Part shown: piece after piece, positions 1-64,000 of the stretch
Position numbering within the stretch: position 1 is the stretch's first letter
Layout of the letters: each line of letters opens with the position of its first letter
IMG/VR virus record: IMGVR_UViG_3300047189_000056
Coordinates: 1 to 64,000 of that record
Direction: 5' to 3' (one strand)
Length of the DNA: 64,000 bases
Source of the DNA: a virus
Position numbers and translations under genes: made by a program
The notes under the pieces: model-generated
The model's database searches: none
Seen by the model: the letters and a program-made list of their open reading frames with translations, nothing else
Told to the model about the DNA's origin: nothing

Positions 1-1
1 A

Positions 2-457
2 CCAGATGCCGTTGCAACAGACGCAGAGATGGTTAGTAAAGCCAATAATGGATGGTATACCAATTTAACCTGGAGAACTGGTGCAGTTTATGATGCACTT
101 TATTTCAAACAGTATGATACGGGATGGACTAGTCATAACGAACCAATAGAACCTACAGGGAAAATAGATGCCGGTGTCTGGTATCATCTGGTTCTAAGCA
201 TAGATGGTGCAGCCACTTCCGTGGTAACTGTATGGTTGAGTTCGACAGTTTTTGGAAATCAGATTAATGGGACTGCTTTTAACCTGGATGATGTTGACAA
301 CCTGCTTGCAGATGGGGCAACACCCTTTAGAATATGTGGGGATGGGGATACGATTTGGTTTGATGGACAGATCTATCAACCAATTGTTTTTGATAGAACA
401 TTGAATGCTACGGAAGTACAGGAAATTTATACCTATGGGATAATGGGGATTAATTAA
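2..457 (+). CDS. LamG/concanavalin-like domain protein, 5' partial
   Basis: The reading frame is open to the left edge of the window, so the N-terminus is missing. The visible 150 residues look like the C-terminal half of a LamG / concanavalin A-like jelly-roll: a 'GVWYHLVLSIDG' strand pair, then 'FDGQIYQPIVFDRTLNATEVQEIY', the classic closing strand and helix of this fold. In phages such domains bind sugars and sit at the tips of tail fibres or on virion surface proteins. Its stop overlaps the ATG of the next gene, so the two are translationally coupled. Adhesin role is inferred from fold and location in the late operon. Confidence 0.75.
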   Translation, partial: PDAVATDAEMVSKANNGWYTNLTWRTGAVYDALYFKQYDTGWTSHNEPIEPTGKIDAGVWYHLVLSIDGAATSVVTVWLSSTVFGNQINGTAFNLDDVDNLLADGATPFRICGDGDTIWFDGQIYQPIVFDRTLNATEVQEIYTYGIMGIN

Positions 458-1740
458 TGAAAAAGTTATCAATTCTTTTGCTCTTTCTTATTTTGGTTCC
501 TCTTAATTCTTGGGCTACCTCCTATTACTTTGCCCAATCTGGTAACGATTCAACAGGTGATGGCTCACAAGGGAATCCTTGGAAAACCATTACTAAAGCC
601 AATTCATCAATGGCTGCTCTTGCTGATGGGACGCATTCGATTCTTTTTAATCGAGGAGATACTTGGGAACTGGGAGGAGGAGAAGCCACCGCATTATTAA
701 TAACCGTTTCTGGCACCGATGAGTCTAACAGGGTAACGGTTGGTGCTTATGGGACAGGAAACAAACCCAAAATAGACGGAAATGCTGCTGATGACGGAGG
801 AGTGGTACAGGCTGATGATCAATCACACTTCATAATTGAGAACTTAGAGGTTTATGGTGGTCATGCTGGGAATTCCGTAATAAACATCCCACATGGATAT
901 AATAGAGTTACCCAACATGACATGATTATTCAGGATTGCATCATTCATGGTGCTTTAGCGGGTAATCATGTAATTCATATAAAAAACACGGCCGTAACTC
1001 CATTCCACGATATTATCATAAGAAGGAATGTGGTTTATGATTCTGGTCACAATGGTATCAAGGTGTCGGATGGAGTCACCTATTGCTACATCTATGAAAA
1101 CACCATTTACAATATTACTCATAACGGAATTGATACCTTAGATATAGAAAACTCCAATACCAATAATTATCTGGAAATTTATAGTAATGACATCTACGAT
1201 TGTAGTACAGGTATTTACGCATGTGATGTTACCTATACGAATATATATGACAATGATATCTATAATATGTCGCTAAAAGAAGCTGGTATTTCCTCCTATG
1301 GGGTAAAGGTTGCCCAACAGGTATCAGCGGGTAGTGACCATGTTATTGTTAGAAATAATCGGGTCTGGAATGTGGTAAATGCTGGACTCTCAACCTATGC
1401 TATATGGATGACTTACACGACAAATAAGAGTTGTTGGAATAATACTGTCTATGGTTGTACGAACACTATGTATCATGATGGATCAATCAGCAACTACAAT
1501 AATTTAGCCTATGCCAATGTAAGTGATTCGGCAGATTTAAGGAATTATGGTTCAGACCCAAAATTTGTAAGTGTGGTAACTCCCGATTTTCATCTTCAAT
1601 CAAACTCACCTGTGATAGATCAGGGCGTGGATGTTGGGTTGCCTTATAGTGGAGAAGCACCAGATTTGGGGGCGTATGAGTATGGGGTAACAATCCCATC
1701 ACTTCAAGGAGTCACAATTATAGGAGGTACGGTAAAGTGA
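457..1740 (+). CDS. Secreted right-handed parallel beta-helix protein
   Basis: A 427-aa protein with an N-terminal Sec signal (MKK, hydrophobic core, cleavage near 'SWA-TSYYF'). It is followed by the 'YYFAQSGNDSTGDGSQGNPWKTI' opening typical of pectate-lyase-like beta-helices, and by many N-rich turns (for example 'IIRRNVVYDSGHNGIKV', 'IYENTIYNITHNGID') that stack as helix rungs. A short C-terminal strand 'SPVIDQGVDVG...PDLGAYEYG' is common in this superfamily. Such proteins bind or cleave polysaccharides, and phages use them as tailspikes. A signal peptide is odd for a virion protein: it may instead be exported to the host surface. No catalytic residues can be assigned. Confidence 0.8.
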   Translation: MKKLSILLLFLILVPLNSWATSYYFAQSGNDSTGDGSQGNPWKTITKANSSMAALADGTHSILFNRGDTWELGGGEATALLITVSGTDESNRVTVGAYGTGNKPKIDGNAADDGGVVQADDQSHFIIENLEVYGGHAGNSVINIPHGYNRVTQHDMIIQDCIIHGALAGNHVIHIKNTAVTPFHDIIIRRNVVYDSGHNGIKVSDGVTYCYIYENTIYNITHNGIDTLDIENSNTNNYLEIYSNDIYDCSTGIYACDVTYTNIYDNDIYNMSLKEAGISSYGVKVAQQVSAGSDHVIVRNNRVWNVVNAGLSTYAIWMTYTTNKSCWNNTVYGCTNTMYHDGSISNYNNLAYANVSDSADLRNYGSDPKFVSVVTPDFHLQSNSPVIDQGVDVGLPYSGEAPDLGAYEYGVTIPSLQGVTIIGGTVK

Positions 1741-2067
1741 AAATTCTAATCTTTTTCTTGCTTCTTTTCCCAACCTTAGTTTGGGCAGATCCTTTCCTTG
1801 TCTGCGATCCTGTTGCCACAGGTTCATGGGATAAAATTGAGATTGCCATTGATGGAGGAATGGCAACTTTGATCGACCCACAGGTGATGGCGGATACCAA
1901 ACTCAGACTTTATTATGATCTAAAAGATGTCACGGTAGGGGGGGCATACAGTCAGGTTGAGAGGGAAAAGGGGTGTCTGGTATGGTGCCTATAGCACACC
2001 TGATCCTTTTTCCTTTACTCGACCTGCTGTTTCCGCCCCTGCCAATATAACCATACAGGAGAAATAA
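1737..2067 (+). pseudogene. Small secreted protein gene with a frameshift
   Basis: A GTG start overlaps the previous stop. The product begins with a clear signal peptide (MKILIFFLLLFPTLVWA). The frame runs to a stop at 1994, but the natural continuation is in another frame: around 1970-1975 removal of a single T restores 'EKGVWYGAYSTPDPFSFTRP', which continues to a TAA at 2065-2067 just before the next gene. Short secreted proteins ending in a 'YSTP-PFSFTRP-AP' strand are Ig/FnIII-like. It could be a real inactivating mutation or an assembly error; the intact product would be about 110 aa. Confidence 0.6.
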
Positions 2068-2068
2068 G

Positions 2069-2413
2069 ATGAAAAAAACAACCTTAATCTTGTTAGTGGC
2101 TTTGATGGTGGGGGCGGGCATCGCCGATACCTATGCAGGTGAACAGATCGATCTGACAGCTCCAGTTATCATCTCCTCTTATAAGGTGGTGGAGTTAAAT
2201 CTTGATCTAAGGGGCCAAGAGATCAGGATTGTCCTTTACAACAGCGTGGCGAATAAGGACATAACAGTAACCTACAATGGACCCACTGCCCTAGCCCTGA
2301 TAATTCAGATGAATAAGATGAATTTCTCTACGAACTCGATGCAGAAAGTTATCTTAAATAAACTAATCACAGATGGGAAAATCATAGGAACTATATCTGG
2401 AATTCCAGACTGA
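2069..2413 (+). CDS. Secreted hypothetical protein
   Basis: A 114-aa protein with a textbook signal peptide (MKKTTLILLVALMVGAGIADTYAGE). The start is fixed by 'caggagaaataag' upstream. The mature part is beta-rich ('PVIISSYKVVELNLDLRGQEIRIVLYNS') and ends with a short helical stretch. I do not recognise the family. It is one of several exported-looking small proteins in the late operon. Confidence 0.7.
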   Translation: MKKTTLILLVALMVGAGIADTYAGEQIDLTAPVIISSYKVVELNLDLRGQEIRIVLYNSVANKDITVTYNGPTALALIIQMNKMNFSTNSMQKVILNKLITDGKIIGTISGIPD

Positions 2414-2422
2414 GAGGGATAA

Positions 2423-2665
2423 ATGCCTGAATGGTTATGGATGATAATTGTTGGAGGTGTGATTATGGGACTTTTGGGTTTAGTCTACAGCGGTGTTCTT
2501 ACGAAAAATGAGCATGCTGATATTTGCAACAAAAAGACAGTGGTAATACAAGAAAGCATAAAGAATACAATCAAGGATGAGCTAAAAGACATAAAGGAAT
2601 ATTTTGACTTGAAAATCGAGAACGTAGTCTTGAAGGAGATAAGGAAGGCAAATGGCAGACCTTGA
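2423..2665 (+). CDS. Single-pass membrane protein, possible spanin or holin partner
   Basis: An 80-aa protein with one N-terminal transmembrane helix (MPEWLWMIIVGGVIMGLLGLVYSGVL) followed by a charged, probably coiled-coil tail with many K and E residues. This layout matches phage lysis accessory proteins (Rz-type inner-membrane spanins or hemolysin XhlA-like proteins). It sits two genes before the endolysin. The lysis role is inferred from context. Confidence 0.6.
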   Translation: MPEWLWMIIVGGVIMGLLGLVYSGVLTKNEHADICNKKTVVIQESIKNTIKDELKDIKEYFDLKIENVVLKEIRKANGRP

Positions 2666-2849
2666 GGAAAAGGAATTCCTAACGGCATCACAAGAGAAAT
2701 TGTGTGATCTCTGCTTTAGAATAGCTGCCCTCTATAACCGTAGGGAGAATCTTATTAGAGAGGAAATGGCTCATCAGGGGATGAGATTGGATATTCCAAT
2801 AAAGGTGCTACTTGAAGATTTGAAACAATGGATACTGAAGAATGAATAG
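2652..2849 (+). CDS. Small helical protein of unknown function
   Basis: A 65-aa soluble protein overlapping its neighbours at both ends, so it is part of a tightly coupled block. It is predicted helical, with an 'LCDLCFRIAALYNRRENL' segment. I do not recognise it; its place between a membrane protein and the endolysin suggests the lysis module. Confidence 0.55.
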   Translation: MADLEEKEFLTASQEKLCDLCFRIAALYNRRENLIREEMAHQGMRLDIPIKVLLEDLKQWILKNE

Positions 2850-3198
2850 ACCAGAGTTCACCCACAAAATTGCAGTGCTTCTTTGCAGGATGGTAGTTGC
2901 GGATGAAGCACCGATCGGGGATGGATGGAAGAGATCGGTTCAGGAGCAGAAACGATACTTTGATGCCGGACTTTCCCAATGTGATGGGACTATCAAAATA
3001 AGCGATCATCAGGTAGGTAAAGCATTGGATATTTTCTTTCAAGATGTTGGGGACATTGATAAGGATGGGATCACAACAGAACTCATACCGCCATTAAAAA
3101 CGTGGGATTATTGGCATAATGAATGGGTGAAGATGGGGGGAAAACCATTGGTTATTTTCTCTAACGGGAATAAGGATTATCCACATTTTGCGGGATGA
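2842..3198 (+). CDS. M15-family peptidase endolysin
   Basis: A 118-aa protein carrying the zinc-binding signature of M15 peptidases: 'SDHQVGKALDIFF' (the S-x-H-x-x-G-x-A-x-D motif, residues about 54-66) and a C-terminal histidine in 'DYPHFAG' near the end. In this family (VanY, phage L-alanyl-D-glutamate peptidases) these residues hold Zn and cut peptide cross-bridges of peptidoglycan. There is no signal peptide, so release needs a holin. It is short for the family but contains the whole motif set. Confidence 0.82.
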   Translation: MNRPEFTHKIAVLLCRMVVADEAPIGDGWKRSVQEQKRYFDAGLSQCDGTIKISDHQVGKALDIFFQDVGDIDKDGITTELIPPLKTWDYWHNEWVKMGGKPLVIFSNGNKDYPHFAG

Positions 3199-3210
3199 AA
3201 GAGAGGTAAT

Positions 3211-3357
3211 ATGATCACAGAAAAAAAAGAGTTGGATCTGTTAGGGAAGTACCGAAAGGCTGGTTATATAGTCTCATTAATTAAACTCTGTCCCCATTGT
3301 GGGAAAGAAATCTCTTTCGTAGTTGGGGGCAAGAAAAAAAAGAAAGGAGGAAAGTAA
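3211..3357 (+). CDS. 48-aa protein with a single CxxC knuckle
   Basis: ATG at 3211 after 'gagaggtaat'. The protein is basic, with 'CPHCGKEI' in the middle and a lysine-rich end. Its end carries the strong ribosome site (AAAGGAGG) for the next gene. Only half a zinc ribbon is present, so metal binding would need dimerisation. Unknown function. Confidence 0.5.
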   Translation: MITEKKELDLLGKYRKAGYIVSLIKLCPHCGKEISFVVGGKKKKKGGK

Positions 3358-3358
3358 G

Positions 3359-3574
3359 ATGTTAGACATTCTAAAAAATGACAAGTTATGGGTAATCTGC
3401 GTCGTTGGTGCAATCGCCATTATCTGTATCTTTAAGATTCCAGAGAAGGCCGATACGATCATCCTTGCAATCGTAAGTGGCTTGTTTGGCGTTGCAGTCG
3501 GTCAAAGAATGGGTCAGAGAACGGGAGATCAACCTCCGGCGGCAAATGGGGGGCCCGTACAACCTCCGAAATAA
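3359..3574 (+). CDS. Small membrane protein, holin candidate
   Basis: A 71-aa protein starting after AAAGGAGG. It has two hydrophobic stretches ('LWVICVVGAIAIICIF' and 'IILAIVSGLFGVAVG') and a hydrophilic Pro/Gly-rich tail, the size and topology of small two-helix holins. It is the last gene before the late-operon terminator and close to the endolysin. Holin function is inference. Confidence 0.55.
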   Translation: MLDILKNDKLWVICVVGAIAIICIFKIPEKADTIILAIVSGLFGVAVGQRMGQRTGDQPPAANGGPVQPPK

Positions 3575-3591
3575 GAAAAGAGGGACATAAA

Positions 3592-3623
3592 AAAGGGCGA
3601 CCTATCTATCAAGGTCGCCCTTT
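3592..3623. terminator. Bidirectional intrinsic terminator
   Basis: A perfect 12-bp stem (AAAGGGCGACCT / AGGTCGCCCTTT) with an 8-nt loop. A T-rich tract follows on the + side, and six A's precede it, giving a U-run in the leftward direction. It lies between the converging late (+) and early (-) operons. Confidence 0.88.
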
Positions 3624-3651
3624 CTCTTGTTTTAAGGCCATCCCAGCGATT

Positions 3652-4218
3652 TTAGGCTGGTGTTATGGGTGTTTCTCCCTTCTCAGCATCAATTTTGTCT
3701 TGTAAGAGTTTATTCTTGTCCGTAATCTCTTCCCAGGATGGTAATGCCTCGGTCCCAAAGACCTTCCTTGCTGTAGCCCAGAAGTTGAATGCCAATGCCA
3801 GAAGTCCATTGATTAGGAGAAGGACCATACTGACATCCATTGCAGATTGAATAGGTTTAACTGCTCCGATGGATACCAATAGGGTTATGACGGAGTTAAT
3901 CAATGGCTGAATTTGGGCATAAACTTGCTCGGGGGTGATCGGTTTGGTCTTAGATAGTTCAATCGACACCCTCAGCGCCTTGTTTGCCATATCGAAGGCC
4001 GGAACAATCTGTCCTTTCCATGTCTCCTGATGTTTTGGGTTTGCGATAATAAATGCCTTTCCGGTGTCAAAAAGGGTATTGAGTTGGGTCTGAAGATCAT
4101 TCAGAACAACTCTTCCCTTCTCATCCGGAGTCAGGGCTGTCCATTTCTCTTGAATCCCCGCACATGCCACCACCAGCAACAATACCATAGCCAATACTGC
4201 AAATTTGAACTTTCTCAT
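3652..4218 (-). CDS. Lipoprotein with internal membrane segment
   Basis: A 188-aa protein. The N-terminus has a signal sequence ending in a lipobox (VVAC at about residue 19). A helical middle follows, then a hydrophobic helix ('VSMVLLLINGLLALAFNFW') around residues 130-150. It is the most distal gene of the leftward early operon. Surface lipoproteins made early by phages often block superinfection, but nothing here proves that. Confidence 0.7.
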   Translation of the reverse strand: MRKFKFAVLAMVLLLVVACAGIQEKWTALTPDEKGRVVLNDLQTQLNTLFDTGKAFIIANPKHQETWKGQIVPAFDMANKALRVSIELSKTKPITPEQVYAQIQPLINSVITLLVSIGAVKPIQSAMDVSMVLLLINGLLALAFNFWATARKVFGTEALPSWEEITDKNKLLQDKIDAEKGETPITPA

Positions 4219-4228
4219 AGTGACCTCC

Positions 4229-4645
4229 TTATTTGGATTTTGAATCGTTTAAAATATCCCAATTATCTTTGAATTTTTTGTACTGACTTCGACGTATATT
4301 ATTTGTTTCTGCATCAAAAAATCTTATGGAATATTTTCCTTCTAATTCTTTTGCTGGAACAATTAAGAAATAATCATCTTCAATGGCCCAACAAATCACA
4401 AAATCAATATCCGTTAATGGATGAGGAATATACTTATTCTCTTTTCTTCTCCAACTTTTGAAGCTAAACATATAGCTTTTATGTAATTTTGATTTATGAG
4501 ATGCTTTAACTTGAATCTTAATACCCTGATTAATAATCAAATCAATACCTCCATCGGTTGCTGGCATAAAAACATCATAACCTTTTAAAAGCAGTTCAGA
4601 AGCTACCCTAAACTCTCCAGCTTTTCCAATGGAAAGATTTTTCAC
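4229..4645 (-). CDS. PD-(D/E)XK nuclease-like protein, possibly a homing enzyme
   Basis: A GTG start preceded by AAAGGAGGTG. The 138-aa product has 'GKAGEFRVASELLLKGYDV' (conserved E), then 'GIDLII...IKIQVKAS', the D-x(n)-QVK catalytic core of PD-(D/E)XK nucleases. This arrangement is known from I-SspI-like homing enzymes and from DUF4365-type proteins. Four basic residues near the C-terminus ('RRSQYKKFK') could bind DNA. It sits between two secreted-protein genes and may be a selfish insertion. Confidence 0.72.
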   Translation of the reverse strand: MKNLSIGKAGEFRVASELLLKGYDVFMPATDGGIDLIINQGIKIQVKASHKSKLHKSYMFSFKSWRRKENKYIPHPLTDIDFVICWAIEDDYFLIVPAKELEGKYSIRFFDAETNNIRRSQYKKFKDNWDILNDSKSK

Positions 4646-4734
4646 GCAGCACCACCTCCTTTCAGCCCAAGACTACCGATGGATATAAGGCATAGGCATA
4701 AAAGGAATATAATTCCCAAATGGATCACCTTCAC
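4642..4734 (-). CDS. 30-aa hydrophobic peptide
   Basis: A GTG start eight bases after GGAGGG. The stop overlaps the GTG of the nuclease gene. The peptide is one hydrophobic helix (VIHLGIIFLLCLCLISIG) with a GGGAA tail. Good initiation signals and coupling support it; function unknown. Confidence 0.45.
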   Translation of the reverse strand: MKVIHLGIIFLLCLCLISIGSLGLKGGGAA

Positions 4735-4751
4735 GATGGCATCCCTCCTTT

Positions 4752-5003
4752 CTACTTCTTCGGCTCCTCTTTCTTTGGTGCTGGTTTAGGTTTCTCGACT
4801 ACCTGACCCTTCTCAATCGTAAACCCCTTGGCATCTAACTTCTGTCCGAAGTCCTGCAATGCCCGGAATTGTGGAAGCATCTGTTGAGCCACACTAAACT
4901 CTGCCACAAGAGCTCGATACTCCCAGTTCAATTCCTCCTTCTCTCCAGCCCAGGCCACCCCTGCCATCAACACAATTGCCAATACTACAACAAACTTTTT
5001 CAT
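4752..5003 (-). CDS. Small secreted protein with Pro/Lys-rich tail
   Basis: An 83-aa protein with signal peptide (MKKFVVVLAIVLMAGVAWA-GEK), a helical body with 'EYRALVAEFSVAQQMLPQF', and a charged tail of alternating P, K and E. Resembles periplasmic linkers in layout only. Unrecognised. Confidence 0.65.
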   Translation of the reverse strand: MKKFVVVLAIVLMAGVAWAGEKEELNWEYRALVAEFSVAQQMLPQFRALQDFGQKLDAKGFTIEKGQVVEKPKPAPKKEEPKK

Positions 5004-5016
5004 TTAGACCTCCTTT

Positions 5017-5226
5017 CTATTTGACCTTTTCTATTTTGTAGTAACCTAACACTTTTCCACAATGGGGACAAAATTTGATGTCTTCTATCCCACAATGACA
5101 ATCCAGTCCGAAATAAAATCCGCAATTGCCACAAGTTACTTTCCACTCAATGTCTCGATTGATCTTAATTTGACAACTTAAAACCAAAAGCATAATTATC
5201 AAAGAAAGAACAACCAATCTTTTCAT
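5017..5226 (-). CDS. Putative lipoprotein with zinc-ribbon cysteines
   Basis: A 69-aa protein. Residues 1-18 form a hydrophobic signal ending in 'VLSC', a possible lipobox. The rest has 'CGNCGFYFGLDCHCG' and 'CPHCGKVLGYY', a zinc-ribbon pattern. A zinc ribbon on an exported lipoprotein is unusual. The first segment may instead be a plain membrane anchor that leaves the ribbon in the cytoplasm. Confidence 0.6.
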   Translation of the reverse strand: MKRLVVLSLIIMLLVLSCQIKINRDIEWKVTCGNCGFYFGLDCHCGIEDIKFCPHCGKVLGYYKIEKVK

Positions 5227-5499
5227 TTATACTTCCTTGCTTGTTTGATATAATTCTTCGTCTTCCAATGGAACAACCAATAGACGAGCCCGTTTAAAAT
5301 CTTCGTGTTTACCTATCGCATCGCGCAACTCCACTATTTTCATCCTTTCTTCAATCAAATCCTTAGAAAGACACTCTCTCTCTTGTTCTGTTTCTTTGAG
5401 ACAGGAAAGAAGATATTTGATATGTTTTATTGCCTTAAATGGGTTAAGATAATTTTGTGGAAGAATATCAGATTCAATCTCCCTTATCTTCTCATCCAT
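5227..5499 (-). CDS. Charged helical hypothetical protein
   Basis: A 90-aa acidic protein with a long helical stretch ('LKETEQERECLSKDLIEERMK') likely to form a coiled coil. Unrecognised. It lies in the leftward operon with short spacing on both sides. Confidence 0.6.
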   Translation of the reverse strand: MDEKIREIESDILPQNYLNPFKAIKHIKYLLSCLKETEQERECLSKDLIEERMKIVELRDAIGKHEDFKRARLLVVPLEDEELYQTSKEV

Positions 5500-5501
5500 T
5501 C

Positions 5502-5900
5502 TTAAACCTCATCTCGAACTTTGTAGAGTTTAACATCATGTTTCATTGTCAATCTAATATTTGGTGGGGTGGATTTATGCTCATCCACCGCCTCCTGCAA
5601 TCTCTTGAGGCGGGATTCAAAATAATTACGTTCTGTAGCAAACTTTTTAATAAGTCTGAATTGGTCTTCTCTTATATCCTTAACATATTCAATACATCTT
5701 TTGGGATCATTGACAAACTCAGACCCACCAGGAGTAAGGGATTGCAAGACTAAGTCCAACTTCTCCACCCTTTCCTCAAGGGTGGAGATATGAGAGAGGA
5801 GAGTTTCAATAAAATTAAGAGCCTTTTCATATTCAATATGACTTTCTAATTTTCTTGCAATAATTAACCAATTTCTTATTTCCTGTATCTCTTCACTCAT
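5502..5900 (-). CDS. Coiled-coil hypothetical protein
   Basis: A 132-aa, highly charged protein with heptad-like 'LLSHISTLEERVEKLDLVLQ' near residues 33-52 and a second helix 'NYFESRLKRLQEAVDEH'. It has a good ribosome site (GGAGGTTGGGGG) upstream. Unknown function. Confidence 0.62.
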   Translation of the reverse strand: MSEEIQEIRNWLIIARKLESHIEYEKALNFIETLLSHISTLEERVEKLDLVLQSLTPGGSEFVNDPKRCIEYVKDIREDQFRLIKKFATERNYFESRLKRLQEAVDEHKSTPPNIRLTMKHDVKLYKVRDEV

Positions 5901-5914
5901 CCCCCAACCTCCTT

Positions 5915-6094
5915 CTAAATACTAATCCCATGGAGATTTAATATCGTCTTTAAGCAATCAATCTCTTGTTGTTGATATTTTATGATATTTTTATCGTGAA
6001 ATCTTATCCATTTTCTGATAGCAGATATTTGAATAATAGTTCTTCTTATAGAATCTTTCTTTTTCGGTTTAGATATTAGATTTATACACCTCAT
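5915..6094 (-). CDS. 59-aa basic hypothetical protein
   Basis: An open frame from ATG 6094 to TAG 5915 filling the gap between neighbours. The product is rich in K, R and I ('ISKPKKKDSIRRTIIQISA'). Supported by even spacing and operon continuity; initiation signal only moderate (GAAGG). Function unknown. Confidence 0.5.
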   Translation of the reverse strand: MRCINLISKPKKKDSIRRTIIQISAIRKWIRFHDKNIIKYQQQEIDCLKTILNLHGISI

Positions 6095-6120
6095 CCTTCA
6101 ACCTTCTTTATCAGAATATT

Positions 6121-6282
6121 TTACTTTATAACCTCATCCAGAAAATTAAGTATTTCTCTAACTGCATCTTCCAATGCGTGGACTTCTCTTGCCAAAGGAG
6201 TCTCATCATCATCATCTGCTTGGCAATTACGCTTAAAGGTTCTATTTAATCTTTCTTCAATTTCCCTTAATTTTCTATCCAT
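6121..6282 (-). CDS. 53-aa acidic hypothetical protein
   Basis: ATG 6282 follows AAGGAGGTTGAGGG. The product starts 'MDRKLREIEERLN', contains a DDDDE cluster, and is wholly helical. Unrecognised. Confidence 0.55.
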   Translation of the reverse strand: MDRKLREIEERLNRTFKRNCQADDDDETPLAREVHALEDAVREILNFLDEVIK

Positions 6283-6285
6283 CCC

Positions 6286-6561
6286 TCAACCTCCTTTACT
6301 TATATTCCTTGATTTCTTAAAATAAATACTAAGTGCTTCTAATTCTCCAGTTGCCCTTATTTTTCCAAATCTCAAATCTTCTTGCCATTCCATAAAACCA
6401 AGGATTTTCTTACATCCTGGGCATCGAGGCCCAAAAATCCATTTAGTTGATGTACGGGCAATAGTGTCGGAGCAACAATCACAATTAGTAAGAATGATGG
6501 TGTAAGACCTAATCATCTCTCCCCACTGCCTACTTCCCATCCCTGGGGCAGATGTAATCAT
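6286..6561 (-). CDS. Cysteine-containing hypothetical protein
   Basis: The start at 6561 overlaps the upstream stop (ATGA), which is preferred over an ATG 30 bases further up. The 91-aa product has 'CDCC' and 'CPGCKKILGF', a likely four-cysteine zinc site, then a C-terminal helix. Unknown role. Confidence 0.6.
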   Translation of the reverse strand: MITSAPGMGSRQWGEMIRSYTIILTNCDCCSDTIARTSTKWIFGPRCPGCKKILGFMEWQEDLRFGKIRATGELEALSIYFKKSRNISKGG

Positions 6562-6707
6562 TTTTGGCTCCAATGTTCCCACGTAGAGCATTCTTTATCG
6601 GTGGGTGTCAAACCATATTCACACCATGACGTAGATAATGGATCATCTTCATGCATTACATCATACTTACAATATTTACAGGTATCACAAGGTTCTGGGG
6701 TGTTCAT
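6558..6707 (-). CDS. 49-aa Cys-rich small protein
   Basis: ATG 6707 follows AAAGGAGAGGAAG, a strong ribosome site. The product has 'CDTCKYCKY' and two later cysteines ('SWCEYG', 'KECSTWEHW'). This matches small phage zinc proteins seen in accessory regions. It overlaps both neighbours by a few bases. Confidence 0.62.
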   Translation of the reverse strand: MNTPEPCDTCKYCKYDVMHEDDPLSTSWCEYGLTPTDKECSTWEHWSQK

Positions 6708-6954
6708 CTTCCTCTCCTTTCATCTGATCCACAATTTCCTCATCCCATTCTTCAATATCAAATCCTGCAAGTTTAGAATCCTCTCTTAGTTGGGCAATAA
6801 ACCTCCTTCTGGATTCAAGCCAATAGAATAGACTAATGCGCTTGACCATTTCTATAATTCTTGGATCAGTTTTAAATAACTTTCTTCCCAGTTCAAAACC
6901 CATCCATGTTTTATCTTTCCAAACTTCCTCAAACTCTTTTTCATCTTCGGTCAT
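6685..6954 (-). CDS. Acidic hypothetical protein
   Basis: Start at 6954 chosen for GGGGAGG five bases upstream. The 89-aa product is helical and acidic, with 'KEFEEVWKDKTWMGFELGRKLF' at the N-terminus. Unrecognised. Confidence 0.58.
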   Translation of the reverse strand: MTEDEKEFEEVWKDKTWMGFELGRKLFKTDPRIIEMVKRISLFYWLESRRRFIAQLREDSKLAGFDIEEWDEEIVDQMKGEEDEHPRTL

Positions 6955-6988
6955 TTGTCCTCCCCAATCCACTGATTATTTTCCCATC

Positions 6989-7408
6989 TCATTCCCCACC
7001 TTTGCTTGTGATAGAAGGCGGAGAGGAGTTCTGATGTTTTTGATAATGTTCGTGATCACATTTTCTGCAATAGTGACTTAACCCATTCCAGCGGTTCCTG
7101 TTCCTTGAAAATTGTTCTTTAGGAAGGAATTGCTGGCAAGAGCAACACCAATTTGTATCTTGGTCTTTAAACTTTCTCCTAAATCCCCCATTCTTTTGAT
7201 GGTCGACAATATGCTGTCTTTTATCTTGAAGCAATAAATTCTCAATGTTATCATTCAAGGTATTCCTATCTATATGGTGAACAACTTCATTCGCCGAAAG
7301 TTTTCTGCCTAAATGCTTCTCTATTATTAGTCTGGAGTTATATTGATATTTATTTTTTCCAATGTGTCTCAATCTTCTTGGTTGTCCTCTTACAATATTT
7401 ATATACAT
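6989..7408 (-). CDS. HNH homing endonuclease
   Basis: About 139 aa from ATG 7408 (a TTG lies further up at 7426). The HNH core is 'LSANEVVHHIDRNTLNDNIENLLL', with catalytic HH and N, followed by a zinc-finger-like 'WCCSCQQFL...YCRKC' module. Such enzymes nick or cut DNA and spread their own gene. Inserted among small accessory genes. Confidence 0.88.
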   Translation of the reverse strand: MYINIVRGQPRRLRHIGKNKYQYNSRLIIEKHLGRKLSANEVVHHIDRNTLNDNIENLLLQDKRQHIVDHQKNGGFRRKFKDQDTNWCCSCQQFLPKEQFSRNRNRWNGLSHYCRKCDHEHYQKHQNSSPPSITSKGGE

Positions 7409-7800
7409 ACTTTCCGTTCCTTCCAATTAGTTCCGTTCCAAATTAATCCTTTCTCGTAGTGCCAAAAATGAGATAAAAGTTCAGATAATGTTTTACAATG
7501 ACACTCTTCCATTAAAGTCCAATTTCTTAACCTCCATATTAAATGGATTGCTTTCCCTAACTTTTTAAATATTTTAACTTCTGATTCAGCGAATAGATCG
7601 ACCCAATCATCTGAGGTGGGGAGCCAAATTGTGCTTGAAGATTTCCAGCCGTTGCCTCCTGCCCTTGACATCATTCTAATAATGGGTGGAAACCCTCCCC
7701 CTGATTGAACAGCATACCAATCTCCAAATGATAAAAACTTTCTCTCCTTCTGCACCGGAGATTCTTTCATCATGTCGATGTAGGTTGAGGTGAAAGTCAT
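7399..7800 (-). CDS. Trp-rich hypothetical protein
   Basis: A 133-aa protein with many aromatic residues ('WLPTSDDWVDLF', 'IHLIWRLRNWTLMEECHC'). It overlaps the HNH start by a few bases and the next upstream stop. I do not recognise the family; not a membrane protein. Confidence 0.55.
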   Translation of the reverse strand: MTFTSTYIDMMKESPVQKERKFLSFGDWYAVQSGGGFPPIIRMMSRAGGNGWKSSSTIWLPTSDDWVDLFAESEVKIFKKLGKAIHLIWRLRNWTLMEECHCKTLSELLSHFWHYEKGLIWNGTNWKERKVCI

Positions 7801-7949
7801 TTGGATTGCTCCTCATAATACGGTGTAAAAGTAATTATTCCTTTATGCACTACTTGAACAATTGGTTTTTGATTGAACATCACCCTGTAACTATTTATTT
7901 GGGCAATCCATTTCCAGTAACAATCTATAATTATTGTAATCTTCTTCAT
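7797..7949 (-). CDS. 50-aa hypothetical protein
   Basis: Start at 7949, after GGAGAGGAAG, is preferred to a longer frame. Sequence 'MKKITIIIDCYWKWIAQINSYRVMF' suggests a beta-alpha fragment. Unknown. Confidence 0.5.
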   Translation of the reverse strand: MKKITIIIDCYWKWIAQINSYRVMFNQKPIVQVVHKGIITFTPYYEEQSK

Positions 7950-7996
7950 CTTCCTCTCCTTCGCAGGATGCTCCCCAGTTGACCCCTGCGAGTTAC

Positions 7997-8089
7997 TTAT
8001 TTTGGAAATATCCATCCCTTACCATTACAAGTAGGACAAACAACGGAATTAGCTACTTTGCCTTTACCTAAACATTTTGGGCATTCCAT
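7997..8089 (-). CDS. 30-aa DnaJ-type zinc-finger peptide
   Basis: ATG 8089 after AAAGGAGG. The product has two CxxCxGxG-like knuckles ('CPKCLGKGKV' and 'CPTCNGKGW'), exactly the repeat of the DnaJ central zinc domain. Stand-alone mini proteins of this type are frequent in phage accessory operons. Likely a zinc-stabilised binding module. Confidence 0.65.
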   Translation of the reverse strand: MECPKCLGKGKVANSVVCPTCNGKGWIFPK

Positions 8090-8174
8090 AAGATTACCTC
8101 CTTTAGATCCAAGACGGGCAGAGTATTAACCTACAACCTTCATTGGGTTAGGCTTATCAGGCCACCGCTTGGAT

Positions 8175-8357
8175 TTATTCTAATTCAATTTCTGCTACTA
8201 TGAAATCTGCCATATTTTCTGCACGACATAAATACCATAGACTTGGCTTTCCGTCTGTAATGGCAAATCTGATTTGTTTTTGAATAATAACTAATTCATA
8301 CCCAAGTTTATGCTTAACTTTGTCACCATGCTTAAATCTAAATTTATATTCAGTCAT
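8175..8357 (-). CDS. 60-aa beta-rich hypothetical protein
   Basis: Alternating strands ('YKFRFKHGDKVKHKLGYELVI', 'LWYLCRAENMADFIVAEIEL') suggest a small SH3/KOW-like barrel ('GDKVKHKLG'). Ribosome site GGAAGGGAG. Function unknown. Confidence 0.58.
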   Translation of the reverse strand: MTEYKFRFKHGDKVKHKLGYELVIIQKQIRFAITDGKPSLWYLCRAENMADFIVAEIELE

Positions 8358-8381
8358 CTCTCCCTTCCTTTCAATAAATGG

Positions 8382-8450
8382 TCAACTAAGCGGACCATTG
8401 TAATGGGGTGGGCAAGTTAATTTGCTCTCTTCTTCCCCTGCATGGGACAT
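8382..8450 (-). CDS. Possible 22-aa peptide in a short gap
   Basis: The ATG at 8450 is five bases after GGGGAG. The 22-residue product ends 'CPPHYNGPLS', a pattern reminiscent of the C-terminus of small phage zinc proteins. The rest of the 170-base gap shows nothing else. Weak; could be a remnant of a larger gene. Confidence 0.25.
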   Translation of the reverse strand: MSHAGEEESKLTCPPHYNGPLS

Positions 8451-8530
8451 ATAGGCTCCCCATTGTCTTTCTCACATAGCGATCAAACACCACCCTTTAG
8501 CCTCCCCTTATCTCCTACCCGTGGCAAATA

Positions 8531-9559
8531 TTAATCCTTTAATTTCTCTAATTTATCGTTAACCATCTTTGTGATCTCAATTATCGTTTTGGAAGGATAT
8601 TGTTTCTTCCAATCGGCTCGATTCTTTTGATAGTATTCCATCAATTCCTTTTTCTTTCCGAAAGCCAAGATGGTTCTTGAGAAATCTGCGACTGCTTTGG
8701 CCCAATCTGGAATGAGTTTTTCTTCTGGTGCCGATTCAATCGGTCGATCTGGAATCATACCAGCCTTTTTCGCATCTTCGAGAACTTCGGTTTCCGTTGG
8801 ATTATCATCTCCAATTTTGGAATCGGTCTTTTTACCAACTGCCCATATAGAAATGAGTCTACCCGATTCTTCATTAATTTGTCTATTTAATGGAAAAATA
8901 TGCTTATGCTGTTCCTGTAATTTTATAGGTTGGGGGATTCCTGGTTTATCTGGGGTAAGCAAAAAAGAAACCGTTAATTCATAGGGCATTTCTTTTGAAC
9001 AAATGGGTTGAAAACCCATAGGAATAATTTGCATTTTTCCCTGTTGGTCTTTCTCCATCTTTATCTTTTCCTCGGCTCTAAAACATAGAATTAAGTTTGC
9101 CCGAACCTGAAGAAGCCGCTGAATCATTTGTTTATGGGCTCCTTTTGGTTTAATCCAGGAAGCCATTTTGCAGGATTCTCGCTTCTTCCAATCATCTCCT
9201 GCCATACGTTGGAGTTCTTCTTCTTGCCAATCTAAAATACCTCCTTCTCCCGCCCATTCATGGGAAGATGAATCTACGATAATAGCTTTATAACCAGCTT
9301 CATCGGCAACTTTGATAGCATCAGTATAGGCAGAGGGTCGAAAGGGTATCTTTAAATCTCCATGATCAAATTTAAAAAGATCTGCATAATGCTTTGCTCG
9401 GCCTGCTTCGGTGTCGATAACGGCAAATGGTTTATCACCACAGATGCCCTTAGCAAGACGCATAGCTGTGAATGTCTTGCCACCGCCAGAGGGTCCTATA
9501 AGCCCAATCAATAACGAGACTGCTTCCCTAACCGCTGGTCTAAAGGTAAATCCATTCAT
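8531..9559 (-). CDS. RecA/Sak4-like AAA ATPase
   Basis: A 342-aa protein with Walker A 'GPSGGGKT' (residues about 22-29), 'FAVIDTEAGRAKHYAD' and Walker B-like 'YKAIIVDSSSHEW'. This matches the AAA_24 / Sak4-type family of phage P-loop recombinases, which work in single-strand annealing. The C-terminal 80 residues are a charged tail. It overlaps the SMC-like gene by four bases, and with the exonuclease next door forms a recombination block. Confidence 0.8.
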   Translation of the reverse strand: MNGFTFRPAVREAVSLLIGLIGPSGGGKTFTAMRLAKGICGDKPFAVIDTEAGRAKHYADLFKFDHGDLKIPFRPSAYTDAIKVADEAGYKAIIVDSSSHEWAGEGGILDWQEEELQRMAGDDWKKRESCKMASWIKPKGAHKQMIQRLLQVRANLILCFRAEEKIKMEKDQQGKMQIIPMGFQPICSKEMPYELTVSFLLTPDKPGIPQPIKLQEQHKHIFPLNRQINEESGRLISIWAVGKKTDSKIGDDNPTETEVLEDAKKAGMIPDRPIESAPEEKLIPDWAKAVADFSRTILAFGKKKELMEYYQKNRADWKKQYPSKTIIEITKMVNDKLEKLKD

Positions 9560-10857
9560 GGTCTTACCTCCTCATCCATGAATACAATTCCATCCTTCAC
9601 AACATAAACACCTATCCTTTCTGGAATATTAGCTGGTTTTTCACCAACGATAGTTGCTAAAATCGTAGCTTTTTTCTTATCAGCAATATCGACATATTGG
9701 AAAATTGAACGGCCAAGACTCTCTCCTCTATCGAGAAGATCGATCCCTAAACCTTCTGGATAGAGTGCCGACAGTTCTTTGGATAATCTTTCAATCTGTG
9801 AACCGGAGAGCATACCAGCTTGGGTTCCCTGATAAGTAAAAACCCCTGATTCATCAAATGAGAGTTCCTTGATCCCGCAGATCTCACTTATCTTGAAAAG
9901 TTTGGAAACCTTTTCTTTCTTGAGAATCCTTTGCTTTTCCTCAATATGAGAGAGTTTATCTTTGTCATCTTCTCTTTCTTGACTTCTGGCAACGTTCTTT
10001 TGATATTGCTCAACCCGGACCTGATTGGCGGCACCTTCGGTAATTTGGTTTTCAATAGCTGAAGTGTCAGGTGATTCTGGTTTCTGTTGCTCCGTTTGAC
10101 GGGGATTTTCTTTTACCCATGCCGACATATCGTTTCGTCTATTTCGGCAATCTCCGAGTTTAGTTTCGAGTTCTTTGATCTCTTTATCCCACTCTTCGAT
10201 GTCTGCCTCTGCATTAAGAACTTGGCTGTTATGCTCAATAACGATTCGATTCTGAGCATCTATATCAAAGATTTTAACCGAATAATCCCCTTTAACCTTG
10301 TTTAATTGAGCCTTCAATGGATTAACATCGATCGGTTTCACTTCCGTCAAATCAATTTCCCCATATCCCTTAATCTTTGCTCGGAGATCCCTGGCATCAA
10401 TTTCAATCTGGTTCATCTCCTTATCGATCTCTGAGGTATCCACCGCAAAGAGTGTAGTGAAATATTGCTTTCTCTCAAGTTCGGTCATCTTCCTGAGATA
10501 GTCCTGGTCAAGAAGGAAAGGGTTTAAAAACTTCTCAATCTCTTTGACGGGTTTCTTAATGATTTTCCCATTGTTAACAAAGACAATCTCCCTTGCATGG
10601 GTCTGCCCATCTTTGCCCTTATACCATTCACGGTTTAGGGACCCTCCTTCAAATTCAAGAGTAACACTGGCCCCTGTCTCACCATGGCGGATAATATCTG
10701 AAGGATATGAACCTCCGAAGCAGAATTTAACCGAATTCAAAATGGTTGTTTTTCCCATCATCAGATCGCCATAAAAAAGAATGAGAGGTTTGTTTAATTC
10801 AATCGTAGTATCTTTGATCATGCCAATATTCTTAATAATAAGTCGTTTCACTTTCAT
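9556..10857 (-). CDS. SbcC/Rad50-like SMC-type ATPase
   Basis: A 433-aa protein opening 'MKVKRLIIKNIGMIKDTTIEL' with Walker A 'GDLMMGKTT' (about residues 29-37). A long coiled-coil middle (about 130-320) follows, then an ABC signature 'LSGSQIERLS' and a Walker B region 'LGIDLLDRGESLG'. This is a compact SbcC/Rad50 head with a short coiled coil. These ATPases pair with nucleases to process DNA ends. No SbcD-type nuclease is nearby, so the RecE-like exonuclease may be its partner (inference). Confidence 0.8.
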   Translation of the reverse strand: MKVKRLIIKNIGMIKDTTIELNKPLILFYGDLMMGKTTILNSVKFCFGGSYPSDIIRHGETGASVTLEFEGGSLNREWYKGKDGQTHAREIVFVNNGKIIKKPVKEIEKFLNPFLLDQDYLRKMTELERKQYFTTLFAVDTSEIDKEMNQIEIDARDLRAKIKGYGEIDLTEVKPIDVNPLKAQLNKVKGDYSVKIFDIDAQNRIVIEHNSQVLNAEADIEEWDKEIKELETKLGDCRNRRNDMSAWVKENPRQTEQQKPESPDTSAIENQITEGAANQVRVEQYQKNVARSQEREDDKDKLSHIEEKQRILKKEKVSKLFKISEICGIKELSFDESGVFTYQGTQAGMLSGSQIERLSKELSALYPEGLGIDLLDRGESLGRSIFQYVDIADKKKATILATIVGEKPANIPERIGVYVVKDGIVFMDEEVRP

Positions 10858-10869
10858 GATTTCTCCTTT

Positions 10870-11751
10870 CTATTCTCCGGTTCCTAAATCTGTCGCTCTC
10901 TTCTCCCAAGCCAAGGAAGCCCAAATCGGTAGATCAATCCAACATACCTGATTAGGATAGGCAGGCCACTTATTTAATCTCATACATTCTTGCCAAAGGA
11001 AGATACCGTATTCTACTTTTTGCTTGCCCATCTCTAAGAAATCAGGGGGCAGACCAATGAATGAGCAAAAATATGGTTCTTCGATTTCTTGAAAGACAAA
11101 TATGAATTTAGGATCTTCTCCCTGAATGCTTTTTACTCCTCTTGAATAAAGGGCAGCCTGAATATCATATCCCATGTTGACGATATGCCGTGCGAGTTCG
11201 GAAGGATTTACACTAATGCCGGTCGTCTTATAATCAACGATCAATTTGTGATCCTTGCTAATCCAATCGGGACGAATGCGAAACCATGTTTCTTCTTCTT
11301 GCCAAATACAGGATGTTTCGGAATTTTCACTTTCTAAAGATATTATTCCTATACCCAATTCCTTACAGGCTATAATTTGGCGATCTGCCGCAGTTACCAT
11401 CTTTCCAACTTCTTCGAACTGATGAAGAAGCAAAGGTACTTTCCCTTCACTTCTCGCTTTATCTCTCTGTTCTTTGGCTGCCTTCGTTCTCCAGTCATCG
11501 GCTTCAATTACAGCAGCATTGTCGAGTCCTTCGAGCAAAAGAGAATGGGCAACTTGTCCAATATCAAACTTCTTTTCCCCTTCTTCTGGTTTAAAATTAG
11601 GATTTAGACGAGGATGGTTAAACCAAGCGTGAGCTGGGGAACGATAAATTAAATCTTGGATTGTAGAACGAGACAAAGAAGGAATTTCACAAGGATCGTT
11701 TTGATATTCCTCCATCCTTATTTTATAAGATCCAGGTTTGTCAATCATCAT
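10870..11751 (-). CDS. RecE-like PD-(D/E)XK exonuclease
   Basis: A 293-aa protein. The N-terminal 'LSRSTIQDLIYRSPAHAWFNHP' and 'FDIGQVAHSLLLEG' are typical of the exodeoxyribonuclease VIII-like PDDEXK family. The catalytic core is 'FRIRPDWISKDHKLIVDYKTT' (D, then D-Y-K). RecE-type enzymes chew one DNA strand to leave 3' ends for annealing. First gene of the recombination trio by transcription order. Confidence 0.85.
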   Translation of the reverse strand: MMIDKPGSYKIRMEEYQNDPCEIPSLSRSTIQDLIYRSPAHAWFNHPRLNPNFKPEEGEKKFDIGQVAHSLLLEGLDNAAVIEADDWRTKAAKEQRDKARSEGKVPLLLHQFEEVGKMVTAADRQIIACKELGIGIISLESENSETSCIWQEEETWFRIRPDWISKDHKLIVDYKTTGISVNPSELARHIVNMGYDIQAALYSRGVKSIQGEDPKFIFVFQEIEEPYFCSFIGLPPDFLEMGKQKVEYGIFLWQECMRLNKWPAYPNQVCWIDLPIWASLAWEKRATDLGTGE

Positions 11752-11775
11752 TCCCTCCTTTTCCCAATAATTTCG

Positions 11776-11952
11776 TTATTTATCTTCACCATCTGATTCA
11801 ACTAACCATTCTTCCTGGATAGTTGAACAAGGAATATCGATATTCTTTTTATAGAGGTTAAGAGCCTTAAATTCTGCTTCATTTTGATCTTTAGCCAAAA
11901 CCTGAAAATTAGTCCTATTCCTTTGATCGAAAAATACTGTAAATTTTTTCAT
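11776..11952 (-). CDS. 58-aa hypothetical protein
   Basis: Start at 11952 with GGAGG upstream. Beta-alpha-beta pattern ('KKFTVFFDQRNRTNFQVLAKDQNEAEFKAL') reminiscent of small phage ferredoxin-fold proteins. Function unknown. Confidence 0.58.
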   Translation of the reverse strand: MKKFTVFFDQRNRTNFQVLAKDQNEAEFKALNLYKKNIDIPCSTIQEEWLVESDGEDK

Positions 11953-12079
11953 CTTTTTTCCTCCACCATCCCGAAATATACACACACCCTACACCCTTCT
12001 TTACCCATTCGCAATCTCTCTTGCCACACCATCGACGGCACAGGTCTTTTAAAGTTGGAAGGGTTAGGGCGCCGATCAT
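11915..12079 (-). CDS. 54-aa Cys-rich hypothetical protein
   Basis: ATG overlaps the upstream stop (ATGA). The product contains 'LCRRWCGKRDCEW' and one more cysteine, then an aromatic, basic end. It overlaps the next gene by 38 bases, so real status is uncertain. Confidence 0.42.
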   Translation of the reverse strand: MIGALTLPTLKDLCRRWCGKRDCEWVKKGVGCVYISGWWRKKDEKIYSIFRSKE

Positions 12080-12255
12080 TTCTCACCGTTCAAAATCATA
12101 TCAATAATTTCTCTATCTTCATCGCCTAATATTTCTGAGAGTCTTGTCAATTCATGTCTCGCTTCCATCAGGTCGGCAGCAAGATGGGCAATATCTTCTC
12201 TTGTTGCCATGTCGGGATTAATAGATAAAGTTGATATTCGTTCAAGCCAATTCAT
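12076..12255 (-). CDS. 59-aa acidic helical protein
   Basis: ATG 12255 to TGA 12076. Fully helical ('TREDIAHLAADLMEARHELTRL'). Overlaps both neighbours by four bases, a strong sign of translational coupling. Unrecognised. Confidence 0.58.
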   Translation of the reverse strand: MNWLERISTLSINPDMATREDIAHLAADLMEARHELTRLSEILGDEDREIIDMILNGEK

Positions 12256-12500
12256 TTCTTCACCCTTGTCCCATGAATTTGCTTTTCAATCAATGTCAAT
12301 CGGACATCCAGTTCGGTGAGGTCTTTTACCATCAGGGAATGAGATCGTTTAATCTCGGCCTGGGCAATAGTTAATTGGGGTTCCACTTGCTTGATGCGAT
12401 AAAACATCCCCAATCCTGTGCCAATTAAAAGACAAAAAAGTATAACCATAAAAAATTCACCATAAGTAAAAGACCATGTTTTTCTTCTATACTGCTCCAT
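12252..12500 (-). CDS. Single-pass membrane protein with coiled coil
   Basis: 82 aa; one transmembrane helix ('FFMVILFCLLIGTGLGMFY', about residues 16-34), then a heptad-like helix to the end. Ribosome site AGGAGG. The layout resembles Rz-like or chemoreceptor-like anchors; role unknown. Confidence 0.58.
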   Translation of the reverse strand: MEQYRRKTWSFTYGEFFMVILFCLLIGTGLGMFYRIKQVEPQLTIAQAEIKRSHSLMVKDLTELDVRLTLIEKQIHGTRVKK

Positions 12501-12557
12501 GAATCCTCCTATTGTATTCTTTTAATGAATTACTAATTTTTAATTTTGTTGAATCTT

Positions 12558-13070
12558 TTAAGGGTTGACGATTTGGTTTTTTCTTTGAGGAGCCAATCCT
12601 TTCTTTCGCATCTTATGATGAATTAGATCATGGTAACTTTGGTTACAGATGATAAGATTGCAATTACTATTATCTTTAGGATTTCTGTTGATATGATGAA
12701 CAATCTCGCCTTCTTTTAGTGGTCTTCCTAAAACGTTTGAAGCAATTAATCTATGTTCTCCTATATATCCCTCTAAACTTGCGTTTGGATGATCAGGCAT
12801 TTTGATTAAAATATGTCCTCTGCCATCATAAGTATAACCACCTTTCCAATAGCCATTTAAAGAACCTATTAATCTAATACCATACATAGGATTCCCAGAA
12901 CCTTTTCTGCTTTCACTAAGTCTTTTTCTTCCTTCTTCTGACAAAAAACTTTTACCCTTGCTATATTTATACCAACAATTTTGAGAACAAAATCTGCCCC
13001 CTCCTCTTTTAATTTCTGACATCCATGTTTGAAAAGGATTCCCACAAATTTGGCATACACATTGAACCAT
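12558..13070 (-). CDS. HNH homing endonuclease
   Basis: A 170-aa protein. N-terminal zinc finger 'CQICGNPFQTW...FCSQNC', a NUMOD-type DNA-binding repeat region ('GNPMYG', 'NGYWKGG'), then the HNH core 'GEHRLIASNVLGRPLKEGE', 'IVHHINRNPKDN' and 'NLIICNQSYHDLIH'. Free-standing homing enzyme. Confidence 0.88.
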   Translation of the reverse strand: MVQCVCQICGNPFQTWMSEIKRGGGRFCSQNCWYKYSKGKSFLSEEGRKRLSESRKGSGNPMYGIRLIGSLNGYWKGGYTYDGRGHILIKMPDHPNASLEGYIGEHRLIASNVLGRPLKEGEIVHHINRNPKDNSNCNLIICNQSYHDLIHHKMRKKGLAPQRKNQIVNP

Positions 13071-13082
13071 TTTTTAGCCTCC

Positions 13083-13184
13083 CTAAAAGAATATTAAGAT
13101 AAATGGCAGAAATACAACCCAACTGAGATAGGCCGCACAACATGCAAGAGCCAGCCAGCATGTGACCTCAAAGATATCGCTCAT
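13083..13184 (-). CDS. 33-aa membrane peptide
   Basis: ATG 13184 after GAGAGGTGGGAAAA, overlapping the previous stop. Almost entirely hydrophobic with a CC pair; one transmembrane helix. Function unknown. Confidence 0.5.
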   Translation of the reverse strand: MSDIFEVTCWLALACCAAYLSWVVFLPFILIFF

Positions 13185-13345
13185 TTTTCCCACCTCTCCA
13201 AAGATGCCTTGAGTTTTCGCCAAGGGATAATGATAATCTTTGATGATTTAGAATCTACGAGTTCAATTCCTGCTTCGGCTTCATAATACCAATAATCCTG
13301 ATTTCCAAAACGTTGAGGGCTTAAGCTTAAATCTTTCTTCCTCAT
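13181..13345 (-). CDS. 54-aa hypothetical protein
   Basis: Open from ATG 13345 to TGA 13181, overlapping the next gene by four bases. 'FGNQDYWYYEAEAGIELVD' then a beta strand 'KIIIIPWRKL'. Resembles small phage proteins that end with 'IPWRKL', but family not named. Confidence 0.55.
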   Translation of the reverse strand: MRKKDLSLSPQRFGNQDYWYYEAEAGIELVDSKSSKIIIIPWRKLKASLERWEK

Positions 13346-13346
13346 C

Positions 13347-14030
13347 TCACACCTCCACCGGCTCGATAGACTTTTCCTTCAGTTTATTTCTTTCTTTCAC
13401 TCTATGATATGAATCCCTTTTTACTTTCAAATACCATTCGTGGTTTAGGACCCTATAATTTTTCATCCTAATGGAAGTACAGATCGGGCAATATCGTTTT
13501 GCACTTCCATTATAAGGATAAGAAACTAATTCGTGACCATTGTCACAATGAGTTTTTCTTGCATTTTGAGCTGGAAAACCATTCCCACGCAAAAGATTCT
13601 CTCGCATAGTTACTAATTCCATATGATCAGGATTTACACAACGAGGATTTCTACAAAGATGATCTATTGTAAGATTGGTTGGAATTTCCCCTTTAAGATA
13701 AGCATAAGACCACCTATGAGCATTAAATGTTTGTTGTTGCCCATTTTTTTTAATTCCAAAATTACCATAGCCCCCAGGCTTAATAGATGCTATCCAGTTC
13801 CAACATCCATTAATATCAATTCTTGCTTTTCTAAAAAATCTTTCTTCGGTTGACAATCTTGGAATAGTGGCAAGTGCCTTCCGTTGAGCAACTGTTTGCT
13901 TTCTACCAATTTTGAATGTACCTGGGTTGGGGTTTAAAGATTGGTATTTTGTATAGCAGGATTTTGAACAAAACGTTTTTCTCTTAGTACCAACATCTTG
14001 ATTACATTGTTTACATGGGCGTGGATTCAT
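13347..14030 (-). CDS. HNH endonuclease (HNH_3 type) with zinc fingers
   Basis: A 227-aa protein: N-terminal C4 finger ('CKQCNQDVG...FCSKSC'), then the HNH_3 domain 'GCWNWIASIKPGGYGNFGI', 'AHRWSYAYLKGEIP', 'TIDHLCRNPRCVNPDHMELVT', and a C-terminal 'CDNGHEL...YCPIC' finger. All catalytic residues are present. Typical selfish phage endonuclease. Confidence 0.9.
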   Translation of the reverse strand: MNPRPCKQCNQDVGTKRKTFCSKSCYTKYQSLNPNPGTFKIGRKQTVAQRKALATIPRLSTEERFFRKARIDINGCWNWIASIKPGGYGNFGIKKNGQQQTFNAHRWSYAYLKGEIPTNLTIDHLCRNPRCVNPDHMELVTMRENLLRGNGFPAQNARKTHCDNGHELVSYPYNGSAKRYCPICTSIRMKNYRVLNHEWYLKVKRDSYHRVKERNKLKEKSIEPVEV

Positions 14031-14193
14031 TTACTGTTCCCTCATTTTTCCTGTCAGGGTTATGGTGAACGTGATGATCAAGTAGAAGTATTTTTACCAA
14101 CTTTTTTACCAACCATACCCTCCATCCGATAGGTAGCAATTTCCTTATCAGCCACAGCCTCCATCCGATCTTTTTCTTTAGCTTTCTTCTCAT
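14011..14193 (-). CDS. 60-aa cationic amphipathic protein with internal repeat
   Basis: ATG 14193 is five bases after AAGGAG and overlaps the YopX-like stop. The N-terminal half repeats 'IGWRLWLIRKLL' then 'IGWRVWLVKKLV', two near-identical amphipathic basic helices, followed by a His-rich tail. The repeat is also visible in DNA. Membrane or nucleic-acid binding would fit; no family recognised. Confidence 0.6.
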   Translation of the reverse strand: MRRKLKKKIGWRLWLIRKLLPIGWRVWLVKKLVKILLLDHHVHHNPDRKNEGTVNESTPM

Positions 14194-14597
14194 GGGGTCT
14201 CCTTCATCAACTCAGGGTTCTCATAAATATTACTAATGACTTCAACAATCCAATTTCCAGCACTCTGACAAAATGCTTCAGTAAGAATTGCATTATGAAA
14301 ATCAGACCTAAAAGAACCATCATCGAAAAAGACCTTTGCCTTACACTTTATTGGTTCATCTGTTTCATATTGGCTTTTAATAAGAACAATATCCCCCTCC
14401 CAAATTTCTTTTCCTTTTGAATCGTGGAGGCCAGTAAATTGCATGAGTTCAATATCTTCAAAATTCCAGAGACTTTCACCTTTAATGGTTTTTACACCAA
14501 AAATTCCAGCACATTTCCCTTTTGGATATATTGCTTCTAAGTCATTAATCATCACCTTTTCTTGTTTCCACCACGCCCTAAACTTTATCTCTCTCAT
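14190..14597 (-). CDS. YopX family protein
   Basis: A 135-aa protein with the YopX signatures: 'REIKFRAWWKQEKVMI' at the start, 'ELMQFTGLHDSKGKEIWEGDIV' in the middle and 'SNIYENPEL' at the end. YopX proteins are common phage accessory proteins of unknown biochemical role. Confidence 0.9.
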   Translation of the reverse strand: MREIKFRAWWKQEKVMINDLEAIYPKGKCAGIFGVKTIKGESLWNFEDIELMQFTGLHDSKGKEIWEGDIVLIKSQYETDEPIKCKAKVFFDDGSFRSDFHNAILTEAFCQSAGNWIVEVISNIYENPELMKETP

Positions 14598-14733
14598 TCT
14601 TTCTCCTCTTAATCGCCTTCTTGACCTGTGCGGTACATTTGAGATCGACCAAGTATGGACATTTCTTTAAGGTACAGACCTCATCCGATAATTTGAATTT
14701 CTGACGTGATTTCTCGCAAAGGAAATATGGCAT
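14578..14733 (-). CDS. 51-aa four-cysteine protein
   Basis: ATG 14733 just after the upstream stop. Cysteines in 'FLCEKSR', 'EVCTLKKCPYL' and 'LKCTAQ', followed by a basic tail. Overlaps the YopX-like start by 20 bases. Possibly zinc-binding; unknown. Confidence 0.5.
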   Translation of the reverse strand: MPYFLCEKSRQKFKLSDEVCTLKKCPYLVDLKCTAQVKKAIKRRKNERDKV

Positions 14734-15060
14734 TTATTTTTCTTTATAAACCTTATTGACTTTAGCAATCATCTGATCTTTGAGATTAATAGACGATTTG
14801 TGATTTTGATAATATGCACTTTGATAAGGCCAGTCTTTATTTATTTTACAAAGGTTAACCCTATCCTTTATAACTTTTTGAGGGTGACTTACTGTTAAAC
14901 AAAAGCAAGAAGAAAGACATAAATGTAATGGACATTTCCCATCTCTAATATCCCAAATAATTCCAGTAGAATTAAACCTTGATTTGTACTTCCTCAAATG
15001 CTTCTCAAACTTATCAAGGGCCGCTCCACGGACAGGCCACCGCCCATTGTCAATACGCAT
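14734..15060 (-). CDS. Hypothetical protein with cysteine cluster
   Basis: A 108-aa protein with basic N-terminus ('LDKFEKHLRKYKSRF') and a 'CPLHLCLSSCFCLTV' cluster near the middle. Four closely spaced cysteines could bind zinc or an Fe-S cluster. Unrecognised. Confidence 0.55.
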   Translation of the reverse strand: MRIDNGRWPVRGAALDKFEKHLRKYKSRFNSTGIIWDIRDGKCPLHLCLSSCFCLTVSHPQKVIKDRVNLCKINKDWPYQSAYYQNHKSSINLKDQMIAKVNKVYKEK

Positions 15061-15145
15061 CTCTGGAGACTATCATTAATCCCATCACAAAAACTCCAAG
15101 CAAACAACCCACAAAGATGCCGACTACGAAACCTGTCCAGAACAT
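15050..15145 (-). CDS. 31-aa membrane peptide, DUF3789-like
   Basis: ATG 15145 follows AAAGGAGTAGAA. One glycine-zipper transmembrane helix ('GFVVGIFVGCLLGVFVMGLMIV') then 'SRDAY'. This strongly resembles the tiny DUF3789 phage membrane proteins. Role unknown. Confidence 0.6.
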   Translation of the reverse strand: MFWTGFVVGIFVGCLLGVFVMGLMIVSRDAY

Positions 15146-15161
15146 TTCTACTCCTTTTCAA

Positions 15162-15434
15162 TTATACTGGTGTTTCCCCTTCCCTTAATTTGGGTTCAAC
15201 AAAAGCATGTTTGGCTCTTCGGCCCCGTTTCGGTTTCTCTGGTAAACTGGGATGTAATGGTCCCAACATAACCGTCTTTTCCTTCTTCACCCTTTTCTTG
15301 CGAACCTTCTTTTCAGGGGCCGGAATGTCAATGATGACTGCATTATCATCGACAAGCATTTCAAAAAGGTTTTCTAATAGATTTTGAGCAGATTCAACCT
15401 TTAATCTCAATTCTTTCAAACTTATAATGTTCAT
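15162..15434 (-). CDS. Lys/Arg-rich hypothetical protein
   Basis: A 90-aa protein with an N-terminal helix ('ELRLKVESAQNLLENLFEML') and a strongly basic middle ('EKKVRKKRVKKEK', 'KPKRGRRAKH'). Likely nucleic-acid binding. GGAGG upstream. Confidence 0.58.
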   Translation of the reverse strand: MNIISLKELRLKVESAQNLLENLFEMLVDDNAVIIDIPAPEKKVRKKRVKKEKTVMLGPLHPSLPEKPKRGRRAKHAFVEPKLREGETPV

Positions 15435-15577
15435 TCAATCACCTCCTTTCGTCTAAAGTGAAATTCTAAATCGCTTCTGCCATTCCCCCTTCCGCCATTT
15501 CAGGTTATGAAGATTAAGTCCCAATTACAGTCAACTTGCGGGTTCTCGGCTATGCCGGATGGCCGTCTAACAGAGAC

Positions 15578-15976
15578 TCATGGGACATGGGATTCATTTA
15601 TTTGTTTATTTTCTTCTAATATTACTCTTAATTTCATTAAAGAATTTGATTGATGATAATTTCCCCATATATCTCTATCTGTCATTTCTAATCCATATTT
15701 TTCCTTAATCCAATTTATAGCTTGATCGAAGGATTCTTTTTTGGCTCGTTTATGATTACTTCCAAAAACACTAAATGTTTTACATCCACCATTATACCAA
15801 GGAGAATCTGGATCAGTTTTAAAGTTAATGCCAACAATTTTCCAATTTGCCGATCTATATGCTCTTCCGTCTTGAATAGGGTTGTAGGCTAAAAATAATT
15901 TATTATTTAAAATTTCTGCTATTTGCCATGAATTATGGATTTTATATTTATTTAGAATTGCTTTGGTTAATTTCAT
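15578..15976 (-). CDS. Hypothetical protein
   Basis: A 132-aa protein with several aromatic and Asn residues ('YNPIQDGRAYRSANWKIVG'). Ribosome site CGGAGGA. The 140 bases downstream hold no convincing gene. No recognised fold. Confidence 0.55.
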   Translation of the reverse strand: MKLTKAILNKYKIHNSWQIAEILNNKLFLAYNPIQDGRAYRSANWKIVGINFKTDPDSPWYNGGCKTFSVFGSNHKRAKKESFDQAINWIKEKYGLEMTDRDIWGNYHQSNSLMKLRVILEENKQINESHVP

Positions 15977-16000
15977 TTTAATCCTCCGGAGAGATGGGAT

Positions 16001-16126
16001 TCATGGCGCTGCCTGTATTTCACCCCATTTATGCCTACTACCGCTCTTTCTATGTGGTCTACAGGGATTTTCTTCCTTCACATGATACCTACCTATGGGT
16101 TTTTGAGTTCGCTTGTCTTGGGGCAT
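16001..16126 (-). CDS. 41-aa basic protein, first gene of leftward operon
   Basis: ATG 16126, about 30 bases downstream of the predicted leftward start of transcription. The product is rich in R, K, H and P. Supported by position at the head of the operon; weak ribosome site (TTAGG). Confidence 0.45.
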   Translation of the reverse strand: MPQDKRTQKPIGRYHVKEENPCRPHRKSGSRHKWGEIQAAP

Positions 16127-16156
16127 CCTAAGAACAACCTCGTTGAACGTTGATTG

Positions 16157-16177
16157 ATGTTCTATCATGTAGAACAT
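16157..16177. promoter_or_regulatory. Repressor operator, left
   Basis: A perfect 8-bp inverted repeat, ATGTTCTA and TAGAACAT, around a 5-base centre. It lies within the -10/spacer region of the leftward early promoter. A related site lies in the rightward promoter (16509-16529), so both are probably bound by the 16498 repressor and the Cro-like protein. Confidence 0.78.
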
Positions 16178-16187
16178 AAATTGTCAA
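16159..16187 (-). promoter_or_regulatory. Leftward early promoter (PL-like)
   Basis: Minus-strand consensus -35 TTGACA (16187-16182), 17-bp spacer, and -10 TAGAAC (16164-16159). It would drive the long run of minus-strand genes from 16126 to 3652. The operator overlaps it. Confidence 0.72.
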
Positions 16188-16213
16188 GCATTATTTTTAA
16201 AAATATTTGGGAA

Positions 16214-16498
16214 TTAGGATTTGGTAATGGATTTAAATATTTCGAGGAGGGATTTTCCGCCTTCGTAGATAGTTGCCGAGGAGTAAAAGTCAAACATGGT
16301 TTTCCCGCATTTATTTATCCAAAGTCTTATTCTTTCCTCTGTGAGAGGCAATTTACCCTTTTCAATTTCTGAAATTTTGCCTTTTCCTGTTCGAAGTCCC
16401 ATTAATCGGGCAAGTTCTTCTTGAGTCAAATCTGAATCAAGGCGTAATTGTTTAAGAACTTGACCCCATTTTCGGTTACGATGGATTTTTCTTGACAT
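16214..16498 (-). CDS. CI-like HTH_3 repressor
   Basis: Start at 16498 ('MSRKIHRNRKWGQVL'), giving 94 aa; a longer upstream frame crosses the promoter and is not credible. The HTH is 'LRLDSDLTQEELARLMGLRTGKGKISEIEKG' (Cro/CI family, helices about residues 17-47). There is no C-terminal cleavage or dimerisation domain, so it is smaller than lambda CI. Divergent from the Cro-like gene with shared operators, the classical lysogeny switch. Confidence 0.8.
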   Translation of the reverse strand: MSRKIHRNRKWGQVLKQLRLDSDLTQEELARLMGLRTGKGKISEIEKGKLPLTEERIRLWINKCGKTMFDFYSSATIYEGGKSLLEIFKSITKS

Positions 16499-16520
16499 TT
16501 CCTTTTCGATGTTATATAAA
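16492..16520 (+). promoter_or_regulatory. Rightward early promoter (PR-like)
   Basis: -35 TTGACA (16492-16497), exact 17-bp spacer, -10 TATAAA (16515-16520). Predicted start of transcription is about 16527, only two bases before the next ATG. Confidence 0.82.
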
Positions 16521-16529
16521 GTAGAACTA
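16509..16529. promoter_or_regulatory. Repressor operator, right
   Basis: Matches the left operator at 16 of 21 positions; the core is GTTATA / TAGAAC. It covers the -10 box and start of transcription of the rightward promoter and the upstream region of the repressor gene. Confidence 0.68.
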
Positions 16530-16750
16530 TGAAAATTCGGGATTTTTGCGAATTGCGAAAAAAAACATTGAAACAATTCTGTGATGAGAATGGCTATCGA
16601 TATGGGTATTTGAGACAGATTTCCTCTGGACATGTTCGGCCATCACCCGATCTTGCACTTCGGATTGAGAAAGATACCGAAGGGTTAGTAACAAGGTTGG
16701 AACTCCTGTATCCTTTACACAAAAGGGATACTCAAGAATCGTGCCAATAG
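16529..16750 (+). CDS. Cro-like small HTH protein
   Basis: A 73-aa protein, 'MKIRDFCELRKKTLKQFCDEN' then 'YGYLRQISSGHVRPSPDLALRIEKDTEG', a YdaS/Cro-type helix-turn-helix. There is no ribosome site, and the promoter places transcription start at the ATG, so the mRNA is probably leaderless. First gene of the rightward operon. Confidence 0.78.
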   Translation: MKIRDFCELRKKTLKQFCDENGYRYGYLRQISSGHVRPSPDLALRIEKDTEGLVTRLELLYPLHKRDTQESCQ

Positions 16751-16832
16751 AAATCATGTATACCCTTGATAAATCATGGCAAGTTATTAGTTTTTGGACG
16801 CAATAAATGTTCCAAATCATGAACAAAAATTG

Positions 16833-17009
16833 TCACTTTTTTATAATTTTTCTAATATTAAATTCAAAAATTTTGTCAATATAAGTGACTTTCCCTGTGA
16901 ATCGGTCCAATTTATAAGCCCCTTCGACACCGGAGGTAATACTGTAACGCATCATCCAGAGGCAGATTACGATTAGAACAATTAACGCGATAAACAATTT
17001 GGTTTTCAT
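16833..17009 (-). CDS. 58-aa membrane protein, paralogue of 25436-25666
   Basis: ATG 17009 after GAAAGGAG. One N-terminal transmembrane helix (MKTKLFIALIVLIVICLWM), then 'RYSI', then 'AYKLDRFTGKVTYI'. The same order and motif (RYSI ... YKLDRLTGQVFVLY) occurs in the protein at 25436-25666. The DRxTGxV motif recurs in small membrane proteins of phages and bacteria; function unknown. Confidence 0.7.
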   Translation of the reverse strand: MKTKLFIALIVLIVICLWMMRYSITSGVEGAYKLDRFTGKVTYIDKIFEFNIRKIIKK

Positions 17010-17140
17010 ATTTTCTCCTTTCTAAACAAAAAGGGGAGCCGATCCCCTGGGGGGGCCTCGGATAATGGAGCTTGAAGGGCGATATTTCCGGGGCTTCCGC
17101 TTTTAACCACTAACTTATCAAAAGAGGGGGGTAAGATCAA

Positions 17141-17332
17141 GTGGAGAAACTTACCGAAACAATCACCTTTAAAGTATCGGCACGCCTGAAAATCCAACTC
17201 GAAGATAAAGCCATCGATGAAGGAATTAATATCTCTGATCTTTGTCGTAAATGGGTAATTCAATCTCTTCATAATTCGAATTTCCGCATGAAAGACTATC
17301 TCAGAAACGGAGATGAAGAGCAAGAGAAATGA
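17141..17332 (+). CDS. Ribbon-helix-helix-like DNA-binding protein
   Basis: GTG start after GAGGGGGGTAAG. The 63-aa protein opens with a strand 'TITFKVSARLKIQLEDKAIDEGINISDLCRKWV', a ribbon-helix-helix fold. Candidate regulator of the integrase gene 70 bases downstream, or an excisionase-like factor. Confidence 0.68.
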   Translation: MEKLTETITFKVSARLKIQLEDKAIDEGINISDLCRKWVIQSLHNSNFRMKDYLRNGDEEQEK

Positions 17333-17372
17333 AGTCTACATTATCAAACAAAGTAGACAAGAAAGTTTTTAC

Positions 17373-17388
17373 CCACAACCTGTTGTGG
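17373..17388. promoter_or_regulatory. Palindrome upstream of integrase
   Basis: CCACAAC-CT-GTTGTGG, a perfect 7-bp inverted repeat between the ribbon-helix-helix gene and the integrase. It may be the binding site of that protein. A second weaker inverted repeat (GTCTAC / GTAGAC) lies just upstream. Confidence 0.5.
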
Positions 17389-17465
17389 TTTGAGACGAAA
17401 TGATCAACTTGACCTCTCCCATACCCAGTGATACCCTCCTTCTCATTCCAATCGAGGAGGGGGAT

Positions 17466-18506
17466 ATGAAAGGAAAAGTCTATTCACATGGCAAAGGCTT
17501 TAGGGTTTACTTTAAAGGGGAATGGTTTTCTCATGACGAATTTGGTAGGCCGCTTAAATCTAAGTTCTATGCTTATTCATTTCTCGAACATCTAAACGCT
17601 CTTTACGATCCGGATCCTGCTAAGAACCGTTATCATCCTTCAAAGTTCAAGAACAAGACGCCATATAAGCTTGATGAGGCGTTTGCTCTCTACCTTGATC
17701 GGAAGCAGACTGATTCCGGCTGGCAAAAGGCAAAGGAATGGATCTGGAAGAAATATTTCATGGTTTATTTCGCCAATCAAGACTTTCGAACAATCGATGA
17801 CGTCCAACTCCAGGCCTTTGTCAAATGGCTGGAGGGCAGGGACCTTAAGGGGAAGACAATCAAGAATATCCTGATGATGTTGCATGGATTTCTAAATTAC
17901 TTCAAACGTTCAATCAATATCTTTCCTCAATTCCCTTCAATTTCTTACCAGCAACCCCGGCCAAAGAAATTTACAGACAAAGAAATTGATCAAGTCTTTG
18001 AGTTCATCCAGGAGCAAGATAGGGGTTATTTCCTTTTTATCCGGTATTACGGAGTCCGTCCCGAGGAAGCCAGTGGGCTCCTTCGATCAGCTATTAACTG
18101 GGAAACCGGGGAGATCACCATTTCGACCGTCTTTGTCAATGGGCGCGTAAAGCCAAAAACCAAGACCATGAAGGAAAGGGGACTCCCGATCATCCCCGAG
18201 ATCGAACCCTATCTCAAATCAACCACTCTATCTACCTTCGTTTTTCAGATAGGGCGCCATCCCTACACCCGGCATGTTCGAGAGAGTCGGTGGAATAGGG
18301 CGATGAAACAGGCTGTACAAAAATACAGTGCTCGGGTAATGACTCTGCGGGATCTCCGATCGAGTGCAACAAGCCGATGGCTAAAGAAGGGGATGCTTAT
18401 CCAGGATGCAGCTCAGTTGCTCGGAAATTCCCCTGAAATAATCAGGAAGCATTACAGCGACCAGACGGAAAATAAGGTCGTGGAAATAGTGAGAGGAAAG
18501 ACTTGA
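17466..18506 (+). CDS. int: Tyrosine site-specific integrase
   Basis: An open frame from 17400, but ATG 17466 has a far better ribosome site (GAGGAGGGGG) and is preferred; 346 aa from there. An N-terminal arm and SAM-like core-binding domain ('YFANQDFRTIDDVQLQAFVKWLEG') precede the catalytic domain: Arg in 'RYYGVRPEEASGLL', Lys in 'KPKTKTMKERG', then 'LRDLRSSATSRWL', 'LLGNSPEIIRKHYS' with the tyrosine. The usual H of the HxxR box is R, and the usual H of 'LGHS' is N. It integrates at the tRNA-derived site just downstream. Confidence 0.9.
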   Translation: MKGKVYSHGKGFRVYFKGEWFSHDEFGRPLKSKFYAYSFLEHLNALYDPDPAKNRYHPSKFKNKTPYKLDEAFALYLDRKQTDSGWQKAKEWIWKKYFMVYFANQDFRTIDDVQLQAFVKWLEGRDLKGKTIKNILMMLHGFLNYFKRSINIFPQFPSISYQQPRPKKFTDKEIDQVFEFIQEQDRGYFLFIRYYGVRPEEASGLLRSAINWETGEITISTVFVNGRVKPKTKTMKERGLPIIPEIEPYLKSTTLSTFVFQIGRHPYTRHVRESRWNRAMKQAVQKYSARVMTLRDLRSSATSRWLKKGMLIQDAAQLLGNSPEIIRKHYSDQTENKVVEIVRGKT

Positions 18507-18513
18507 GGGCTAA

Positions 18514-18525
18514 TTTTCCACCAAA
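18514..18525 (+). repeat. Arm-type site candidate 1
   Basis: TTTTCCACCAAA, repeated exactly at 18636-18647; a shorter TTCCACCA follows at 18526. The repeats flank the tRNA-like core, as integrase arm sites do. Confidence 0.6.
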
Positions 18526-18570
18526 TTCCACCATGACCACCAGCAAACCATTGATAGTCAGGTGGATGGG

Positions 18571-18598
18571 TAAGGTTCGAATCCTTGCCCCTCAGCCA
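18571..18598 (+). other. Attachment site core (attP) from a tRNA 3' end
   Basis: The sequence has a T-arm (TAAGG-TTCGAAT-CCTTG), a seven-base acceptor strand CCCCTCA, G73 and CCA. This is the 3' end of a tRNA with no tRNA around it. The A72 (implying U1-A72) and G73 fit tRNA-Gln best. Phages that integrate into tRNA genes carry such a fragment to rebuild the tRNA. Confidence 0.82.
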
Positions 18599-18635
18599 AC
18601 AATATCAAGTATTTATCCTCAAAAATCCTCCACTA

Positions 18636-18647
18636 TTTTCCACCAAA
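18636..18647 (+). repeat. Arm-type site candidate 2
   Basis: Exact copy of TTTTCCACCAAA from 18514-18525, on the other side of the core. Related TCCTCCAC lies just before it. Confidence 0.6.
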
Positions 18648-18706
18648 ACCAATTTAAATAATCTATGTGCAGATTGCAAAAGGGTTGCAGTTTAACTCTC
18701 CCTCGG

Positions 18707-18744
18707 GGTCCGGCCCTCCTATTCCCCCCCCTCAAAACCGGACC
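18707..18744. terminator. Inverted repeat before the methyltransferase gene
   Basis: GGTCCGG (18707-18713) pairs with CCGGACC (18738-18744) around a C-rich loop of 24 bases; outer bases (CCTC..GAGG) can also pair. No T-tract follows, so it may be a regulatory structure rather than a terminator. Confidence 0.35.
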
Positions 18745-18769
18745 TTGGGGGAGGGTTGTTAGGTGAGAG

Positions 18770-19435
18770 ATGTATCGCCTAATGGATGGCATTGAATTTC
18801 TTAAATCCCTTCCCGATAAATCCGTGGATGGGATTTTTACGGACCCACCGTGGGGATTTCGAGTATCTGAATCATCGACTGGACATAGAACAAAAAAAGG
18901 AATTATCAGAGGAAATGAAAATTGGCTCGAGCTGATTAAGGGAATGACAAATGAGGGGGCGAGAATTCTTAAGCCCGACGGCCGATGTTTGATCTGGTTG
19001 GGAGTACGACACATTGGTCCTGTCTGTAAAATAGTGACCACTCTCGAGTACCGTTGGATGATCTTTGTCAAATATATGCCTCCGAGGTTCATGGCTGGTC
19101 TCCAGTCATACTTCGATGCGATTCTTTACTTTGCCAAACCCGAATCTCCATGGCCTGACAAGGTCGGCGGAAAATGTAAACCTCAAGAATATGTCAAGTA
19201 TTCAACTGGAAAGTCAGATACGAATCATCCCTGCGCTCGGCCATTCAAAAATGTAAAACAGATTTTACGAGATTGGTTCAAGGAAGGGGAGAGAATCGTT
19301 GATCCATTCGCCGGATCTGATACTACTGGCCGAGCAGCTCGAGAGCTCAATCTAAAATGGGATTCTTGTGAGATTGACCCTAAAATGTACGAAACGGGTA
19401 TTGAGCGACATAGGCAAGGGATTCTTTTTGAATAG
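18770..19435 (+). CDS. DNA adenine/cytosine-N4 methyltransferase (beta class)
   Basis: A 221-aa protein with motif IV 'DGIFTDPPWGF' near residue 25 and the SAM motif 'DPFAGSDTTGRAARELNLKWDSCEID' near residue 180. Catalytic motif before SAM motif marks the beta class, which methylates N6 of A or N4 of C. No restriction enzyme is next to it, so it probably protects phage DNA or regulates. Ribosome site AGGTGAG. Confidence 0.85.
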   Translation: MYRLMDGIEFLKSLPDKSVDGIFTDPPWGFRVSESSTGHRTKKGIIRGNENWLELIKGMTNEGARILKPDGRCLIWLGVRHIGPVCKIVTTLEYRWMIFVKYMPPRFMAGLQSYFDAILYFAKPESPWPDKVGGKCKPQEYVKYSTGKSDTNHPCARPFKNVKQILRDWFKEGERIVDPFAGSDTTGRAARELNLKWDSCEIDPKMYETGIERHRQGILFE

Positions 19436-19472
19436 GAGCTAACTTGGGCAAGGCGCCGGTTATGGAGGAATT

Positions 19473-19898
19473 ATGGACTACTTAGAGAAGTTGAAAGATC
19501 CAAGATGGCAAAAGAAAAGGCTTGAAATTCTTCAACGGGATCAATGGACTTGCAAATCGTGTGGCGAAAAAGAGAAAACACTTCATGTTCATCATTTATT
19601 TTATTTTAAAGACACTGATCCTTGGGATTTAAATGATGGGTATTTAATCACACTGTGCGAAAACTGCCATTCTGAAAAGAATGATGATATTTTCGGATAT
19701 TTGCATGGAGATACGATTGCAGAAATTGGGAATACTCTAAATCAAATTTGGCATTCTGGATTTGATCTTTTTGATTTGGTTTCTCTTCAAGAAATCTTTT
19801 TTTATACCAAGCGAGAACAAAAAGGACAAATAAAGTCTGGAACCTTAAAACTGAAATATTTCCACCCAAGGGGGATACTTCCAAAAAACAGAATATGA
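19473..19898 (+). CDS. HNH endonuclease
   Basis: 141 aa; strong ribosome site GGAGG. Core 'QRDQWTCKSCGEKEKTLHVHHLFYF', 'LITLCENCHSEKND', a standard HNH with zinc cysteines. Overlaps the replication gene start by four bases. The bases before it hold a tiny frame starting 'GKAPVMEEL', possibly a leftover of a gene interrupted by the insertion. Confidence 0.86.
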   Translation: MDYLEKLKDPRWQKKRLEILQRDQWTCKSCGEKEKTLHVHHLFYFKDTDPWDLNDGYLITLCENCHSEKNDDIFGYLHGDTIAEIGNTLNQIWHSGFDLFDLVSLQEIFFYTKREQKGQIKSGTLKLKYFHPRGILPKNRI

Positions 19899-20647
19899 GA
19901 GCAAGAAATCTAAAACCAGGATTCTTTAAAAATGAGGAATTGGCGCAAATTAATGCCCTTGGCCGAATATTATTTGAAGGTTTGTGGTGTTTGGCTGATC
20001 GGAAGGGAAGATTAGAGGATCGACCGCAAAGAATTAAAATTGAAATATTACCTTATGATGATTGCAATATTAATGATCTTCTCGTGATACTTAATGAAAA
20101 AAAGTTTATTACAAGATATTCTGTAAATGGCAATAAGTATATAGAAATAAATGCTTTTTTAAAACACCAAACCCCACACTGGCAAGAAAAAGATAGTATC
20201 ATACCTGCTTTAAATCCTATCCAAGATAAACCTAAGAGAAAACCTAAAACTATCTTAGATAAACCTAAGTGTAATCCTTCTGACTCCTTTAACCTGACTC
20301 CTGACTCCTTTAACCTGACTCCTGACTCCCTATTCACATTATTCAATGAAACCTGTTCAAATCTTCCCCAAATAACCGAACTAACAGAATCAAGAAAACA
20401 AAAAACTACTATTCGTTTAAAGAAGCATCCCGAAAAAGAATGGTGGTTAATAGTCTTTCAAAAGGCAGATGGGATTTATTTTACTTCCAAAGATGGAGGT
20501 AATTGGAGACCATCTTTTGATTGGCTAATCGAAAATGACAAGAATGCATTAAAAGTTTATGAGGGAAATTATGATAAACAGAAGCATTCCGGTTTGAAGT
20601 CTTGGGCAAATGAAATAAAGGAGGAGGAAAATGCAAGAAAAGGATAA
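19895..20647 (+). CDS. Phage replication initiation protein, winged-helix
   Basis: A 250-aa protein. The N-terminus 'RNLKPGFFKNEELAQINALGR', 'LEDRPQRIKIEILPYDDC' and 'NGNKYIEINAFLKHQTPHW' is the well-known N-terminal winged-helix domain of phage replication (DnaD/replisome organiser-like) proteins. A flexible linker with tandem repeats follows, then a C-terminal domain 'KEWWLIVFQKADG...GNWRPSFDWLIEN' typical of the family. Works with the helicase loader next door. Confidence 0.8.
   Translation: MRARNLKPGFFKNEELAQINALGRILFEGLWCLADRKGRLEDRPQRIKIEILPYDDCNINDLLVILNEKKFITRYSVNGNKYIEINAFLKHQTPHWQEKDSIIPALNPIQDKPKRKPKTILDKPKCNPSDSFNLTPDSFNLTPDSLFTLFNETCSNLPQITELTESRKQKTTIRLKKHPEKEWWLIVFQKADGIYFTSKDGGNWRPSFDWLIENDKNALKVYEGNYDKQKHSGLKSWANEIKEEENARKG
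20281..20322 (+). repeat. 21-bp tandem repeat inside the replication gene
   Basis: Two perfect copies of a 21-base unit (TGACTCCTTTAACCTGACTCC) plus a partial third. It encodes a repeated DSFNLTP linker, in frame. Confidence 0.85.
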
Positions 20648-20936
20648 GAAAGAATTTTTGGTTTTAATGGCCGTGCTTTCAGAAGCCTTTAAAGAGGATA
20701 TGTCGAAGGAAAGAGCAAAGATTTATTTCGATTTCTTAAAAGGTTACTCAATTGAAGGCATCAAATATGCCATCAAGAGGGCCATTAAAGAGCTTAAATT
20801 CTTTCCTAAGATATCCGAACTCTTGGTGTTCCTTGGATATGATCCTCATTACCCAGATTATGGCACTTATTTGGAAGATAAAGGTAAAAGACCCAGGGAG
20901 ATCGATTTTAAGATGAGAGCTGCGGGGGACCAATAA
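20631..20936 (+). CDS. Helicase loader, G39P-like
   Basis: A 101-aa protein, 'EFLVLMAVLSEAFKEDMSKERAKIYFDFL', 'IKYAIKRAIKELKFFPKISEL'. This is the pattern of the SPP1 G39P N-terminal domain, which loads the replicative helicase and binds the initiator. No phage helicase is visible, so it may recruit the host enzyme. Overlaps the replication gene by 17 bases. Confidence 0.72.
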   Translation: MQEKDKKEFLVLMAVLSEAFKEDMSKERAKIYFDFLKGYSIEGIKYAIKRAIKELKFFPKISELLVFLGYDPHYPDYGTYLEDKGKRPREIDFKMRAAGDQ

Positions 20937-21064
20937 TGAATAACCGCGCTAAAGGTTTAATCTTCTGTCGCGAGGTTAAGAAGATTCTCGAAGCGATCGG
21001 TCATCAGGTCGAGGGACCCGGATATACCACGGCATTCTTTGGAGGGAAAACCAATGCGATTTAA
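20936..21064 (+). pseudogene. Truncated first copy of the PD-(D/E)XK gene
   Basis: ATG 20936 overlaps the loader stop. The 42-aa product (MNNRAKGLIFCREVKKILEA...) matches the first 42 residues of the protein at 21538 (MDNRAKGFVFCNEVKKILEG...) closely, then stops exactly where the catalytic half should begin. An HNH gene starts within its last codons. It is a 5' remnant left by the insertion. Confidence 0.8.
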
Positions 21065-21545
21065 AAAAGAAATATCAACAGGGAAAATTATTGATTTGTA
21101 CCGATCTGGTTTGTCTTGTTCTAAAATTGGCAAATTAGTTGGAATGACCCCAGAAGGAATTAGGTACAGACTTATTGCAAATGGGAAGAAACTTAGAACA
21201 GCACGAGAGGCTACGGGCAGGGCCGACCGTGCACCCAATTGGAAGGGTGGGAAAATAAAAATGGCCCAAGGATACACGGGTCTCTATTTCCCTCATCATT
21301 ATCGAGCAAATCAAAATGGTTATGTATTAGAGCATATTGTTGTTTGGGAAAACTATCATAATAAAAAACTTCCTAAAGGTTGGATAATTCATCATTTAAA
21401 TGGAGTTAGAACAGATAATAGAATTAATAATTTGGCTGCTATGCCAGTCAACAAACATGATCGATTGGTTAATCCCTATATTAAAAGAATCAATCAACTT
21501 GAAAAAGAAGTAACTCAGTTAAGACAGGGAAAATTATTTGGATAA
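21054..21545 (+). CDS. HNH homing endonuclease inserted in a nuclease gene
   Basis: Start at 21054, seven bases after GGAGGG; an ATG at 21039 is less likely. 163 aa. N-terminal HTH ('TGKIIDLYRSGLSCSKIGKLVGMTPEGIRYRL', Sigma-70 region 4 / Rv2175c-like), then the HNH core 'LEHIVVWENYHNKKLPKGW' and 'IIHHLNGVRTDNRINNLAAMP'. Coiled tail with LEKEVTQLRQGKLF. It separates the truncated and full copies of the flanking gene. Confidence 0.88.
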   Translation: MRFKKEISTGKIIDLYRSGLSCSKIGKLVGMTPEGIRYRLIANGKKLRTAREATGRADRAPNWKGGKIKMAQGYTGLYFPHHYRANQNGYVLEHIVVWENYHNKKLPKGWIIHHLNGVRTDNRINNLAAMPVNKHDRLVNPYIKRINQLEKEVTQLRQGKLFG

Positions 21546-21894
21546 TAGAGCTAAAGGATTCGTATTTTGTAATGAAGTCAAAAAAATATTGGAGGGGATT
21601 GGTCATGTTGTCGATGGGCCATTTTTCAAAAGTAAATGGTTTAATAATAGAGCAAATCCAGTACATTGCGATATTTTTTCTGTCTTTGATTTGGTATCTT
21701 TTTATCAGTATTCATATTTTTTTCACCAGGTTAGCGATCTGGGTCACAAGTCTGAGAAAATCAAGGCTATCCAAGGCAAAGGAATGCCGGGATGGGTTTG
21801 GTCCCGGGTATCCAATGGCAGGGTATTCTATCGGGTGTTTATTGTCAAGAGCTCGGGCGCCGTCGAAGAAGCGGAGATCAGGTGGAAGAGCTAA
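21538..21894 (+). CDS. PD-(D/E)XK nuclease, resolvase-like
   Basis: TTG start overlapping the HNH stop. 118 aa: 'NRAKGFVFCNEVKKILEGIGHVVDGP' then the core 'VHCDIFSVFDLVSF' and 'FFHQVSDLGHKSEKIKAI', which mirrors the DxFxxFDL...QVxS layout of phage Holliday-junction-like nucleases. C-terminal strands 'GWVWSRVSNGRVFYRVFIV'. The usual K of QVK-type sites is replaced by S, as often in this branch. Confidence 0.7.
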   Translation: MDNRAKGFVFCNEVKKILEGIGHVVDGPFFKSKWFNNRANPVHCDIFSVFDLVSFYQYSYFFHQVSDLGHKSEKIKAIQGKGMPGWVWSRVSNGRVFYRVFIVKSSGAVEEAEIRWKS

Positions 21895-21927
21895 AGATTT
21901 GTGGTGGTGGAATGGCTGGAGGTTGAT

Positions 21928-22131
21928 GTGAATTCTATAATTGAAATTGCTCAAAAGAACAAGAGAGATTACATCACTCCCGAAGATGTATCTGAAGCCC
22001 TAAAATTATCAAGATTCTCATCAAATAAAGTTCGTTTAGAGGTTCTTGAAGTTTTAGGTGAAATAACTGGTTTTGGAGTAGAAGATCCGGGATTATGTGC
22101 TTTTGTTGCATGGAAAGGTAAATCCAAATGA
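21928..22131 (+). CDS. Hypothetical protein
   Basis: GTG at 21928 with GGAGG six bases upstream is preferred over GTG codons at 21901. 67 aa; helices 'SIIEIAQKNKRDYITPEDVSEAL' and 'SSNKVRLEVLEVLGEI'. Looks like a small winged-helix-like domain; not assigned. Confidence 0.55.
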   Translation: MNSIIEIAQKNKRDYITPEDVSEALKLSRFSSNKVRLEVLEVLGEITGFGVEDPGLCAFVAWKGKSK

Positions 22132-22394
22132 GTAAATGTCTTTGGTGTGACGGTCCAATTGGAAATGAAGGGCATTGCCTGCATTGTGGGAGGAGCGACG
22201 ACTTTGAGTATGAGGCAAGGGTTAGAGCCAAACAGGATCAGCACAATATTCTTGAGCCTGAACATGGACCCCTATGGAAAGGCAAAGGACATGAGGCCCA
22301 TTATCAAGAGAAGACTATAAAACGTCGGGGAGCCCAAAGGAGAAGATTTAAATCAGTCTCAAGAACAAAAGCCAAACAGTCAGATAGCCCATGA
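22128..22394 (+). CDS. Zinc-ribbon hypothetical protein
   Basis: 88 aa: N-terminal 'CLWCDGPIGNEGHCLHCG', a two-CxxC zinc ribbon, and an Arg/Lys-rich tail. Overlaps the previous stop by four bases. Last gene of the rightward early operon. Confidence 0.6.
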   Translation: MSKCLWCDGPIGNEGHCLHCGRSDDFEYEARVRAKQDQHNILEPEHGPLWKGKGHEAHYQEKTIKRRGAQRRRFKSVSRTKAKQSDSP

Positions 22395-22416
22395 TGAAAA
22401 AGAGTTGCTTCATGGG
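22388..22416. terminator. Hairpin between converging genes
   Basis: CCCATGA pairs with TCATGGG around a 15-base loop. It lies exactly between the stops of the + gene (22394) and - gene (22417). Lacks a long T-run, so terminator strength is uncertain. Confidence 0.5.
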
Positions 22417-22608
22417 TTAACCTTCTACCCTTTCAATTGTCCATTGATTCATTATCATCATTTCTTTAATATCCTCATCGGTAGGATTCCAGTCTTTGAA
22501 TTTATGACAAGCCGATTCTCGAAGGGTCCAGGGGTTAACTTCTCCAAATCTGACCCTCGCATCCTCAATTACAAGATTCATATCTCTTTGTTTTGTGTCC
22601 CATTCCAT
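22417..22608 (-). CDS. 63-aa hypothetical protein
   Basis: ATG 22608 after GGAAAGGAGGATATTTAG. Hydrophilic, one 'MNLVIEDARVRFGEVNPWTLR' helix. Distal gene of the sigma-54 operon. Confidence 0.55.
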   Translation of the reverse strand: MEWDTKQRDMNLVIEDARVRFGEVNPWTLRESACHKFKDWNPTDEDIKEMMIMNQWTIERVEG

Positions 22609-22725
22609 CTAAATATCCTCCTTTCCATATATCCGATTATGCAATCGTTTGAAATGCTCCTCCTCATACCACATAGCACGGACGAGGAGATTGTGAGACC
22701 AGGCATAACGAAAGCGACGATTCAT
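22609..22725 (-). CDS. 38-aa basic protein
   Basis: An open frame from ATG 22725 to TAG 22609, ending directly before the next start. 'MNRRFRYAWSHNLLVRAMWYEEEHFKRL', amphipathic and aromatic. No strong ribosome site but tight spacing with both neighbours. Confidence 0.5.
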   Translation of the reverse strand: MNRRFRYAWSHNLLVRAMWYEEEHFKRLHNRIYGKEDI

Positions 22726-22729
22726 ATTA

Positions 22730-22879
22730 TTAGTCTTTCTGTAATTCTTCGAGGACTTGAGTTAAATTAAAATGCTCTTCACATGATGAACAGATAATTT
22801 CTATAGTTCCATCTAAAAATCTTTTAATGAAGAATTTATCCTCTGAGCAATCGCATTGAAATGTTATTGGGTAACCCAT
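22730..22879 (-). CDS. 49-aa zinc-finger-like protein
   Basis: Start 22879 chosen for AAAGGAG nine bases upstream. 'FQCDCSEDKFFIKRFLDG' and 'IICSSCEEHFNL' give a four-cysteine zinc site. Confidence 0.6.
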   Translation of the reverse strand: MGYPITFQCDCSEDKFFIKRFLDGTIEIICSSCEEHFNLTQVLEELQKD

Positions 22880-22895
22880 TTTCCCTTTCTCCTTT

Positions 22896-23123
22896 CTATT
22901 CATACCAATGAACAACGATCCGGTTATTATCCTCATTTGTCCTGCCAACTGCATTAGCAATCATCTGCTCTACCCTTTGCCGATCCTGTTCCCAGATAGG
23001 TTTAGGAATATAGGCTTTGATCCATCCTGATCCTGTACCTATTCCATGTGTAACCTTTACCCTATAACCTAATCCCTTTAACGCTTCTTTTACGATCCTT
23101 GTTTCATCCATTTTACGACTCAT
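22896..23123 (-). CDS. 75-aa hypothetical protein
   Basis: 'ETRIVKEALKGLGYRVKVTHGIGTGSGWIKAYIP' and 'DRQRVEQMIANAVGR' suggest an alpha/beta double-stranded-RNA-like or ferredoxin-like fold. Similar small proteins are common in phages; function unknown. Confidence 0.6.
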   Translation of the reverse strand: MSRKMDETRIVKEALKGLGYRVKVTHGIGTGSGWIKAYIPKPIWEQDRQRVEQMIANAVGRTNEDNNRIVVHWYE

Positions 23124-23159
23124 CTTTGCCGCTCCTTTCTGCCTAAAGGGTGTTAGGGG

Positions 23160-23375
23160 TTAGTCGGAAAATCTCAATCCCTTTAAAATTCTATAAGATA
23201 CACGAGAATAAGCCTTTTTTGACAATTCTTCCTTAATATGGTTTATGAACGATTCAATTTCTCCTATATTCTTGAAACTATACCAATCATGTTTTCTGAA
23301 ACTAAATGGATTCCGGCCCTCAGCTACATTAGGATAAAAACCACTTAACTTTTTACCTCCGTAATTTAGTGTCAT
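23160..23375 (-). CDS. 71-aa hypothetical protein
   Basis: Ribosome site AAAGGAGAAAG. 'YSFKNIGEIESFINHIKEELSKKAYSRVSYRILK'. Unrecognised. Confidence 0.55.
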   Translation of the reverse strand: MTLNYGGKKLSGFYPNVAEGRNPFSFRKHDWYSFKNIGEIESFINHIKEELSKKAYSRVSYRILKGLRFSD

Positions 23376-23432
23376 CTTCTTTCTCCTTTCTGCCCAGCGG
23401 GAACAAAAAGGGCATCCAATAGATTTGAGGCC

Positions 23433-23728
23433 CTAATCGTAGGAATTGTTTAGTTCCCGGATCGCTTCTTCCAATTCAGTTAATAAATTATTTGGGCATT
23501 CTGAATATAACTGGTCCCACCATTCCTTAAGATGCAATTTGCTATGTTCTGAGTTGGTTAATGGTTTAAGATTAGAAATGTCATTATCAAAAGGATTGCC
23601 ATTGATATGATGGAAAAAAACTGACTCGGCAATTTATAACCTAACACTTTTTCTAACTTTTTTCTTGCAATTTGCCTTGATCTGCAGGGACTGATAAATC
23701 CGTCTTTTGGCGGTCTTCCCATTCCCAT
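23433..23728 (-). pseudogene. Frameshifted HNH endonuclease
   Basis: ATG 23728 with AGGAG upstream encodes 'MGMGRPPKDGFISPCRSRQIARKKLEKVLGYKL'. The frame then breaks near 23630-23640, and the other frame continues 'AESVFFHHINGNPFDNDISNLKPLTNSEH' to TAG 23433. Together they form a complete small HNH enzyme, so one indel has broken it (or the assembly has an error at the 7-A run at 23614-23620). Confidence 0.75.
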
Positions 23729-23768
23729 CTTTTAACTCCTATAAAAGAAAAGGGTATTCAACACAGTT

Positions 23769-23854
23769 GGAGCGGTTAAGGTGGCTTTTAAGCCAATTAA
23801 CCCTGTGCCAAATACCCTTAGATTTAATGCTAAATAAAAAACCACCTTCCGCTC
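23769..23854 (-). repeat. Interrupted inverted repeat in the operon leader
   Basis: GGAGCGGttAAGGTGGcTTTT at 23769-23789 is the reverse complement, with two small gaps, of the segment 23837-23854. A second hairpin (GGCTTTTAAGCC with flanking GGTTAA/TTAACC) sits inside. The leftward transcript from the sigma-54 promoter would fold into it. Confidence 0.6.
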
Positions 23855-23869
23855 CTTGAGCTTAATATC

Positions 23870-23885
23870 TGCAAACCCTGTGCCA
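23870..23885 (-). promoter_or_regulatory. Sigma-54 (RpoN) promoter
   Basis: Reading the minus strand: TGGCAC, five bases AGGGT, then TTGCA, a perfect -24/-12 match with correct spacing. Start of transcription is predicted near 23859, leftward into the small operon 23728-22417. A degenerate copy (TGGCACAGGGTTAATT) lies at 23795-23810. Confidence 0.72.
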
Positions 23886-24251
23886 AAATCTAACCGATTG
23901 AAATCATTAGACTGTTCATAAAAGAATACAGAGGTTTTTGAAATCTTTGCATACTAAAACAGCTAAGTATCTGAAATGATTAAGTCAATTTTTGGCATGG
24001 CTTTAACAAAAAACGGCACAAACCATTCTTAAATGATTCACGCGCACGTGAGAGCGTACCCGAATATTATGTAACCATTTGCAACCACCTAATATACTTA
24101 GCCTCTGCTGATTTCTCTTGACAACATACTATATCTTGGTTCTTAATTATCTCCAACACCCTAAGAGTTAAAAAAAAGAACGAGGCACAGAATATGAGAT
24201 AAAGCATATCATTCCCGAAGTGATCTACATATACTCCCAAGGAGGAAAAGT

Positions 24252-24467
24252 ATGGTTGGCTCAACACAGTTAATCATCGGTAAACGAGAAATCGCTAAAT
24301 ACTTTCCTTACTCATACTCAACCTTCGATCAAAACAAATGGCCCCAGCTCAAAAAGGCTAAGATCATATTTCAAACTTACATAGGTAAAATCCCACATCG
24401 GAAGCTCTGCCAATACACTCATCTCAGCTTGATTCAAAAATTCCTTCGTGAAAACCCGAATTTCTAA
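24252..24467 (+). CDS. Small DNA-binding-like protein before the terminase
   Basis: ATG after AAGGAGGAAAAGT. 71 aa: 'IGKREIAKYFPYSYSTFDQNKWPQLKKAKIIFQ' resembles a winged helix-turn-helix of the excisionase/terminase-small-subunit type. Located 95 bases before TerS, so a late regulator or packaging helper is possible. Confidence 0.6.
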   Translation: MVGSTQLIIGKREIAKYFPYSYSTFDQNKWPQLKKAKIIFQTYIGKIPHRKLCQYTHLSLIQKFLRENPNF

Positions 24468-24526
24468 GGCCTATCTAAATATTAATCCTCTAACACCCTA
24501 TTAGCTAAATATAGCAAGATGGGGTC

Positions 24527-24554
24527 TTGACAAAGCTAAATGTAGTGGTAGATT
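24527..24554 (+). promoter_or_regulatory. Candidate late promoter before TerS
   Basis: -35 TTGACA (24527-24532), 16-bp spacer, -10 TAGATT (24549-24554). Direct repeats AGCTAAATATAG and AGCTAAATGTAG lie around it (near 24503 and 24535), possible activator sites. Confidence 0.55.
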
Positions 24555-24561
24555 AAGGAAT

Positions 24562-24945
24562 ATGGCTCTCGATCCTGTCGAAGTCGGGAAAAGAATTTAC
24601 GAGTCTTTGGGTAATCCCATCGTTGAATGTCTTGAAAAGAAAGGTATTACTGTTGACTATCTCGCGGATAAACTCAAGGAAGAACTCGGCGCAACCGAAA
24701 CCAAGACCTTTCAGTATCAAGGTGGTGTGGTCGACTCTGATCCAAAGATAGCCTGGGACATCCGCCAGCGAGCAAGGATGGATGCTCATAAGATCCTCAG
24801 TCATTATCCTTCCGAGAAACATCACATTACAGTTGAAGGTCTGCCGGTGGTCCCATTAACCGAGGATGAGCAACTTGATCTGGAGGCCCGGAAGCAGATC
24901 ATTAAGGAAAGGACGATGAAAGCGGCCATAAAGAAGGATGTTTGA
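24562..24945 (+). CDS. terS: Terminase small subunit
   Basis: A 127-aa helical protein with 'VGKRIYESLGNPIVECLEKKGITVDYLADKLKEEL', 'DPKIAWDIRQRARMDAHKILSHYPSEKHHITVEG', a pattern seen in small terminase subunits that read DNA and feed the large subunit. Position directly before TerL supports it. AAGG lies just four bases before the ATG. Confidence 0.7.
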   Translation: MALDPVEVGKRIYESLGNPIVECLEKKGITVDYLADKLKEELGATETKTFQYQGGVVDSDPKIAWDIRQRARMDAHKILSHYPSEKHHITVEGLPVVPLTEDEQLDLEARKQIIKERTMKAAIKKDV

Positions 24946-25073
24946 CATTATGCCAAACTCGCTCGTATCAAGGGTTTGCGGGCAGGTGGTACGGAGAAAC
25001 TTAGGTTAACTTTAAGTATGCCTGAGGAGTACTTGATATCATTGAGATATTAGAGTCGGACATTATGGCGAAC
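24944..25073 (+). repeat. Direct repeat pair between TerS and TerL
   Basis: GACATTATGCCAAAC (24944-24958) and GACATTATGGCGAAC (25059-25073), 115 bases apart. Between and after them (24946-25281) I find only tiny frames; one, 25131-25292, has AAGGAGAG but odd composition. May be part of a packaging site. Confidence 0.4.
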
Positions 25074-25281
25074 ATTCACAGAATGTGTATTATCAGACGT
25101 AAATTGTCTATAAGTAAGGAGAGTTAAGCGATGGAGAGAAGAGGCAAGGCCCCCTACCCCCCCCTACCGGCAGTCCCCTTAAACTGTGGATTCACCTCCC
25201 CTCCATGTAGCATTAACCCTTCTCTCTCTATTCTCTCATATTCATCCAGATTTAATTCTCAGAAATTTTTGGGGGTAATTT

Positions 25282-25434
25282 ATGAAAAATAGTTTTCCCT
25301 ACTTTGCTGACTTCTGTTGGTACTATGAGAAGTGGGGTTTTCATCAGTAGTGGGTAGACGGGAAGGCATTGAGCGGAAGAATGTGGTATGTTTGTTTTCA
25401 TTGTGGGTTAAAGACCTTGCTTGGATTGAGATAG
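25282..25434 (+). pseudogene. Small zinc protein frame interrupted by an amber codon
   Basis: ATG 25282 (GGGGGT upstream) reads 22 codons, meets TAG at 25348, and goes on in the same frame with protein-like sequence 'WVDGKALSGRMWYVCFHCGLKTLLG' to TAG 25432. The continuation has a CxxC knuckle typical of small phage zinc proteins. Could be a nonsense mutation or readthrough. Confidence 0.5.
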
Positions 25435-25435
25435 A

Positions 25436-25666
25436 CTATTTCTTCGGGATCAGGTCTGAGAACTCGTTTAGTGGAAGTTGTTGTTTCATGGGGAATTCTT
25501 TATTGCCGTAGAGGACAAAGACTTGGCCTGTGAGTCGGTCGAGTTTATAGCCGGTGATGAGAGTATTGGAACTAGAAACGGGATGGATTGAATATCTGAA
25601 TAGGGAGAGGATGCAGATGATGAGGATGAGAAAGATTGTTATGAGAACGGCATAACGAGGTTTCAT
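25436..25666 (-). CDS. 76-aa membrane protein, paralogue of 16833-17009
   Basis: One N-terminal helix (AVLITIFLILIICILSLF) then 'RYSI' and 'YKLDRLTGQVFVLYGNKEFPM'. Shares this block with the protein at 16833-17009. Ribosome site GGAGGAAT. Isolated gene on the opposite strand between TerS and TerL. Confidence 0.66.
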   Translation of the reverse strand: MKPRYAVLITIFLILIICILSLFRYSIHPVSSSNTLITGYKLDRLTGQVFVLYGNKEFPMKQQLPLNEFSDLIPKK

Positions 25667-25732
25667 TATTCCTCCGTGGGATAGATAATATCAGAGTGAT
25701 TTAAGAAGTCAAGAGTTTTTTAAGGAGGAGAC

Positions 25733-27391
25733 ATCGAACCTCAAGTAGTCGTCAATAGCACCTATCTTGACCAGCGCGCCCACGAAGAACTCTACCGGGA
25801 CGACCTCGCTTTCTTCTCTCTCAATGCCGGCATTATGCTTGATGGCCAGCCTTTTTCGTTCAAGTACCATGAATATTTGATTGAGCCCTACGAGCAGATT
25901 CGGAAGCATCAGGAGGTGATCTTTGAGAAGGCGGCCCAGATGGGGTTGTCAACCCTAGAACTTCTCGATACTTACCACGGTGCGAGGTACGGGACCTATC
26001 CTCATGGCGTACTCTATCTACTTCCTTCGAAGACGGATGTTACGGAGTTCTCAAAGTCCAAGGCACAGAGCCTCATTGATGAGAACCCTATCATCGGTTC
26101 ATGGATCAAGGATACGGACACCGCGAACGTCAAGAAGGTCGGTAATGCATGGTTGTTCTTTAGAGGGATGCAGTCGAGGATAGGCCTCAAGACCATCACG
26201 GTTGATAAGATGGTCTTTGATGAGATTGAAGAAATTGAGGATTGGTCACTGGTGGCATTGGCTGAGGAGCGGATGAGTCACATTGAGGAAGAGAAGAAGT
26301 TCACTCACCGGCTCTCGGTCCCATCCATCCCCGCTTATGGAATAGATGCTTATTTTGCTGGTTCTCCGGATGCCGGTATCAGGCCTTCCGATCAGCGGTT
26401 CCTTCATTTCCAATGCCTTCACTGTAACGAATGGACGTGCTTTGAGGATGAGTTCCCGGACTGCATTGTCGAGGTGGATGCAAAGAGGGAGAAAGCAATT
26501 AGGATATGTAAGAAATGTAAGCGTGAGCTCCCTTTGTCCTCTAAAATAGAATGGGTGCCTCGAGACCTTGACTCCAACATCCTTGGTTACCACTTCTCCC
26601 AACTCTTCTCTCGTTATGTTAATCCCTGGAAGATCCTTGATCAGTTCCGTAAGAAGCGCGAGCTCACCACCCTTTTCAACGATAAACTCGGCATTCCCTA
26701 TGTTGACGCTGAAGCCCGACTTGAAATCCGTGACATCCTTGCCCTCTGTACCAGCAATCTTCAGCTCAGTGCTTTTGCGGGTCCTGCGGCTATGGGGGTC
26801 GATCAGCCCAAGGAAGAAGGGGGAAAGTTTCATGTCACGATCGGATACCGCCAAGAGGGTAAACCCTGTAACATCGTTAGGGTCTGTATTCGAGAGAAAT
26901 GGGCGGAGATTGGTGAGCTGATGGATCAGTTTAATATCGCCCGTTGTGTGGTTGATGGACTCCCCGATCAGGCCAAGGCCAGGAGTTTTGCTAAAGAGTT
27001 TAATGGGAAGGTTTTCCTCTGCTACTATTCCGATAAACAGAAGGGCGCAGCCAAGTGGAATGAGAATGATTGGATGGTAAGTGTTGATCGGACTGAATCC
27101 CTCAACTCATCTACCCGAGCTATTCATGAACAGAAGATTTCTATCCCTCGGTCGGACGATACGGATGTTAAACTCTTCGCCCGCCATGCCCATAATATTG
27201 CCCGCAAGAAAGAAGAGGATAAGGATACCGGCTCGGTCAGGCAATGCTGGGTTAAAACTGGAAGCGATCACTATCGACATGCATATAATTATTTATGGTT
27301 AGCTTTACCAGAGATCGGTGAGTACATTCCTCCAAAACCAAACGATTGGATGGGGAACCTGCCGAAGAAAAGGAATTGGAAAACAATATGA
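25733..27391 (+). CDS. terL: Terminase large subunit, GpA-like
   Basis: The ATP-dependent DNA packaging motor and nuclease. It has a deviant Walker A 'EKAAQMGLST' as in GpA-type terminases, Walker B 'MVFDEIEEIEDW', a zinc finger ('CLHCNEW...CKKCKREL') and nuclease-domain acidic motifs ('AMGVDQ', 'VVDGLPD'). First ATG is 25835 but has no ribosome site. Coding sequence continues upstream in frame for 34 residues to ATC 25733, four bases after AAGGAGG, so I place the start there. 552 aa this way. Confidence 0.85.
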   Translation: MEPQVVVNSTYLDQRAHEELYRDDLAFFSLNAGIMLDGQPFSFKYHEYLIEPYEQIRKHQEVIFEKAAQMGLSTLELLDTYHGARYGTYPHGVLYLLPSKTDVTEFSKSKAQSLIDENPIIGSWIKDTDTANVKKVGNAWLFFRGMQSRIGLKTITVDKMVFDEIEEIEDWSLVALAEERMSHIEEEKKFTHRLSVPSIPAYGIDAYFAGSPDAGIRPSDQRFLHFQCLHCNEWTCFEDEFPDCIVEVDAKREKAIRICKKCKRELPLSSKIEWVPRDLDSNILGYHFSQLFSRYVNPWKILDQFRKKRELTTLFNDKLGIPYVDAEARLEIRDILALCTSNLQLSAFAGPAAMGVDQPKEEGGKFHVTIGYRQEGKPCNIVRVCIREKWAEIGELMDQFNIARCVVDGLPDQAKARSFAKEFNGKVFLCYYSDKQKGAAKWNENDWMVSVDRTESLNSSTRAIHEQKISIPRSDDTDVKLFARHAHNIARKKEEDKDTGSVRQCWVKTGSDHYRHAYNYLWLALPEIGEYIPPKPNDWMGNLPKKRNWKTI

Positions 27392-27564
27392 TTACTTCCC
27401 TTGATATTAAAGTTCCAGAATTCAAAGTCCTCTGCCACAAGAACGGTCTTATTCTTGAACATGAGACTGCCAAACTCTGCAAGGATGGTTGGTATCCAGT
27501 GGGAAATGTAGGACGCAAAGGGAACGATTGGGTGCAGGTGGTTGTAAGAGAGAAGGTAGAATGA
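27388..27564 (+). CDS. 58-aa hypothetical protein
   Basis: ATG 27388 overlaps the TerL stop (ATGA). Short basic protein with 'CHKNGLILEHETAKLCKDGWYPVG'. Unknown. Confidence 0.55.
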   Translation: MITSLDIKVPEFKVLCHKNGLILEHETAKLCKDGWYPVGNVGRKGNDWVQVVVREKVE

Positions 27565-27776
27565 AGATCATAGAAGAAAAAGAATTTGAGACGGTATCTG
27601 AATCTTGGAATGAATATCGTCTTAATGATGGGACAATGGTGAAAGCTAAGGTAATTGTTAGTGGGGTTCAGTTGACTGACCAGAGGGATCAATTTGGTGA
27701 TCCTGTTTATAATATGGTCTGGCATGTAATTCATAGAGTTATGCCGAGTTTGAATAAAGGAGAAGGAAGTGCCTGA
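27561..27776 (+). CDS. 71-aa beta-rich hypothetical protein
   Basis: ATG 27561 overlaps the previous stop. 'EYRLNDGTMVKAKVIVSGVQLTDQRDQFGDPVYNMVWHVIHRV' reads like a small beta barrel of the phage neck/accessory type. Unrecognised. Confidence 0.58.
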   Translation: MKIIEEKEFETVSESWNEYRLNDGTMVKAKVIVSGVQLTDQRDQFGDPVYNMVWHVIHRVMPSLNKGEGSA

Positions 27777-28017
27777 ACCAGAAACTAAATTCTGTCGTCT
27801 CTGTGGAAAGAATAAGCCAGTCGGTGAGTTTGTTGAAGTGCCTTTGGCTCGTTTCGAGAACAGTGTTTACATCCAGAGTGTATGCAAATTATGCAACACA
27901 GTTGTTCACAATATTAGAACCATAGTCAGTGAGGCGATGAAGAAGAAACAAGAGGAACAGGAGAAGCCTCGGATTATTGTTCCGTCGCCAAGAGTTCTAC
28001 GAAGCATTAGAAATTAA
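27769..28017 (+). CDS. 82-aa zinc-binding protein
   Basis: GTG start after AAGGAG. Four cysteines: 'CRLCGKNKPVGEFVEV' and 'CKLCNTVV', the pattern used as N-terminal zinc domain by HNH and other phage proteins, but no HNH core follows. C-terminal helix rich in K, E, Q. Confidence 0.58.
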   Translation: MPEPETKFCRLCGKNKPVGEFVEVPLARFENSVYIQSVCKLCNTVVHNIRTIVSEAMKKKQEEQEKPRIIVPSPRVLRSIRN

Positions 28018-28019
28018 CC

Positions 28020-28099
28020 TTTCGGGTCTGCAGCCCGGAACCCCAGTTTACAAGAAGAGCGCCAAATCCGTGCACGGCGGGTTTCGGCGCTTTTCTTTT
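28020..28099 (+). ncRNA. Two-hairpin RNA element, copy 1
   Basis: Hairpin 1: seven pairs (TTTCGGG/CCCGGAA) closing the loop TCTGCAG. Linker with AGTTTA. Hairpin 2: a 5-bp base (GCGCC/GGCGC), one bulged C on the 3' side, six more pairs (AAATCC/GGGTTT), a loop containing GTGCACGG, then TTTTCTTTT. The same plan, loop, linker motif, bulge and 39-base spacing recur at 55518-55595. At least a terminator; probably a conserved structured leader. Confidence 0.72.
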
Positions 28100-28124
28100 G
28101 GGGTAAGGAGAAAAGGAGAAAGTG

Positions 28125-28331
28125 ATGAGTAAGAAAACGGTTAATAGGGCACCCAAAACCGATAAGGATTGGGAGGCTGAGAACGACTTTTCTACTCTCG
28201 AACGTGCGGAGGAAGTTCGTTCTTCCTCTTCCCGTTTCAAATCAGCTCGCAAGATGGGGATGCTTAAACTCAAGGCTACCCGACGGGCTCTCGGAAAGAT
28301 GAGCAAAAAGGGAATAAAGATAGACATTTGA
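28125..28331 (+). CDS. 68-aa basic hypothetical protein
   Basis: ATG 28125 after AAAGGAG. Rich in K, R and S ('VNRAPKTDKDWEAENDFSTLERAEEV', 'KSARKMGML'). The N-terminal pattern resembles small proteins found next to podovirus portals. Function unknown. Confidence 0.6.
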   Translation: MSKKTVNRAPKTDKDWEAENDFSTLERAEEVRSSSSRFKSARKMGMLKLKATRRALGKMSKKGIKIDI

Positions 28332-28338
28332 GGGGAAT

Positions 28339-30294
28339 ATGGCGCAAGAAGATTTACTACCTGCCGTTGAGCAGGTTGCAGGAAATAATCCTACGGTTTC
28401 CGGTATAACCTCTGAATACGTCACTCCCACAAAGGTCTGGGGATGGTATAGAGAGGGAAGAGAAGCTTCTTCTAATTTCCGAATACAGGCAAATACTGAT
28501 TGCAATTATTACGACAACGAGCAATGGACGGAAGAAGAGAAGCAGGAACTCGATAATCGTGGTCAGCCCGCCATTGTCATCAACCGCATCAAACCCACGA
28601 TTGATCTTGTTACTGGCACTGAGACTAAGATTAGAGTTGACTTCAAGGCCGCTCCCCGGAAGAGCAACGGTACCCTTGATGCTGGCATCGCTACCGAATG
28701 CATTAAGTACGTTATGGATGCCAATCAGGGGGAGTATATTATCTCCGACATCTTCGAAGGCCAGATCAAAGCCGGATGGGATTTTGTTGAACTTTCCAAG
28801 AATGATGATCCATTTAAAGAATTGATCCAGCTCGCAAAGGTTCCCCGTAATGATCTCATTTGGGATCCCTATGCCAAGGAATATGATCTCAGTGACGGCA
28901 AATATTTTATCCGTCCGAAATGGATGGAACTTGAGGATGCCGAAGCTAAATTTCCTAAATTCAAATCTCTTCTTGAGATGGTTGTCTCTGATGATGAGGT
29001 TGAATCCTTTCGCGAATCTCCGCATCATGGCACTGAAGATCAACCCGATAGACCTGGCGTTCGTCTCTGGGATAAGAACATTTCCTCTACCGAATGGGTG
29101 GATAAGTCCCGGAAGAGAGTAAAACCCATCGAATGCTGGTATAAGGTCCCTATTGAAACCCATTTAGTTGATAACTACCTCACTGGTGAAGTCGAGGAAC
29201 TTAATCCTGCAAAGATTCAAGAAGTCCTTTCTACTCCCGGAGCCACAATTACTAAAGTGTTTATCAAAAAAGTCCGGCTCTGTATCATTGCAGGTCCTTA
29301 CCTTCTCGCTGATAACTGGTCACCTTATCGTCACAATGAGTACCCCTTTATCCCATGGTGGTGCTTCCTGAAAGACAAAGACCGCTCTCCCTATGGACTG
29401 ATCCGGCAAATGCGGGATCCGCAAGATGAGATTAATAAGCGCCGGTCTAAGGCCATGCATCTTCTTAACTCTACCCAGATTATTGCCACCTCAGATGCTA
29501 TTGATAAAAAAGAGAACGATTGGAAAAAGGTGGCTGATCAGATAGGAGATCCACAGGGGATTATTCTTCTTAATGCCACTGCCGGGGCAAACTCTAAGTT
29601 TGAAATCCGAAATCCTATGGCCATTGTAGAACAACAATATAAATTCGAAGAGGAAGCCAAGGGTGAAATTGAGGAAGCTGGGGTCAACCGCGAACTTAAG
29701 GGTATGGAAACTAATGCTTCCTCTGGTCGTGCGATCATTGCCCGCCAAGTCCAAGGCAATACCATGTTGGGTAAGCCCTTTCAGAACTATCGGCGCTCCC
29801 GTCAACTTCTCGGCCAGCGCATATGGTCAATGATTCAACAATTTTGGACACGGCCAAAAGTTCTTAGAATTACTAACAAGACAGGTGAACACGATTTTAT
29901 TGAACTCAATATGCCGGTAAATCTCAACGGTAAAGTTTACATTAAGAATGATATCACTCAGGCTAAGGTTGATATCGTTATTGACGAGCAGGCCTTTAAT
30001 GCCACGGTTCGCCAAACCCTGGCCGATGAGATGTTCCTCCTTATCTCCAAACTTCCTCCTGAAATTGGCATTCTTATGCTCGATGATGTCATTGATTTTC
30101 TTGATCTTCCTAATAAGGACAAACTCATGCAGAAGATCCAGATGGTTCAGGGAGTTATGCAGCAGCAAATGGGAACGAAGCAGGAGAATGAGAGAATGGT
30201 GGCAGAAGCGACAAAGGCTAAATCTGAAACTAATACAGTCAACCGTTCCTCCGAAGAATCGGCTATGCGGGGAGGACTCCCCGGGAGTGCTTAA
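28339..30294 (+). CDS. Portal protein, P22-like
   Basis: 651 aa, the usual size of P22-type portals. 'ANTDCNYYDNEQWTEEEKQELDNRGQPAIVINRIKP' and 'LVTGTETKIRVDFKAAPR' open the fold; 'EYPFIPWWCFLKDKDRSPYGLIRQMRDPQDEINKRRSKA' is the conserved stem/clip region. The portal forms the dodecameric DNA gate at one head vertex and docks the terminase. C-terminal helices 'QKIQMVQGVMQQQMG' would make the barrel. Confidence 0.9.
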   Translation: MAQEDLLPAVEQVAGNNPTVSGITSEYVTPTKVWGWYREGREASSNFRIQANTDCNYYDNEQWTEEEKQELDNRGQPAIVINRIKPTIDLVTGTETKIRVDFKAAPRKSNGTLDAGIATECIKYVMDANQGEYIISDIFEGQIKAGWDFVELSKNDDPFKELIQLAKVPRNDLIWDPYAKEYDLSDGKYFIRPKWMELEDAEAKFPKFKSLLEMVVSDDEVESFRESPHHGTEDQPDRPGVRLWDKNISSTEWVDKSRKRVKPIECWYKVPIETHLVDNYLTGEVEELNPAKIQEVLSTPGATITKVFIKKVRLCIIAGPYLLADNWSPYRHNEYPFIPWWCFLKDKDRSPYGLIRQMRDPQDEINKRRSKAMHLLNSTQIIATSDAIDKKENDWKKVADQIGDPQGIILLNATAGANSKFEIRNPMAIVEQQYKFEEEAKGEIEEAGVNRELKGMETNASSGRAIIARQVQGNTMLGKPFQNYRRSRQLLGQRIWSMIQQFWTRPKVLRITNKTGEHDFIELNMPVNLNGKVYIKNDITQAKVDIVIDEQAFNATVRQTLADEMFLLISKLPPEIGILMLDDVIDFLDLPNKDKLMQKIQMVQGVMQQQMGTKQENERMVAEATKAKSETNTVNRSSEESAMRGGLPGSA

Positions 30295-30419
30295 TGGCAA
30301 GAACTGTAGTCTCTACAGATAATCCAATAACGGTTAAGCATCAATCTACTGGAGTAAAGAAGAGGAAAATTAGGTCGTTCTCTAACTTTAGGAAAGCAAG
30401 GAGAAAACGGTATGGCTAA
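30294..30419 (+). CDS. 41-aa basic protein
   Basis: ATG overlaps the portal stop. Highly basic end ('KKRKIRSFSNFRKARRKRYG'). Small DNA-binding-like head-region protein. Short but well placed between overlapping neighbours. Confidence 0.55.
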   Translation: MARTVVSTDNPITVKHQSTGVKKRKIRSFSNFRKARRKRYG

Positions 30420-30591
30420 AAAATGGATCCAAGCGGCCACGGCAAAGATGAAAGCTAAAGGGACATTGGGATCATTTGGTAAAGCGACAACTTCGAAGAT
30501 TTCTGCTGGTAAGAAAGCCGGTGGAGTGGAAGCCAAGAAAGCTCAGTTTGCTGCCAATATGAAGAAGATTGCTCAAAGAAAGAAAGGATGA
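30412..30591 (+). CDS. 59-aa Lys/Ala-rich protein
   Basis: ATG inside the previous gene's end, after CAAGGAGAAAACGG. 'WIQAATAKMKAKGTLGSFGKATT...KKAQFAANMKKIAQRKKG' resembles the small basic proteins with 'KGTLTAFAKK' found in many phages near the portal. Probably nucleic-acid associated. Confidence 0.62.
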   Translation: MAKKWIQAATAKMKAKGTLGSFGKATTSKISAGKKAGGVEAKKAQFAANMKKIAQRKKG

Positions 30592-30598
30592 TCCTAAA

Positions 30599-30642
30599 CC
30601 TCTCGGGAAAGTAGAGGTAGGAAATAAACGCCACCCCTGGCG
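30599..30642 (+). promoter_or_regulatory. Two small leader hairpins before the scaffold gene
   Basis: CCTCT/AGAGG (30599-30617) and CGCCA/TGGCG with a CCCC loop (30629-30642). They lie just before the ribosome site AAGGGAG of the next gene. May affect mRNA stability or translation. Confidence 0.4.
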
Positions 30643-30660
30643 ATAGAAGGGAGAAACAGC

Positions 30661-31674
30661 ATGGAAGAACATCAGTTGGATTTGGATTTATTGTCAGAAG
30701 AAGAGGCAAGCGCCCTAAAACAAATTCCTCCAATCGGTGACGAACCGGAGACGACACCCGATGAAGAAAAGGTCGAAATTGTGGAGCCGTCACCTCCCGA
30801 AAAGAAGATTGAGGAACTTCCGAAAGAGCCACCTCTTGTAAAGGTAGAAGAACCCCCACCAGTCGTAAAGGAAGAGAAGCCGCCCACGATCGACGGCATT
30901 ATCGCCAAAGACGGCAAGAACTTCATCCCTTTCTCTGTCTTGGAAGAGGAGAGGACGAAACGGCAAGATGCCGAAACGAGAAGGCAGCAACTCGAAGTTG
31001 AGGTTGCTGAATTGAAGAAACCTAAACCTGCTGAACCCGTAAGGGAACCCGAGAAGAAAGTTGAAGTCCCTCCGCCTCCACCGATCGACTTCAAGGCCAT
31101 GGGGAAGAAACTCTATGAGTCTGAAGATGGTGCGGCTGAGGTTCTACAACAGATGTTTCAGGCTGGAGTAACGGCCGGTAAAGAATCTGGGGCTACGGCA
31201 GCGAAGAGTACCAGTATGGAGTTGGATTTCAAAAAGGAAGTCGAAAGGATCAAGGGCGCCAACCCCTGGATTGCTGGAGATCCTATTGTGGAGGGAGTGT
31301 TATTTAACAGGGCCCTTCAGATTATGGATGAACGCAAGATTCCTCAGGATGATCTTGGTGGGATGGTAAAGGCTGCCGAGGATGCGGTTGCTGAGGGAAG
31401 GAAGAAATTTAGGGTTGATGACCCCAAGATCGATCTGCAGGTTGAAATCGATAAGGCAGTCAAGGCGGCAGTAGAAAAGAACACCAAAGAGGTCTTGGCC
31501 AAATTCAATATCAAGGAGCCAGACGCTGTAACTCTGGCTAATGTTAGAAATCTTAACCCAGAAATTACCTCTAAGTTCGATGAAATCGACACAAAGGTCG
31601 GCATCGATTTTGAGGAAGCTTATGGACTACTCACGCCAGAGGAAAGGGATGCGTATCTTAGACGTACTGCTTAA
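30661..31674 (+). CDS. Scaffolding protein
   Basis: A 337-aa acidic protein directly before the major capsid gene. N-terminal half is Pro/Glu/Lys-rich and disordered, then a coiled coil ('EEERTKRQDAETRRQQLEVEVAELKK'), then an Ala-rich helical C-terminus. Layout and position match phage capsid scaffolds, which guide shell assembly and are then lost. Confidence 0.72.
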   Translation: MEEHQLDLDLLSEEEASALKQIPPIGDEPETTPDEEKVEIVEPSPPEKKIEELPKEPPLVKVEEPPPVVKEEKPPTIDGIIAKDGKNFIPFSVLEEERTKRQDAETRRQQLEVEVAELKKPKPAEPVREPEKKVEVPPPPPIDFKAMGKKLYESEDGAAEVLQQMFQAGVTAGKESGATAAKSTSMELDFKKEVERIKGANPWIAGDPIVEGVLFNRALQIMDERKIPQDDLGGMVKAAEDAVAEGRKKFRVDDPKIDLQVEIDKAVKAAVEKNTKEVLAKFNIKEPDAVTLANVRNLNPEITSKFDEIDTKVGIDFEEAYGLLTPEERDAYLRRTA

Positions 31675-31675
31675 T

Positions 31676-31699
31676 TCCTTTGGTGTGAAAACCAAAGGA
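31676..31699 (+). promoter_or_regulatory. Hairpin covering part of the capsid ribosome site
   Basis: TCCTTTGGT pairs with ACCAAAGGA around GTGAAA. The right arm contains the first half of AAAGGAGG, so folding would partly hide the ribosome site of the capsid gene at 31710. Confidence 0.6.
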
Positions 31700-31709
31700 G
31701 GAACATAAG

Positions 31710-32834
31710 ATGCCTAGAACAATTATTGCAACCGGTGACGGCATTACCGTAAAACATTACAGTGCCGCCATGTTCATGGAATGTATCCCTCAGAGCTTTT
31801 TCCTCTCCAAGTTTTTAGGGAAAGCCAAGAGGGTTGATAAACAAAGAACCCAGACAGACCCCGACTATCCTATCCAGATCATCACAGATTTGGAGAACGA
31901 TTCTGGGGACGGAATTTCTTATGACCTCTTCACTCGCGCCAAAGGGCAGGGCATTGAAGGCGACAATGTTCTGAGGGGGAATGAAGAGAAACTGGTCTGG
32001 TATACGGATACCGTTTTGATCGACCAACTCCGTCATGGGATGGACTGTGGTGGAAAGATGACCCGCAAGCGGACCCGTCATAACCTCCGGGATGTTGCCA
32101 AAAGCAATCTCTCCGGATGGTGGGCGGAGCGGTTCGACGAACTCTTTTTCATGTATCTGACCGGAGAGAGGGGGGATGATACGAGTATTTGGGTGCTCCC
32201 AGATACCTACGCTTCATTCGCAGGAAATACGCTTACCGCCCCTGATGCCACAAAGGACATCTATGCAGGAGATGCAACCACGACCGCAGATCTGGATGCA
32301 GCCGATACCTTCACCCTTGATCTGATCGACGATGCCGTGGCCATGGCTGACCTCAGTACTCCTCTTATGAGGAGATGCAAGGTCGGAGGTCAGACCTTCC
32401 GGGCCGTCCTGGTTCTTCATCCCTACTGTGTCCGAGATCTTCGAACGAATACGGCAACAGGACAGTGGTTGGATATTCAGAAAGCAGCGGGGATTAGAGG
32501 TCCCCAGAACCCGATTTTCTCTGGTGATGATTTTATCGGTGTCTACAATGGTGTGGCGATCTTTAAGCACCCGAAGGTTGTCCTGCATGATGACTGGGGT
32601 GGTGCTGCGGTGGCCGGTGCAAGGAACATCATGCTCTTTGCCCAGGCCGGAGTTTTGGCATTCGGTTCTCCCGGTAACGGACTCCGCTTCACATGGCATG
32701 AGGAAATGGAAGACCGGGACAATGTGCAGGTGATCGATACCGGGTCAATGTTCGGAGTGAAGGCGGCAATCTTCAGCTCGAAGTTTTTTGGTGTGATCAC
32801 GATTGCAGCCGGGGCTTCTTCGAGCAGATCGTAA
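31710..32834 (+). CDS. Major capsid protein, N4-gp56 family
   Basis: 374 aa. 'TVKHYSAAMFMECIPQSFFLSKFLGKAKRV', 'GDGISYDLFTRAKGQGIEGDNVLRGNEEKL', 'DQLRHGMDCGGKMTRKRT' and 'LRDVAKSNLSGWWAERFDELFFMYLTG' are hallmarks of the N4-gp56 capsid family (HK97 fold). It forms the head shell. C-terminus 'GVKAAIFSSKFFGVITI' is the conserved last strand. Strong AAAGGAGG upstream. Confidence 0.88.
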   Translation: MPRTIIATGDGITVKHYSAAMFMECIPQSFFLSKFLGKAKRVDKQRTQTDPDYPIQIITDLENDSGDGISYDLFTRAKGQGIEGDNVLRGNEEKLVWYTDTVLIDQLRHGMDCGGKMTRKRTRHNLRDVAKSNLSGWWAERFDELFFMYLTGERGDDTSIWVLPDTYASFAGNTLTAPDATKDIYAGDATTTADLDAADTFTLDLIDDAVAMADLSTPLMRRCKVGGQTFRAVLVLHPYCVRDLRTNTATGQWLDIQKAAGIRGPQNPIFSGDDFIGVYNGVAIFKHPKVVLHDDWGGAAVAGARNIMLFAQAGVLAFGSPGNGLRFTWHEEMEDRDNVQVIDTGSMFGVKAAIFSSKFFGVITIAAGASSSRS

Positions 32835-32838
32835 TTAG

Positions 32839-32852
32839 AACCGGAAACGGTT
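32839..32852 (+). promoter_or_regulatory. GNRA hairpin after the capsid gene
   Basis: AACCG-GAAA-CGGTT, a 5-bp stem with a GAAA tetraloop, right after the capsid stop. No T-tract, so likely an mRNA stability or processing element. Confidence 0.45.
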
Positions 32853-32878
32853 TAAGTCTGACAAAGGAGGTTTACAAA

Positions 32879-33304
32879 ATGACTCTTTATTCCAAACAAG
32901 CTAAAAGTTGGTCTCCCGTCAGGGAGTCCGATGCAGGAAATCTTCAGTGTGTCATTGGATATGTGGCCGCTGCAGATGTAATGAATATTGTCCAGAACGA
33001 CGTCTGCGAGATGGTGAAGGTTCCAGTCGGGGCAGTCATTGTTGATTGCTTGTTAGATATCCCTAATGTGGGAGCCAATGTCAATGTGTCGGTTGGTGAT
33101 AGTGATGGCGTAGCCTATCTCATCGCCGTACAAGCTGGTTCTACGGCTGCATTGGTGAGAAGGAACGTTACGGGTTCAGGAGTCCCTAAGCAGTATGCCA
33201 TAGAGGACACGGTTGACGTTAAGTTTACTAACGCCGACCCAACCAACAACGTTGCGTTCAGTCTCTATGTGATGTATGTCTGTGGAATTGATTTGACTCC
33301 ATAA
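32879..33304 (+). CDS. Head decoration or accessory protein
   Basis: 141 aa, AAAGGAGG. Beta-rich ('VGAVIVDCLLDIPNVGANVNVSVGDSDGVAYLI', 'FSLYVMYVCGIDL'). Genes right after the capsid often encode decoration proteins; no specific family recognised. Confidence 0.6.
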   Translation: MTLYSKQAKSWSPVRESDAGNLQCVIGYVAAADVMNIVQNDVCEMVKVPVGAVIVDCLLDIPNVGANVNVSVGDSDGVAYLIAVQAGSTAALVRRNVTGSGVPKQYAIEDTVDVKFTNADPTNNVAFSLYVMYVCGIDLTP

Positions 33305-33329
33305 GTATTTGATTTAATTAGGTTTTTAT

Positions 33330-33358
33330 ACTCCGGAGGGATTTATTCTCTCCGGAGT
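33330..33358. terminator. Inverted repeat at the end of the head genes
   Basis: ACTCCGGAG and CTCCGGAGT, 9 bp perfect, with an 11-base loop. It covers the stop of the minus-strand HNH gene. No T-run on either side. It shares CCGGAGGG with the hairpin at 34297-34321. Confidence 0.55.
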
Positions 33359-33861
33359 AGGAACCTGTCATGCTCATATTTAGTTTTGCATTTTACATGA
33401 TAGGCTTCGCGTTTTGGTTTTAGATGGAGATTTTTGGGATGATCCCATTTTTTGCAGATCCAGCACTTTCTCCAATCGGCATGGCCGCAGGTCTTGTAGG
33501 CCCTATACCTTCTGTGCAACAAAAGGTGGTAAGCCTGATCCTGACAGATGACCAATTGGTCAGAAGGAAATTTTGGATGATGGTGAACGGGAATGCTACC
33601 TGGAATGGGATGACCGAGGGCTTTAGCGGCTATCAGACGATGTTCGTACTCAAGAACTCTTTCGTGAGAGCCGGGTGTGTGAAGAGAAATGATAACTCTT
33701 CCGTCCCAAGTAAGTTTTTGTCCTCCCTTATAACAATGGTGGTGCCTGACAAATCGGCATGGGGTTCCAGCAACGTACCCAAGTTTGTCATTGCGTTGTC
33801 GAGCAAGATTCGTCTTTTGTCCACATCCACATTGACAAAAGCCAGTAGGGATTTTGCTCAT
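33343..33861 (-). CDS. HNH endonuclease on the opposite strand
   Basis: 172 aa; N-terminal 'CQCGCGQKTNLA' and 'FVRHHHCYKG', HNH core 'LEYEHRLIAAKALGHPIPGSIPVHHHPKFPSDQLVICQDQAYHLLL', C-terminal zinc cysteines. All catalytic histidines present. Faces against the late transcription and has its own promoter upstream of the partner gene. Confidence 0.85.
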   Translation of the reverse strand: MSKIPTGFCQCGCGQKTNLARQRNDKLGYVAGTPCRFVRHHHCYKGGQKLTWDGRVIISLHTPGSHERVLEYEHRLIAAKALGHPIPGSIPVHHHPKFPSDQLVICQDQAYHLLLHRRYRAYKTCGHADWRKCWICKKWDHPKNLHLKPKREAYHVKCKTKYEHDRFLLRRE

Positions 33862-33986
33862 TTCCGTTTCGGCTTATCCCAAAGTGCACTTTTACATTTT
33901 GGGCACTGCCGGACATCAGATTGTCTTGGAATCCAAAAATGGTTACAACGTTTGCAGTTGAGATTTGGAGAAAGTTTTATTTTCAT
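33858..33986 (-). CDS. Zinc-ribbon partner of the HNH gene
   Basis: A 42-aa protein, 'CKRCNHFWIPRQSDVRQCPKCKSALWDKPKRK', a classical zinc ribbon used by phages. Its TGA overlaps the HNH ATG. ATG 33986 is preferred to one at 33995, because the predicted transcript starts near 33989. Confidence 0.75.
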   Translation of the reverse strand: MKIKLSPNLNCKRCNHFWIPRQSDVRQCPKCKSALWDKPKRK

Positions 33987-33995
33987 ATTGAACAT

Positions 33996-34025
33996 AGTAT
34001 AACGCATAAGGAAGGTACTTGTCAA
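33996..34025 (-). promoter_or_regulatory. Sigma-70 promoter for the HNH cassette
   Basis: Minus strand TTGACA (34025-34020), 18-bp spacer, TATACT (34001-33996). It is one of the best promoters in the window. Predicted start about 33989. Confidence 0.8.
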
Positions 34026-34027
34026 GT

Positions 34028-34333
34028 ATGGTTCATAACACAAGTTCGATGATGAGGTTTGTCAATCAGGGGAACCGGGAATGGGGAATTGCCTTGCATG
34101 GTGTTGGGAAAACCCTTGATGAGGCAAAACAGAATATAGCAAAAGGATACCGGTTCCCCCAGATCCTTTATATGTCCTGTGGTCATCAGATGAGTTTTTT
34201 TTCTCCCGAGAAGTTACCGAATCAGAATGTTCCCTGTTCTTGCGGCAACCCGAATCACTGGATCGTGAAATATGACCTAACTAAACAACCCTTTTACCGG
34301 AGGGTGTTCAAAGCCCTCCGGCTATTTTCCTAA
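34028..34333 (+). CDS. Hypothetical protein with Cys/His residues
   Basis: ATG 34028 (TTG 34019 also possible). 101 aa: 'WGIALHGVGKTLDEAKQNIAKGYRFPQILYMSCGHQMSFF' and 'PCSCGNPNHW'. Its C-terminal codons overlap the hairpin at 34297-34321. Unrecognised. Confidence 0.55.
   Translation: MVHNTSSMMRFVNQGNREWGIALHGVGKTLDEAKQNIAKGYRFPQILYMSCGHQMSFFSPEKLPNQNVPCSCGNPNHWIVKYDLTKQPFYRRVFKALRLFS
34297..34321 (+). terminator. Hairpin terminator-like element
   Basis: CCGGAGGG and CCCTCCGG around a 9-base loop, then CTATTTTCC. Located inside the last codons of the preceding gene. Could be a weak terminator. Confidence 0.6.
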
Positions 34334-34345
34334 AAGGAGAACGAG

Positions 34346-34708
34346 ATGGCAGTAACTCTAATTAAGAAGACTACGGAGAGGCCTCTATGCATCCATAGTG
34401 ACGGAACTTCTTGCTATGTAGGAACCAACAGGGGAAGGATTTTGAAGACAACAATCTCTGATGGTACTACGGTCGTATATGCGAGGCTTGCCAATACAAA
34501 GGTCACGGCCCTTACCTCGGACGACAGTTATCTCTATGTTGGAGACAACAAGGGAAGGATTACTCGGATTACGATCAATGCGACTTACTCTCTGAGAGTG
34601 AAGTCCGTCCTTGAGGTGAACTTGCATTCCCCTGTTGTTGGTATCCATCACAACACAGCGACCCGGTATCTTGTGTTGGCAAACGGAAAGGTTGAGAGCC
34701 GAGCATAG
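34346..34708 (+). CDS. Beta-propeller-like protein
   Basis: 120 aa with three repeats of the type 'YVGTNRGRILKTTISDG' and 'YVGDNKGRITRITINA', matching WD/Kelch-like blades. Only about half a propeller, so it must oligomerise or be a fragment. AAAGGAG upstream. Probably structural (inference). Confidence 0.62.
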   Translation: MAVTLIKKTTERPLCIHSDGTSCYVGTNRGRILKTTISDGTTVVYARLANTKVTALTSDDSYLYVGDNKGRITRITINATYSLRVKSVLEVNLHSPVVGIHHNTATRYLVLANGKVESRA

Positions 34709-34721
34709 GAAAGGGATTTAT

Positions 34722-35213
34722 TTGGATGTAGAAAAACGTAGAGAGCGTGAGCGAAAGTACCGTTCTGTTCATAGAAAAGAGATTAACGAAAGAAGACGTA
34801 GGCAATATGCTAGGGATCGAGAGCGGATAGCCGAGCATGTTCGTCAATATCATCTCTCACATCCAGAAAAGAGACCAGCAGCATGGAGTAGATATAAAAA
34901 TAAAAATGTTGAGAGACTTAGGGATCATTGGTTCAAAAAATATAGGGAGAATCCTAATAAATTCCGAGAGAAAGAATTTAAAAGAAAATATAACCTTACG
35001 CTTGAAGATATTGATGAAAGGTTAATAAGACAAAATCATCAATGCCTTCTTTGCGGAAAATCTTTAGTTGAAACAAAAAGATGTATTGACCATAACCACG
35101 AAACCGGTAAGGTAAGAGGAATTTTATGTACTCGGTGTAATACCGGATTGGGATATTTTAGGGATGATCCAGTATTTCTTAGTCAAGCAATTGCTTATCT
35201 TAGTCGGGAGTAA
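34722..35213 (+). CDS. Recombination endonuclease VII-like enzyme
   Basis: TTG 34722 with AGGAAAGGG upstream is preferred over a long upstream frame that overlaps the neighbour. 163 aa: a basic helical N-terminus, then 'CLLCGKSLVETKRCIDHNHETGKVRGILCTRCNTGLGYF', the endonuclease VII zinc and His motif. In phages these genes are often free-standing homing enzymes as well as junction resolvers. Confidence 0.85.
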   Translation: MDVEKRRERERKYRSVHRKEINERRRRQYARDRERIAEHVRQYHLSHPEKRPAAWSRYKNKNVERLRDHWFKKYRENPNKFREKEFKRKYNLTLEDIDERLIRQNHQCLLCGKSLVETKRCIDHNHETGKVRGILCTRCNTGLGYFRDDPVFLSQAIAYLSRE

Positions 35214-35215
35214 TT

Positions 35216-36082
35216 ATGTCTAAAATATTTATCGCCATGCCCCAGTATCGGCCAATGCCTAGGCATACCGAAAAGGCATTGGCCGAACTGTTTGGAATGG
35301 ATGGATGGAAACCGATGGGACTCCATCCCATGGTTGGGGCAAGCATTCTTGATCTCAAGACGACCAAGCACGAGCATATGTTACAAGTCCTTCGGTATGA
35401 TGGTTTGATCGAGCGTTCTCAGTGTACTCTATTCGGCCAATGGCTTCATTACTGGAAGAAAGGAGATAGGTTTGATTATATCCTTCGCCTTGACGAGGAC
35501 ATTGAGTTTCATCCATCTGCTATCCAGAGCATGATAGATGCTGATAAACCGATCATCGGCGGAGCGTATGCCTACAAAGCTGATAGTGGTAGTAAGTTTA
35601 AAAAATCAGTATGCAAGTATCTCCCAGGTCGTAAAGTATCTGATGAAAAAGGCATTCTCCAAATACTTTGGCTCAATGGAGGATTCCAGTTCTTTCGCTC
35701 TGATGCATTGTTCAAGTTGATGGAAGCCTATCCTTCATTAAGGTACGACAGGGTGCCGGAAGGGGGCTGTGATTGCACGGAAAGTTATGCTCTATGGACA
35801 GATATGATTAAGGAAATGGATACGGGAGAGAATAAGATGCGAATTTTGCTGTCCGAAGACTATGCCATTTGCCAGAGGGCCATAGACATAGGGATAGATA
35901 TTTATCTTGATATGAAGGTTAACCTCTGCCATTGGGATACTCATATTCCAGATCCTGAAGATGAGGATGATTATCTCAGGGCAACTGGATACATGGTAGG
36001 TGCAGATCCAATTGTCGTTACAGAAAGAAGTAAACCATGGAGACAGAACTCTTCGATGCAGACTACTTTGAGCGCGGTCTAG
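35216..36082 (+). CDS. Glycosyltransferase, GT-A like
   Basis: 288 aa: 'KIFIAMPQYRPMPRHTEKAL' and 'YILRLDEDIEFHPSAIQSMIDADKPIIGGAYAYK', the DxD-type metal and sugar-nucleotide site; 'LLSEDYAICQRAIDIGIDIYLDMKVNLCHW' is the C-terminal acceptor site with the conserved ED and the H. It transfers a sugar to an unknown acceptor. First gene of a three-gene cassette with overlapping ends, placed among structural genes. Confidence 0.8.
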   Translation: MSKIFIAMPQYRPMPRHTEKALAELFGMDGWKPMGLHPMVGASILDLKTTKHEHMLQVLRYDGLIERSQCTLFGQWLHYWKKGDRFDYILRLDEDIEFHPSAIQSMIDADKPIIGGAYAYKADSGSKFKKSVCKYLPGRKVSDEKGILQILWLNGGFQFFRSDALFKLMEAYPSLRYDRVPEGGCDCTESYALWTDMIKEMDTGENKMRILLSEDYAICQRAIDIGIDIYLDMKVNLCHWDTHIPDPEDEDDYLRATGYMVGADPIVVTERSKPWRQNSSMQTTLSAV

Positions 36083-36657
36083 CTTCCGGCAAATCGTTGT
36101 ATGAGAATTACCGTTGGATGCCGTTTGAAACTATTAAAATGGCTATTCGCATGATAGATTACCTTGGAATTGTGCCGACGCATTCGATTCTTGATTTTGG
36201 GTGCGCTCTCGGGTTTTTGGTGAAAGCTTTTCGCATTTTAGGATTCGAAGGTTGGGGTTGCGACATTTCTCATTATGCGATTGAATCCTCTGATGGTGTA
36301 AGACCATATCTAAAATTATGTGATCAGTCTTTTCCTTTCAGACAGAGATTCGATTTTGCCATAGCCAAGGATGTTTTTGAACACATTAATGAACCGCAAC
36401 TTCACCATATTCTTGTAACGTTGCGGAAACATGCAAATGAAATATTTGCCATTATCCCTTTAGGAGAAAATGGAAAGTTCATCGTTCCCGCTTATCACTT
36501 GGATAAAACTCATCGGATTGCCGAGAACGCATGGTGGTGGAAGACTGAGTTCAGTAAGGCAGAATGGCAAATAGAAAAATTTCGATATAGGGTTGAAGGG
36601 ATTAAAGACAATTGGGCCGACTACGAAAAAGGTAATGGATTCTTCACATTAAGATGA
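36037..36657 (+). CDS. SAM-dependent methyltransferase (class I)
   Basis: 206 aa. Motif I 'ILDFGCALGFLVKAFRILGFEGWGCDIS' and 'FDFAIAKDVFEHINEPQLHHIL', the Methyltransf_23-type fold, typical of sugar or small-molecule methylases. Its first 46 bases overlap the glycosyltransferase. Ends overlap the radical-SAM gene. Confidence 0.82.
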   Translation: METELFDADYFERGLASGKSLYENYRWMPFETIKMAIRMIDYLGIVPTHSILDFGCALGFLVKAFRILGFEGWGCDISHYAIESSDGVRPYLKLCDQSFPFRQRFDFAIAKDVFEHINEPQLHHILVTLRKHANEIFAIIPLGENGKFIVPAYHLDKTHRIAENAWWWKTEFSKAEWQIEKFRYRVEGIKDNWADYEKGNGFFTLR

Positions 36658-37577
36658 TCAATACTTTTACCTCAACTGGATTTAAACTCTATCGACATCC
36701 AGAACTTCTTAGTTCCTGGCAACAGGGGCATCCTATTCCTCATTCCCTTCAGGTAGCGTTGACGGAGAAGTGTAACCTTCATTGTAAGTTTTGCTCGGTA
36801 AGGAATCGGGATGGAGGGTTTGTGTTTGATTACAATGATCTCATTTCCGCAACCGATAAGTTTATTCAATTAGGAACAAAGACAGTCGAGATCACGGGCG
36901 GAGGAGAACCGTCATGCTATCCTCATCTTTCCAAATATGTTCGTTACCTGAAGAATAATGGAATAAAGATAGGTTTGATCACAAATGGAATTGCACTCCG
37001 TTTTGTGTTGACGGTGAATGATCTTCAAATGTTAGATTGGATACGCATTTCAGCCAACGTCTATGATTATCTTGGAAAAATAAGTATTCCTGAGTTCGAT
37101 GGAGCATTGGGCTTCAGTTATGTCTGGACTGAGGGAATTTCTACAGTCAAAACTCTTCAGGAAATCAAAGAGATCGCAATCAAGAATCATGTTGAGTACA
37201 TCCGTTTAGTCAAAGACTGTTTATCTGACCAAGACGATGAGCAACTTACCCTGATTGCGGAAGTGGTCGGCCCGCCAATGTTCTATCAGAAAAAGGAATT
37301 CAGGACTCCTAGTAAATGTTACTGGGGATATCTCAAACCTTTCCTCTATTGTGACGAATATATTTATCCCTGTTCGTCAATGGTTCTTAATTCTGATGCA
37401 GACAAACAGTTTCATGAATCTTATAGATTGTGCCATTGGTCAGAAATTGAACAAATCTGGGAAGATCCGGTTAGATCGTTGGTAGATATACGAAAATGCG
37501 ATCGTTGTGTCTTCACTCAACAGAATGACACATTAGAATATTGCCTCAGTATTCAGAGGCATGAGGATTTTATCTAA
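36654..37577 (+). CDS. Radical-SAM protein with SPASM-like tail
   Basis: 307 aa. 'CNLHCKFC' is the CxxxCxxC [4Fe-4S] motif after a strand 'VALTE'; 'VEITGGGEPSCYP' is the GGEP-like SAM motif. The C-terminal third has many cysteines ('CYWGYLKPFLYCDEYIYPCSSM', 'CDRCVF', 'YCLS'), as in SPASM/twitch auxiliary clusters. These enzymes do radical modifications of peptides, sugars or cofactors. Overlaps the methyltransferase by four bases. Confidence 0.88.
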   Translation: MINTFTSTGFKLYRHPELLSSWQQGHPIPHSLQVALTEKCNLHCKFCSVRNRDGGFVFDYNDLISATDKFIQLGTKTVEITGGGEPSCYPHLSKYVRYLKNNGIKIGLITNGIALRFVLTVNDLQMLDWIRISANVYDYLGKISIPEFDGALGFSYVWTEGISTVKTLQEIKEIAIKNHVEYIRLVKDCLSDQDDEQLTLIAEVVGPPMFYQKKEFRTPSKCYWGYLKPFLYCDEYIYPCSSMVLNSDADKQFHESYRLCHWSEIEQIWEDPVRSLVDIRKCDRCVFTQQNDTLEYCLSIQRHEDFI

Positions 37578-37586
37578 GGAGGCTGT

Positions 37587-38087
37587 ATGGAATCTATAAC
37601 AGAGGGACTTCAGAAACTTGAAGAAGTGTTAGGTCAGGTCAGTAGTTTCTTGAGGGAAATGAAAGATAAGGAACGGCTGGCGACTAGACTTCAGTCTAAG
37701 ATCCTCACTCTGGAAACAAGGAGGTCAGAGCTCGAAGTTTCCTTAGTCAAAGGGGAAGAGAATTTCCTTGCAGCCCAAAAGAAAAAGGGAGAGGAGATTA
37801 TCGCTGAGGCTATTAAGAGGGCTGAAGGTAAAACCGCATCTATTCTGTCAGGCGCGAAAGTTGAACTTGACAATCTGGTTTCTAAGAATGATGGACTGAA
37901 GAGGGCGGCAGATCTGAGTAATACTGCCTATCTTCAGAAATCGGGCGAGATTAAGGCATCCATCAAAGAACTTGAGGATAAAAGGAATGCCTTAGTTAAA
38001 GAAATTGCTCTGTCAACCCAGGCCCGGGATGACCTTCAGAAACAGATTAACTCTATCAAGGAAAAGGCCTCTGCCATTTTGGGATGA
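37587..38087 (+). CDS. Coiled-coil structural protein
   Basis: 166 aa, almost wholly helical coiled coil ('LATRLQSKILTLETRRSELEVSLVKGEENFL'). AAGGAGG upstream. Likely a tail or head assembly chaperone or stalk; not specifically recognised. Confidence 0.62.
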   Translation: MESITEGLQKLEEVLGQVSSFLREMKDKERLATRLQSKILTLETRRSELEVSLVKGEENFLAAQKKKGEEIIAEAIKRAEGKTASILSGAKVELDNLVSKNDGLKRAADLSNTAYLQKSGEIKASIKELEDKRNALVKEIALSTQARDDLQKQINSIKEKASAILG

Positions 38088-38335
38088 AAAGAGTAAAGCC
38101 GTATCCAGGTCATAAGGTTGCTACAAGTGATGATCCCCTCGACCAGTATGGGATTTCTGACATTGATACGTCTGGAACAACGGAATATTACGGATACTTA
38201 GATAAGGACGGGAATTGGTGCATCATCCAGGTGACAGCGACTACAGTGAGGTATAAGGTTGGAACCTCAAACTACACAACTAACTGGACTGGACGTGCGG
38301 ATCTTGTCTATGGCTATTTTAATGCGGTGTTTTGA
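38084..38335 (+). CDS. Paralogue A of a 'GNWCI' beta protein
   Basis: 83 aa. 'YYGYLDKDGNWCIIQVTATTVRYKVGTSNYTTNW' aligns with 'YLGFVDQSGNWCIMKVTALGAKFAKGTGNYAANF' of the gene at 39539. Small beta-rich protein. Overlaps the coiled-coil gene. Phage tail-region proteins of this size decorate fibres (inference). Confidence 0.65.
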   Translation: MKRVKPYPGHKVATSDDPLDQYGISDIDTSGTTEYYGYLDKDGNWCIIQVTATTVRYKVGTSNYTTNWTGRADLVYGYFNAVF

Positions 38336-38835
38336 TGGACGACTGTAAATGGATTTGCCCAATTTGCAAGAAAGAAAGAAAAATTACTTATCAACAGTTT
38401 TGGAATATAAAAACCAAAAGAAATTCTGGAAATTGTTATAGTTGTGCGGAAAAGTTGAAAAACCATGACCATTTAAGGCTAACAAGGCCGTGGAATAAAG
38501 GATTAAAAGGTTATCGTAAAGGACACCCACCTTCTTTTATGGCATACGGGAAGGATAATCCGGCTTGGAAGGGAGGTATAACGCCAATAAATTTAAAAAT
38601 AAGAAACTCAGAAGAGTATAGGGAGTGGAGAAAAACAATTTTTGAAAGAGATAATTATACCTGCCAAGAATGTGGGGAAAGGGGTGTAAAGCTACACGTT
38701 GATCATATTAAACCATTTTCTTTATTTCCAGATTTAAGATTCGAAATTTCTAATGGTAGAACGTTGTGTTTAGGTTGTCATAAAAACACCAATACCTATT
38801 TAAGTAGAGTATATAATTATGGCCTACAAATTTAA
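38335..38835 (+). CDS. HNH endonuclease
   Basis: 166 aa, ATG overlaps the previous stop. N-terminal zinc finger 'CPICKKER...CYSCAEKL', a NUMOD-like 'PWNKGLKG', 'NPAWKGG', and core 'FERDNYTCQECGERGVKLHVDHIKPF', 'NGRTLCLGCHKNT'. Inserted between two related genes (38084 and 39539 families). Confidence 0.88.
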   Translation: MDDCKWICPICKKERKITYQQFWNIKTKRNSGNCYSCAEKLKNHDHLRLTRPWNKGLKGYRKGHPPSFMAYGKDNPAWKGGITPINLKIRNSEEYREWRKTIFERDNYTCQECGERGVKLHVDHIKPFSLFPDLRFEISNGRTLCLGCHKNTNTYLSRVYNYGLQI

Positions 38836-39526
38836 TATTTTTACAAAGAAGCTTGATTATTATTCCCATGCTGGGATTTTGTCCTACACATTTCTTGGGG
38901 TTACGGAAGTTGCTGATCCTGTTGACCCTGGAATTGGAAATTTTGTTTTGAATGATGATGGGGTTGACTATCAGTTAGTTATCAGCACAACAGATAAAAA
39001 TGGCCGTGATCTGGGTTTTGTACTTATGATGTTATGGATGGTCGGTTGGACATCCATTTATGATATATGGTTTTGGATTCATAGCAAGAGAGATCCAACG
39101 CTTTATTATGGACTGTGGATGATGATTGAGGACATAGATACAATTGAAGATGAGGATGAAAATGTCCTTGCTTGGATTTTGCCAATGTACCCGTTTTTTG
39201 CCAGCACGACCTATGATCCAGAATCAGATGAATATACTTGGTTCGATATCCCAGTTAACGATGAAGTGGTTCTTTCAATGGATTTTGCGTTTAACCCTGA
39301 TTACATCGGCTCTATGGGAACACAGGACTCTGATGACGTTTCAATAACGGGAGGGACAATCAGTACTCCAGTAGATATTTATAGGGCAGAAGGAGTTCCA
39401 GTGGTAGACCCAGGATGGGCATCTTCATCAACAATAAATATGAATGCTCCAGATGGATACGGCTCATTTACGACTGAAGATGGAACCCCTGTCGTTGTTC
39501 CTTATTGGATCAGGGCAGGAGTTTAA
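38819..39526 (+). CDS. Tail protein with strongly aromatic core
   Basis: 235 aa. Starts 'MAYKFNIFTKKLDYYS', typical of phage tail fibre/neck proteins. It has a very Trp-rich middle ('LMMLWMVGWTSIYDIWFWI') and 'VSITGGTISTP' near the end, a motif of tail-fibre shafts. Overlaps the HNH end by 17 bases. Confidence 0.6.
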   Translation: MAYKFNIFTKKLDYYSHAGILSYTFLGVTEVADPVDPGIGNFVLNDDGVDYQLVISTTDKNGRDLGFVLMMLWMVGWTSIYDIWFWIHSKRDPTLYYGLWMMIEDIDTIEDEDENVLAWILPMYPFFASTTYDPESDEYTWFDIPVNDEVVLSMDFAFNPDYIGSMGTQDSDDVSITGGTISTPVDIYRAEGVPVVDPGWASSSTINMNAPDGYGSFTTEDGTPVVVPYWIRAGV

Positions 39527-39538
39527 AACGAGATTACA

Positions 39539-39781
39539 ATGAGAGATGTTGCTTTCGTTAAATGGGTTAAAAGTGATCTGTTACGTGCTTATACATTCAC
39601 GAATGCGACTGCAGCTGGCGACCCTCAATATTTAGGGTTTGTGGATCAATCTGGAAATTGGTGCATTATGAAGGTTACTGCATTGGGAGCAAAATTTGCA
39701 AAAGGTACTGGAAATTACGCTGCCAACTTTTCAAATTGTGGGAATCTTGATTACTCATATTATTTTAAACTTTCTTGGTAA
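39539..39781 (+). CDS. Paralogue B of the 'GNWCI' beta protein
   Basis: 80 aa, related to 38084-38335 (GNWCIxxVTA, SNYxxNxx). The pair arose by duplication and is now separated by an HNH gene and a tail gene. Confidence 0.65.
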   Translation: MRDVAFVKWVKSDLLRAYTFTNATAAGDPQYLGFVDQSGNWCIMKVTALGAKFAKGTGNYAANFSNCGNLDYSYYFKLSW

Positions 39782-39872
39782 GGCGTAATGGAAACTAAAA
39801 GAAAAGACGACTACGATCCGTGGGATATTGTCAATGATGGTTCCAAGACACTCTCTAGGAGGGAAGTCAGAA

Positions 39873-40076
39873 ATGCCAGAAGCAGAAATCAAGAGGCGGG
39901 GGGGAGCGAAAAGGTGGAGAACCCAGAAACTCCCGGGAGGGAAGTACATTCACTTGGCAGTAGTTCCGAAGCCGGGACCCCGCGGAGGCCACACGATATC
40001 GGGACCAGAACACACAAAGAAAAAGGAAAACTTCAATCGGATGGCAAAAAGGGGAAGAAAGCAAGGTGGATATTAG
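39873..40076 (+). CDS. 67-aa conserved phage protein
   Basis: ATG 39873 with AGGAGGG upstream. 'RTQKLPGGKYIHLAVVPKPGPRGGHTISGPEHTKKKENFNRMAKRG' is a recurring phage motif. A longer frame in another phase (39788-40189) covers it; only its first 80 bases, with AAGG upstream, look like coding, so a short separate gene may start at 39788. Confidence 0.65.
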   Translation: MPEAEIKRRGGAKRWRTQKLPGGKYIHLAVVPKPGPRGGHTISGPEHTKKKENFNRMAKRGRKQGGY

Positions 40077-40112
40077 GGAAGAATGGTAAATACCGTAAAA
40101 GGAGGATTAAAG

Positions 40113-40250
40113 ATGGCAAGAAAAAAGATGATCATCCCCGAAGACATGCCGAAAGTAACGCCGGCAAAGAGGAAGGCAAAACGAGTTAAGAACTTCATGA
40201 AGGTTGGGAGAAAGAAGGGTCTGAAAGTTGCGATCGCTCCGGAGGGTTAG
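40113..40250 (+). CDS. 45-aa basic protein
   Basis: ATG 40113 after AAAGGAGGATTAAAG. 'PKVTPAKRKAKRVKNFMKVGRKKGLKVAIAPEG', Lys/Arg-rich. Small virion or DNA-binding protein; unrecognised. Confidence 0.55.
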   Translation: MARKKMIIPEDMPKVTPAKRKAKRVKNFMKVGRKKGLKVAIAPEG

Positions 40251-40253
40251 GCA

Positions 40254-41105
40254 ATGATGACTCGCTCTGAAATCATTGCGGAGGCACGGTTTCGGGCAGG
40301 CAGAAAAGGTCAGGCAATTTCTCTTAATAATGCCTTTGATTTTATCACTCGCAAGATCACTGTTGATTACCCTGTCCTCCGGAACATCTGCCGTCCCCTT
40401 ACCACAGTAGCAAGTCAATCATGGGTGGTTCTTCCTTCCGACTACCGTTCCTGGGAACAGTTTTTTTATTCCACCTATGAATTAGGTTGGATTGAGCCAG
40501 AGGAATATTTTCGAAGTCTAAGGATCTTTACGGATACTGCCTCAACTCCACAGGAATTCACTATTGCCGAGGATGAGAGTCGGATCTATCTTTGGAATAA
40601 GCCGAATGCAGCCAGCGCCTGCTATTTCTATTATTCCGCCGTTCACCCAAAGGTAGACAAAAGTCATGCTTTTACATCCGGTGGAACTTATGAGATCAAG
40701 GTTGGTGATACGGTTACTGGTGAAACTGGTGCGGCAACGATGTTGGTTAAATTCGTCAGGGTGACGAGTGGTTCATGGGCCGGCGGAGATGCTGTTGGAT
40801 GGCTCCTCGGGACAGTTAGCGGAACATTTCAATCCGAGACTTTAAAGGTCGGAACCGATCTTAACGTCGCCACAATTTCTGGAGATGCAACCACAGCCGA
40901 TAATTTTCAGCATTTCCTCGGAGAGAAGTTTGATGAGGTAATTATTGAAGGGGTGACTTGGAAATGTTTGGAATATATCTCTGATAAAAATCCTACTGAG
41001 AAAGCATTGATGAAATCAAAGGAATCGGATTTTAAGGAACTTCTGTCAACCATGGCAGCCATAAAGGGAAGGAGAAATGTTAGAACAGTTTACAGGGGGT
41101 ATTAA
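40254..41105 (+). CDS. Head-tail adaptor protein with inserted domain
   Basis: 283 aa. N-terminal 'SEIIAEARFRAGRKGQAISLNNAFDFITRKI' is like phage adaptor/gp4-type proteins. In the middle, 'VGDTVTGETGAATMLVKFVRVTSGSWAGGDAVGWLL' to 'VATISGDAT' is a separate beta-sandwich found as a module in many phage proteins. C-terminal helices ('YISDKNPTEKALMKSKESDFKELLS') return to the adaptor. Probably connects portal and tail. Confidence 0.65.
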   Translation: MMTRSEIIAEARFRAGRKGQAISLNNAFDFITRKITVDYPVLRNICRPLTTVASQSWVVLPSDYRSWEQFFYSTYELGWIEPEEYFRSLRIFTDTASTPQEFTIAEDESRIYLWNKPNAASACYFYYSAVHPKVDKSHAFTSGGTYEIKVGDTVTGETGAATMLVKFVRVTSGSWAGGDAVGWLLGTVSGTFQSETLKVGTDLNVATISGDATTADNFQHFLGEKFDEVIIEGVTWKCLEYISDKNPTEKALMKSKESDFKELLSTMAAIKGRRNVRTVYRGY

Positions 41106-44100
41106 GTGGGTAAAAAGTGGGAGAAAGTTATTACCTTCGATAAGTCGAGCCTTAAAAGTGGCTTTGATGGGGCAGACATTGGCGACCATGAACTTCAGTG
41201 GGCAAGGGACGTAATATTCGATAATAAGGTTCTTGAATCTGCACCTGGAAGGTCTATTATTGGAACTGAGATTTTGGGTGGGTATCCTGTAGATGGAGTA
41301 TGTCGTTCATGGGATAAACTTGGAAACAAGACATTCATTCGGGCTCTCAATGGTGTTATTGAGCGATGGTCAGGAACTGCATGGGTGAATGTTCTCAGTG
41401 GATTGAAAGCTGATGTTCCATATGACTTCTTGAACGTCAATGACAAAACAGCTATCGTTAATGGATATGATGATGCTCGTGAATTTGTCCCCTCAACGAA
41501 TGGTATCAGGAAACTTGGTTTAGAGCCTCCTCGTTTCTTTAAAAAGATTGCATATTTTGAGGATGCCGAAGAAAGTCTTTGGTCGTTGGGAGCCGATGCT
41601 GCTTTTGATTCATTGGTTTATAGAATTGAGGAAATATCGGGTACATCAAAACAATCCCTCGGCCTTGAGGCTCCATCAACCCTTTCAAGAACTTCGACTT
41701 TAACTTATACTACCGCACAGGATTTTTCTCTATTCAGTAACGGAATTTCTATCTCTAATGATGCCTTTTTCTGTATCTCTATTCTTCATCGAACAAGAGC
41801 GTACGTAGATTCTATTGTAATCACATTCACAACATCAACTGGGAACACTTATACGCTTACCATTGATGGTGAAGAACTCGATCCTATTGATGAGAGGGAT
41901 AATGTATGGACGATCATTCTGGCGAAGAAAGCCAGGTTTGTTGCAACGGGGACTCCAAGTTGGGCAACCATCACCTCGTTTTCTATCACCCTCACTGGTC
42001 AAACGGGAACTGCTCAAGTTTTCATGGACAACTGCTATTGGAAGAATCCACCCATGGAGGCCACTGCTTATAAGAAACAAATTGATAACTTTGAGGGTCT
42101 TCCAAGTGGTTGGACGGTAACTAATGGTACATTGAGTGATGATCCAGATCCTGACCATCGGGTAGAAGGTTCGAAATCCTTAACGGTTACCCGGTCTGCC
42201 AGTCCTACAACAATATCTAAAACCGTTGTTTTAGATCTTAGCCAATTTCCCGATGAAGTAGTTGCACAAGCAAGTGACCAGATTTGCCTATCCGTTTTAG
42301 TCCCAGCCACAACATATTTAACCAGTATTACTGTGAAACTTTACACGGATGATACACATTACTTTCATTATACCTTTACAGTTGCATCGGGAGAGATAAA
42401 AGCATCTGGTACCGAAGCATGGAATTATCTCCGCAAAGCGAAGGCTTCCTTTACCGACTTCGGAACTGCAAACTGGGCGGTGATTACAAAGATCGAGCTC
42501 AGTTATATTTCAACTGGTGCATTGTGGCTTGTTTTCGATAACTGGTCTTTGGAGCCAGCTCAGGATATAAAGGTTCTTGCCACGATGGACTATGAAGATG
42601 AAGCATGGGTTTTTAGTGGTACTGATCATGGATATTCTAGTGATGAATCTAATAAGGTAGAGGGATCTTCGTCTGCGTGGATAGAATGTAGGGCTCGCCC
42701 TGGTACAAGTGGTTATGCTCAACTTACCCTTACTGCTCCGGTAGATTTAACTGCACTTGGTGCAGGGATTGTTTCTGGAGATACAGATGTCATTTCATTT
42801 TGGGTTACGATAAAACCTATGTCGGTTGGGTATTCTTCTTACCCGACGATAGAAAATATTAGAGTAGAAATCGATTGTAATACTGGAGACTTCGCAACTG
42901 ATTATTTTTGGTATGAACTTTCGCCATCAGCCATATTCGGTTTTATGACGTCAATTCAGGTGTTTTATCCTGAGTATGGAATATACCTGATGGATGGATA
43001 TGGAAGGATAGAAATTAAGAAAGAAGACTTTACACGTGTTGGAATTACCGGTGGAAAGGGATGGTCAACCGTAAAAGCTTACCGTCTCTCAGCTAAGGCT
43101 ATTAATGCTGGTTCAGACCTCGCACTTAAAGTATATTTTGATGATCTGGTTATGAAAAGGATGGAAGCATTATTAAGTGGTATTTATCAATGGGCCTATA
43201 TATTCCTTGCCTCTGATGGGACAAAATCAGGCTTATCAGAGTGGACCGAACAAGTTACCTTATCTGGTTCAAAAGCTATCCTTAATCTTATTTCTATCTC
43301 TGGGGATTCAGATGTAGTAGAAAAAAGATTTTACCGTAAAGGAGGTTCTTTGGGTTCGGATGCAAGAGTTGATTTCAGTGTTTTTGATAATGTAACCACA
43401 ATATATTGTCCTGATACCTTGGATCATAATTTAGGTGAACTCCTTGATGAGTCAGAAATTCCACCCGGTATAATCAGAGTTCCAATGGGAAGTAAGTGGG
43501 GTCCTAAATTTAAAGGGGAGTATATCCTTTATAGAGATCCATCGAATCTAAGACGGGCTTACTATTCCCTTCCAGATAATATCTATGGTTGGTCTGAGTT
43601 GAGGGCTTACGACTTCGAATCCGACCTCCTTGATGTTTTTATTGAGGATAATATACTTTTTTTCAATACTAAGAATGGGATCAAGTCTCTTTCAAAAGCT
43701 ATGAGTGAGGCTACCCCTTCTGATTTCCATGAGACAGCGATAATCAAACATTCCATGGGGCCGTTTGCTTCGTGTCAGGTTGATGAAGAAAGAGCTATCG
43801 TTTCTTATGAAGGAGTCTATATTTTTAACGGTGCATCGGTTCGATATATTTCTGATGATGTAAAAGACTATTTCGATCCAGCAACCTATACTATCCAAGA
43901 TGCGATCGTTTTCTACCGAAAAAGGCATCTTTACATATCCGTTATGAGAACAGGTGGTCTTAGGAAATTTCTTGACTGCTATCTCAAGGTCGACGGAACA
44001 GTTGCATGGAGGACCAGTGATTACATTGTGAACTGTTTCTGTGTCGCTGAAGGGATAGGAGATAACAACGAAATCTATGTGGGTGACCGGCAAGGAAATG

Positions 44101-44672
44101 TTTACCAATTTGACAGCGGTTACGTCTCTGATTTTGAGGTTATTACCAGAGATTTTCCTGCCAATCCTATTGATCCATTTGAGGAAGTAATTCTTGCTGA
44201 AATTTATGTAATGGCTAGGAGTCTATCTATTAATCCTGGGGCGGTTCAGGTTCAGTTCCGTATAAATCAGAGGTTGGAGCCTTTGGTTACGAAATTATTC
44301 CCTGCGGTTGGTCATCTATCCTCTATTTATAGGCTCTACCATGCCCAACTGAGGGGTATTGAGGATTATTTGAAAGGTCATAAAATAGGATTAGTTGTAA
44401 CTCCATCTGTAGGTGATAAACACCAAGCTATTGAAGCTATTAAGTTGGTTGGGGAAATAGCTCCACTTGAGGAAATCTATGAGATTGATCTTCTTGCCCT
44501 TCAATTAACAAGCAGTTTACCTTTTGAATTAACCGATGACACTCATTTATATCTGCCAGCCGAGAGTGAAATTGGAGAAAATAAAACCGAAGAAAGTGTA
44601 AAAGGATTTATTCTTTTAGAGACAGGAGATTGTGTTCTTCTTGAGACAGGATTTCGAATTTTTCTTGATTAG
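41106..44672 (+). CDS. Large tail hub/stabilisation protein
   Basis: GTG start; 1188 aa. N-terminus 'FDKSSLKSGFDGADIGDHELQWARDVIFDNKVLESAPGRS' is the beta-propeller entry of podovirus tail proteins (P22 gp10 / tubular type). At least three beta-sandwich modules like carbohydrate-binding domains are inserted, each ending 'FMDNCYWK', 'VFDNWSLE' and 'FDDLVMKR'. The propeller resumes after residue 750 ('GPKFKGEYILYRDPSNLRRAYYS'). It probably seals the head and binds receptors. Confidence 0.7.
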   Translation: MGKKWEKVITFDKSSLKSGFDGADIGDHELQWARDVIFDNKVLESAPGRSIIGTEILGGYPVDGVCRSWDKLGNKTFIRALNGVIERWSGTAWVNVLSGLKADVPYDFLNVNDKTAIVNGYDDAREFVPSTNGIRKLGLEPPRFFKKIAYFEDAEESLWSLGADAAFDSLVYRIEEISGTSKQSLGLEAPSTLSRTSTLTYTTAQDFSLFSNGISISNDAFFCISILHRTRAYVDSIVITFTTSTGNTYTLTIDGEELDPIDERDNVWTIILAKKARFVATGTPSWATITSFSITLTGQTGTAQVFMDNCYWKNPPMEATAYKKQIDNFEGLPSGWTVTNGTLSDDPDPDHRVEGSKSLTVTRSASPTTISKTVVLDLSQFPDEVVAQASDQICLSVLVPATTYLTSITVKLYTDDTHYFHYTFTVASGEIKASGTEAWNYLRKAKASFTDFGTANWAVITKIELSYISTGALWLVFDNWSLEPAQDIKVLATMDYEDEAWVFSGTDHGYSSDESNKVEGSSSAWIECRARPGTSGYAQLTLTAPVDLTALGAGIVSGDTDVISFWVTIKPMSVGYSSYPTIENIRVEIDCNTGDFATDYFWYELSPSAIFGFMTSIQVFYPEYGIYLMDGYGRIEIKKEDFTRVGITGGKGWSTVKAYRLSAKAINAGSDLALKVYFDDLVMKRMEALLSGIYQWAYIFLASDGTKSGLSEWTEQVTLSGSKAILNLISISGDSDVVEKRFYRKGGSLGSDARVDFSVFDNVTTIYCPDTLDHNLGELLDESEIPPGIIRVPMGSKWGPKFKGEYILYRDPSNLRRAYYSLPDNIYGWSELRAYDFESDLLDVFIEDNILFFNTKNGIKSLSKAMSEATPSDFHETAIIKHSMGPFASCQVDEERAIVSYEGVYIFNGASVRYISDDVKDYFDPATYTIQDAIVFYRKRHLYISVMRTGGLRKFLDCYLKVDGTVAWRTSDYIVNCFCVAEGIGDNNEIYVGDRQGNVYQFDSGYVSDFEVITRDFPANPIDPFEEVILAEIYVMARSLSINPGAVQVQFRINQRLEPLVTKLFPAVGHLSSIYRLYHAQLRGIEDYLKGHKIGLVVTPSVGDKHQAIEAIKLVGEIAPLEEIYEIDLLALQLTSSLPFELTDDTHLYLPAESEIGENKTEESVKGFILLETGDCVLLETGFRIFLD

Positions 44673-44681
44673 GAGGTTGCT

Positions 44682-45227
44682 ATGGCAGACTTAAAAATAA
44701 CCGAATTGGCTGAAGATGTTGCACCAGATTCTGATGATCTATTTGTTACCGTAAAGGATTCAGATGGAATAAATAGAAAAGTTAGCATTGGTAATCTTGT
44801 TGCTTCCATTCAAAATGGTGGGGTAAATGAAATCTCGGTTGCTGGTCTCTCAGGACTATTGGCGGATGACCAACACGTTTTGGATGCTGAAGTAAGGGCT
44901 GCTCAAGTTGGTTTTGGTGCCCCCGTAGCTAAGAGTATTGATACTATCTATCAGGCAACCACTGATGGGATTTTAGTAGGTAGTGTAGAAGAGCCAAGTT
45001 TAGGCTATGGGTGCATGATGACGGTATACTCCGATGCAGCTACTCCTCCAACCACCAATCGAGGTGCCGTATTGGCGGAATACACTAATGCTACTTATAC
45101 AAAATATGCTTCTATCTCAGTTCCTATACTGAAATCTGATTATTATAAAGTAACAAAGGGTAATTTTGGACTAAATAATAGTGGTAATGAAGTATTTACT
45201 ATATATTTTTATCCTTTAGGAAGTTAG
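44682..45227 (+). CDS. Tail fibre-like protein
   Basis: 181 aa. 'ADLKITELAEDVAPDSDDLFVTVKDSDGINRKVSIGNLV' is the standard N-terminal attachment segment of tail fibres (ITELxE...D..xxxVDxxxGxxRKxxxxxL). Then 'SVAGLSGLLADDQHVLDAEVRAAQ'. AGGAGG upstream. Confidence 0.72.
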   Translation: MADLKITELAEDVAPDSDDLFVTVKDSDGINRKVSIGNLVASIQNGGVNEISVAGLSGLLADDQHVLDAEVRAAQVGFGAPVAKSIDTIYQATTDGILVGSVEEPSLGYGCMMTVYSDAATPPTTNRGAVLAEYTNATYTKYASISVPILKSDYYKVTKGNFGLNNSGNEVFTIYFYPLGS

Positions 45228-45228
45228 A

Positions 45229-45876
45229 ATGACCTTAAAAACAATTATTGTGATCTTAATTCTGGTAGGTTTACTGATTCCAAGCCAAGGACAAACCCTC
45301 GATTTGACAGTCAGAGGGCGGTGGAATTTCTTTAGCGATAATTCACTGGAACAAGGAAAAGGAATTGAAACTAAAGTTGGACATAAATGGGCTTTTCTTT
45401 GGGGATCATATGATATGACCCAGATGCGTCTATATGGACAAAGAGCCGGGGACATAAATCTCTATGGAGTAGGAGGAGGAGTAAGAGTAAAATTGGCGGA
45501 CTCCCTTTTCGTCAACGGGAAACTTGGATATTTTATTCCTTCCTCGACGATGGCCAATGATCCAAAGAAATTCAATGAGACATTGGGTTTTGTGATCGGG
45601 GGGTATATTGATGATATTGGTTATTCTCCTTCATCCAAGTCTTGGTACAGCACCTATGATTACCAACTTAAAGGGAATATTGGAGGATCTGTCGGGTTAG
45701 ATTTTGTACACAAAATTTATAAGAAACTTTTCTTTACTTTTAATGGAGATTACAGATTTTTGAAACTGCCGGAAACATTTAAGGGAATCGGATCAGAGGA
45801 ATCTTGGATAGAATTTAAGGGCCATAGAAATTTCAGTGGTGGAATTATTGGAATCGGACTTAAATATGAATTCTAA
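45229..45876 (+). CDS. Phage-encoded outer-membrane beta-barrel protein
   Basis: 215 aa with a signal peptide (MTLKTIIVILILVGLLIPSQG). Alternating amphipathic strands ('LDLTVRGRWNFFSD', 'NINLYGVGGGVRVKL', 'LFVNGKLGYFIP', 'KLFFTFNGDYRFLKL') follow, ending in '...GLKYEF', the C-terminal phenylalanine signal recognised by the Bam machinery. In the host it would sit in the outer membrane. It lies between two tail-fibre genes. Function may be receptor masking. Confidence 0.75.
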   Translation: MTLKTIIVILILVGLLIPSQGQTLDLTVRGRWNFFSDNSLEQGKGIETKVGHKWAFLWGSYDMTQMRLYGQRAGDINLYGVGGGVRVKLADSLFVNGKLGYFIPSSTMANDPKKFNETLGFVIGGYIDDIGYSPSSKSWYSTYDYQLKGNIGGSVGLDFVHKIYKKLFFTFNGDYRFLKLPETFKGIGSEESWIEFKGHRNFSGGIIGIGLKYEF

Positions 45877-45924
45877 TAAACCTGTGAAGTAGTTACTTTG
45901 AACCGGATGAGATAGGAGGATATT

Positions 45925-46407
45925 ATGGGGAAACTTAGTGATCAAACAGAAAAAACAAGTTTAGGTCAAACTGATTTTATATATCTTGTTCAGTCTCCTT
46001 ATGGGTCTGGGGATGATAGAAAGGCTACTATAGCAAATTTAGGAAATGCTGTGGGAAGGTTTCAGGATAGAGGAGATGTCTCAGCCTATGATTGGTTGAC
46101 AGCAAGTTTTACTAAGGACGATGCGTGGCATGATTTAGATTGTTCATCCATTGTGCCAGATGGAGCAAAAGTTATCTCCTTTATTGTCTATGCACAGACA
46201 ACTGCGGTTCCTAAGCTCTTTAAGATGAGAAAAAAGGGGAAAACGGGGACCGTCGTTATTGATTTTCAGATGTGGACGCAGGTAGTAGCGGGTGCAATTG
46301 CCCTAACCGCAAGAGTTCCATGCAGCACAGATAGGATAGTCCAATATTTTGCAAATGCCGCAACGTGGACTGTTCTATCACTCGTTATAAGTGGTTGGGA
46401 GTTTTGA
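45925..46407 (+). CDS. Tail fibre-like protein
   Basis: 160 aa. N-terminus 'GKLSDQTEKTSLGQTDFIYLVQSPYGSGDDRKATIANLG' is the same attachment motif as at 44682. C-terminal beta part 'FIVYAQTTAVPKLFKMRKKGKTG'. AGGAGG upstream. Confidence 0.68.
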   Translation: MGKLSDQTEKTSLGQTDFIYLVQSPYGSGDDRKATIANLGNAVGRFQDRGDVSAYDWLTASFTKDDAWHDLDCSSIVPDGAKVISFIVYAQTTAVPKLFKMRKKGKTGTVVIDFQMWTQVVAGAIALTARVPCSTDRIVQYFANAATWTVLSLVISGWEF

Positions 46408-46408
46408 A

Positions 46409-46666
46409 ATGCCTCGTGAATCTATTCTCTCTGCTTTTGACGAAAAGAATCTCCCTGGACTTCGCAATGAACTCCAGAGGTTATGGGATGCGGTTGAGCA
46501 GTTGCAGGCTGCACCTGAAATGCAATCCGGTGGTACTGTTCCTAAGACCGGTCTTTACAAACTCCATGAAGGAGAGACAGTTCTTCCCAAGGGAACCTCA
46601 ATAGGAGACATCCATATTCATAGGGAAGATGATTTTATCAAGTATTTTTTGCTGATGGGAAGTTGA
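46409..46666 (+). CDS. Small hypothetical protein
   Basis: ATG 46409 directly after the previous stop. 85 aa; 'RNELQRLWDAVEQLQAAPEM' then 'GTVPKTGLYKLHEGETVLPKG'. The 'P.TGLY.LHEGE' string recurs in phage tape-measure-like proteins. Unknown. Confidence 0.55.
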   Translation: MPRESILSAFDEKNLPGLRNELQRLWDAVEQLQAAPEMQSGGTVPKTGLYKLHEGETVLPKGTSIGDIHIHREDDFIKYFLLMGS

Positions 46667-46989
46667 TGGGAACTAACTACAGAGTATTAGGACAGGTAGC
46701 ACTTGGGGCAACGACATTGACGGATATCTATCGATGTCCTAATTATACTGTGATCAGTTCCATTGTCGTCTGTAATCGGAAAAACGCAGCGGTTGTGGCA
46801 AGAATCTCTGTTGCGGTGGCTGGGGCGACGGATGATCCTAAACAGTATCTTATTTATGATACTTCTATTCCAGCAAATGATTCTCTACCTTGTGGTCAGG
46901 GGATAACACTTGGTCCGGGAGATGTGATAAGGGGATATGCGTCCTCAGCTGATATCTCCGTAAATGTTTTTGGTGGAGAAATTACATGA
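46666..46989 (+). CDS. Beta-rich virion protein
   Basis: ATG 46666 overlaps the previous TGA. 107 aa; 'YRVLGQVALGATTLTDIYRCP', 'VVARISVAVAGATDDPKQYLIYDTSIPANDS' and 'VFGGEIT'. This is the typical small beta-sandwich protein of phage tail/capsid decoration; unassigned. Confidence 0.65.
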   Translation: MGTNYRVLGQVALGATTLTDIYRCPNYTVISSIVVCNRKNAAVVARISVAVAGATDDPKQYLIYDTSIPANDSLPCGQGITLGPGDVIRGYASSADISVNVFGGEIT

Positions 46990-47159
46990 TAACTCTTTTG
47001 GGAAATTTACGAATACAGAGTGAAATTGAACAAATCAAGGCAGATGTTAATCAGATTAAACCTATTTTGGAAGTACCACCAAATATGTATAGAGTTAGAA
47101 ATATTTATGTTAACCCAATTACGGGTAAGTTTGTCGTAGAGTATGATGACAATAAATAG
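46986..47159 (+). CDS. 57-aa hypothetical protein
   Basis: ATG overlaps the previous stop (ATGA). A helix 'RIQSEIEQIKADVNQIKPIL' then a strand 'VNPITGKFVVEYDD'. Unrecognised. Confidence 0.55.
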   Translation: MITLLGNLRIQSEIEQIKADVNQIKPILEVPPNMYRVRNIYVNPITGKFVVEYDDNK

Positions 47160-47167
47160 GAGGTTGT

Positions 47168-47587
47168 ATGGCAATCCAAACGATGGTTTTAGATCCAGGT
47201 GCGGCAACTTATACCGATGATCAGATTGTCGGGAAGGTGAATACAGCCACAGCACAGATCACAAGAGTGGGTAGTGTAGCGGCAACGGCCAGACCAATTG
47301 CCGCTCTTGAGGTTACTGATGCCATGATAGCGGCAGGTGCGATCAAAGCCAAACTCGGTGCCGAGGCAGATGGCGCCAAGTTGGTTTCCGCTTCGTTGGC
47401 TGCGGCAGCAGGAGTTACGAATGCCCAAGTTGCGACTGGTCAGGCTAAGGCAAATCTTGATGCTATGGCAGACACGGCAAGGGGTTATATTAAGACTTCT
47501 CCCACGACAGGACAATTTAAGGTCGTGTCAATGCAGAGAGATGCAACTGGAAAACTTGCAGCCTCCTACGATGACGTGGCAGTTTAA
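47168..47587 (+). CDS. Ala-rich virion protein
   Basis: 139 aa, AGGAGG. Alanine-rich middle ('ALEVTDAMIAAGAIKAKLGAEADGAK') suggests a helical stalk. C-terminal 'GYIKTSPTTGQFKVV'. Unrecognised. Confidence 0.58.
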   Translation: MAIQTMVLDPGAATYTDDQIVGKVNTATAQITRVGSVAATARPIAALEVTDAMIAAGAIKAKLGAEADGAKLVSASLAAAAGVTNAQVATGQAKANLDAMADTARGYIKTSPTTGQFKVVSMQRDATGKLAASYDDVAV

Positions 47588-47931
47588 TGGCAGCTCAGAC
47601 TGAACAGATTGCTCACCGTTCCCTTGTCGCTGCTGCTGCAACTCCTGCAACAACGGGGGCAATGACGGTAAATATGGCAACCGCCAGTGTATTTACCATC
47701 ACTCCCACGGGTGCATGTACCTTTAATGCCAGTGGTGGTTATGCAGGCCAAACAGCAAGTTTCTCGATCTTAACGAGTGGAACAGTGAGTTACATTTTGA
47801 CATTCGGTACAAACTTTAAGGTAACCGGAACCTTGGTCACAGGGACAGTGACGGGTAAGTATTTCACGATTGACTTCATTTGTAGAAATGGAACCCTTTG
47901 GGTTGAAGCAGGTAGAACAGTAGGAATGTAA
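47587..47931 (+). CDS. Beta-sandwich virion protein
   Basis: 114 aa. 'FTITPTGACTFNASGGYAGQTASFSILTSG' and 'LTFGTNFKVTGTLVTGTVTGKYFTIDFICRNGTLWVEAGR' are patterns of phage tail/baseplate-associated small domains. ATG overlaps the previous stop. Confidence 0.62.
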   Translation: MAAQTEQIAHRSLVAAAATPATTGAMTVNMATASVFTITPTGACTFNASGGYAGQTASFSILTSGTVSYILTFGTNFKVTGTLVTGTVTGKYFTIDFICRNGTLWVEAGRTVGM

Positions 47932-47950
47932 TATTAAAAGGAGGATTGCA

Positions 47951-48739
47951 ATGGCTTGGGCTGCAGCTACACCAACTACACTTGAAAGTTTATTAGCAGA
48001 AAGAGGTCTTAAGGCATTTCAAGGGAAAATTAACCCCTGGGATATGCCTATGTGGAAACCCACTATTGAGGGAATAAGAACTCAGGGGCAAAGAAGGCTT
48101 GAAGATTTGTATGGGGGATTTCGCAAGGCAGGGGTAACTGGACCCGCCGCGGGAACCTTACTTGAGAGATCCGAAGAGGCAACTGGTGGAAATACTTTGG
48201 ACCTTGCCAATAGACTCCTTCAAGTACCGGAGACTTATATAGGGCAAGGAGTCCAAGCAGAGGAAGCGGCTATAGGGAGGGGTGAAGCAGCACAGAAGTG
48301 GTTGGATGAGAAGATAATAATGAGGAAGCGAGCAAAAGAAGCTGAAGCTGCGGCAAAACAGTCATCGCAACAGGGTATGGGAATGAAGATGATGTCACCC
48401 TATGGCCAGGGAGGGGGTGGCGGTGGTGGTGGAGGATGTTGCTTTATATTTATAGAAGGACAACGGCTTACCGATAATGTAAGGAATTTAAGGGATTTCA
48501 TGTTTCCGAAAGGTGGAACGGTAGAGATTGGTTATAGGAGAATTTCTCGGTGGCTAACTCCAAGAATGGCGAGAAATTGGTTTGTTAAGAAAGTTGTTCA
48601 AATAATAATGCTTGATCCTATCTGTTCAATTGCAGATCATTTCTATGGGTATAATCATTATGGATGGATATTAAGACCGGTGGGGTATTTTTGGAAAGGA
48701 GTGTTTGAGAAATATGGCAAAGCCAAAGGTCTATATTGA
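47951..48739 (+). CDS. Virion protein with poly-Gly and CFI-like C-terminus
   Basis: 262 aa. N-terminal helical region, then nine glycines and 'CCFIFIEGQRLTDNVRNLRDFMFP', then hydrophobic helices. This resembles the CFI-box C-terminal domain (Gly run, then CFIATA-type motif) known from bacterial surface or secreted proteins. In phage virions its role is unknown, possibly membrane-active. AGGAGG upstream. Confidence 0.66.
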   Translation: MAWAAATPTTLESLLAERGLKAFQGKINPWDMPMWKPTIEGIRTQGQRRLEDLYGGFRKAGVTGPAAGTLLERSEEATGGNTLDLANRLLQVPETYIGQGVQAEEAAIGRGEAAQKWLDEKIIMRKRAKEAEAAAKQSSQQGMGMKMMSPYGQGGGGGGGGGCCFIFIEGQRLTDNVRNLRDFMFPKGGTVEIGYRRISRWLTPRMARNWFVKKVVQIIMLDPICSIADHFYGYNHYGWILRPVGYFWKGVFEKYGKAKGLY

Positions 48740-48887
48740 TAAAGAGAATCAGTGCATAAGGATCAATTCGAATGAGCGAGATCCTGTTAATATAACGGAA
48801 GCCCACTCATTTCTTAAGGATTTTATTAGTATTATTTATGACTATCATAAGCAATTCAAGGCTGAAATAGGAGACTATATAAAATGA
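48714..48887 (+). CDS. 57-aa hypothetical protein
   Basis: ATG 48714; a TTG nine bases upstream lies closer to AAAGGAG. 'KVYIDKENQCIRINSNERDPVNITEAHSFLKDFISIIYDY'. Overlaps both neighbours. Unrecognised. Confidence 0.5.
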   Translation: MAKPKVYIDKENQCIRINSNERDPVNITEAHSFLKDFISIIYDYHKQFKAEIGDYIK

Positions 48888-49963
48888 ATGGTATGGGTGG
48901 TGAATTTGATACTTTAAGTCCTTTTGAGAAAGTATTTCAGATTCTTACAACCATTGGAGGAAGGCCCGGAGCCTTAGGGGAACTCAAGGATGCAGAAACC
49001 GCAAGGAAACTCAGGCGGTTTCAACTTGAGGATCTCATGAGAACCAGAGAGGAGGGGGAACGGCCGGCATCCCTTCCTATTTTCACTCAAAAAGAAATGC
49101 CCTCTGCCGGACTTGAGCATCTTCCGTCAGGGGAACCTCCTTCTTATGATTTCCCAACTGCTTATAGAAAGGAAATGGGTGTTGAGCAGATCCCGATCCC
49201 TGGTTATAAAATGCGGGATATTGGGAAGGTTGACTTAGGAGATCTCTATAAAAGTTTTACTGGTCAGAAGAAATCTTATGCAATCAATAAAGAGGGTCAG
49301 ACAATGACTTATACTCCCGGGGAGCCATTGCCTCCTGGATATACTCCGATAGAACATCAGTTTAAGGGAGAATCGGATGAAGCGATCCAACACGTTAGTA
49401 ATCCATGGCAAGACGAGTCTGGAAACCTTTATGTCACTAAAACTTACAAGAGTGGTAGGACAGTTCACGAACCGGCGATGGTTCCTGGGATAACCCCAGA
49501 AGTACAACCTTCTGTGGCTCCCTCTATTGGTCAGCCCTCTCAACCGTCTTTAAAAGGAAGACAACTTAAAGGTAAACAGACCCCTAAACTTCCTCTTCAC
49601 CGAGATTATGCCGATGAAAAAACCGGCATTACTTGGAGACAGGAATACGAGGATGATGGGAAAACCAAGAAGGGGATTCCTTATAAAGTCAGAGTTCCTG
49701 CACCAAAGCAAACTAAGGCACAAATAGATGACCTTTTCCAACGCTACAATATCCGTAGAATTGAAGCCCCTACCGATCCTGCACGTATAGAGATGATTAA
49801 GAATCTGAAGGAAACGTTTCCTGATATTGAAATTCCTCTTCATTTGCCAGACCTTACAAGGGAGGAGTTCGAGAAGTATATAAGTAGTGGTAAGATGCCG
49901 GAGAAACAGGCCGAGAAAAAGAATGTCATTAGGTATGATGTTAAAGGGAACAGGATACAATGA
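48884..49963 (+). CDS. Putative internal virion protein
   Basis: 359 aa. N-terminal helical part, then a proline-rich linker and short strands ('KKSYAINKEGQTMTYTPGEPLPPGY', 'VTKTYKSGRTVHEPAMV'). Precedes the giant gene and overlaps its start, as pairs of podovirus core proteins do. Family not recognised. Confidence 0.55.
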   Translation: MNGMGGEFDTLSPFEKVFQILTTIGGRPGALGELKDAETARKLRRFQLEDLMRTREEGERPASLPIFTQKEMPSAGLEHLPSGEPPSYDFPTAYRKEMGVEQIPIPGYKMRDIGKVDLGDLYKSFTGQKKSYAINKEGQTMTYTPGEPLPPGYTPIEHQFKGESDEAIQHVSNPWQDESGNLYVTKTYKSGRTVHEPAMVPGITPEVQPSVAPSIGQPSQPSLKGRQLKGKQTPKLPLHRDYADEKTGITWRQEYEDDGKTKKGIPYKVRVPAPKQTKAQIDDLFQRYNIRRIEAPTDPARIEMIKNLKETFPDIEIPLHLPDLTREEFEKYISSGKMPEKQAEKKNVIRYDVKGNRIQ

Positions 49964-52900
49964 TTAGTGTTGAAATTGAAGGAAGGGGACAGGTAGCTGA
50001 GTTTCCTGATGAGACAGATCAGGCCGTAATTGATGCTACTATCAAGAGAGATTTCTTCCCTGAACAGAATCTGGGTCCTCTCCAACGATTGGGGAGAGGG
50101 ATCAAGGATGTGGCGACCGCTTTTGCTCCACTCTTTAAGCCATTGGATATGACGGTGCAGGGACCACCTCTGGCGAAAGTTGGTGAACCTGTTGCTTCTA
50201 TAGAGGGAGAGGTTACCCAACCCGTTCAACCTGTTGTTCAACCAGAACCTGTAACTCCTGTGATTTCCAGCCTGAAGGAACAACCCCAACCTTTCTACAA
50301 GCAAACTCTTCCTGAAATGTTAGGGATGGTGCCTGTAAAGCCTAAAAAGATTCTTGGGGAACTCAAACCGGAAGATAAGGTTAAGGCTTCCAATATCATC
50401 GCGATGTCCCAAGAGTTAGAACTTCCTCCCTCATTCGTTGATCAGAATTATGATGCGATCACTCAGAAATTAGGCATGAGGGGAGTTCCTACAAGAAATG
50501 AAATGGTGCAGATGTTTGTCGCTGCAGCCATAGGCCAGGGTTTTATCACTGCTCCAATCGCTACCCTGATGGGTGTTGGCACCTACATGGGAGCGAAAGA
50601 AACTGAGAGCCTTGCAACCCAAGTTATTAAAGGTGAGAAGCCTAAACTTCTTCAGGGCAGAGAGTTAATGGAATTCCTTGGTCAGTTAGGGGAACCTCAG
50701 AAAAGTATCGCGGAGGCCTTGGAGTTTGCGGCCCCTGGATTCCTTGGGGCTAAGATAATGTCTAAGGTCAAGGGTAAACTGAGTGAGAAATTAGCTAAAA
50801 AACTCATTGATGAGGCTTGGGATGACTATGTTCAGAAGCAATCAAAGAATTTGCTTGAGTATAAGGCGAGGATTGAAAGGGCGCCGGTTGAAGAAGTCCC
50901 GCCCATAGAGCCAGCAAAGCCAATTGAACCTGTTGTAAGGCCACCTGAGCCTATTAAGGCTGAGAAATTAGTGAAGCCTGAGGAAATCTCGAAGCCAGAG
51001 GTTATTAAGGCTCTTGAGGAGATTACAGAACGTGAAAAAGCAGCATTCAAGGCCGAAGGCAGATTGATGCCGGAGGAGGTGCTGAGGGAGAAAGCCCGGG
51101 CTAATGAGTTTGGGGATCTGATACCAGAGTCGGCAAAGTTACCTGAAGGGAAACCAACTGAGGAGGAAATTAGGCAAATAGTAGGACAGGTTTGGCCTCT
51201 ACCTGAACAAGTTAAGCCTAAAGGACTTGAAGTAAGGAAGGAAGAAATTAAAAAAGGGAAATATATAGAAGCGAAGGTTGAGGTATTAAAGCCTACCGAT
51301 CCCGAACTTACGGGAACAATCCAAGAATTGAGTAACATCATTAAAAGTGGTCAACCAGGTGGGAAAACATTTACTTCTACCCGTACAGAAAATCTTATAG
51401 TGGGGGGATATGGTTCTTCTCAAGCCGTAGAAAAAGTGGTAGGCATGGAAGGTGTATCGAGGGAGGAAGCCCTTAGAGCAATTGATAAAGGCCTTCGCGG
51501 TGAGAAGTTAGGTTTGGGACAGCAAAGAATATGGGATTCCATAAGTAAAAATGCCAAGCAAATAATAGAGGATAGAAAGGCACAGGAAGAGTTGGATGTG
51601 GCCCGGGCCGAGATTGCGAAGGCAGATCTCGCAAAGGAAGAAACAAGAAATGCCTTGACAAAACACATTGACGATGAAATAATGGGTCTCAAGGAGCAAT
51701 TATATGAAGAAGGTTATTCGGACACAGAGGTCAGTGGAGCTATTGAAGAGGTTACAAAAGGTATCACGGTTGAAGTCCCTCCTGCAGACATTGAAGGAAT
51801 CGAAAGAGAAATCCGCTCCCTTATCACCCCAAAAGTAGAAACTGAGGAATATCCATATCCTCAAAGGATTTGGACAGAACCTACCCTTTCCCCCACCGCT
51901 AAAGATCAATTTGCTCTCCCTGGGAAATCTGCTATAATAGAACCAGTGATAGGCAAGAAGGGGAAGGGTACTCCCACCGTAGAAACCCCAAAGCCCGAAG
52001 GTGGGGAAATATTGAAAATGTCCCATGATGAATTCAAGAAGTATCTTTATGACCAAGCAGTCGAAACTCGTATGGAACCAACCGCTCCAGGACAACGTCC
52101 CCAAGCATTTCATTATTTGCGAGCAAAGATTGGTGATGAGGGAACTTTTTTTAGAAAAGGCCAATTACCAAAAGGAGGGCAAAGTTATAATTATGCCGAA
52201 GGAAGATATGAAAGTGGAGTTTCAGTTTATCCAAGTCCAGAGGCAACTTCCCTTGCTGGACTTTCTGAAGGAAATTGGTTCTATGGGCATGGTAAAATTG
52301 TTGATATCGGATCTGATTTTGAACCAATCATAAAACCCATCGGAGAATGGAAAAAGATTGGTAAAAATGAATACGAAGCAGTTGAAAATTATCGTAAGAT
52401 ACTAAAAAAAGAATCCCTCCCTAACCTCACCCCCCCGGCGGGAGCGGCCGGGGCTGTTTCAACAGAACCCTCCACTCTTCCACAATTATCGCCTACAGAG
52501 AAAAATCAATACAATCTTCCCGGAATAAAACAAGGTCTTGAAATGAAGGGAGCCAAAGAGGGAGTTACGCCTACCCTTGAAGGCACTCCTCTGGGTGAAG
52601 CAGCAAAAGAAGCGGCAAGGAAGACGGAGATCGAGAAGGAACCTACTCTTTTTACTTCCGAAGCAGGAGCAATTGCCCTCGACCTACTTGCTCCAGGTGC
52701 CCAAAAAGTAATCGCTGCCACAAAGGAAGTCATTGAAGCCTATAAACGTCCTCCCGAGATAACAGAATCTAAAAAGATTATCGGGAAATATACCGGTGCG
52801 CTCCAGGAGATTGATTTAGAACTCAGTAAACTGGGTAAGGAAATTAATGAGAAACTTCCCAAGGACCGTCAGGAAGCAATTACAAACTATATGCAGGCTG

Positions 52901-55095
52901 GAGGAGAAGAATCTCTACTTACGGAACGGTTACAAAAGAGCAATCTAAAACACAAGAAAGGTTATAGGGATGCCTTAGGTCTTACTCCAGAAGAAAAACA
53001 ATGGGCTGATACCATCCGTAAACGGTTGGATGATGTCTGGCAACTTGCTTATGATGCAGATGTCATTGAAAGTTATGTAGAGAATTATGTTCGAGGGGAA
53101 TGGGTTCGTCCAGAACAAGCCGGTAAGAAATTGATGGCTCAGGCTTATTCAGGACTAATGCGTACCAAACCACGTGAGGCTCTTCGTAAGGTCTTCCACG
53201 ATTATTATGAAGGAGAACAGGCAGGTTTTGAACCAAAGGATAAGCGAATAGGTTATCAACTTGTCACAGCAGAACGATCTCTAAGGCAGGCAGTTGAAGC
53301 GAAAAAAGCACTCAAGGCATTGATGGAAAGTACGGAAGAAGATGGTCGCCCAACGGTCGCCGTGGGTGGATCTGGTAGTTATATTCCTAAAGAAAAACTG
53401 GATACCAAAGAAGCATACTTTATTAAACCCAACACTAAAGGGAAGGATACAAGAGATTATAGATCCATTGATCATCCATCATTGAGGAAATGGAAATGGG
53501 TTGATTCAGATCCCGATGGTAAACCCATTATGCTTGAAGGAAATATGTGGATTCATCCCGATGCTTATAAACAAATGAATGCGCTTCTTGGAAAATCAAA
53601 GATTAGCACTTATACTCTACCCGAAAAGGTTCCTATTCTTGGGGGAAAACAACTTGGACGTATGGCATTAGAAGCGGGAGGATTTATTAAGGGAACTATT
53701 CTTATTGGCCCATTTCATCAATTTCATGTTGCCGAGCATGCTGTATTTCATAGAGTGAGTCCATTTGGTCTTCCCCCGATTGATTTTGAGAAACGTCCTC
53801 TCTTAAAAGAACTTGTTGAGCATGGACTTCAACTTGTTAGCCATAATGCTTTAGCAGAATTTGGAGAAGGCCTTGCGTCTGGAGGATTACTTCATCGGAT
53901 ACCCATTCTTGGAGATTATCTAAAAAAATATCAGGAATGGCTCTTCCAAGATTATATCCCAAGATTAAAAGCAACAATGGCAGAGCATGCAGTAGACCGA
54001 GCGAAGGATTATTATAAAGAAGATCTTGCCTCTGGGAAATTCACATGGGATCAACTTCTTGAGAATGTTGGAAAACAGGCGAACGCAGCATTTGGAGAAC
54101 AGAATTATAAATATCTCGGAAGAGATCCAACCCTTCAGGATGCACTACGGATAGTTCTCCTTGCCCCAGACTTTCTTGAGGCAAGACTTAAATTTGCAGG
54201 TCAAGCTGCTCGGCCTTATGGTAGAGAACAATTAACTGCACTTATTTTGGGTGCAATGATTATGGGGGTTACTGCCCAAGTCCTTAATATCATGTTTTCA
54301 GATGATCATAAACCTCATTGGACCCGACCATTCACGATTAGGATTGGGAAAAGAGAATATACTCCCCGTTCGGTTGTTGGGGATATAATGCATTTGATTA
54401 CTGATCCAAGGAGCTTTTGGTATCATAGATTAAATCCTCTTTGGGGAAGACCTCTTCTTGAGGTAAGCACAGGTAGGGATTTACAGGGTCGTAAGGTGGG
54501 AGTGATAGATAGTGTCAAGGATATTTTAAAGTCATGGGTTCCTATTCCAATGCAGGGTATTTTTAAAGATAACATGGGAGAATCAATTTATGACTCAACC
54601 ATTAATGCTTTATTACAGTCTGTTGGAATGTCAAACTATCCTTATAAGAGTGATTTTGAAAGATATGCCATTGAGATCTTGGGTGAGAAATGGAAGGGTA
54701 TTTCAAAAGAGCAAAAAGAGAAATCTAAATTTAAACGAGGTTTAGCAGAAAATATTAGGGAAAAGAAACCAGAAGCAGTAAAGGATGTGTTGAATGCTGT
54801 AAAAGAGAAAACAATTACTCTACAACAAGCGATGGAAATTCGCCGTAGGGCAAGGGAAGATCCTGCTTTGTCATTAGGTAAAATGTTAACCGTCCCCGAA
54901 CTCTTAGGGGGATGGAATAAAGCAAATGATGCAGAAAAGAAAATACTAAAGCCACTCATTGTTAAGAAATATTTTACTTGGAGAGCTCCATTGAAAGAGA
55001 AGATGGAGGTTCAAGCGAAGGTAAAAGAAGTGAGGCGATGGAAAGGATTACAAGGATTAGGTTCGCAGGAATTTAAAAAAGCTATCTCAGAATAA
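49960..55095 (+). CDS. Giant internal virion or polyvalent protein, 1711 aa
   Basis: N-terminus 'SVEIEGRGQVAEFPDETDQAVIDATIKRDFF' is a common opening of large phage virion proteins. Then a long proline/glutamate-rich part, several helical regions ('KKIIGKYTGALQEIDLELSKLGKEIN', a large-polyvalent-protein-like block near residue 940), one or two hydrophobic segments ('FIKGTILIGPFH', 'LTALILGAMIMGVTAQVLNIM'), and a charged C-terminus. Likely ejected with DNA, as in podovirus core proteins; specific activity not assigned. Confidence 0.62.
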   Translation: MISVEIEGRGQVAEFPDETDQAVIDATIKRDFFPEQNLGPLQRLGRGIKDVATAFAPLFKPLDMTVQGPPLAKVGEPVASIEGEVTQPVQPVVQPEPVTPVISSLKEQPQPFYKQTLPEMLGMVPVKPKKILGELKPEDKVKASNIIAMSQELELPPSFVDQNYDAITQKLGMRGVPTRNEMVQMFVAAAIGQGFITAPIATLMGVGTYMGAKETESLATQVIKGEKPKLLQGRELMEFLGQLGEPQKSIAEALEFAAPGFLGAKIMSKVKGKLSEKLAKKLIDEAWDDYVQKQSKNLLEYKARIERAPVEEVPPIEPAKPIEPVVRPPEPIKAEKLVKPEEISKPEVIKALEEITEREKAAFKAEGRLMPEEVLREKARANEFGDLIPESAKLPEGKPTEEEIRQIVGQVWPLPEQVKPKGLEVRKEEIKKGKYIEAKVEVLKPTDPELTGTIQELSNIIKSGQPGGKTFTSTRTENLIVGGYGSSQAVEKVVGMEGVSREEALRAIDKGLRGEKLGLGQQRIWDSISKNAKQIIEDRKAQEELDVARAEIAKADLAKEETRNALTKHIDDEIMGLKEQLYEEGYSDTEVSGAIEEVTKGITVEVPPADIEGIEREIRSLITPKVETEEYPYPQRIWTEPTLSPTAKDQFALPGKSAIIEPVIGKKGKGTPTVETPKPEGGEILKMSHDEFKKYLYDQAVETRMEPTAPGQRPQAFHYLRAKIGDEGTFFRKGQLPKGGQSYNYAEGRYESGVSVYPSPEATSLAGLSEGNWFYGHGKIVDIGSDFEPIIKPIGEWKKIGKNEYEAVENYRKILKKESLPNLTPPAGAAGAVSTEPSTLPQLSPTEKNQYNLPGIKQGLEMKGAKEGVTPTLEGTPLGEAAKEAARKTEIEKEPTLFTSEAGAIALDLLAPGAQKVIAATKEVIEAYKRPPEITESKKIIGKYTGALQEIDLELSKLGKEINEKLPKDRQEAITNYMQAGGEESLLTERLQKSNLKHKKGYRDALGLTPEEKQWADTIRKRLDDVWQLAYDADVIESYVENYVRGEWVRPEQAGKKLMAQAYSGLMRTKPREALRKVFHDYYEGEQAGFEPKDKRIGYQLVTAERSLRQAVEAKKALKALMESTEEDGRPTVAVGGSGSYIPKEKLDTKEAYFIKPNTKGKDTRDYRSIDHPSLRKWKWVDSDPDGKPIMLEGNMWIHPDAYKQMNALLGKSKISTYTLPEKVPILGGKQLGRMALEAGGFIKGTILIGPFHQFHVAEHAVFHRVSPFGLPPIDFEKRPLLKELVEHGLQLVSHNALAEFGEGLASGGLLHRIPILGDYLKKYQEWLFQDYIPRLKATMAEHAVDRAKDYYKEDLASGKFTWDQLLENVGKQANAAFGEQNYKYLGRDPTLQDALRIVLLAPDFLEARLKFAGQAARPYGREQLTALILGAMIMGVTAQVLNIMFSDDHKPHWTRPFTIRIGKREYTPRSVVGDIMHLITDPRSFWYHRLNPLWGRPLLEVSTGRDLQGRKVGVIDSVKDILKSWVPIPMQGIFKDNMGESIYDSTINALLQSVGMSNYPYKSDFERYAIEILGEKWKGISKEQKEKSKFKRGLAENIREKKPEAVKDVLNAVKEKTITLQQAMEIRRRAREDPALSLGKMLTVPELLGGWNKANDAEKKILKPLIVKKYFTWRAPLKEKMEVQAKVKEVRRWKGLQGLGSQEFKKAISE

Positions 55096-55106
55096 GGAGG
55101 AGAAAT

Positions 55107-55493
55107 ATGAGATTATTGAGACTTCTAATCGTCATTGCATTTTTACTAATGGCTCTGTCAAGTTATGCTACCGATGTTCTCAGGCCCACGGGCTATGAAG
55201 CAGTCACCGTAGATACCACTGTAGGGGGAGTCAGACTAACTGAGGCTAAATACTATAACACCACTACAAACAAGATAGTCTCCGATTATGCAATTGTAGT
55301 GCTGGAGACAGCTCAGATTAGGTTTACGACCGATGGATCAACAGCACCCACCATTACTGTGGGGGCACCCATGGAGGTAGGTCAGGTCTGGGCATTTGAG
55401 AGCTTTGATGAGCTCAAGAAATTTAGAGCTATACAGACAGGAGGCAATAGCGGAAGTATTAAGGTTCTCTATTATAAGCGATATGTTCAATAA
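55107..55493 (+). CDS. Secreted-looking beta protein
   Basis: 128 aa with a signal peptide (MRLLRLLIVIAFLLMALSSYA). Mature part 'YEAVTVDTTVGGVRLTEAKYYN' and 'ILETAQIRFTTDGSTAPTITVGAPMEVGQ' is like the small beta-sandwich of phage tail decoration proteins ('RFTTDGSTPT...G.P...G'). A signal on a virion-type fold is unusual. AGGAGG upstream. Confidence 0.68.
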   Translation: MRLLRLLIVIAFLLMALSSYATDVLRPTGYEAVTVDTTVGGVRLTEAKYYNTTTNKIVSDYAIVVLETAQIRFTTDGSTAPTITVGAPMEVGQVWAFESFDELKKFRAIQTGGNSGSIKVLYYKRYVQ

Positions 55494-55517
55494 AAATCTT
55501 TAAGAAATTAGGGAAAT

Positions 55518-55595
55518 AAACCGGTCTGCAGCCGGATTTCCAAAGTTTAAATAAAACCTACCGTGCATATGGCATGCGTAGGCTTTTTGTTTTTA
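55518..55595 (+). ncRNA. Two-hairpin RNA element, copy 2
   Basis: Hairpin 1 CCGG-TCTGCAG-CCGG with extra A-T pairs; linker with AAGTTTA; hairpin 2 with base CCTAC/GTAGG, bulged C on the 3' side, CGTGC/GCATG, loop ATATG; then CTTTTTGTTTTT. Loop, linker, bulge position and 39-base spacing match copy 1 at 28020-28099. It lies right before the 2615-aa fibre gene. Confidence 0.72.
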
Positions 55596-55618
55596 GAGGA
55601 TCAAAACGGAGGAGTAAA

Positions 55619-58600
55619 ATGAAAAAGCTGTTTGTTTTACTATTTACTTTAGTCCTGATAAATTGCCCGATATATGCTGAAGCTGCAAAGCTTCTTATTT
55701 CATCCTCGGGCAATGCGACAATGATTCAAGGTAGGAATGTTGAATCAGCGGCTCCTACGGATGCGGATTGCCTTATGTGGAATGATGCAGCAAGCGAATG
55801 GCAGGCTGCGGCTTGTCCAGGAGCTGGAACAGGAGCCCCGACTGATGCCGAATATGTAACTTTTGCAGCGGTTGGTGCCTTAAGTGCAGAACGGGTGCTG
55901 ACGGAAGCCACGGGTATTGACCTCTCGACGGCTATTGCTGGTCAAATCAGGGTTTCGGTTAATACGACTGAAATAGGGACAACGACATGGGGTTCTGGTG
56001 GGGCATCATACCTTTGGACTTACAATGTTTCAGGTACTACCGATCCTGTTTTAACCGTGAGTGATGGTGTTCTTAATCTATCGGCAGGAACACTCCAACA
56101 GGCAGGGGTAAAGGTTGCATTGGGAATAGCGACCTCGACCGACAATCGCCTTGTGAGATGGGATTCTACGGGTGGCCAACAGCTTCAGACTTCGGCAATC
56201 ACGGTTGACGATACGGGGAATACCTCCGGGATGGGAACCCTCGGGGTTGGAGCAATCACAGGCGGGACATACAACAAGATCACCATCACGACTCCTGCAA
56301 CCGGGGCGACCCTGACATTGGCAGAAGGAAGCAACCTTATTACGGCTGGAGCTTTTGCAACCACGTTCACTACGACGGATACCACTGGAGTCACCTTGCC
56401 TACTTCTGGAACCCTTTACGGAACGGCAACGGGGTCAATTACCTCGGCTCAGTTGGCAACATCTCTCTCTAACGAGACAGGGACAGGGGTTGCGGTATTT
56501 GGAACATCTCCGACTTTTACTACCACCATCCTTCCTTCTGCGGCTGGAGCAACGGCAATAGGCACGGAACTTCTTCCATTCTCAAGTATCTTTATCGGGG
56601 ACGAGGCAAGCAAAAGTGTAAAACTTGTCAACACGGCTGCTGCTGCAGATGTAGTTCTGACTTTGCCTTCAACTACAGGGACACTAGCACTGATCGATTC
56701 TCAGGTATTTACCACTTACATAGAATCTCCCTATATCATTCTCGGGTCTGCTGCAACGGCGGCTGATGCAGGGGCTATACGGTTGCCCAACGCTACGGGA
56801 AATATAGCATGGGAGAAAGCCACGGCAGGGACAGACACGACCCTTGGGCTTAATGCCACAGACGATATGGTTCTTGCCCTTGTTGCCGCAGACGACTTGT
56901 TCCAGATTACCACTGGAAACCTGAAAATAGGGGCGGGGACACAGACGCAGACCCTTGACGGTGCAGATGCCTACATTACTGGGTTCTTGGAGGTGGATGG
57001 CATAATTTATGCCGATGGTGGGGTAACGACTACTACCCTGACGGCAGGGTCAGCGAACTCCCTCACTCTTGGTACTGACTCGGCAGGTGGAGTACCCGCC
57101 ATTGGTTCTGTCATTTTCCACAATGCTACCAACACGAACCATTTTACAATTACTTCCGGGACGAGTGGCGCTGCAATCGGATGGACCCTTCCAACGGCGG
57201 CTCCGGCAGGAAACGATTATTTGGTCAAATCCTCAACTGCTGGGGTTCTTGGTTATACTGATCCTGCGACTTTCCAAGGTGTTCTAACTAACTCAGCAGG
57301 TCTTCTTGGAGCCCTGAGTGATGAAGTTGGAACTGGATATGCAGTTTTCAATACAGCTCCAACCTTTGTAACATCGATTACACCAACAGCAGCAGGAGCT
57401 ACAACCATAGGAACAACTGCTCTTGAGTGGGGAAATGTCTATCTGACGGATAGTGCAGTGATCTATGGTCAAGCCGACCAAAGTGCCACTCTCACAAGTT
57501 CAGCCTCTCTCTGGACAGCAAATAACTTTGGGGTAACTACTCAGTTTAAACTTCCTTCTTCTGATGCAGATCCTACGGCAACAGCAGGATATTTAAGGCA
57601 TGATTCAACCATTACTAACTTCACAGGTGGTGGTCTGGTCTACTACAACGGTGCCGCAATTAAACAATTAGTTGATATGACCACAGCCACGGCACAGGCG
57701 TGTACGGAGGCCCAAGTAATTGTCTATGATGCCACCGCTGATCTATGGAAGTGTGCGGATGCCCCTGCCGCAGATGCCGACATTGTGGCAATTGCCGCCC
57801 TCACTGTGGCACAGGGCCATTTTATTGTGGGTAATGCAGATCCAGTCTGGTCTCTTTCGACTTATCACTTACCCATTGTAGCCTGCACGGAGAATCAGAT
57901 ATTAAAAGCAGATGCGAGCGGTAATTTCTTATGTGGGGCTGATGCGGACACTGGCGGAGCAACAGCATGGAATGCTATTGGGGATGCAGCTGCTCCAGGG
58001 TCTATCGACTTTGTTACTCACCAACAGACTATTACGGGACAGTTAAATTCTGCCGGTGCCATGCTCACCATGACCAATACCGTTACTGATCTAGGTGCTG
58101 ATGTTTCTCTTATAGACTTTGGCTTTAAGGATAGCGATGATGCAAATGCGTTTGTTTTCAGAGTGTACGATACCGATGCTACTTCAACAATTCTCGCAAG
58201 CATGACTGGCCTTGGAGCATTAAGTGTAGCGTCAATCACGGCAACGGGAGCCGTTGTTCCCGGGACGGCTGATACCTATACTCTTGGTAGTGCTACAGCG
58301 GAATGGTCAGACCTCTTCCTTGGAGATGGTGCAGTAATCTACGGTCAGATAAATCAGAGTGCCACCCTTACCTCCTCTGCTTCTTTATGGACTGCTAACA
58401 ACTTTGCCATAACTGGCTATCTTGCACTTGGAGCTGATCCTGCCGATACTGGATCTATTAGGCTTCCTAATGCTGGTTATATTTATTCCGAAGCAGATGT
58501 GGCCGGAACTGATATTTCAGTTATAGGGGTGGATTCTGCAGAAATTATTCAAATTGGTGCCTCGGGTGCATCTGGAGTAACAATAACTCCAGCATTGACA

Positions 58601-61600
58601 GTCACAGGTCACGTTACCCTTGAAGCCATCACGAGTACTGGGGCAACTGGCACAGGGAAACTTGTATTTGATACCGCTCCGGTCTTCGTAACCAGTATTG
58701 AAGCACCATTTCTTATTCTTGGAACAACTGCTACGGCTGCGGATGCTGGTGCAATTAGATTACCAAATGCAGCCTATATCATGGCAGAAGCCGACACAGC
58801 GGGAACTGATATATCTATTATAGGAGTAGACTCTGCAGAGATTATTCAAATAGGAGCTTCTGGGGCAAGTGGTGTGACTATTACACCTGCCCTAACAGTC
58901 ACGGGACATCTTACTTTTGAAAGCATCACTAGCACAGGCGCAACCGGAACAGGGAAATTAGTTTTTGACACAGCGCCAGTTTTTACAACTAGCATTGAAG
59001 CTCCATTTTTAGTTCTTGGAACAGCCACTACAGCCGCAGATACCGGAGCAATTAGGCTCCCGAATGCGTCATATATCTTCTCTGAGGCTGCACCTGACGG
59101 AACAGATATTTCGGTAATCGGTGTCGATTCCGGTGAGATTATTCAGATAGGTGCAAGTGGTGCAAGTGCAGTTACCATTACTCCTGCTACTACTATCACT
59201 GGAGCATTAACTTTATCCAGTACAGTCAACAAGGTAACAATTACTCCACCGGCCTCGGCGGCCACCCTTACTCTTGTGGATGGATCAAGTCTTATTACTG
59301 TGGGGGCTTATGCTGTTACATTGACAGCAACGGGAACAACAGGGGTAACACTTCCGACTTCTGGAACGCTTTTAAATAATACATTGGCAGATGGATATAT
59401 CTATGTTGGAAGTGTAACCACCAATGTAGCTACCGCAAGGTTAATGTCAGGGGATGTCACTATTAGTAACACAGGAGTTACGGCGATCGGAGCTGATAAA
59501 GTAAATGCTACCCATATCGATTGGGGTACTGGAACAAACCAGATTGATATTGATGATATTCCTGATAGTGCAACATATCAGAAGGTACTTGCCGATGATG
59601 TGGATACTGCCGGTCATGTCAATAGATTGTATGACTCAGATGGTGTTGGGTATATCACGATAACTGGTTTATCGGTAGCAAGGGCTATTACCCTCGTTGA
59701 TGCCGCACAGACCCTCGTGAACCTTGCTTCTAACCAGATATTTACCGGGACTAATACTTTTCAGACCGTACAATACTTTGGGGATGCCTCGAATGCTGGA
59801 ACTTTCAGGGTTTATGATGGGAGTTCCAACTACACAACCGTGGGATTCCCGGCGGCGGCAGGAAATATGACCTTCAATCTTCCAATTACCAATGGAACCA
59901 GTGGGAATTTCTTGCAAACAGATGGAAGCGGAAATACTTCATGGACTATAACAGGGATTGCTACAGGTGCAGGAGATTGTACGGGTGGAGCTTGCCTTGA
60001 TGGTACGAGCGATGGTGGGACATGGATTAAATTCTATGATGCACAGGGAGCAACCCAACTGATCGGGGGAGATACGGCCGGTGTGGTGGTTCTTACCTTA
60101 CCAACTACAACCTCAACTCTCATGGGTACAGGTTTCAGTAACGGGGATGGTCTTATTTTCGGCGACACCTATCCTCCAGATGCTGCTGGGGAGATTGGAT
60201 ATTCTGGTGGAGTTCTTGCTTATTATGATGGAACAGGTTCAAGAACAGTTATGGCTGAGGCTCGTGCAAGTGGGGGGTTATTATTTGGAGACTCAACTCC
60301 TGATACGGAAGGCGAGATCGGATATGCTTCGGATGTACTCTCATATTGGGGAACCTCTGCTACGAGAAGTGTTGCAGCACTCGAAAGGGCACAAACTTTC
60401 ACGGCTAACAATGTGTTCGGTGATGCCGATACTGACACTCTCACCCTTCGATCTATGCTAATTGGAGGGAATTCAAGGGAGGTCCAGATCAATGCTGGGA
60501 CTCGGACGGCTCCAACTTATCCATCTGCAGCTCCAACACAGGATCTTTATGTGAAGGGAAATGTAGAGGTAGCGGGAACTATCTATGGAGCCGGTTTTAC
60601 TGGGAGTGTGGGGACAGAAGGCCAGAGGGGAATCACCTTAACAAGCAACAATGCTCTAACACCTACGGCAGATCAGATATATTTTGTGCTTGATGGACTT
60701 CACTTTTCAGAGGCAGGAGCAGAAAAACATCCAATGAAATTGGAGGATGCACAGACAGCTACTGGACTCAAAATCTTTGAAGCCGGTATTTATCTTGGGG
60801 ATACGGATACAACGACGGTATTCAAATTATCTGATGGAAGTACCAATTACGTGACAATAGCGGTTCCGGCTATAGCCGCCGATTATACTCTAACCCTTCC
60901 TACGACAGATGGAAATGCTAGCCAGTATCTTAAGACGGACGGCAGTGGAACTCTATCATGGGATTCACCCACGGCTACAGCAGCAGGATCAGATACACAG
61001 GTTCAGTTTAATGATGGTGGTTCGGCTCTTGGTGGAGATAGCGGTTTTACCTTCAATAAGACCACCAATGCTTTGACCCTTGGTGCGAATGCCGCAGGTG
61101 GTACTCTCGTTCTTTACAACGAACTTGGGGTGACTGATTACACGGTCACAATTGCACCCCACGCCTCTCAGGCCGCGAATGCCACGATTACCTTACCGGC
61201 GGCTACCGCTACTCTCATCGGGACGGGTGCGAATACCTTTACCGGTGCTCAGACGCTAAAGGCAGGATCAATTGGAGTGGGTGGAGCCCCCCTCTACTTC
61301 ACGAGTGGCACGAACTTAACATCTGCGGCAGTAGGTGCAATGGAGTTCGACGGCACCTACCTTTATTTCTCTCCATCCACCACCCGCTATTCCATTCCCT
61401 TGGCACTTGCAGCGGCACCCCTCAACTTCACAACGGGGGGGACTACGGCCCGCCTCATTACCTTGCCTGATGCCGCCATTACTGTGGCTCGTATCGATGC
61501 TGGCCAGACATTCACGGGTATTCAGGCCATGACTTCTCCTGACCTAACTACCAGTGTGACGACAACCTCAACTTCATTCACCGCCTTTGCTGGGGCAACA

Positions 61601-63466
61601 ACCTTATTGACTATTGGTGGAACTGGGTCAAGTGCATCCCTATTCGCACCAAGTACCCTTGATGCCACTACCTCAATTACAGGGGCAATCAGAACTTCTG
61701 GAGGTATCTCTGCTGCGAAAGCATTGAACATTGGAACAACCATAATAGCAGGAACGAGTATTGAAACACCTTTTCTTGTTCTTGGTACTTCCGCCACAGC
61801 GGCAGATGCCGGAGCAATAAGACTCCCTAATGCTACCAATATCGCATGGGAACTGGCAGCAACCGGAACAGATGTAACGTTTGGTGTTAATTCCTCAGAT
61901 GATATGGTTGCGGCACTTGTGGCAGCGACAGATATTTTCCAGATCACTACGGGTAATTTTAAAGTAGGTGCAGGGTCAAATGGGAATACCTTTGATGGTG
62001 CGGATGCCTATATTACAGGATTCCTCGAAGTGGACGGTATAATTTATGCTGATGGAGGAATATCGGGAGCTCATAATGGAACAGTTGGAGCAACGACTCC
62101 GGCCGCAGGGGTATTCACGACCCTCACGGCTAATGCAGTCAGTTCTTTAACCCTTGGTTCAACAACTGGTCCCATAAAAGGAAGTGCGATATTCTGGGGG
62201 GCTACCTCTGGTTCAAGTGTCCTATCTGCTCCTGATGTTGCTGGTTCGGCTACAGCCATAGTCCTTCCTTCTGCGGCTGGGACACTTCAATTAACAACCG
62301 GATCTCCAGCAGGGTTTATTATCGCTTCTCAGGCCATTGGCGACCTTCTCTATGCCTCGAGTACGACGGCATGGGCAAGATTGGGAATTCAAGCAGCGGG
62401 TTATATTCTTGCAGGTGGGACAATCCCAGCATGGTCTAACGCTCCCCAGATAACCACGATAGAGTTAGGTGCGGCCACAGATACCACACTTAGCAGGGTT
62501 AGTGCTGGTGTGATTGCTGTTGAAGGTGTAACATTAGCAACCTTAACAGCCCCCACTTTTGTAACTTCTGTCGCCTTGCCAGCTACTTTAACTTCTGCGG
62601 CTGCGGTTACTTGGACTCTCATGGACAATCAGGCATCGGGTCTCTCCTTTGGAGCTACAGGTGCAGCGGATATTCTGAAGATAGGCACCTTAGACGCTGG
62701 GCCAGGAGTTACCGTGACAGGATTCCTTACGGCTACAGGAACCATTACAGGATCACTCACAGGGAACGTCACTGGAAATGCAAGTGGATCAGCAGCAACC
62801 CTTACTGGAACTCTCGCCAACGTTGCATCCAGCACGTCAGCCAACTTAGCTACTTGCTTATCTGATGAGCAAGGGACTGGGGTGGCAGTCTTCTCAGACT
62901 CCCCAACTTTTGTGGATGACATCACGATTGCAGCAGCAGGAGTTAAACTCACAGGGGCAAATGGCGCCTTGACAATCTTAGGTCTGGGTGATGGTGCAGA
63001 TGAGGATGTAAAGATTGATCTCAACACTACGGCCAACACGATCATCATTTCAAGTCCTGCAAGTTCAGCAACAACTCTTTCACTCTCAGCCCTCAACCTT
63101 GTTACCACAGGCACGATTCAGGGTGGAATCTTAATTAACTCTGATGCTGATGGTATGGACGCAGCAGCAATGACTGCGGTTGGAGTTCGTGGAACACTCT
63201 TCATTGCCACTGGTGCAGGGACATGGATTCTACCTACCGCAGTAGTTGGAATGTCAGTATGTGTAAAGGATAGTGGAACGAGCCATGACCTTATCGTTGA
63301 TGTCACGACGAACGATTACATCATCCTCAAGGGGACGACACTGGTGCAAAACGCTGGTATCACCAATGCCGCCACAGCCACCACAGGTGACTTTGTGTGC
63401 CTCGTGGCAACAGCAGCAGGATACTGGTCTACGATGGGTATGGGTGGTGCCTGGGTCAGTCAATGA
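55619..63466 (+). CDS. Giant repetitive tail fibre with signal peptide, 2615 aa
   Basis: Start 55619 after CGGAGGAG. Signal-like N-terminus (MKKLFVLLFTLVLINCPIYAEA), then 'MWNDAASEWQA' and thousands of residues of G/A/T/S-rich beta repeats ('TAADAGAIRLPNA', 'GTDISIIGVDSAEIIQIGASGASGVTITP', 'TFTTLTATGTITG'-type segments). This is the shaft composition of long phage fibres and adhesins. C-terminus 'GVRGTLFIATGAGTWILPTAVVGMSVCVKDSGTSHDLIVDVT' is a compact tip domain. Adhesion role inferred. Confidence 0.78.
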   Translation: MKKLFVLLFTLVLINCPIYAEAAKLLISSSGNATMIQGRNVESAAPTDADCLMWNDAASEWQAAACPGAGTGAPTDAEYVTFAAVGALSAERVLTEATGIDLSTAIAGQIRVSVNTTEIGTTTWGSGGASYLWTYNVSGTTDPVLTVSDGVLNLSAGTLQQAGVKVALGIATSTDNRLVRWDSTGGQQLQTSAITVDDTGNTSGMGTLGVGAITGGTYNKITITTPATGATLTLAEGSNLITAGAFATTFTTTDTTGVTLPTSGTLYGTATGSITSAQLATSLSNETGTGVAVFGTSPTFTTTILPSAAGATAIGTELLPFSSIFIGDEASKSVKLVNTAAAADVVLTLPSTTGTLALIDSQVFTTYIESPYIILGSAATAADAGAIRLPNATGNIAWEKATAGTDTTLGLNATDDMVLALVAADDLFQITTGNLKIGAGTQTQTLDGADAYITGFLEVDGIIYADGGVTTTTLTAGSANSLTLGTDSAGGVPAIGSVIFHNATNTNHFTITSGTSGAAIGWTLPTAAPAGNDYLVKSSTAGVLGYTDPATFQGVLTNSAGLLGALSDEVGTGYAVFNTAPTFVTSITPTAAGATTIGTTALEWGNVYLTDSAVIYGQADQSATLTSSASLWTANNFGVTTQFKLPSSDADPTATAGYLRHDSTITNFTGGGLVYYNGAAIKQLVDMTTATAQACTEAQVIVYDATADLWKCADAPAADADIVAIAALTVAQGHFIVGNADPVWSLSTYHLPIVACTENQILKADASGNFLCGADADTGGATAWNAIGDAAAPGSIDFVTHQQTITGQLNSAGAMLTMTNTVTDLGADVSLIDFGFKDSDDANAFVFRVYDTDATSTILASMTGLGALSVASITATGAVVPGTADTYTLGSATAEWSDLFLGDGAVIYGQINQSATLTSSASLWTANNFAITGYLALGADPADTGSIRLPNAGYIYSEADVAGTDISVIGVDSAEIIQIGASGASGVTITPALTVTGHVTLEAITSTGATGTGKLVFDTAPVFVTSIEAPFLILGTTATAADAGAIRLPNAAYIMAEADTAGTDISIIGVDSAEIIQIGASGASGVTITPALTVTGHLTFESITSTGATGTGKLVFDTAPVFTTSIEAPFLVLGTATTAADTGAIRLPNASYIFSEAAPDGTDISVIGVDSGEIIQIGASGASAVTITPATTITGALTLSSTVNKVTITPPASAATLTLVDGSSLITVGAYAVTLTATGTTGVTLPTSGTLLNNTLADGYIYVGSVTTNVATARLMSGDVTISNTGVTAIGADKVNATHIDWGTGTNQIDIDDIPDSATYQKVLADDVDTAGHVNRLYDSDGVGYITITGLSVARAITLVDAAQTLVNLASNQIFTGTNTFQTVQYFGDASNAGTFRVYDGSSNYTTVGFPAAAGNMTFNLPITNGTSGNFLQTDGSGNTSWTITGIATGAGDCTGGACLDGTSDGGTWIKFYDAQGATQLIGGDTAGVVVLTLPTTTSTLMGTGFSNGDGLIFGDTYPPDAAGEIGYSGGVLAYYDGTGSRTVMAEARASGGLLFGDSTPDTEGEIGYASDVLSYWGTSATRSVAALERAQTFTANNVFGDADTDTLTLRSMLIGGNSREVQINAGTRTAPTYPSAAPTQDLYVKGNVEVAGTIYGAGFTGSVGTEGQRGITLTSNNALTPTADQIYFVLDGLHFSEAGAEKHPMKLEDAQTATGLKIFEAGIYLGDTDTTTVFKLSDGSTNYVTIAVPAIAADYTLTLPTTDGNASQYLKTDGSGTLSWDSPTATAAGSDTQVQFNDGGSALGGDSGFTFNKTTNALTLGANAAGGTLVLYNELGVTDYTVTIAPHASQAANATITLPAATATLIGTGANTFTGAQTLKAGSIGVGGAPLYFTSGTNLTSAAVGAMEFDGTYLYFSPSTTRYSIPLALAAAPLNFTTGGTTARLITLPDAAITVARIDAGQTFTGIQAMTSPDLTTSVTTTSTSFTAFAGATTLLTIGGTGSSASLFAPSTLDATTSITGAIRTSGGISAAKALNIGTTIIAGTSIETPFLVLGTSATAADAGAIRLPNATNIAWELAATGTDVTFGVNSSDDMVAALVAATDIFQITTGNFKVGAGSNGNTFDGADAYITGFLEVDGIIYADGGISGAHNGTVGATTPAAGVFTTLTANAVSSLTLGSTTGPIKGSAIFWGATSGSSVLSAPDVAGSATAIVLPSAAGTLQLTTGSPAGFIIASQAIGDLLYASSTTAWARLGIQAAGYILAGGTIPAWSNAPQITTIELGAATDTTLSRVSAGVIAVEGVTLATLTAPTFVTSVALPATLTSAAAVTWTLMDNQASGLSFGATGAADILKIGTLDAGPGVTVTGFLTATGTITGSLTGNVTGNASGSAATLTGTLANVASSTSANLATCLSDEQGTGVAVFSDSPTFVDDITIAAAGVKLTGANGALTILGLGDGADEDVKIDLNTTANTIIISSPASSATTLSLSALNLVTTGTIQGGILINSDADGMDAAAMTAVGVRGTLFIATGAGTWILPTAVVGMSVCVKDSGTSHDLIVDVTTNDYIILKGTTLVQNAGITNAATATTGDFVCLVATAAGYWSTMGMGGAWVSQ
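58421..59210 (+). repeat. Three long repeats in the fibre gene
   Basis: Units of about 97-99 codons starting near 58421, 58712 and 59009. Proteins are close to identical ('GAIRLPNA...GTDISxIGVDSxEIIQIGASGASxVTITPA'), but codons differ widely, so the repeats are old. A weaker related unit begins at 56733 and another at 61770. Confidence 0.75.
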
Positions 63467-64000
63467 TGAAGCGATGTAGTTATTGTCGAACAATTAAACC
63501 GATAGATTGCTTTTATAAGCACAGTTATAGTAAGGATGGATTATCGAATGTCTGTTCGGATTGTCATAGGACGATGTCGAAGAAGTGGTCAGATAGTAAT
63601 AAAGATAAAGTAGCAGCAAAGTCTTTAAAATGGAAAAATTCAAACAGGGAAAAATGGAGAGAAGCAAAACGGAAATGGATGAAAAATAGAAGACAAAAAG
63701 CAACCCCGATAGATAAACTACACCATAATGTCAGATCTAAGGTGTGGGAACAGTTGAAAAAAGGTAAAAACAGAAGATCTACCTTTGTATTATTGGGATA
63801 TACTTCCGATGAATTAAAATTGAATCTTGAAAAACGGTTTAAATCTGGAATGTCATGGGATAATTATGGGGAATGGCATATCGACCACATTGTACCAAGG
63901 GCAGCATTTAACATCACTTGTGCAGAGGATTTTGATTTTAAGAGATGTTGGGCATTGGACAATTTGCAACCTCTATGGAAGACTGATAATTTTTATAAAA
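63463..64000 (+). CDS. HNH endonuclease, 3' partial
   Basis: ATG overlaps the fibre stop. 179 residues to the edge of the window without a stop. N-terminal 'CSYCRTIKPIDCFYKHSYSKDGLSNVCSDCH' zinc module, then 'LLGYTSDELKLNLEKRFKSGMSWDNYGEWHIDHIVPRAAFN' and 'CWALDNLQPLWKTDN', the standard phage HNH core. Only a few residues are missing. Confidence 0.88.
   Translation, partial: MMKRCSYCRTIKPIDCFYKHSYSKDGLSNVCSDCHRTMSKKWSDSNKDKVAAKSLKWKNSNREKWREAKRKWMKNRRQKATPIDKLHHNVRSKVWEQLKKGKNRRSTFVLLGYTSDELKLNLEKRFKSGMSWDNYGEWHIDHIVPRAAFNITCAEDFDFKRCWALDNLQPLWKTDNFYK

Follow-up and report, generated by a model that had tools for sequence, protein, structure and literature searches.

Palindrome-tipped two-hairpin RNA leaders, probably conditional terminators, precede virion structural genes in environmental phages

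The DNA analyzed here, a 64,000-nucleotide stretch (the window) of the 64,540-bp IMG/VR virus record IMGVR_UViG_3300047189_000056, carries two small elements, 27 kb apart, each of which is predicted to fold into two successive hairpins ending in a U-tract. One (copy A) lies in front of a small gene and the portal gene and the other (copy B) in front of a giant fibre-like gene. The locus hence raises the question of whether the two copies represent a conserved functional RNA, of the terminator-attenuator or antitermination type as was originally predicted, and if so, what such an RNA would do for the virion genes that follow it.

The phage that carries them is apparently temperate, since it encodes, besides an exonuclease VIII-like protein and a replication initiator, the following two products (all by PHROGs annotation of the window proteins):

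16214-16633, repressor-like protein
17400-18506, integrase

Close relatives by portal protein were not found, the best matches (in Sinorhizobium phage PBC5, Burkholderia Lessievirus phages, and Stx-converting phages) being ≤35% identical. The window also has at least five HNH endonuclease-like genes (6989-7426, 12558-13070, 13347-14030, 19473-19898, and 21039-21545), possibly homing endonucleases and unusually numerous for a 64-kb phage, and a weak endonuclease match was obtained for 27769-28017, directly 5′ of copy A. Positions 22400-24550, where the early/replication genes give way to the late genes, contain short ORFs only and are a likely place for the late control region and late promoter.

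The two copies and the genes that follow them have these parts, all on the plus strand:

28021-28039 (+), copy A hairpin 1, stem UUCGGG(U)/GCCCGGA with the 7-nt loop U-CUGCAG at 28027-28033 (sequence, MFE, family alignments, pair counts)
28059-28090 (+), copy A hairpin 2, predicted intrinsic terminator, stem GCGCC...GGCGC with a single C bulge on the 3′ side (sequence, MFE)
28068-28077 (+), copy A hairpin-2 tip, perfect palindrome CCGTGCACGG
28091-28099 (+), copy A U-tract, TTTTCTTTT (sequence)
28122-28331 (+), 69-aa ORF directly 3′ of copy A, followed by the portal gene; SD at about 28114-28119
28339-30294 (+), portal protein gene (phrog_156), 3′ of copy A (annotation)
55521-55535 (+), copy B hairpin 1, stem CCGG(U)/GCCGG with the 7-nt loop U-CUGCAG at 55525-55531 (sequence, MFE, family alignment, pair counts)
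55557-55582 (+), copy B hairpin 2, predicted terminator, stem CCTAC...GTAGG with a bulged C (sequence, MFE)
55584-55594 (+), copy B U-tract, TTTTTGTTTTT (sequence)
55619-63466 (+), giant fibre-like gene 3′ of copy B, a 2630-aa ORF; ATG at 55619, SD GGAGG at about 55609

An 82-aa ORF stops 7 nt before the core of copy A, and 22 nt separate the end of the copy A U-tract from the start of the 69-aa ORF; in the case of copy B, a 128-aa ORF stops 29 nt before the core. Much of what had been described for the pair was found again in the sequence: both copies are where they had been placed (28020-28099 and 55518-55595), they have the identical loop TCTGCAG on hairpin 1 and a U-tract after hairpin 2, and they are followed by the genes named. 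The 5-bp base of hairpin 2 with its single bulged C on the 3′ side was seen in both MFE folds, and the 39 nt that had been counted between hairpin starts agree with hairpin 2 beginning 34 nt past GGTC in both copies. Two further motifs thought to be part of the common fine structure did not hold up so well. The linker motif AGTTTA is indeed present in both copies, but at 20 versus 21 nt from GGTC, and it is not conserved in the other members described below; CCGTGCA is likewise present in the 5′ arm of both second hairpins, but at a different depth (offset 43 versus 38 from GGTC). Neither is a family feature, and the occurrence of AGTTTA in both copies is probably a coincidence. Nor can the different stems of hairpin 2 (GCGCC/GGCGC versus CCTAC/GTAGG) be taken as covariation, since any two terminators would show likewise.

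Folding z-scores were −5.8 and −2.8 for the two copies against dinucleotide shuffles. The pair alone is weak evidence: the local alignment score between the copies (22) was equaled by 27 of 3,000 dinucleotide-shuffled pairs, and other parts of the window score up to 21 against either copy, one point below, so that the similarity is by itself unexceptional. The significance of the observation comes instead from a wider family.

Pattern scans of IMG/VR yielded ten further distinct members (L094, L099, L100, L107, L111, L119, L129, L133, L292, and L296), or eleven with the divergent L120, on 15 contigs if the near-identical duplicates L103, L108, L121, and L301 are included. A first scan with the hairpin-1 core plus a T-rich tract gave 29 places, among which L094, L099, L100, L103, L107, L108, L111, L119, and L121 have the fold of the window copies; common to all of these are an A-rich leader, the sequence AAAATCC-N-GGTCTGCAGCC-N-GGTC, and a terminator hairpin that is long. 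The second scan contributed L129 and L133, and a pattern in which the loop was left open contributed L292 (loop CGATCG) and L296/L301 (loop CGTACG). The common anatomy consists of an A-rich leader, hairpin 1 (scheme CC-N-GG-U-(6-nt palindrome)-CC-N-GG), a linker, hairpin 2 as predicted intrinsic terminator, and then a virion gene. Hairpin 2 is G+C rich and directly followed by a U-tract in every member, as expected from sequence of an intrinsic (Rho-independent) terminator.

A covariance model (R1) built from twelve distinct sequences (alignment A3) scored the members at 68 to 92 bits, compared to ≤34 bits for background terminators and other sequence, and found one strong copy per relative's record versus two in the window. 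The covariance search, which had been suggested as a check on the original prediction, returned members that show compensating changes and have virion structural neighbors wherever these are annotated; nor are these plain terminators only, hairpin 1 and the palindromic tips being conserved as well. L120, from the first scan, was not retrieved by R1 and differs in the stem (GAAGG/CCUUC), and its probable membership rests on the same loop as in the other members of that scan, a palindromic terminator, and the gene order of the L107 group. The collection comprises few, environmental members, with many of the relatives represented by contig fragments.

Copies A and B belong to a previously uncatalogued phage-borne RNA family. 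Among the members tested, no Rfam 15 family was found at or above the gathering threshold (best about 17 bits, far below gathering), and among the results listed for the open-access literature searched, none described such a family, although absence is not thereby proven. AGTTTA was rejected as a family feature because the pattern GGTCTGCAGCC...AGTTTA matched six IMG/VR places, none of the six with the structure; the longer GGTCTGCAGCC...AGTTTA...CCGTGCA had no match. According to the covariance model, the element is absent from 85 loci of the window phage's portal relatives (≤35% identical), and blastn of the element regions against phages gave short chance matches only. In bacterial genome contigs, at least 119 pattern matches were obtained, which were chance-like; of the matches listed, none had the family anatomy. 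The matches in 395 Desulfobacterota and 296 Nitrospirota genomes were all nonpalindromic and attributable to chance, and no host was found there. Weak covariance-model matches in genomes (27 to 34 bits) were discarded as plain terminators or unrelated sequence.

The most informative feature of the family, unremarked in the original prediction, is the self-complementarity of its loops. Pair counts for hairpin 1 were made on 13 sequences, 10 of them distinct. Hairpin-1 and loop pairs are formed in 98.8% of cells, and the middle pair occurs as UA (four), AU (two), CG (two), and GC (two), with none broken. The covariation score was 0.497 versus a shuffled mean of 0.091, with 0 of 500 shuffles as high, a control that has known limits with related sequences but with which the slid versions (all ≤0.086) and the number of pair types agree. 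RNAalifold found double-sided compensation in 13 of 21 predicted pairs. The loop is a U plus CUGCAG, CGAUCG, or CGUACG, palindromic in each case, and if the palindrome positions are taken as pairs, complementarity is 100%, and two of the three pairs show double-sided changes. A self-complementary apical loop is thus kept through compensatory change, as would be expected from a kissing-loop homodimer. Each loop hexamer was computed to form a 6-bp self duplex of −6.4 to −7.7 kcal/mol, and the probability of a palindromic loop arising by chance in both variants retrieved by the loop-blind pattern is about 1/256. The GG-U-C...G-CC core is invariant and the A-rich 5′ flank conserved; owing to an additional T on its 5′ side, hairpin 1 lacks two-fold symmetry in all members.

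Hairpin 2 has a palindromic tip as well. A perfect palindrome of 10 to 12 nt is present there in 11 of 12 members, centered on GCGC, GGCC, GATC, TCGA, TGCA, or TATA, in a sequence otherwise freely variable; copy B has only the 6-nt CATATG. Among 25 other strong terminators of the same contigs, a palindrome of at least 10 nt was found in a single one, which is the antisense strand of a member, resulting in 11/12 versus 0/24 independent control terminators (Fisher P of about 2e-8). Because the center of a gapless palindrome is unpairable within one hairpin, its conservation would point to intermolecular pairing or to duplex DNA. On its 3′ side, hairpin 2 repeats the complement of the 5′ arm (e.g., ACGG then CGGU), so that the 5′ arm could pair with the near or the far copy. 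The distal (terminator) fold is 5.5 to 11.6 kcal/mol more stable than the proximal one, which disfavors hairpin 2 as a balanced two-state switch by itself.

In L292 and L296, pairing is possible between UGGGAUAAUCC past the U-tract and GGUUCCCA in the linker, and would compete with the 3′ side of hairpin 1; AATCC also occurs just 5′ of hairpin 1 in both.

Virion structural genes adjoin every copy that has annotated neighbors, in at least five different head-gene settings:

L107 group and L120: head-tail joiner phrog_5774 and lambda-type portal directly 3′
L094: scaffold phrog_673 and MCP phrog_1005 directly 3′
L129 (read in L355): MCP phrog_10 directly 3′
L292 and L296: 281/302-aa gene and MCP phrog_1357 directly 3′
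Window: 69-aa protein and portal phrog_156 (copy A); fibre-like gene (copy B)

With downstream modules this different, a single head protein binding its own leader would seem unlikely, and a common partner or RNA-only action is more likely than such control. Where a start with a ribosome site was identified, the gap from the U-tract to the gene is about 8 to 50 nt, too short for another promoter, and transcription of the virion genes must therefore pass hairpin 2; in several L107-type contigs the automatic start search gave no nearby downstream start. A sigma-70-type promoter, also unremarked before, precedes the element in six relatives (L099, L100, L107, L111, L119, and L133). It reads TTGACA-N17-TATCnC (TAACCC in L111), i.e., a consensus −35 and a weak −10, 50 to 51 nt 5′ of the GGTC core, with a predicted start about 15 nt before the hairpin-1 core. 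The perfect TTGACA −35 is absent from the remaining copies, which probably depend on upstream transcription. A Q-type late promoter was accordingly rejected as a general explanation, being confined to six copies.

In five of the promoter-bearing relatives (L099, L100, L107, L119, and L133), a direct repeat, GTTTAATAT ... GTTTAACAT, flanks the weak −10 about 10 to 40 nt before hairpin 1; the second repeat, GTTTAACAT, looks like a −10-like element located where the transcribed region begins, as in sigma-dependent pause sites. As judged from sequence only, L292 and L296/L301 have glycosyltransferase-like ORFs just 3′ of the major capsid gene, within the virion cluster.

The element thus has a conserved anatomy maintained with compensatory changes and stands directly before virion genes. 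The reading we prefer, and consider probable, is that the family is a cis-regulatory RNA that is part of the 5′ leader of virion structural genes and acts as a conditional intrinsic terminator (attenuator), in which hairpin 2 would terminate, readthrough would be regulated, and hairpin 1 would be the control site. RNA polymerase would enter from the upstream late genes or, in six relatives, from the adjoining promoter and would transcribe the A-rich leader with hairpin 1 and then hairpin 2. By default, hairpin 2 and its U-tract would stop transcription, and little head, portal, or fibre RNA would be made; once hairpin 1 was engaged, the terminator would be read through and the virion genes expressed. 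Engagement may be by an antitermination protein (boxB- or LoaP-like) or by a second copy of the same RNA. Both are plausible: the protein factor is the better precedented, and RNA pairing is favored by the palindromic tips, the conservation of this property in both tips making it a serious candidate. No recognizable N, Q, or NusG-like protein was found as trans-acting partner among the 30 window proteins (PHROGs). Overall, the original observation is real and broader than first noted, even if confirmed only partly in its details, and the notion of a conserved functional RNA of the terminator-attenuator/antitermination type is supported by a family with compensating changes beside virion genes.

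Other explanations were also considered. Intrinsic terminators within operons can tune gene stoichiometry, and the copies could be ordinary leaky terminators that set the proportions of packaging and virion gene products, with an incidental hairpin upstream. The A-tract and U-tract around hairpin 2 would suit this, but conservation is stronger in hairpin 1, which covaries, than in the terminator, and palindromic tips are missing from all 24 independent other terminators of these contigs; we regard the explanation as unlikely. Perfect palindromes are typical of dimer-binding DNA sites, and the conserved entity might then be DNA (a protein operator, a recombination site, or a cruciform) rather than RNA. 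However, the conserved asymmetric T/U in hairpin 1 disfavors a DNA operator, the half-sites vary freely, and the U-tract and ribosome site always follow on the same strand, making this very improbable. The element could also be a factor-free antitermination RNA like HK022 put, which binds the beta′ zinc-binding domain of RNA polymerase without factors; the folded element would then itself bind the polymerase and make it pass terminators. Its two hairpins, size of about 75 nt, and presence twice in one phage genome fit that model, which nevertheless is quite improbable in view of a second hairpin that itself has a U-tract and is highly variable in sequence, of the position before structural genes and not after early promoters, and of the lack of an Rfam match.

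Within the preferred attenuator reading, two submechanisms differ in what engages hairpin 1. An antitermination protein, either phage N/boxB-like or a NusG paralogue such as LoaP, may land on hairpin 1 and accompany RNA polymerase through hairpin 2, in which case the palindromic loop would be a by-product of recognition. The layout is that of LoaP leaders, in which the same hairpin precedes two operons (PMC12691694), and the invariant core together with the conserved A-rich 5′ flank suggests sequence-specific recognition. Protein recognition does not predict, however, that the loop interior changes wholly (UGCA, GAUC, GUAC) yet stays self-complementary, the UNCG loop of LoaP hairpins is absent, and the window proteins offer no recognized candidate, leaving this a tentative possibility. 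Alternatively, the RNA may sense itself: a short terminated leader would accumulate and kiss nascent leaders through its palindromic tips, with the hairpin-1 loop and hairpin-2 tip pairing between copies and altering the terminator outcome. Each of the three loop types of hairpin 1 is a perfectly palindromic hexamer, the hairpin-2 tips of 11 of 12 members are palindromic through a center unpairable within one hairpin, HIV-1 dimer initiation sites likewise use a few different palindromes (PMC5874298), and promoter-bearing copies would be expected to yield a short RNA. Against this, dimerization is a prediction from sequence, there are only three loop sequences, with CUGCAG in 8 of 10 distinct rows, and hairpin 2 of copy B has only a 6-nt palindrome, so that self-sensing is a doubtful, if conceivable, option. 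If true, virion gene output would track transcript or genome copy number. That a homodimerizing RNA switch sets the terminator and makes virion expression depend on how much phage transcript or DNA the cell contains, with no protein regulator, we hold to be rather unlikely.

To our knowledge, the way in which late and virion genes are turned on is understood for only a minority of uncultured phages. The element would mark one control point that can be recognized by sequence alone and is common to phages with nonhomologous capsid and portal genes; its occurrence in phages with nonhomologous head genes suggests a repeatedly borrowed module or a common host factor. A protein-bound hairpin 1 would be familiar in style, while kissing between RNA copies would be new, and palindromic tips acting in trans would constitute a protein-free concentration sensor.

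Known systems share one or another of these traits. Lambda nut (boxA-boxB) uses a small short-loop hairpin for antitermination, similar to hairpin 1, and lambda Q/pR′-tR′ has a promoter and then a terminator before the late genes, as in some family copies. In the family, as judged by eye, no boxA consensus is common to all members, and no N or Q was found among the 30 window proteins. A UUUAACA-like sequence is present in the promoter-proximal copies of L099, L100, L107, and L119 and not in window copies A and B, L094, L292, or L296. As copies exist without an adjacent promoter, a Q-type promoter-embedded DNA site is not required. The HK022 put RNAs are about 70 nt long, with two stem-loops, and occur in two copies (PMC9378689); putL and putR thus resemble the element in size, two-hairpin form, and, as in the window, two copies per phage genome, but they lie by early promoters, whereas the family stands before structural genes and has a U-tract at the second hairpin. 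As regards self-association, GOLLD and ROOL are natural bacterial RNAs forming homo-oligomeric complexes (PMC12286853); they are very large RNAs and not terminator leaders, unlike the family, for which homo-oligomerization is a candidate property. Retroviral dimer initiation sites have a self-complementary hexamer loop that occurs in several sequences, a few different palindromes prevailing in HIV-1 (PMC5874298), although they serve genome dimerization in other viruses whereas the family hairpin precedes a transcription terminator. In the LoaP-controlled dfn and mln leaders of Bacillus velezensis, a recognition hairpin with a UNCG loop is followed by an intrinsic terminator, which acts as a checkpoint, and then by the gene, the same hairpin occurring ahead of two operons (PMC12691694). 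LoaP systems have the UNCG-type loop and a NusG paralogue, and the family has the palindromic loops UCUGCAG, UCGAUCG, and UCGUACG and phage virion genes; no NusG paralogue was recognized among the 30 window proteins, and a host factor is possible. The plan of a recognition hairpin followed by a terminator is common to both.
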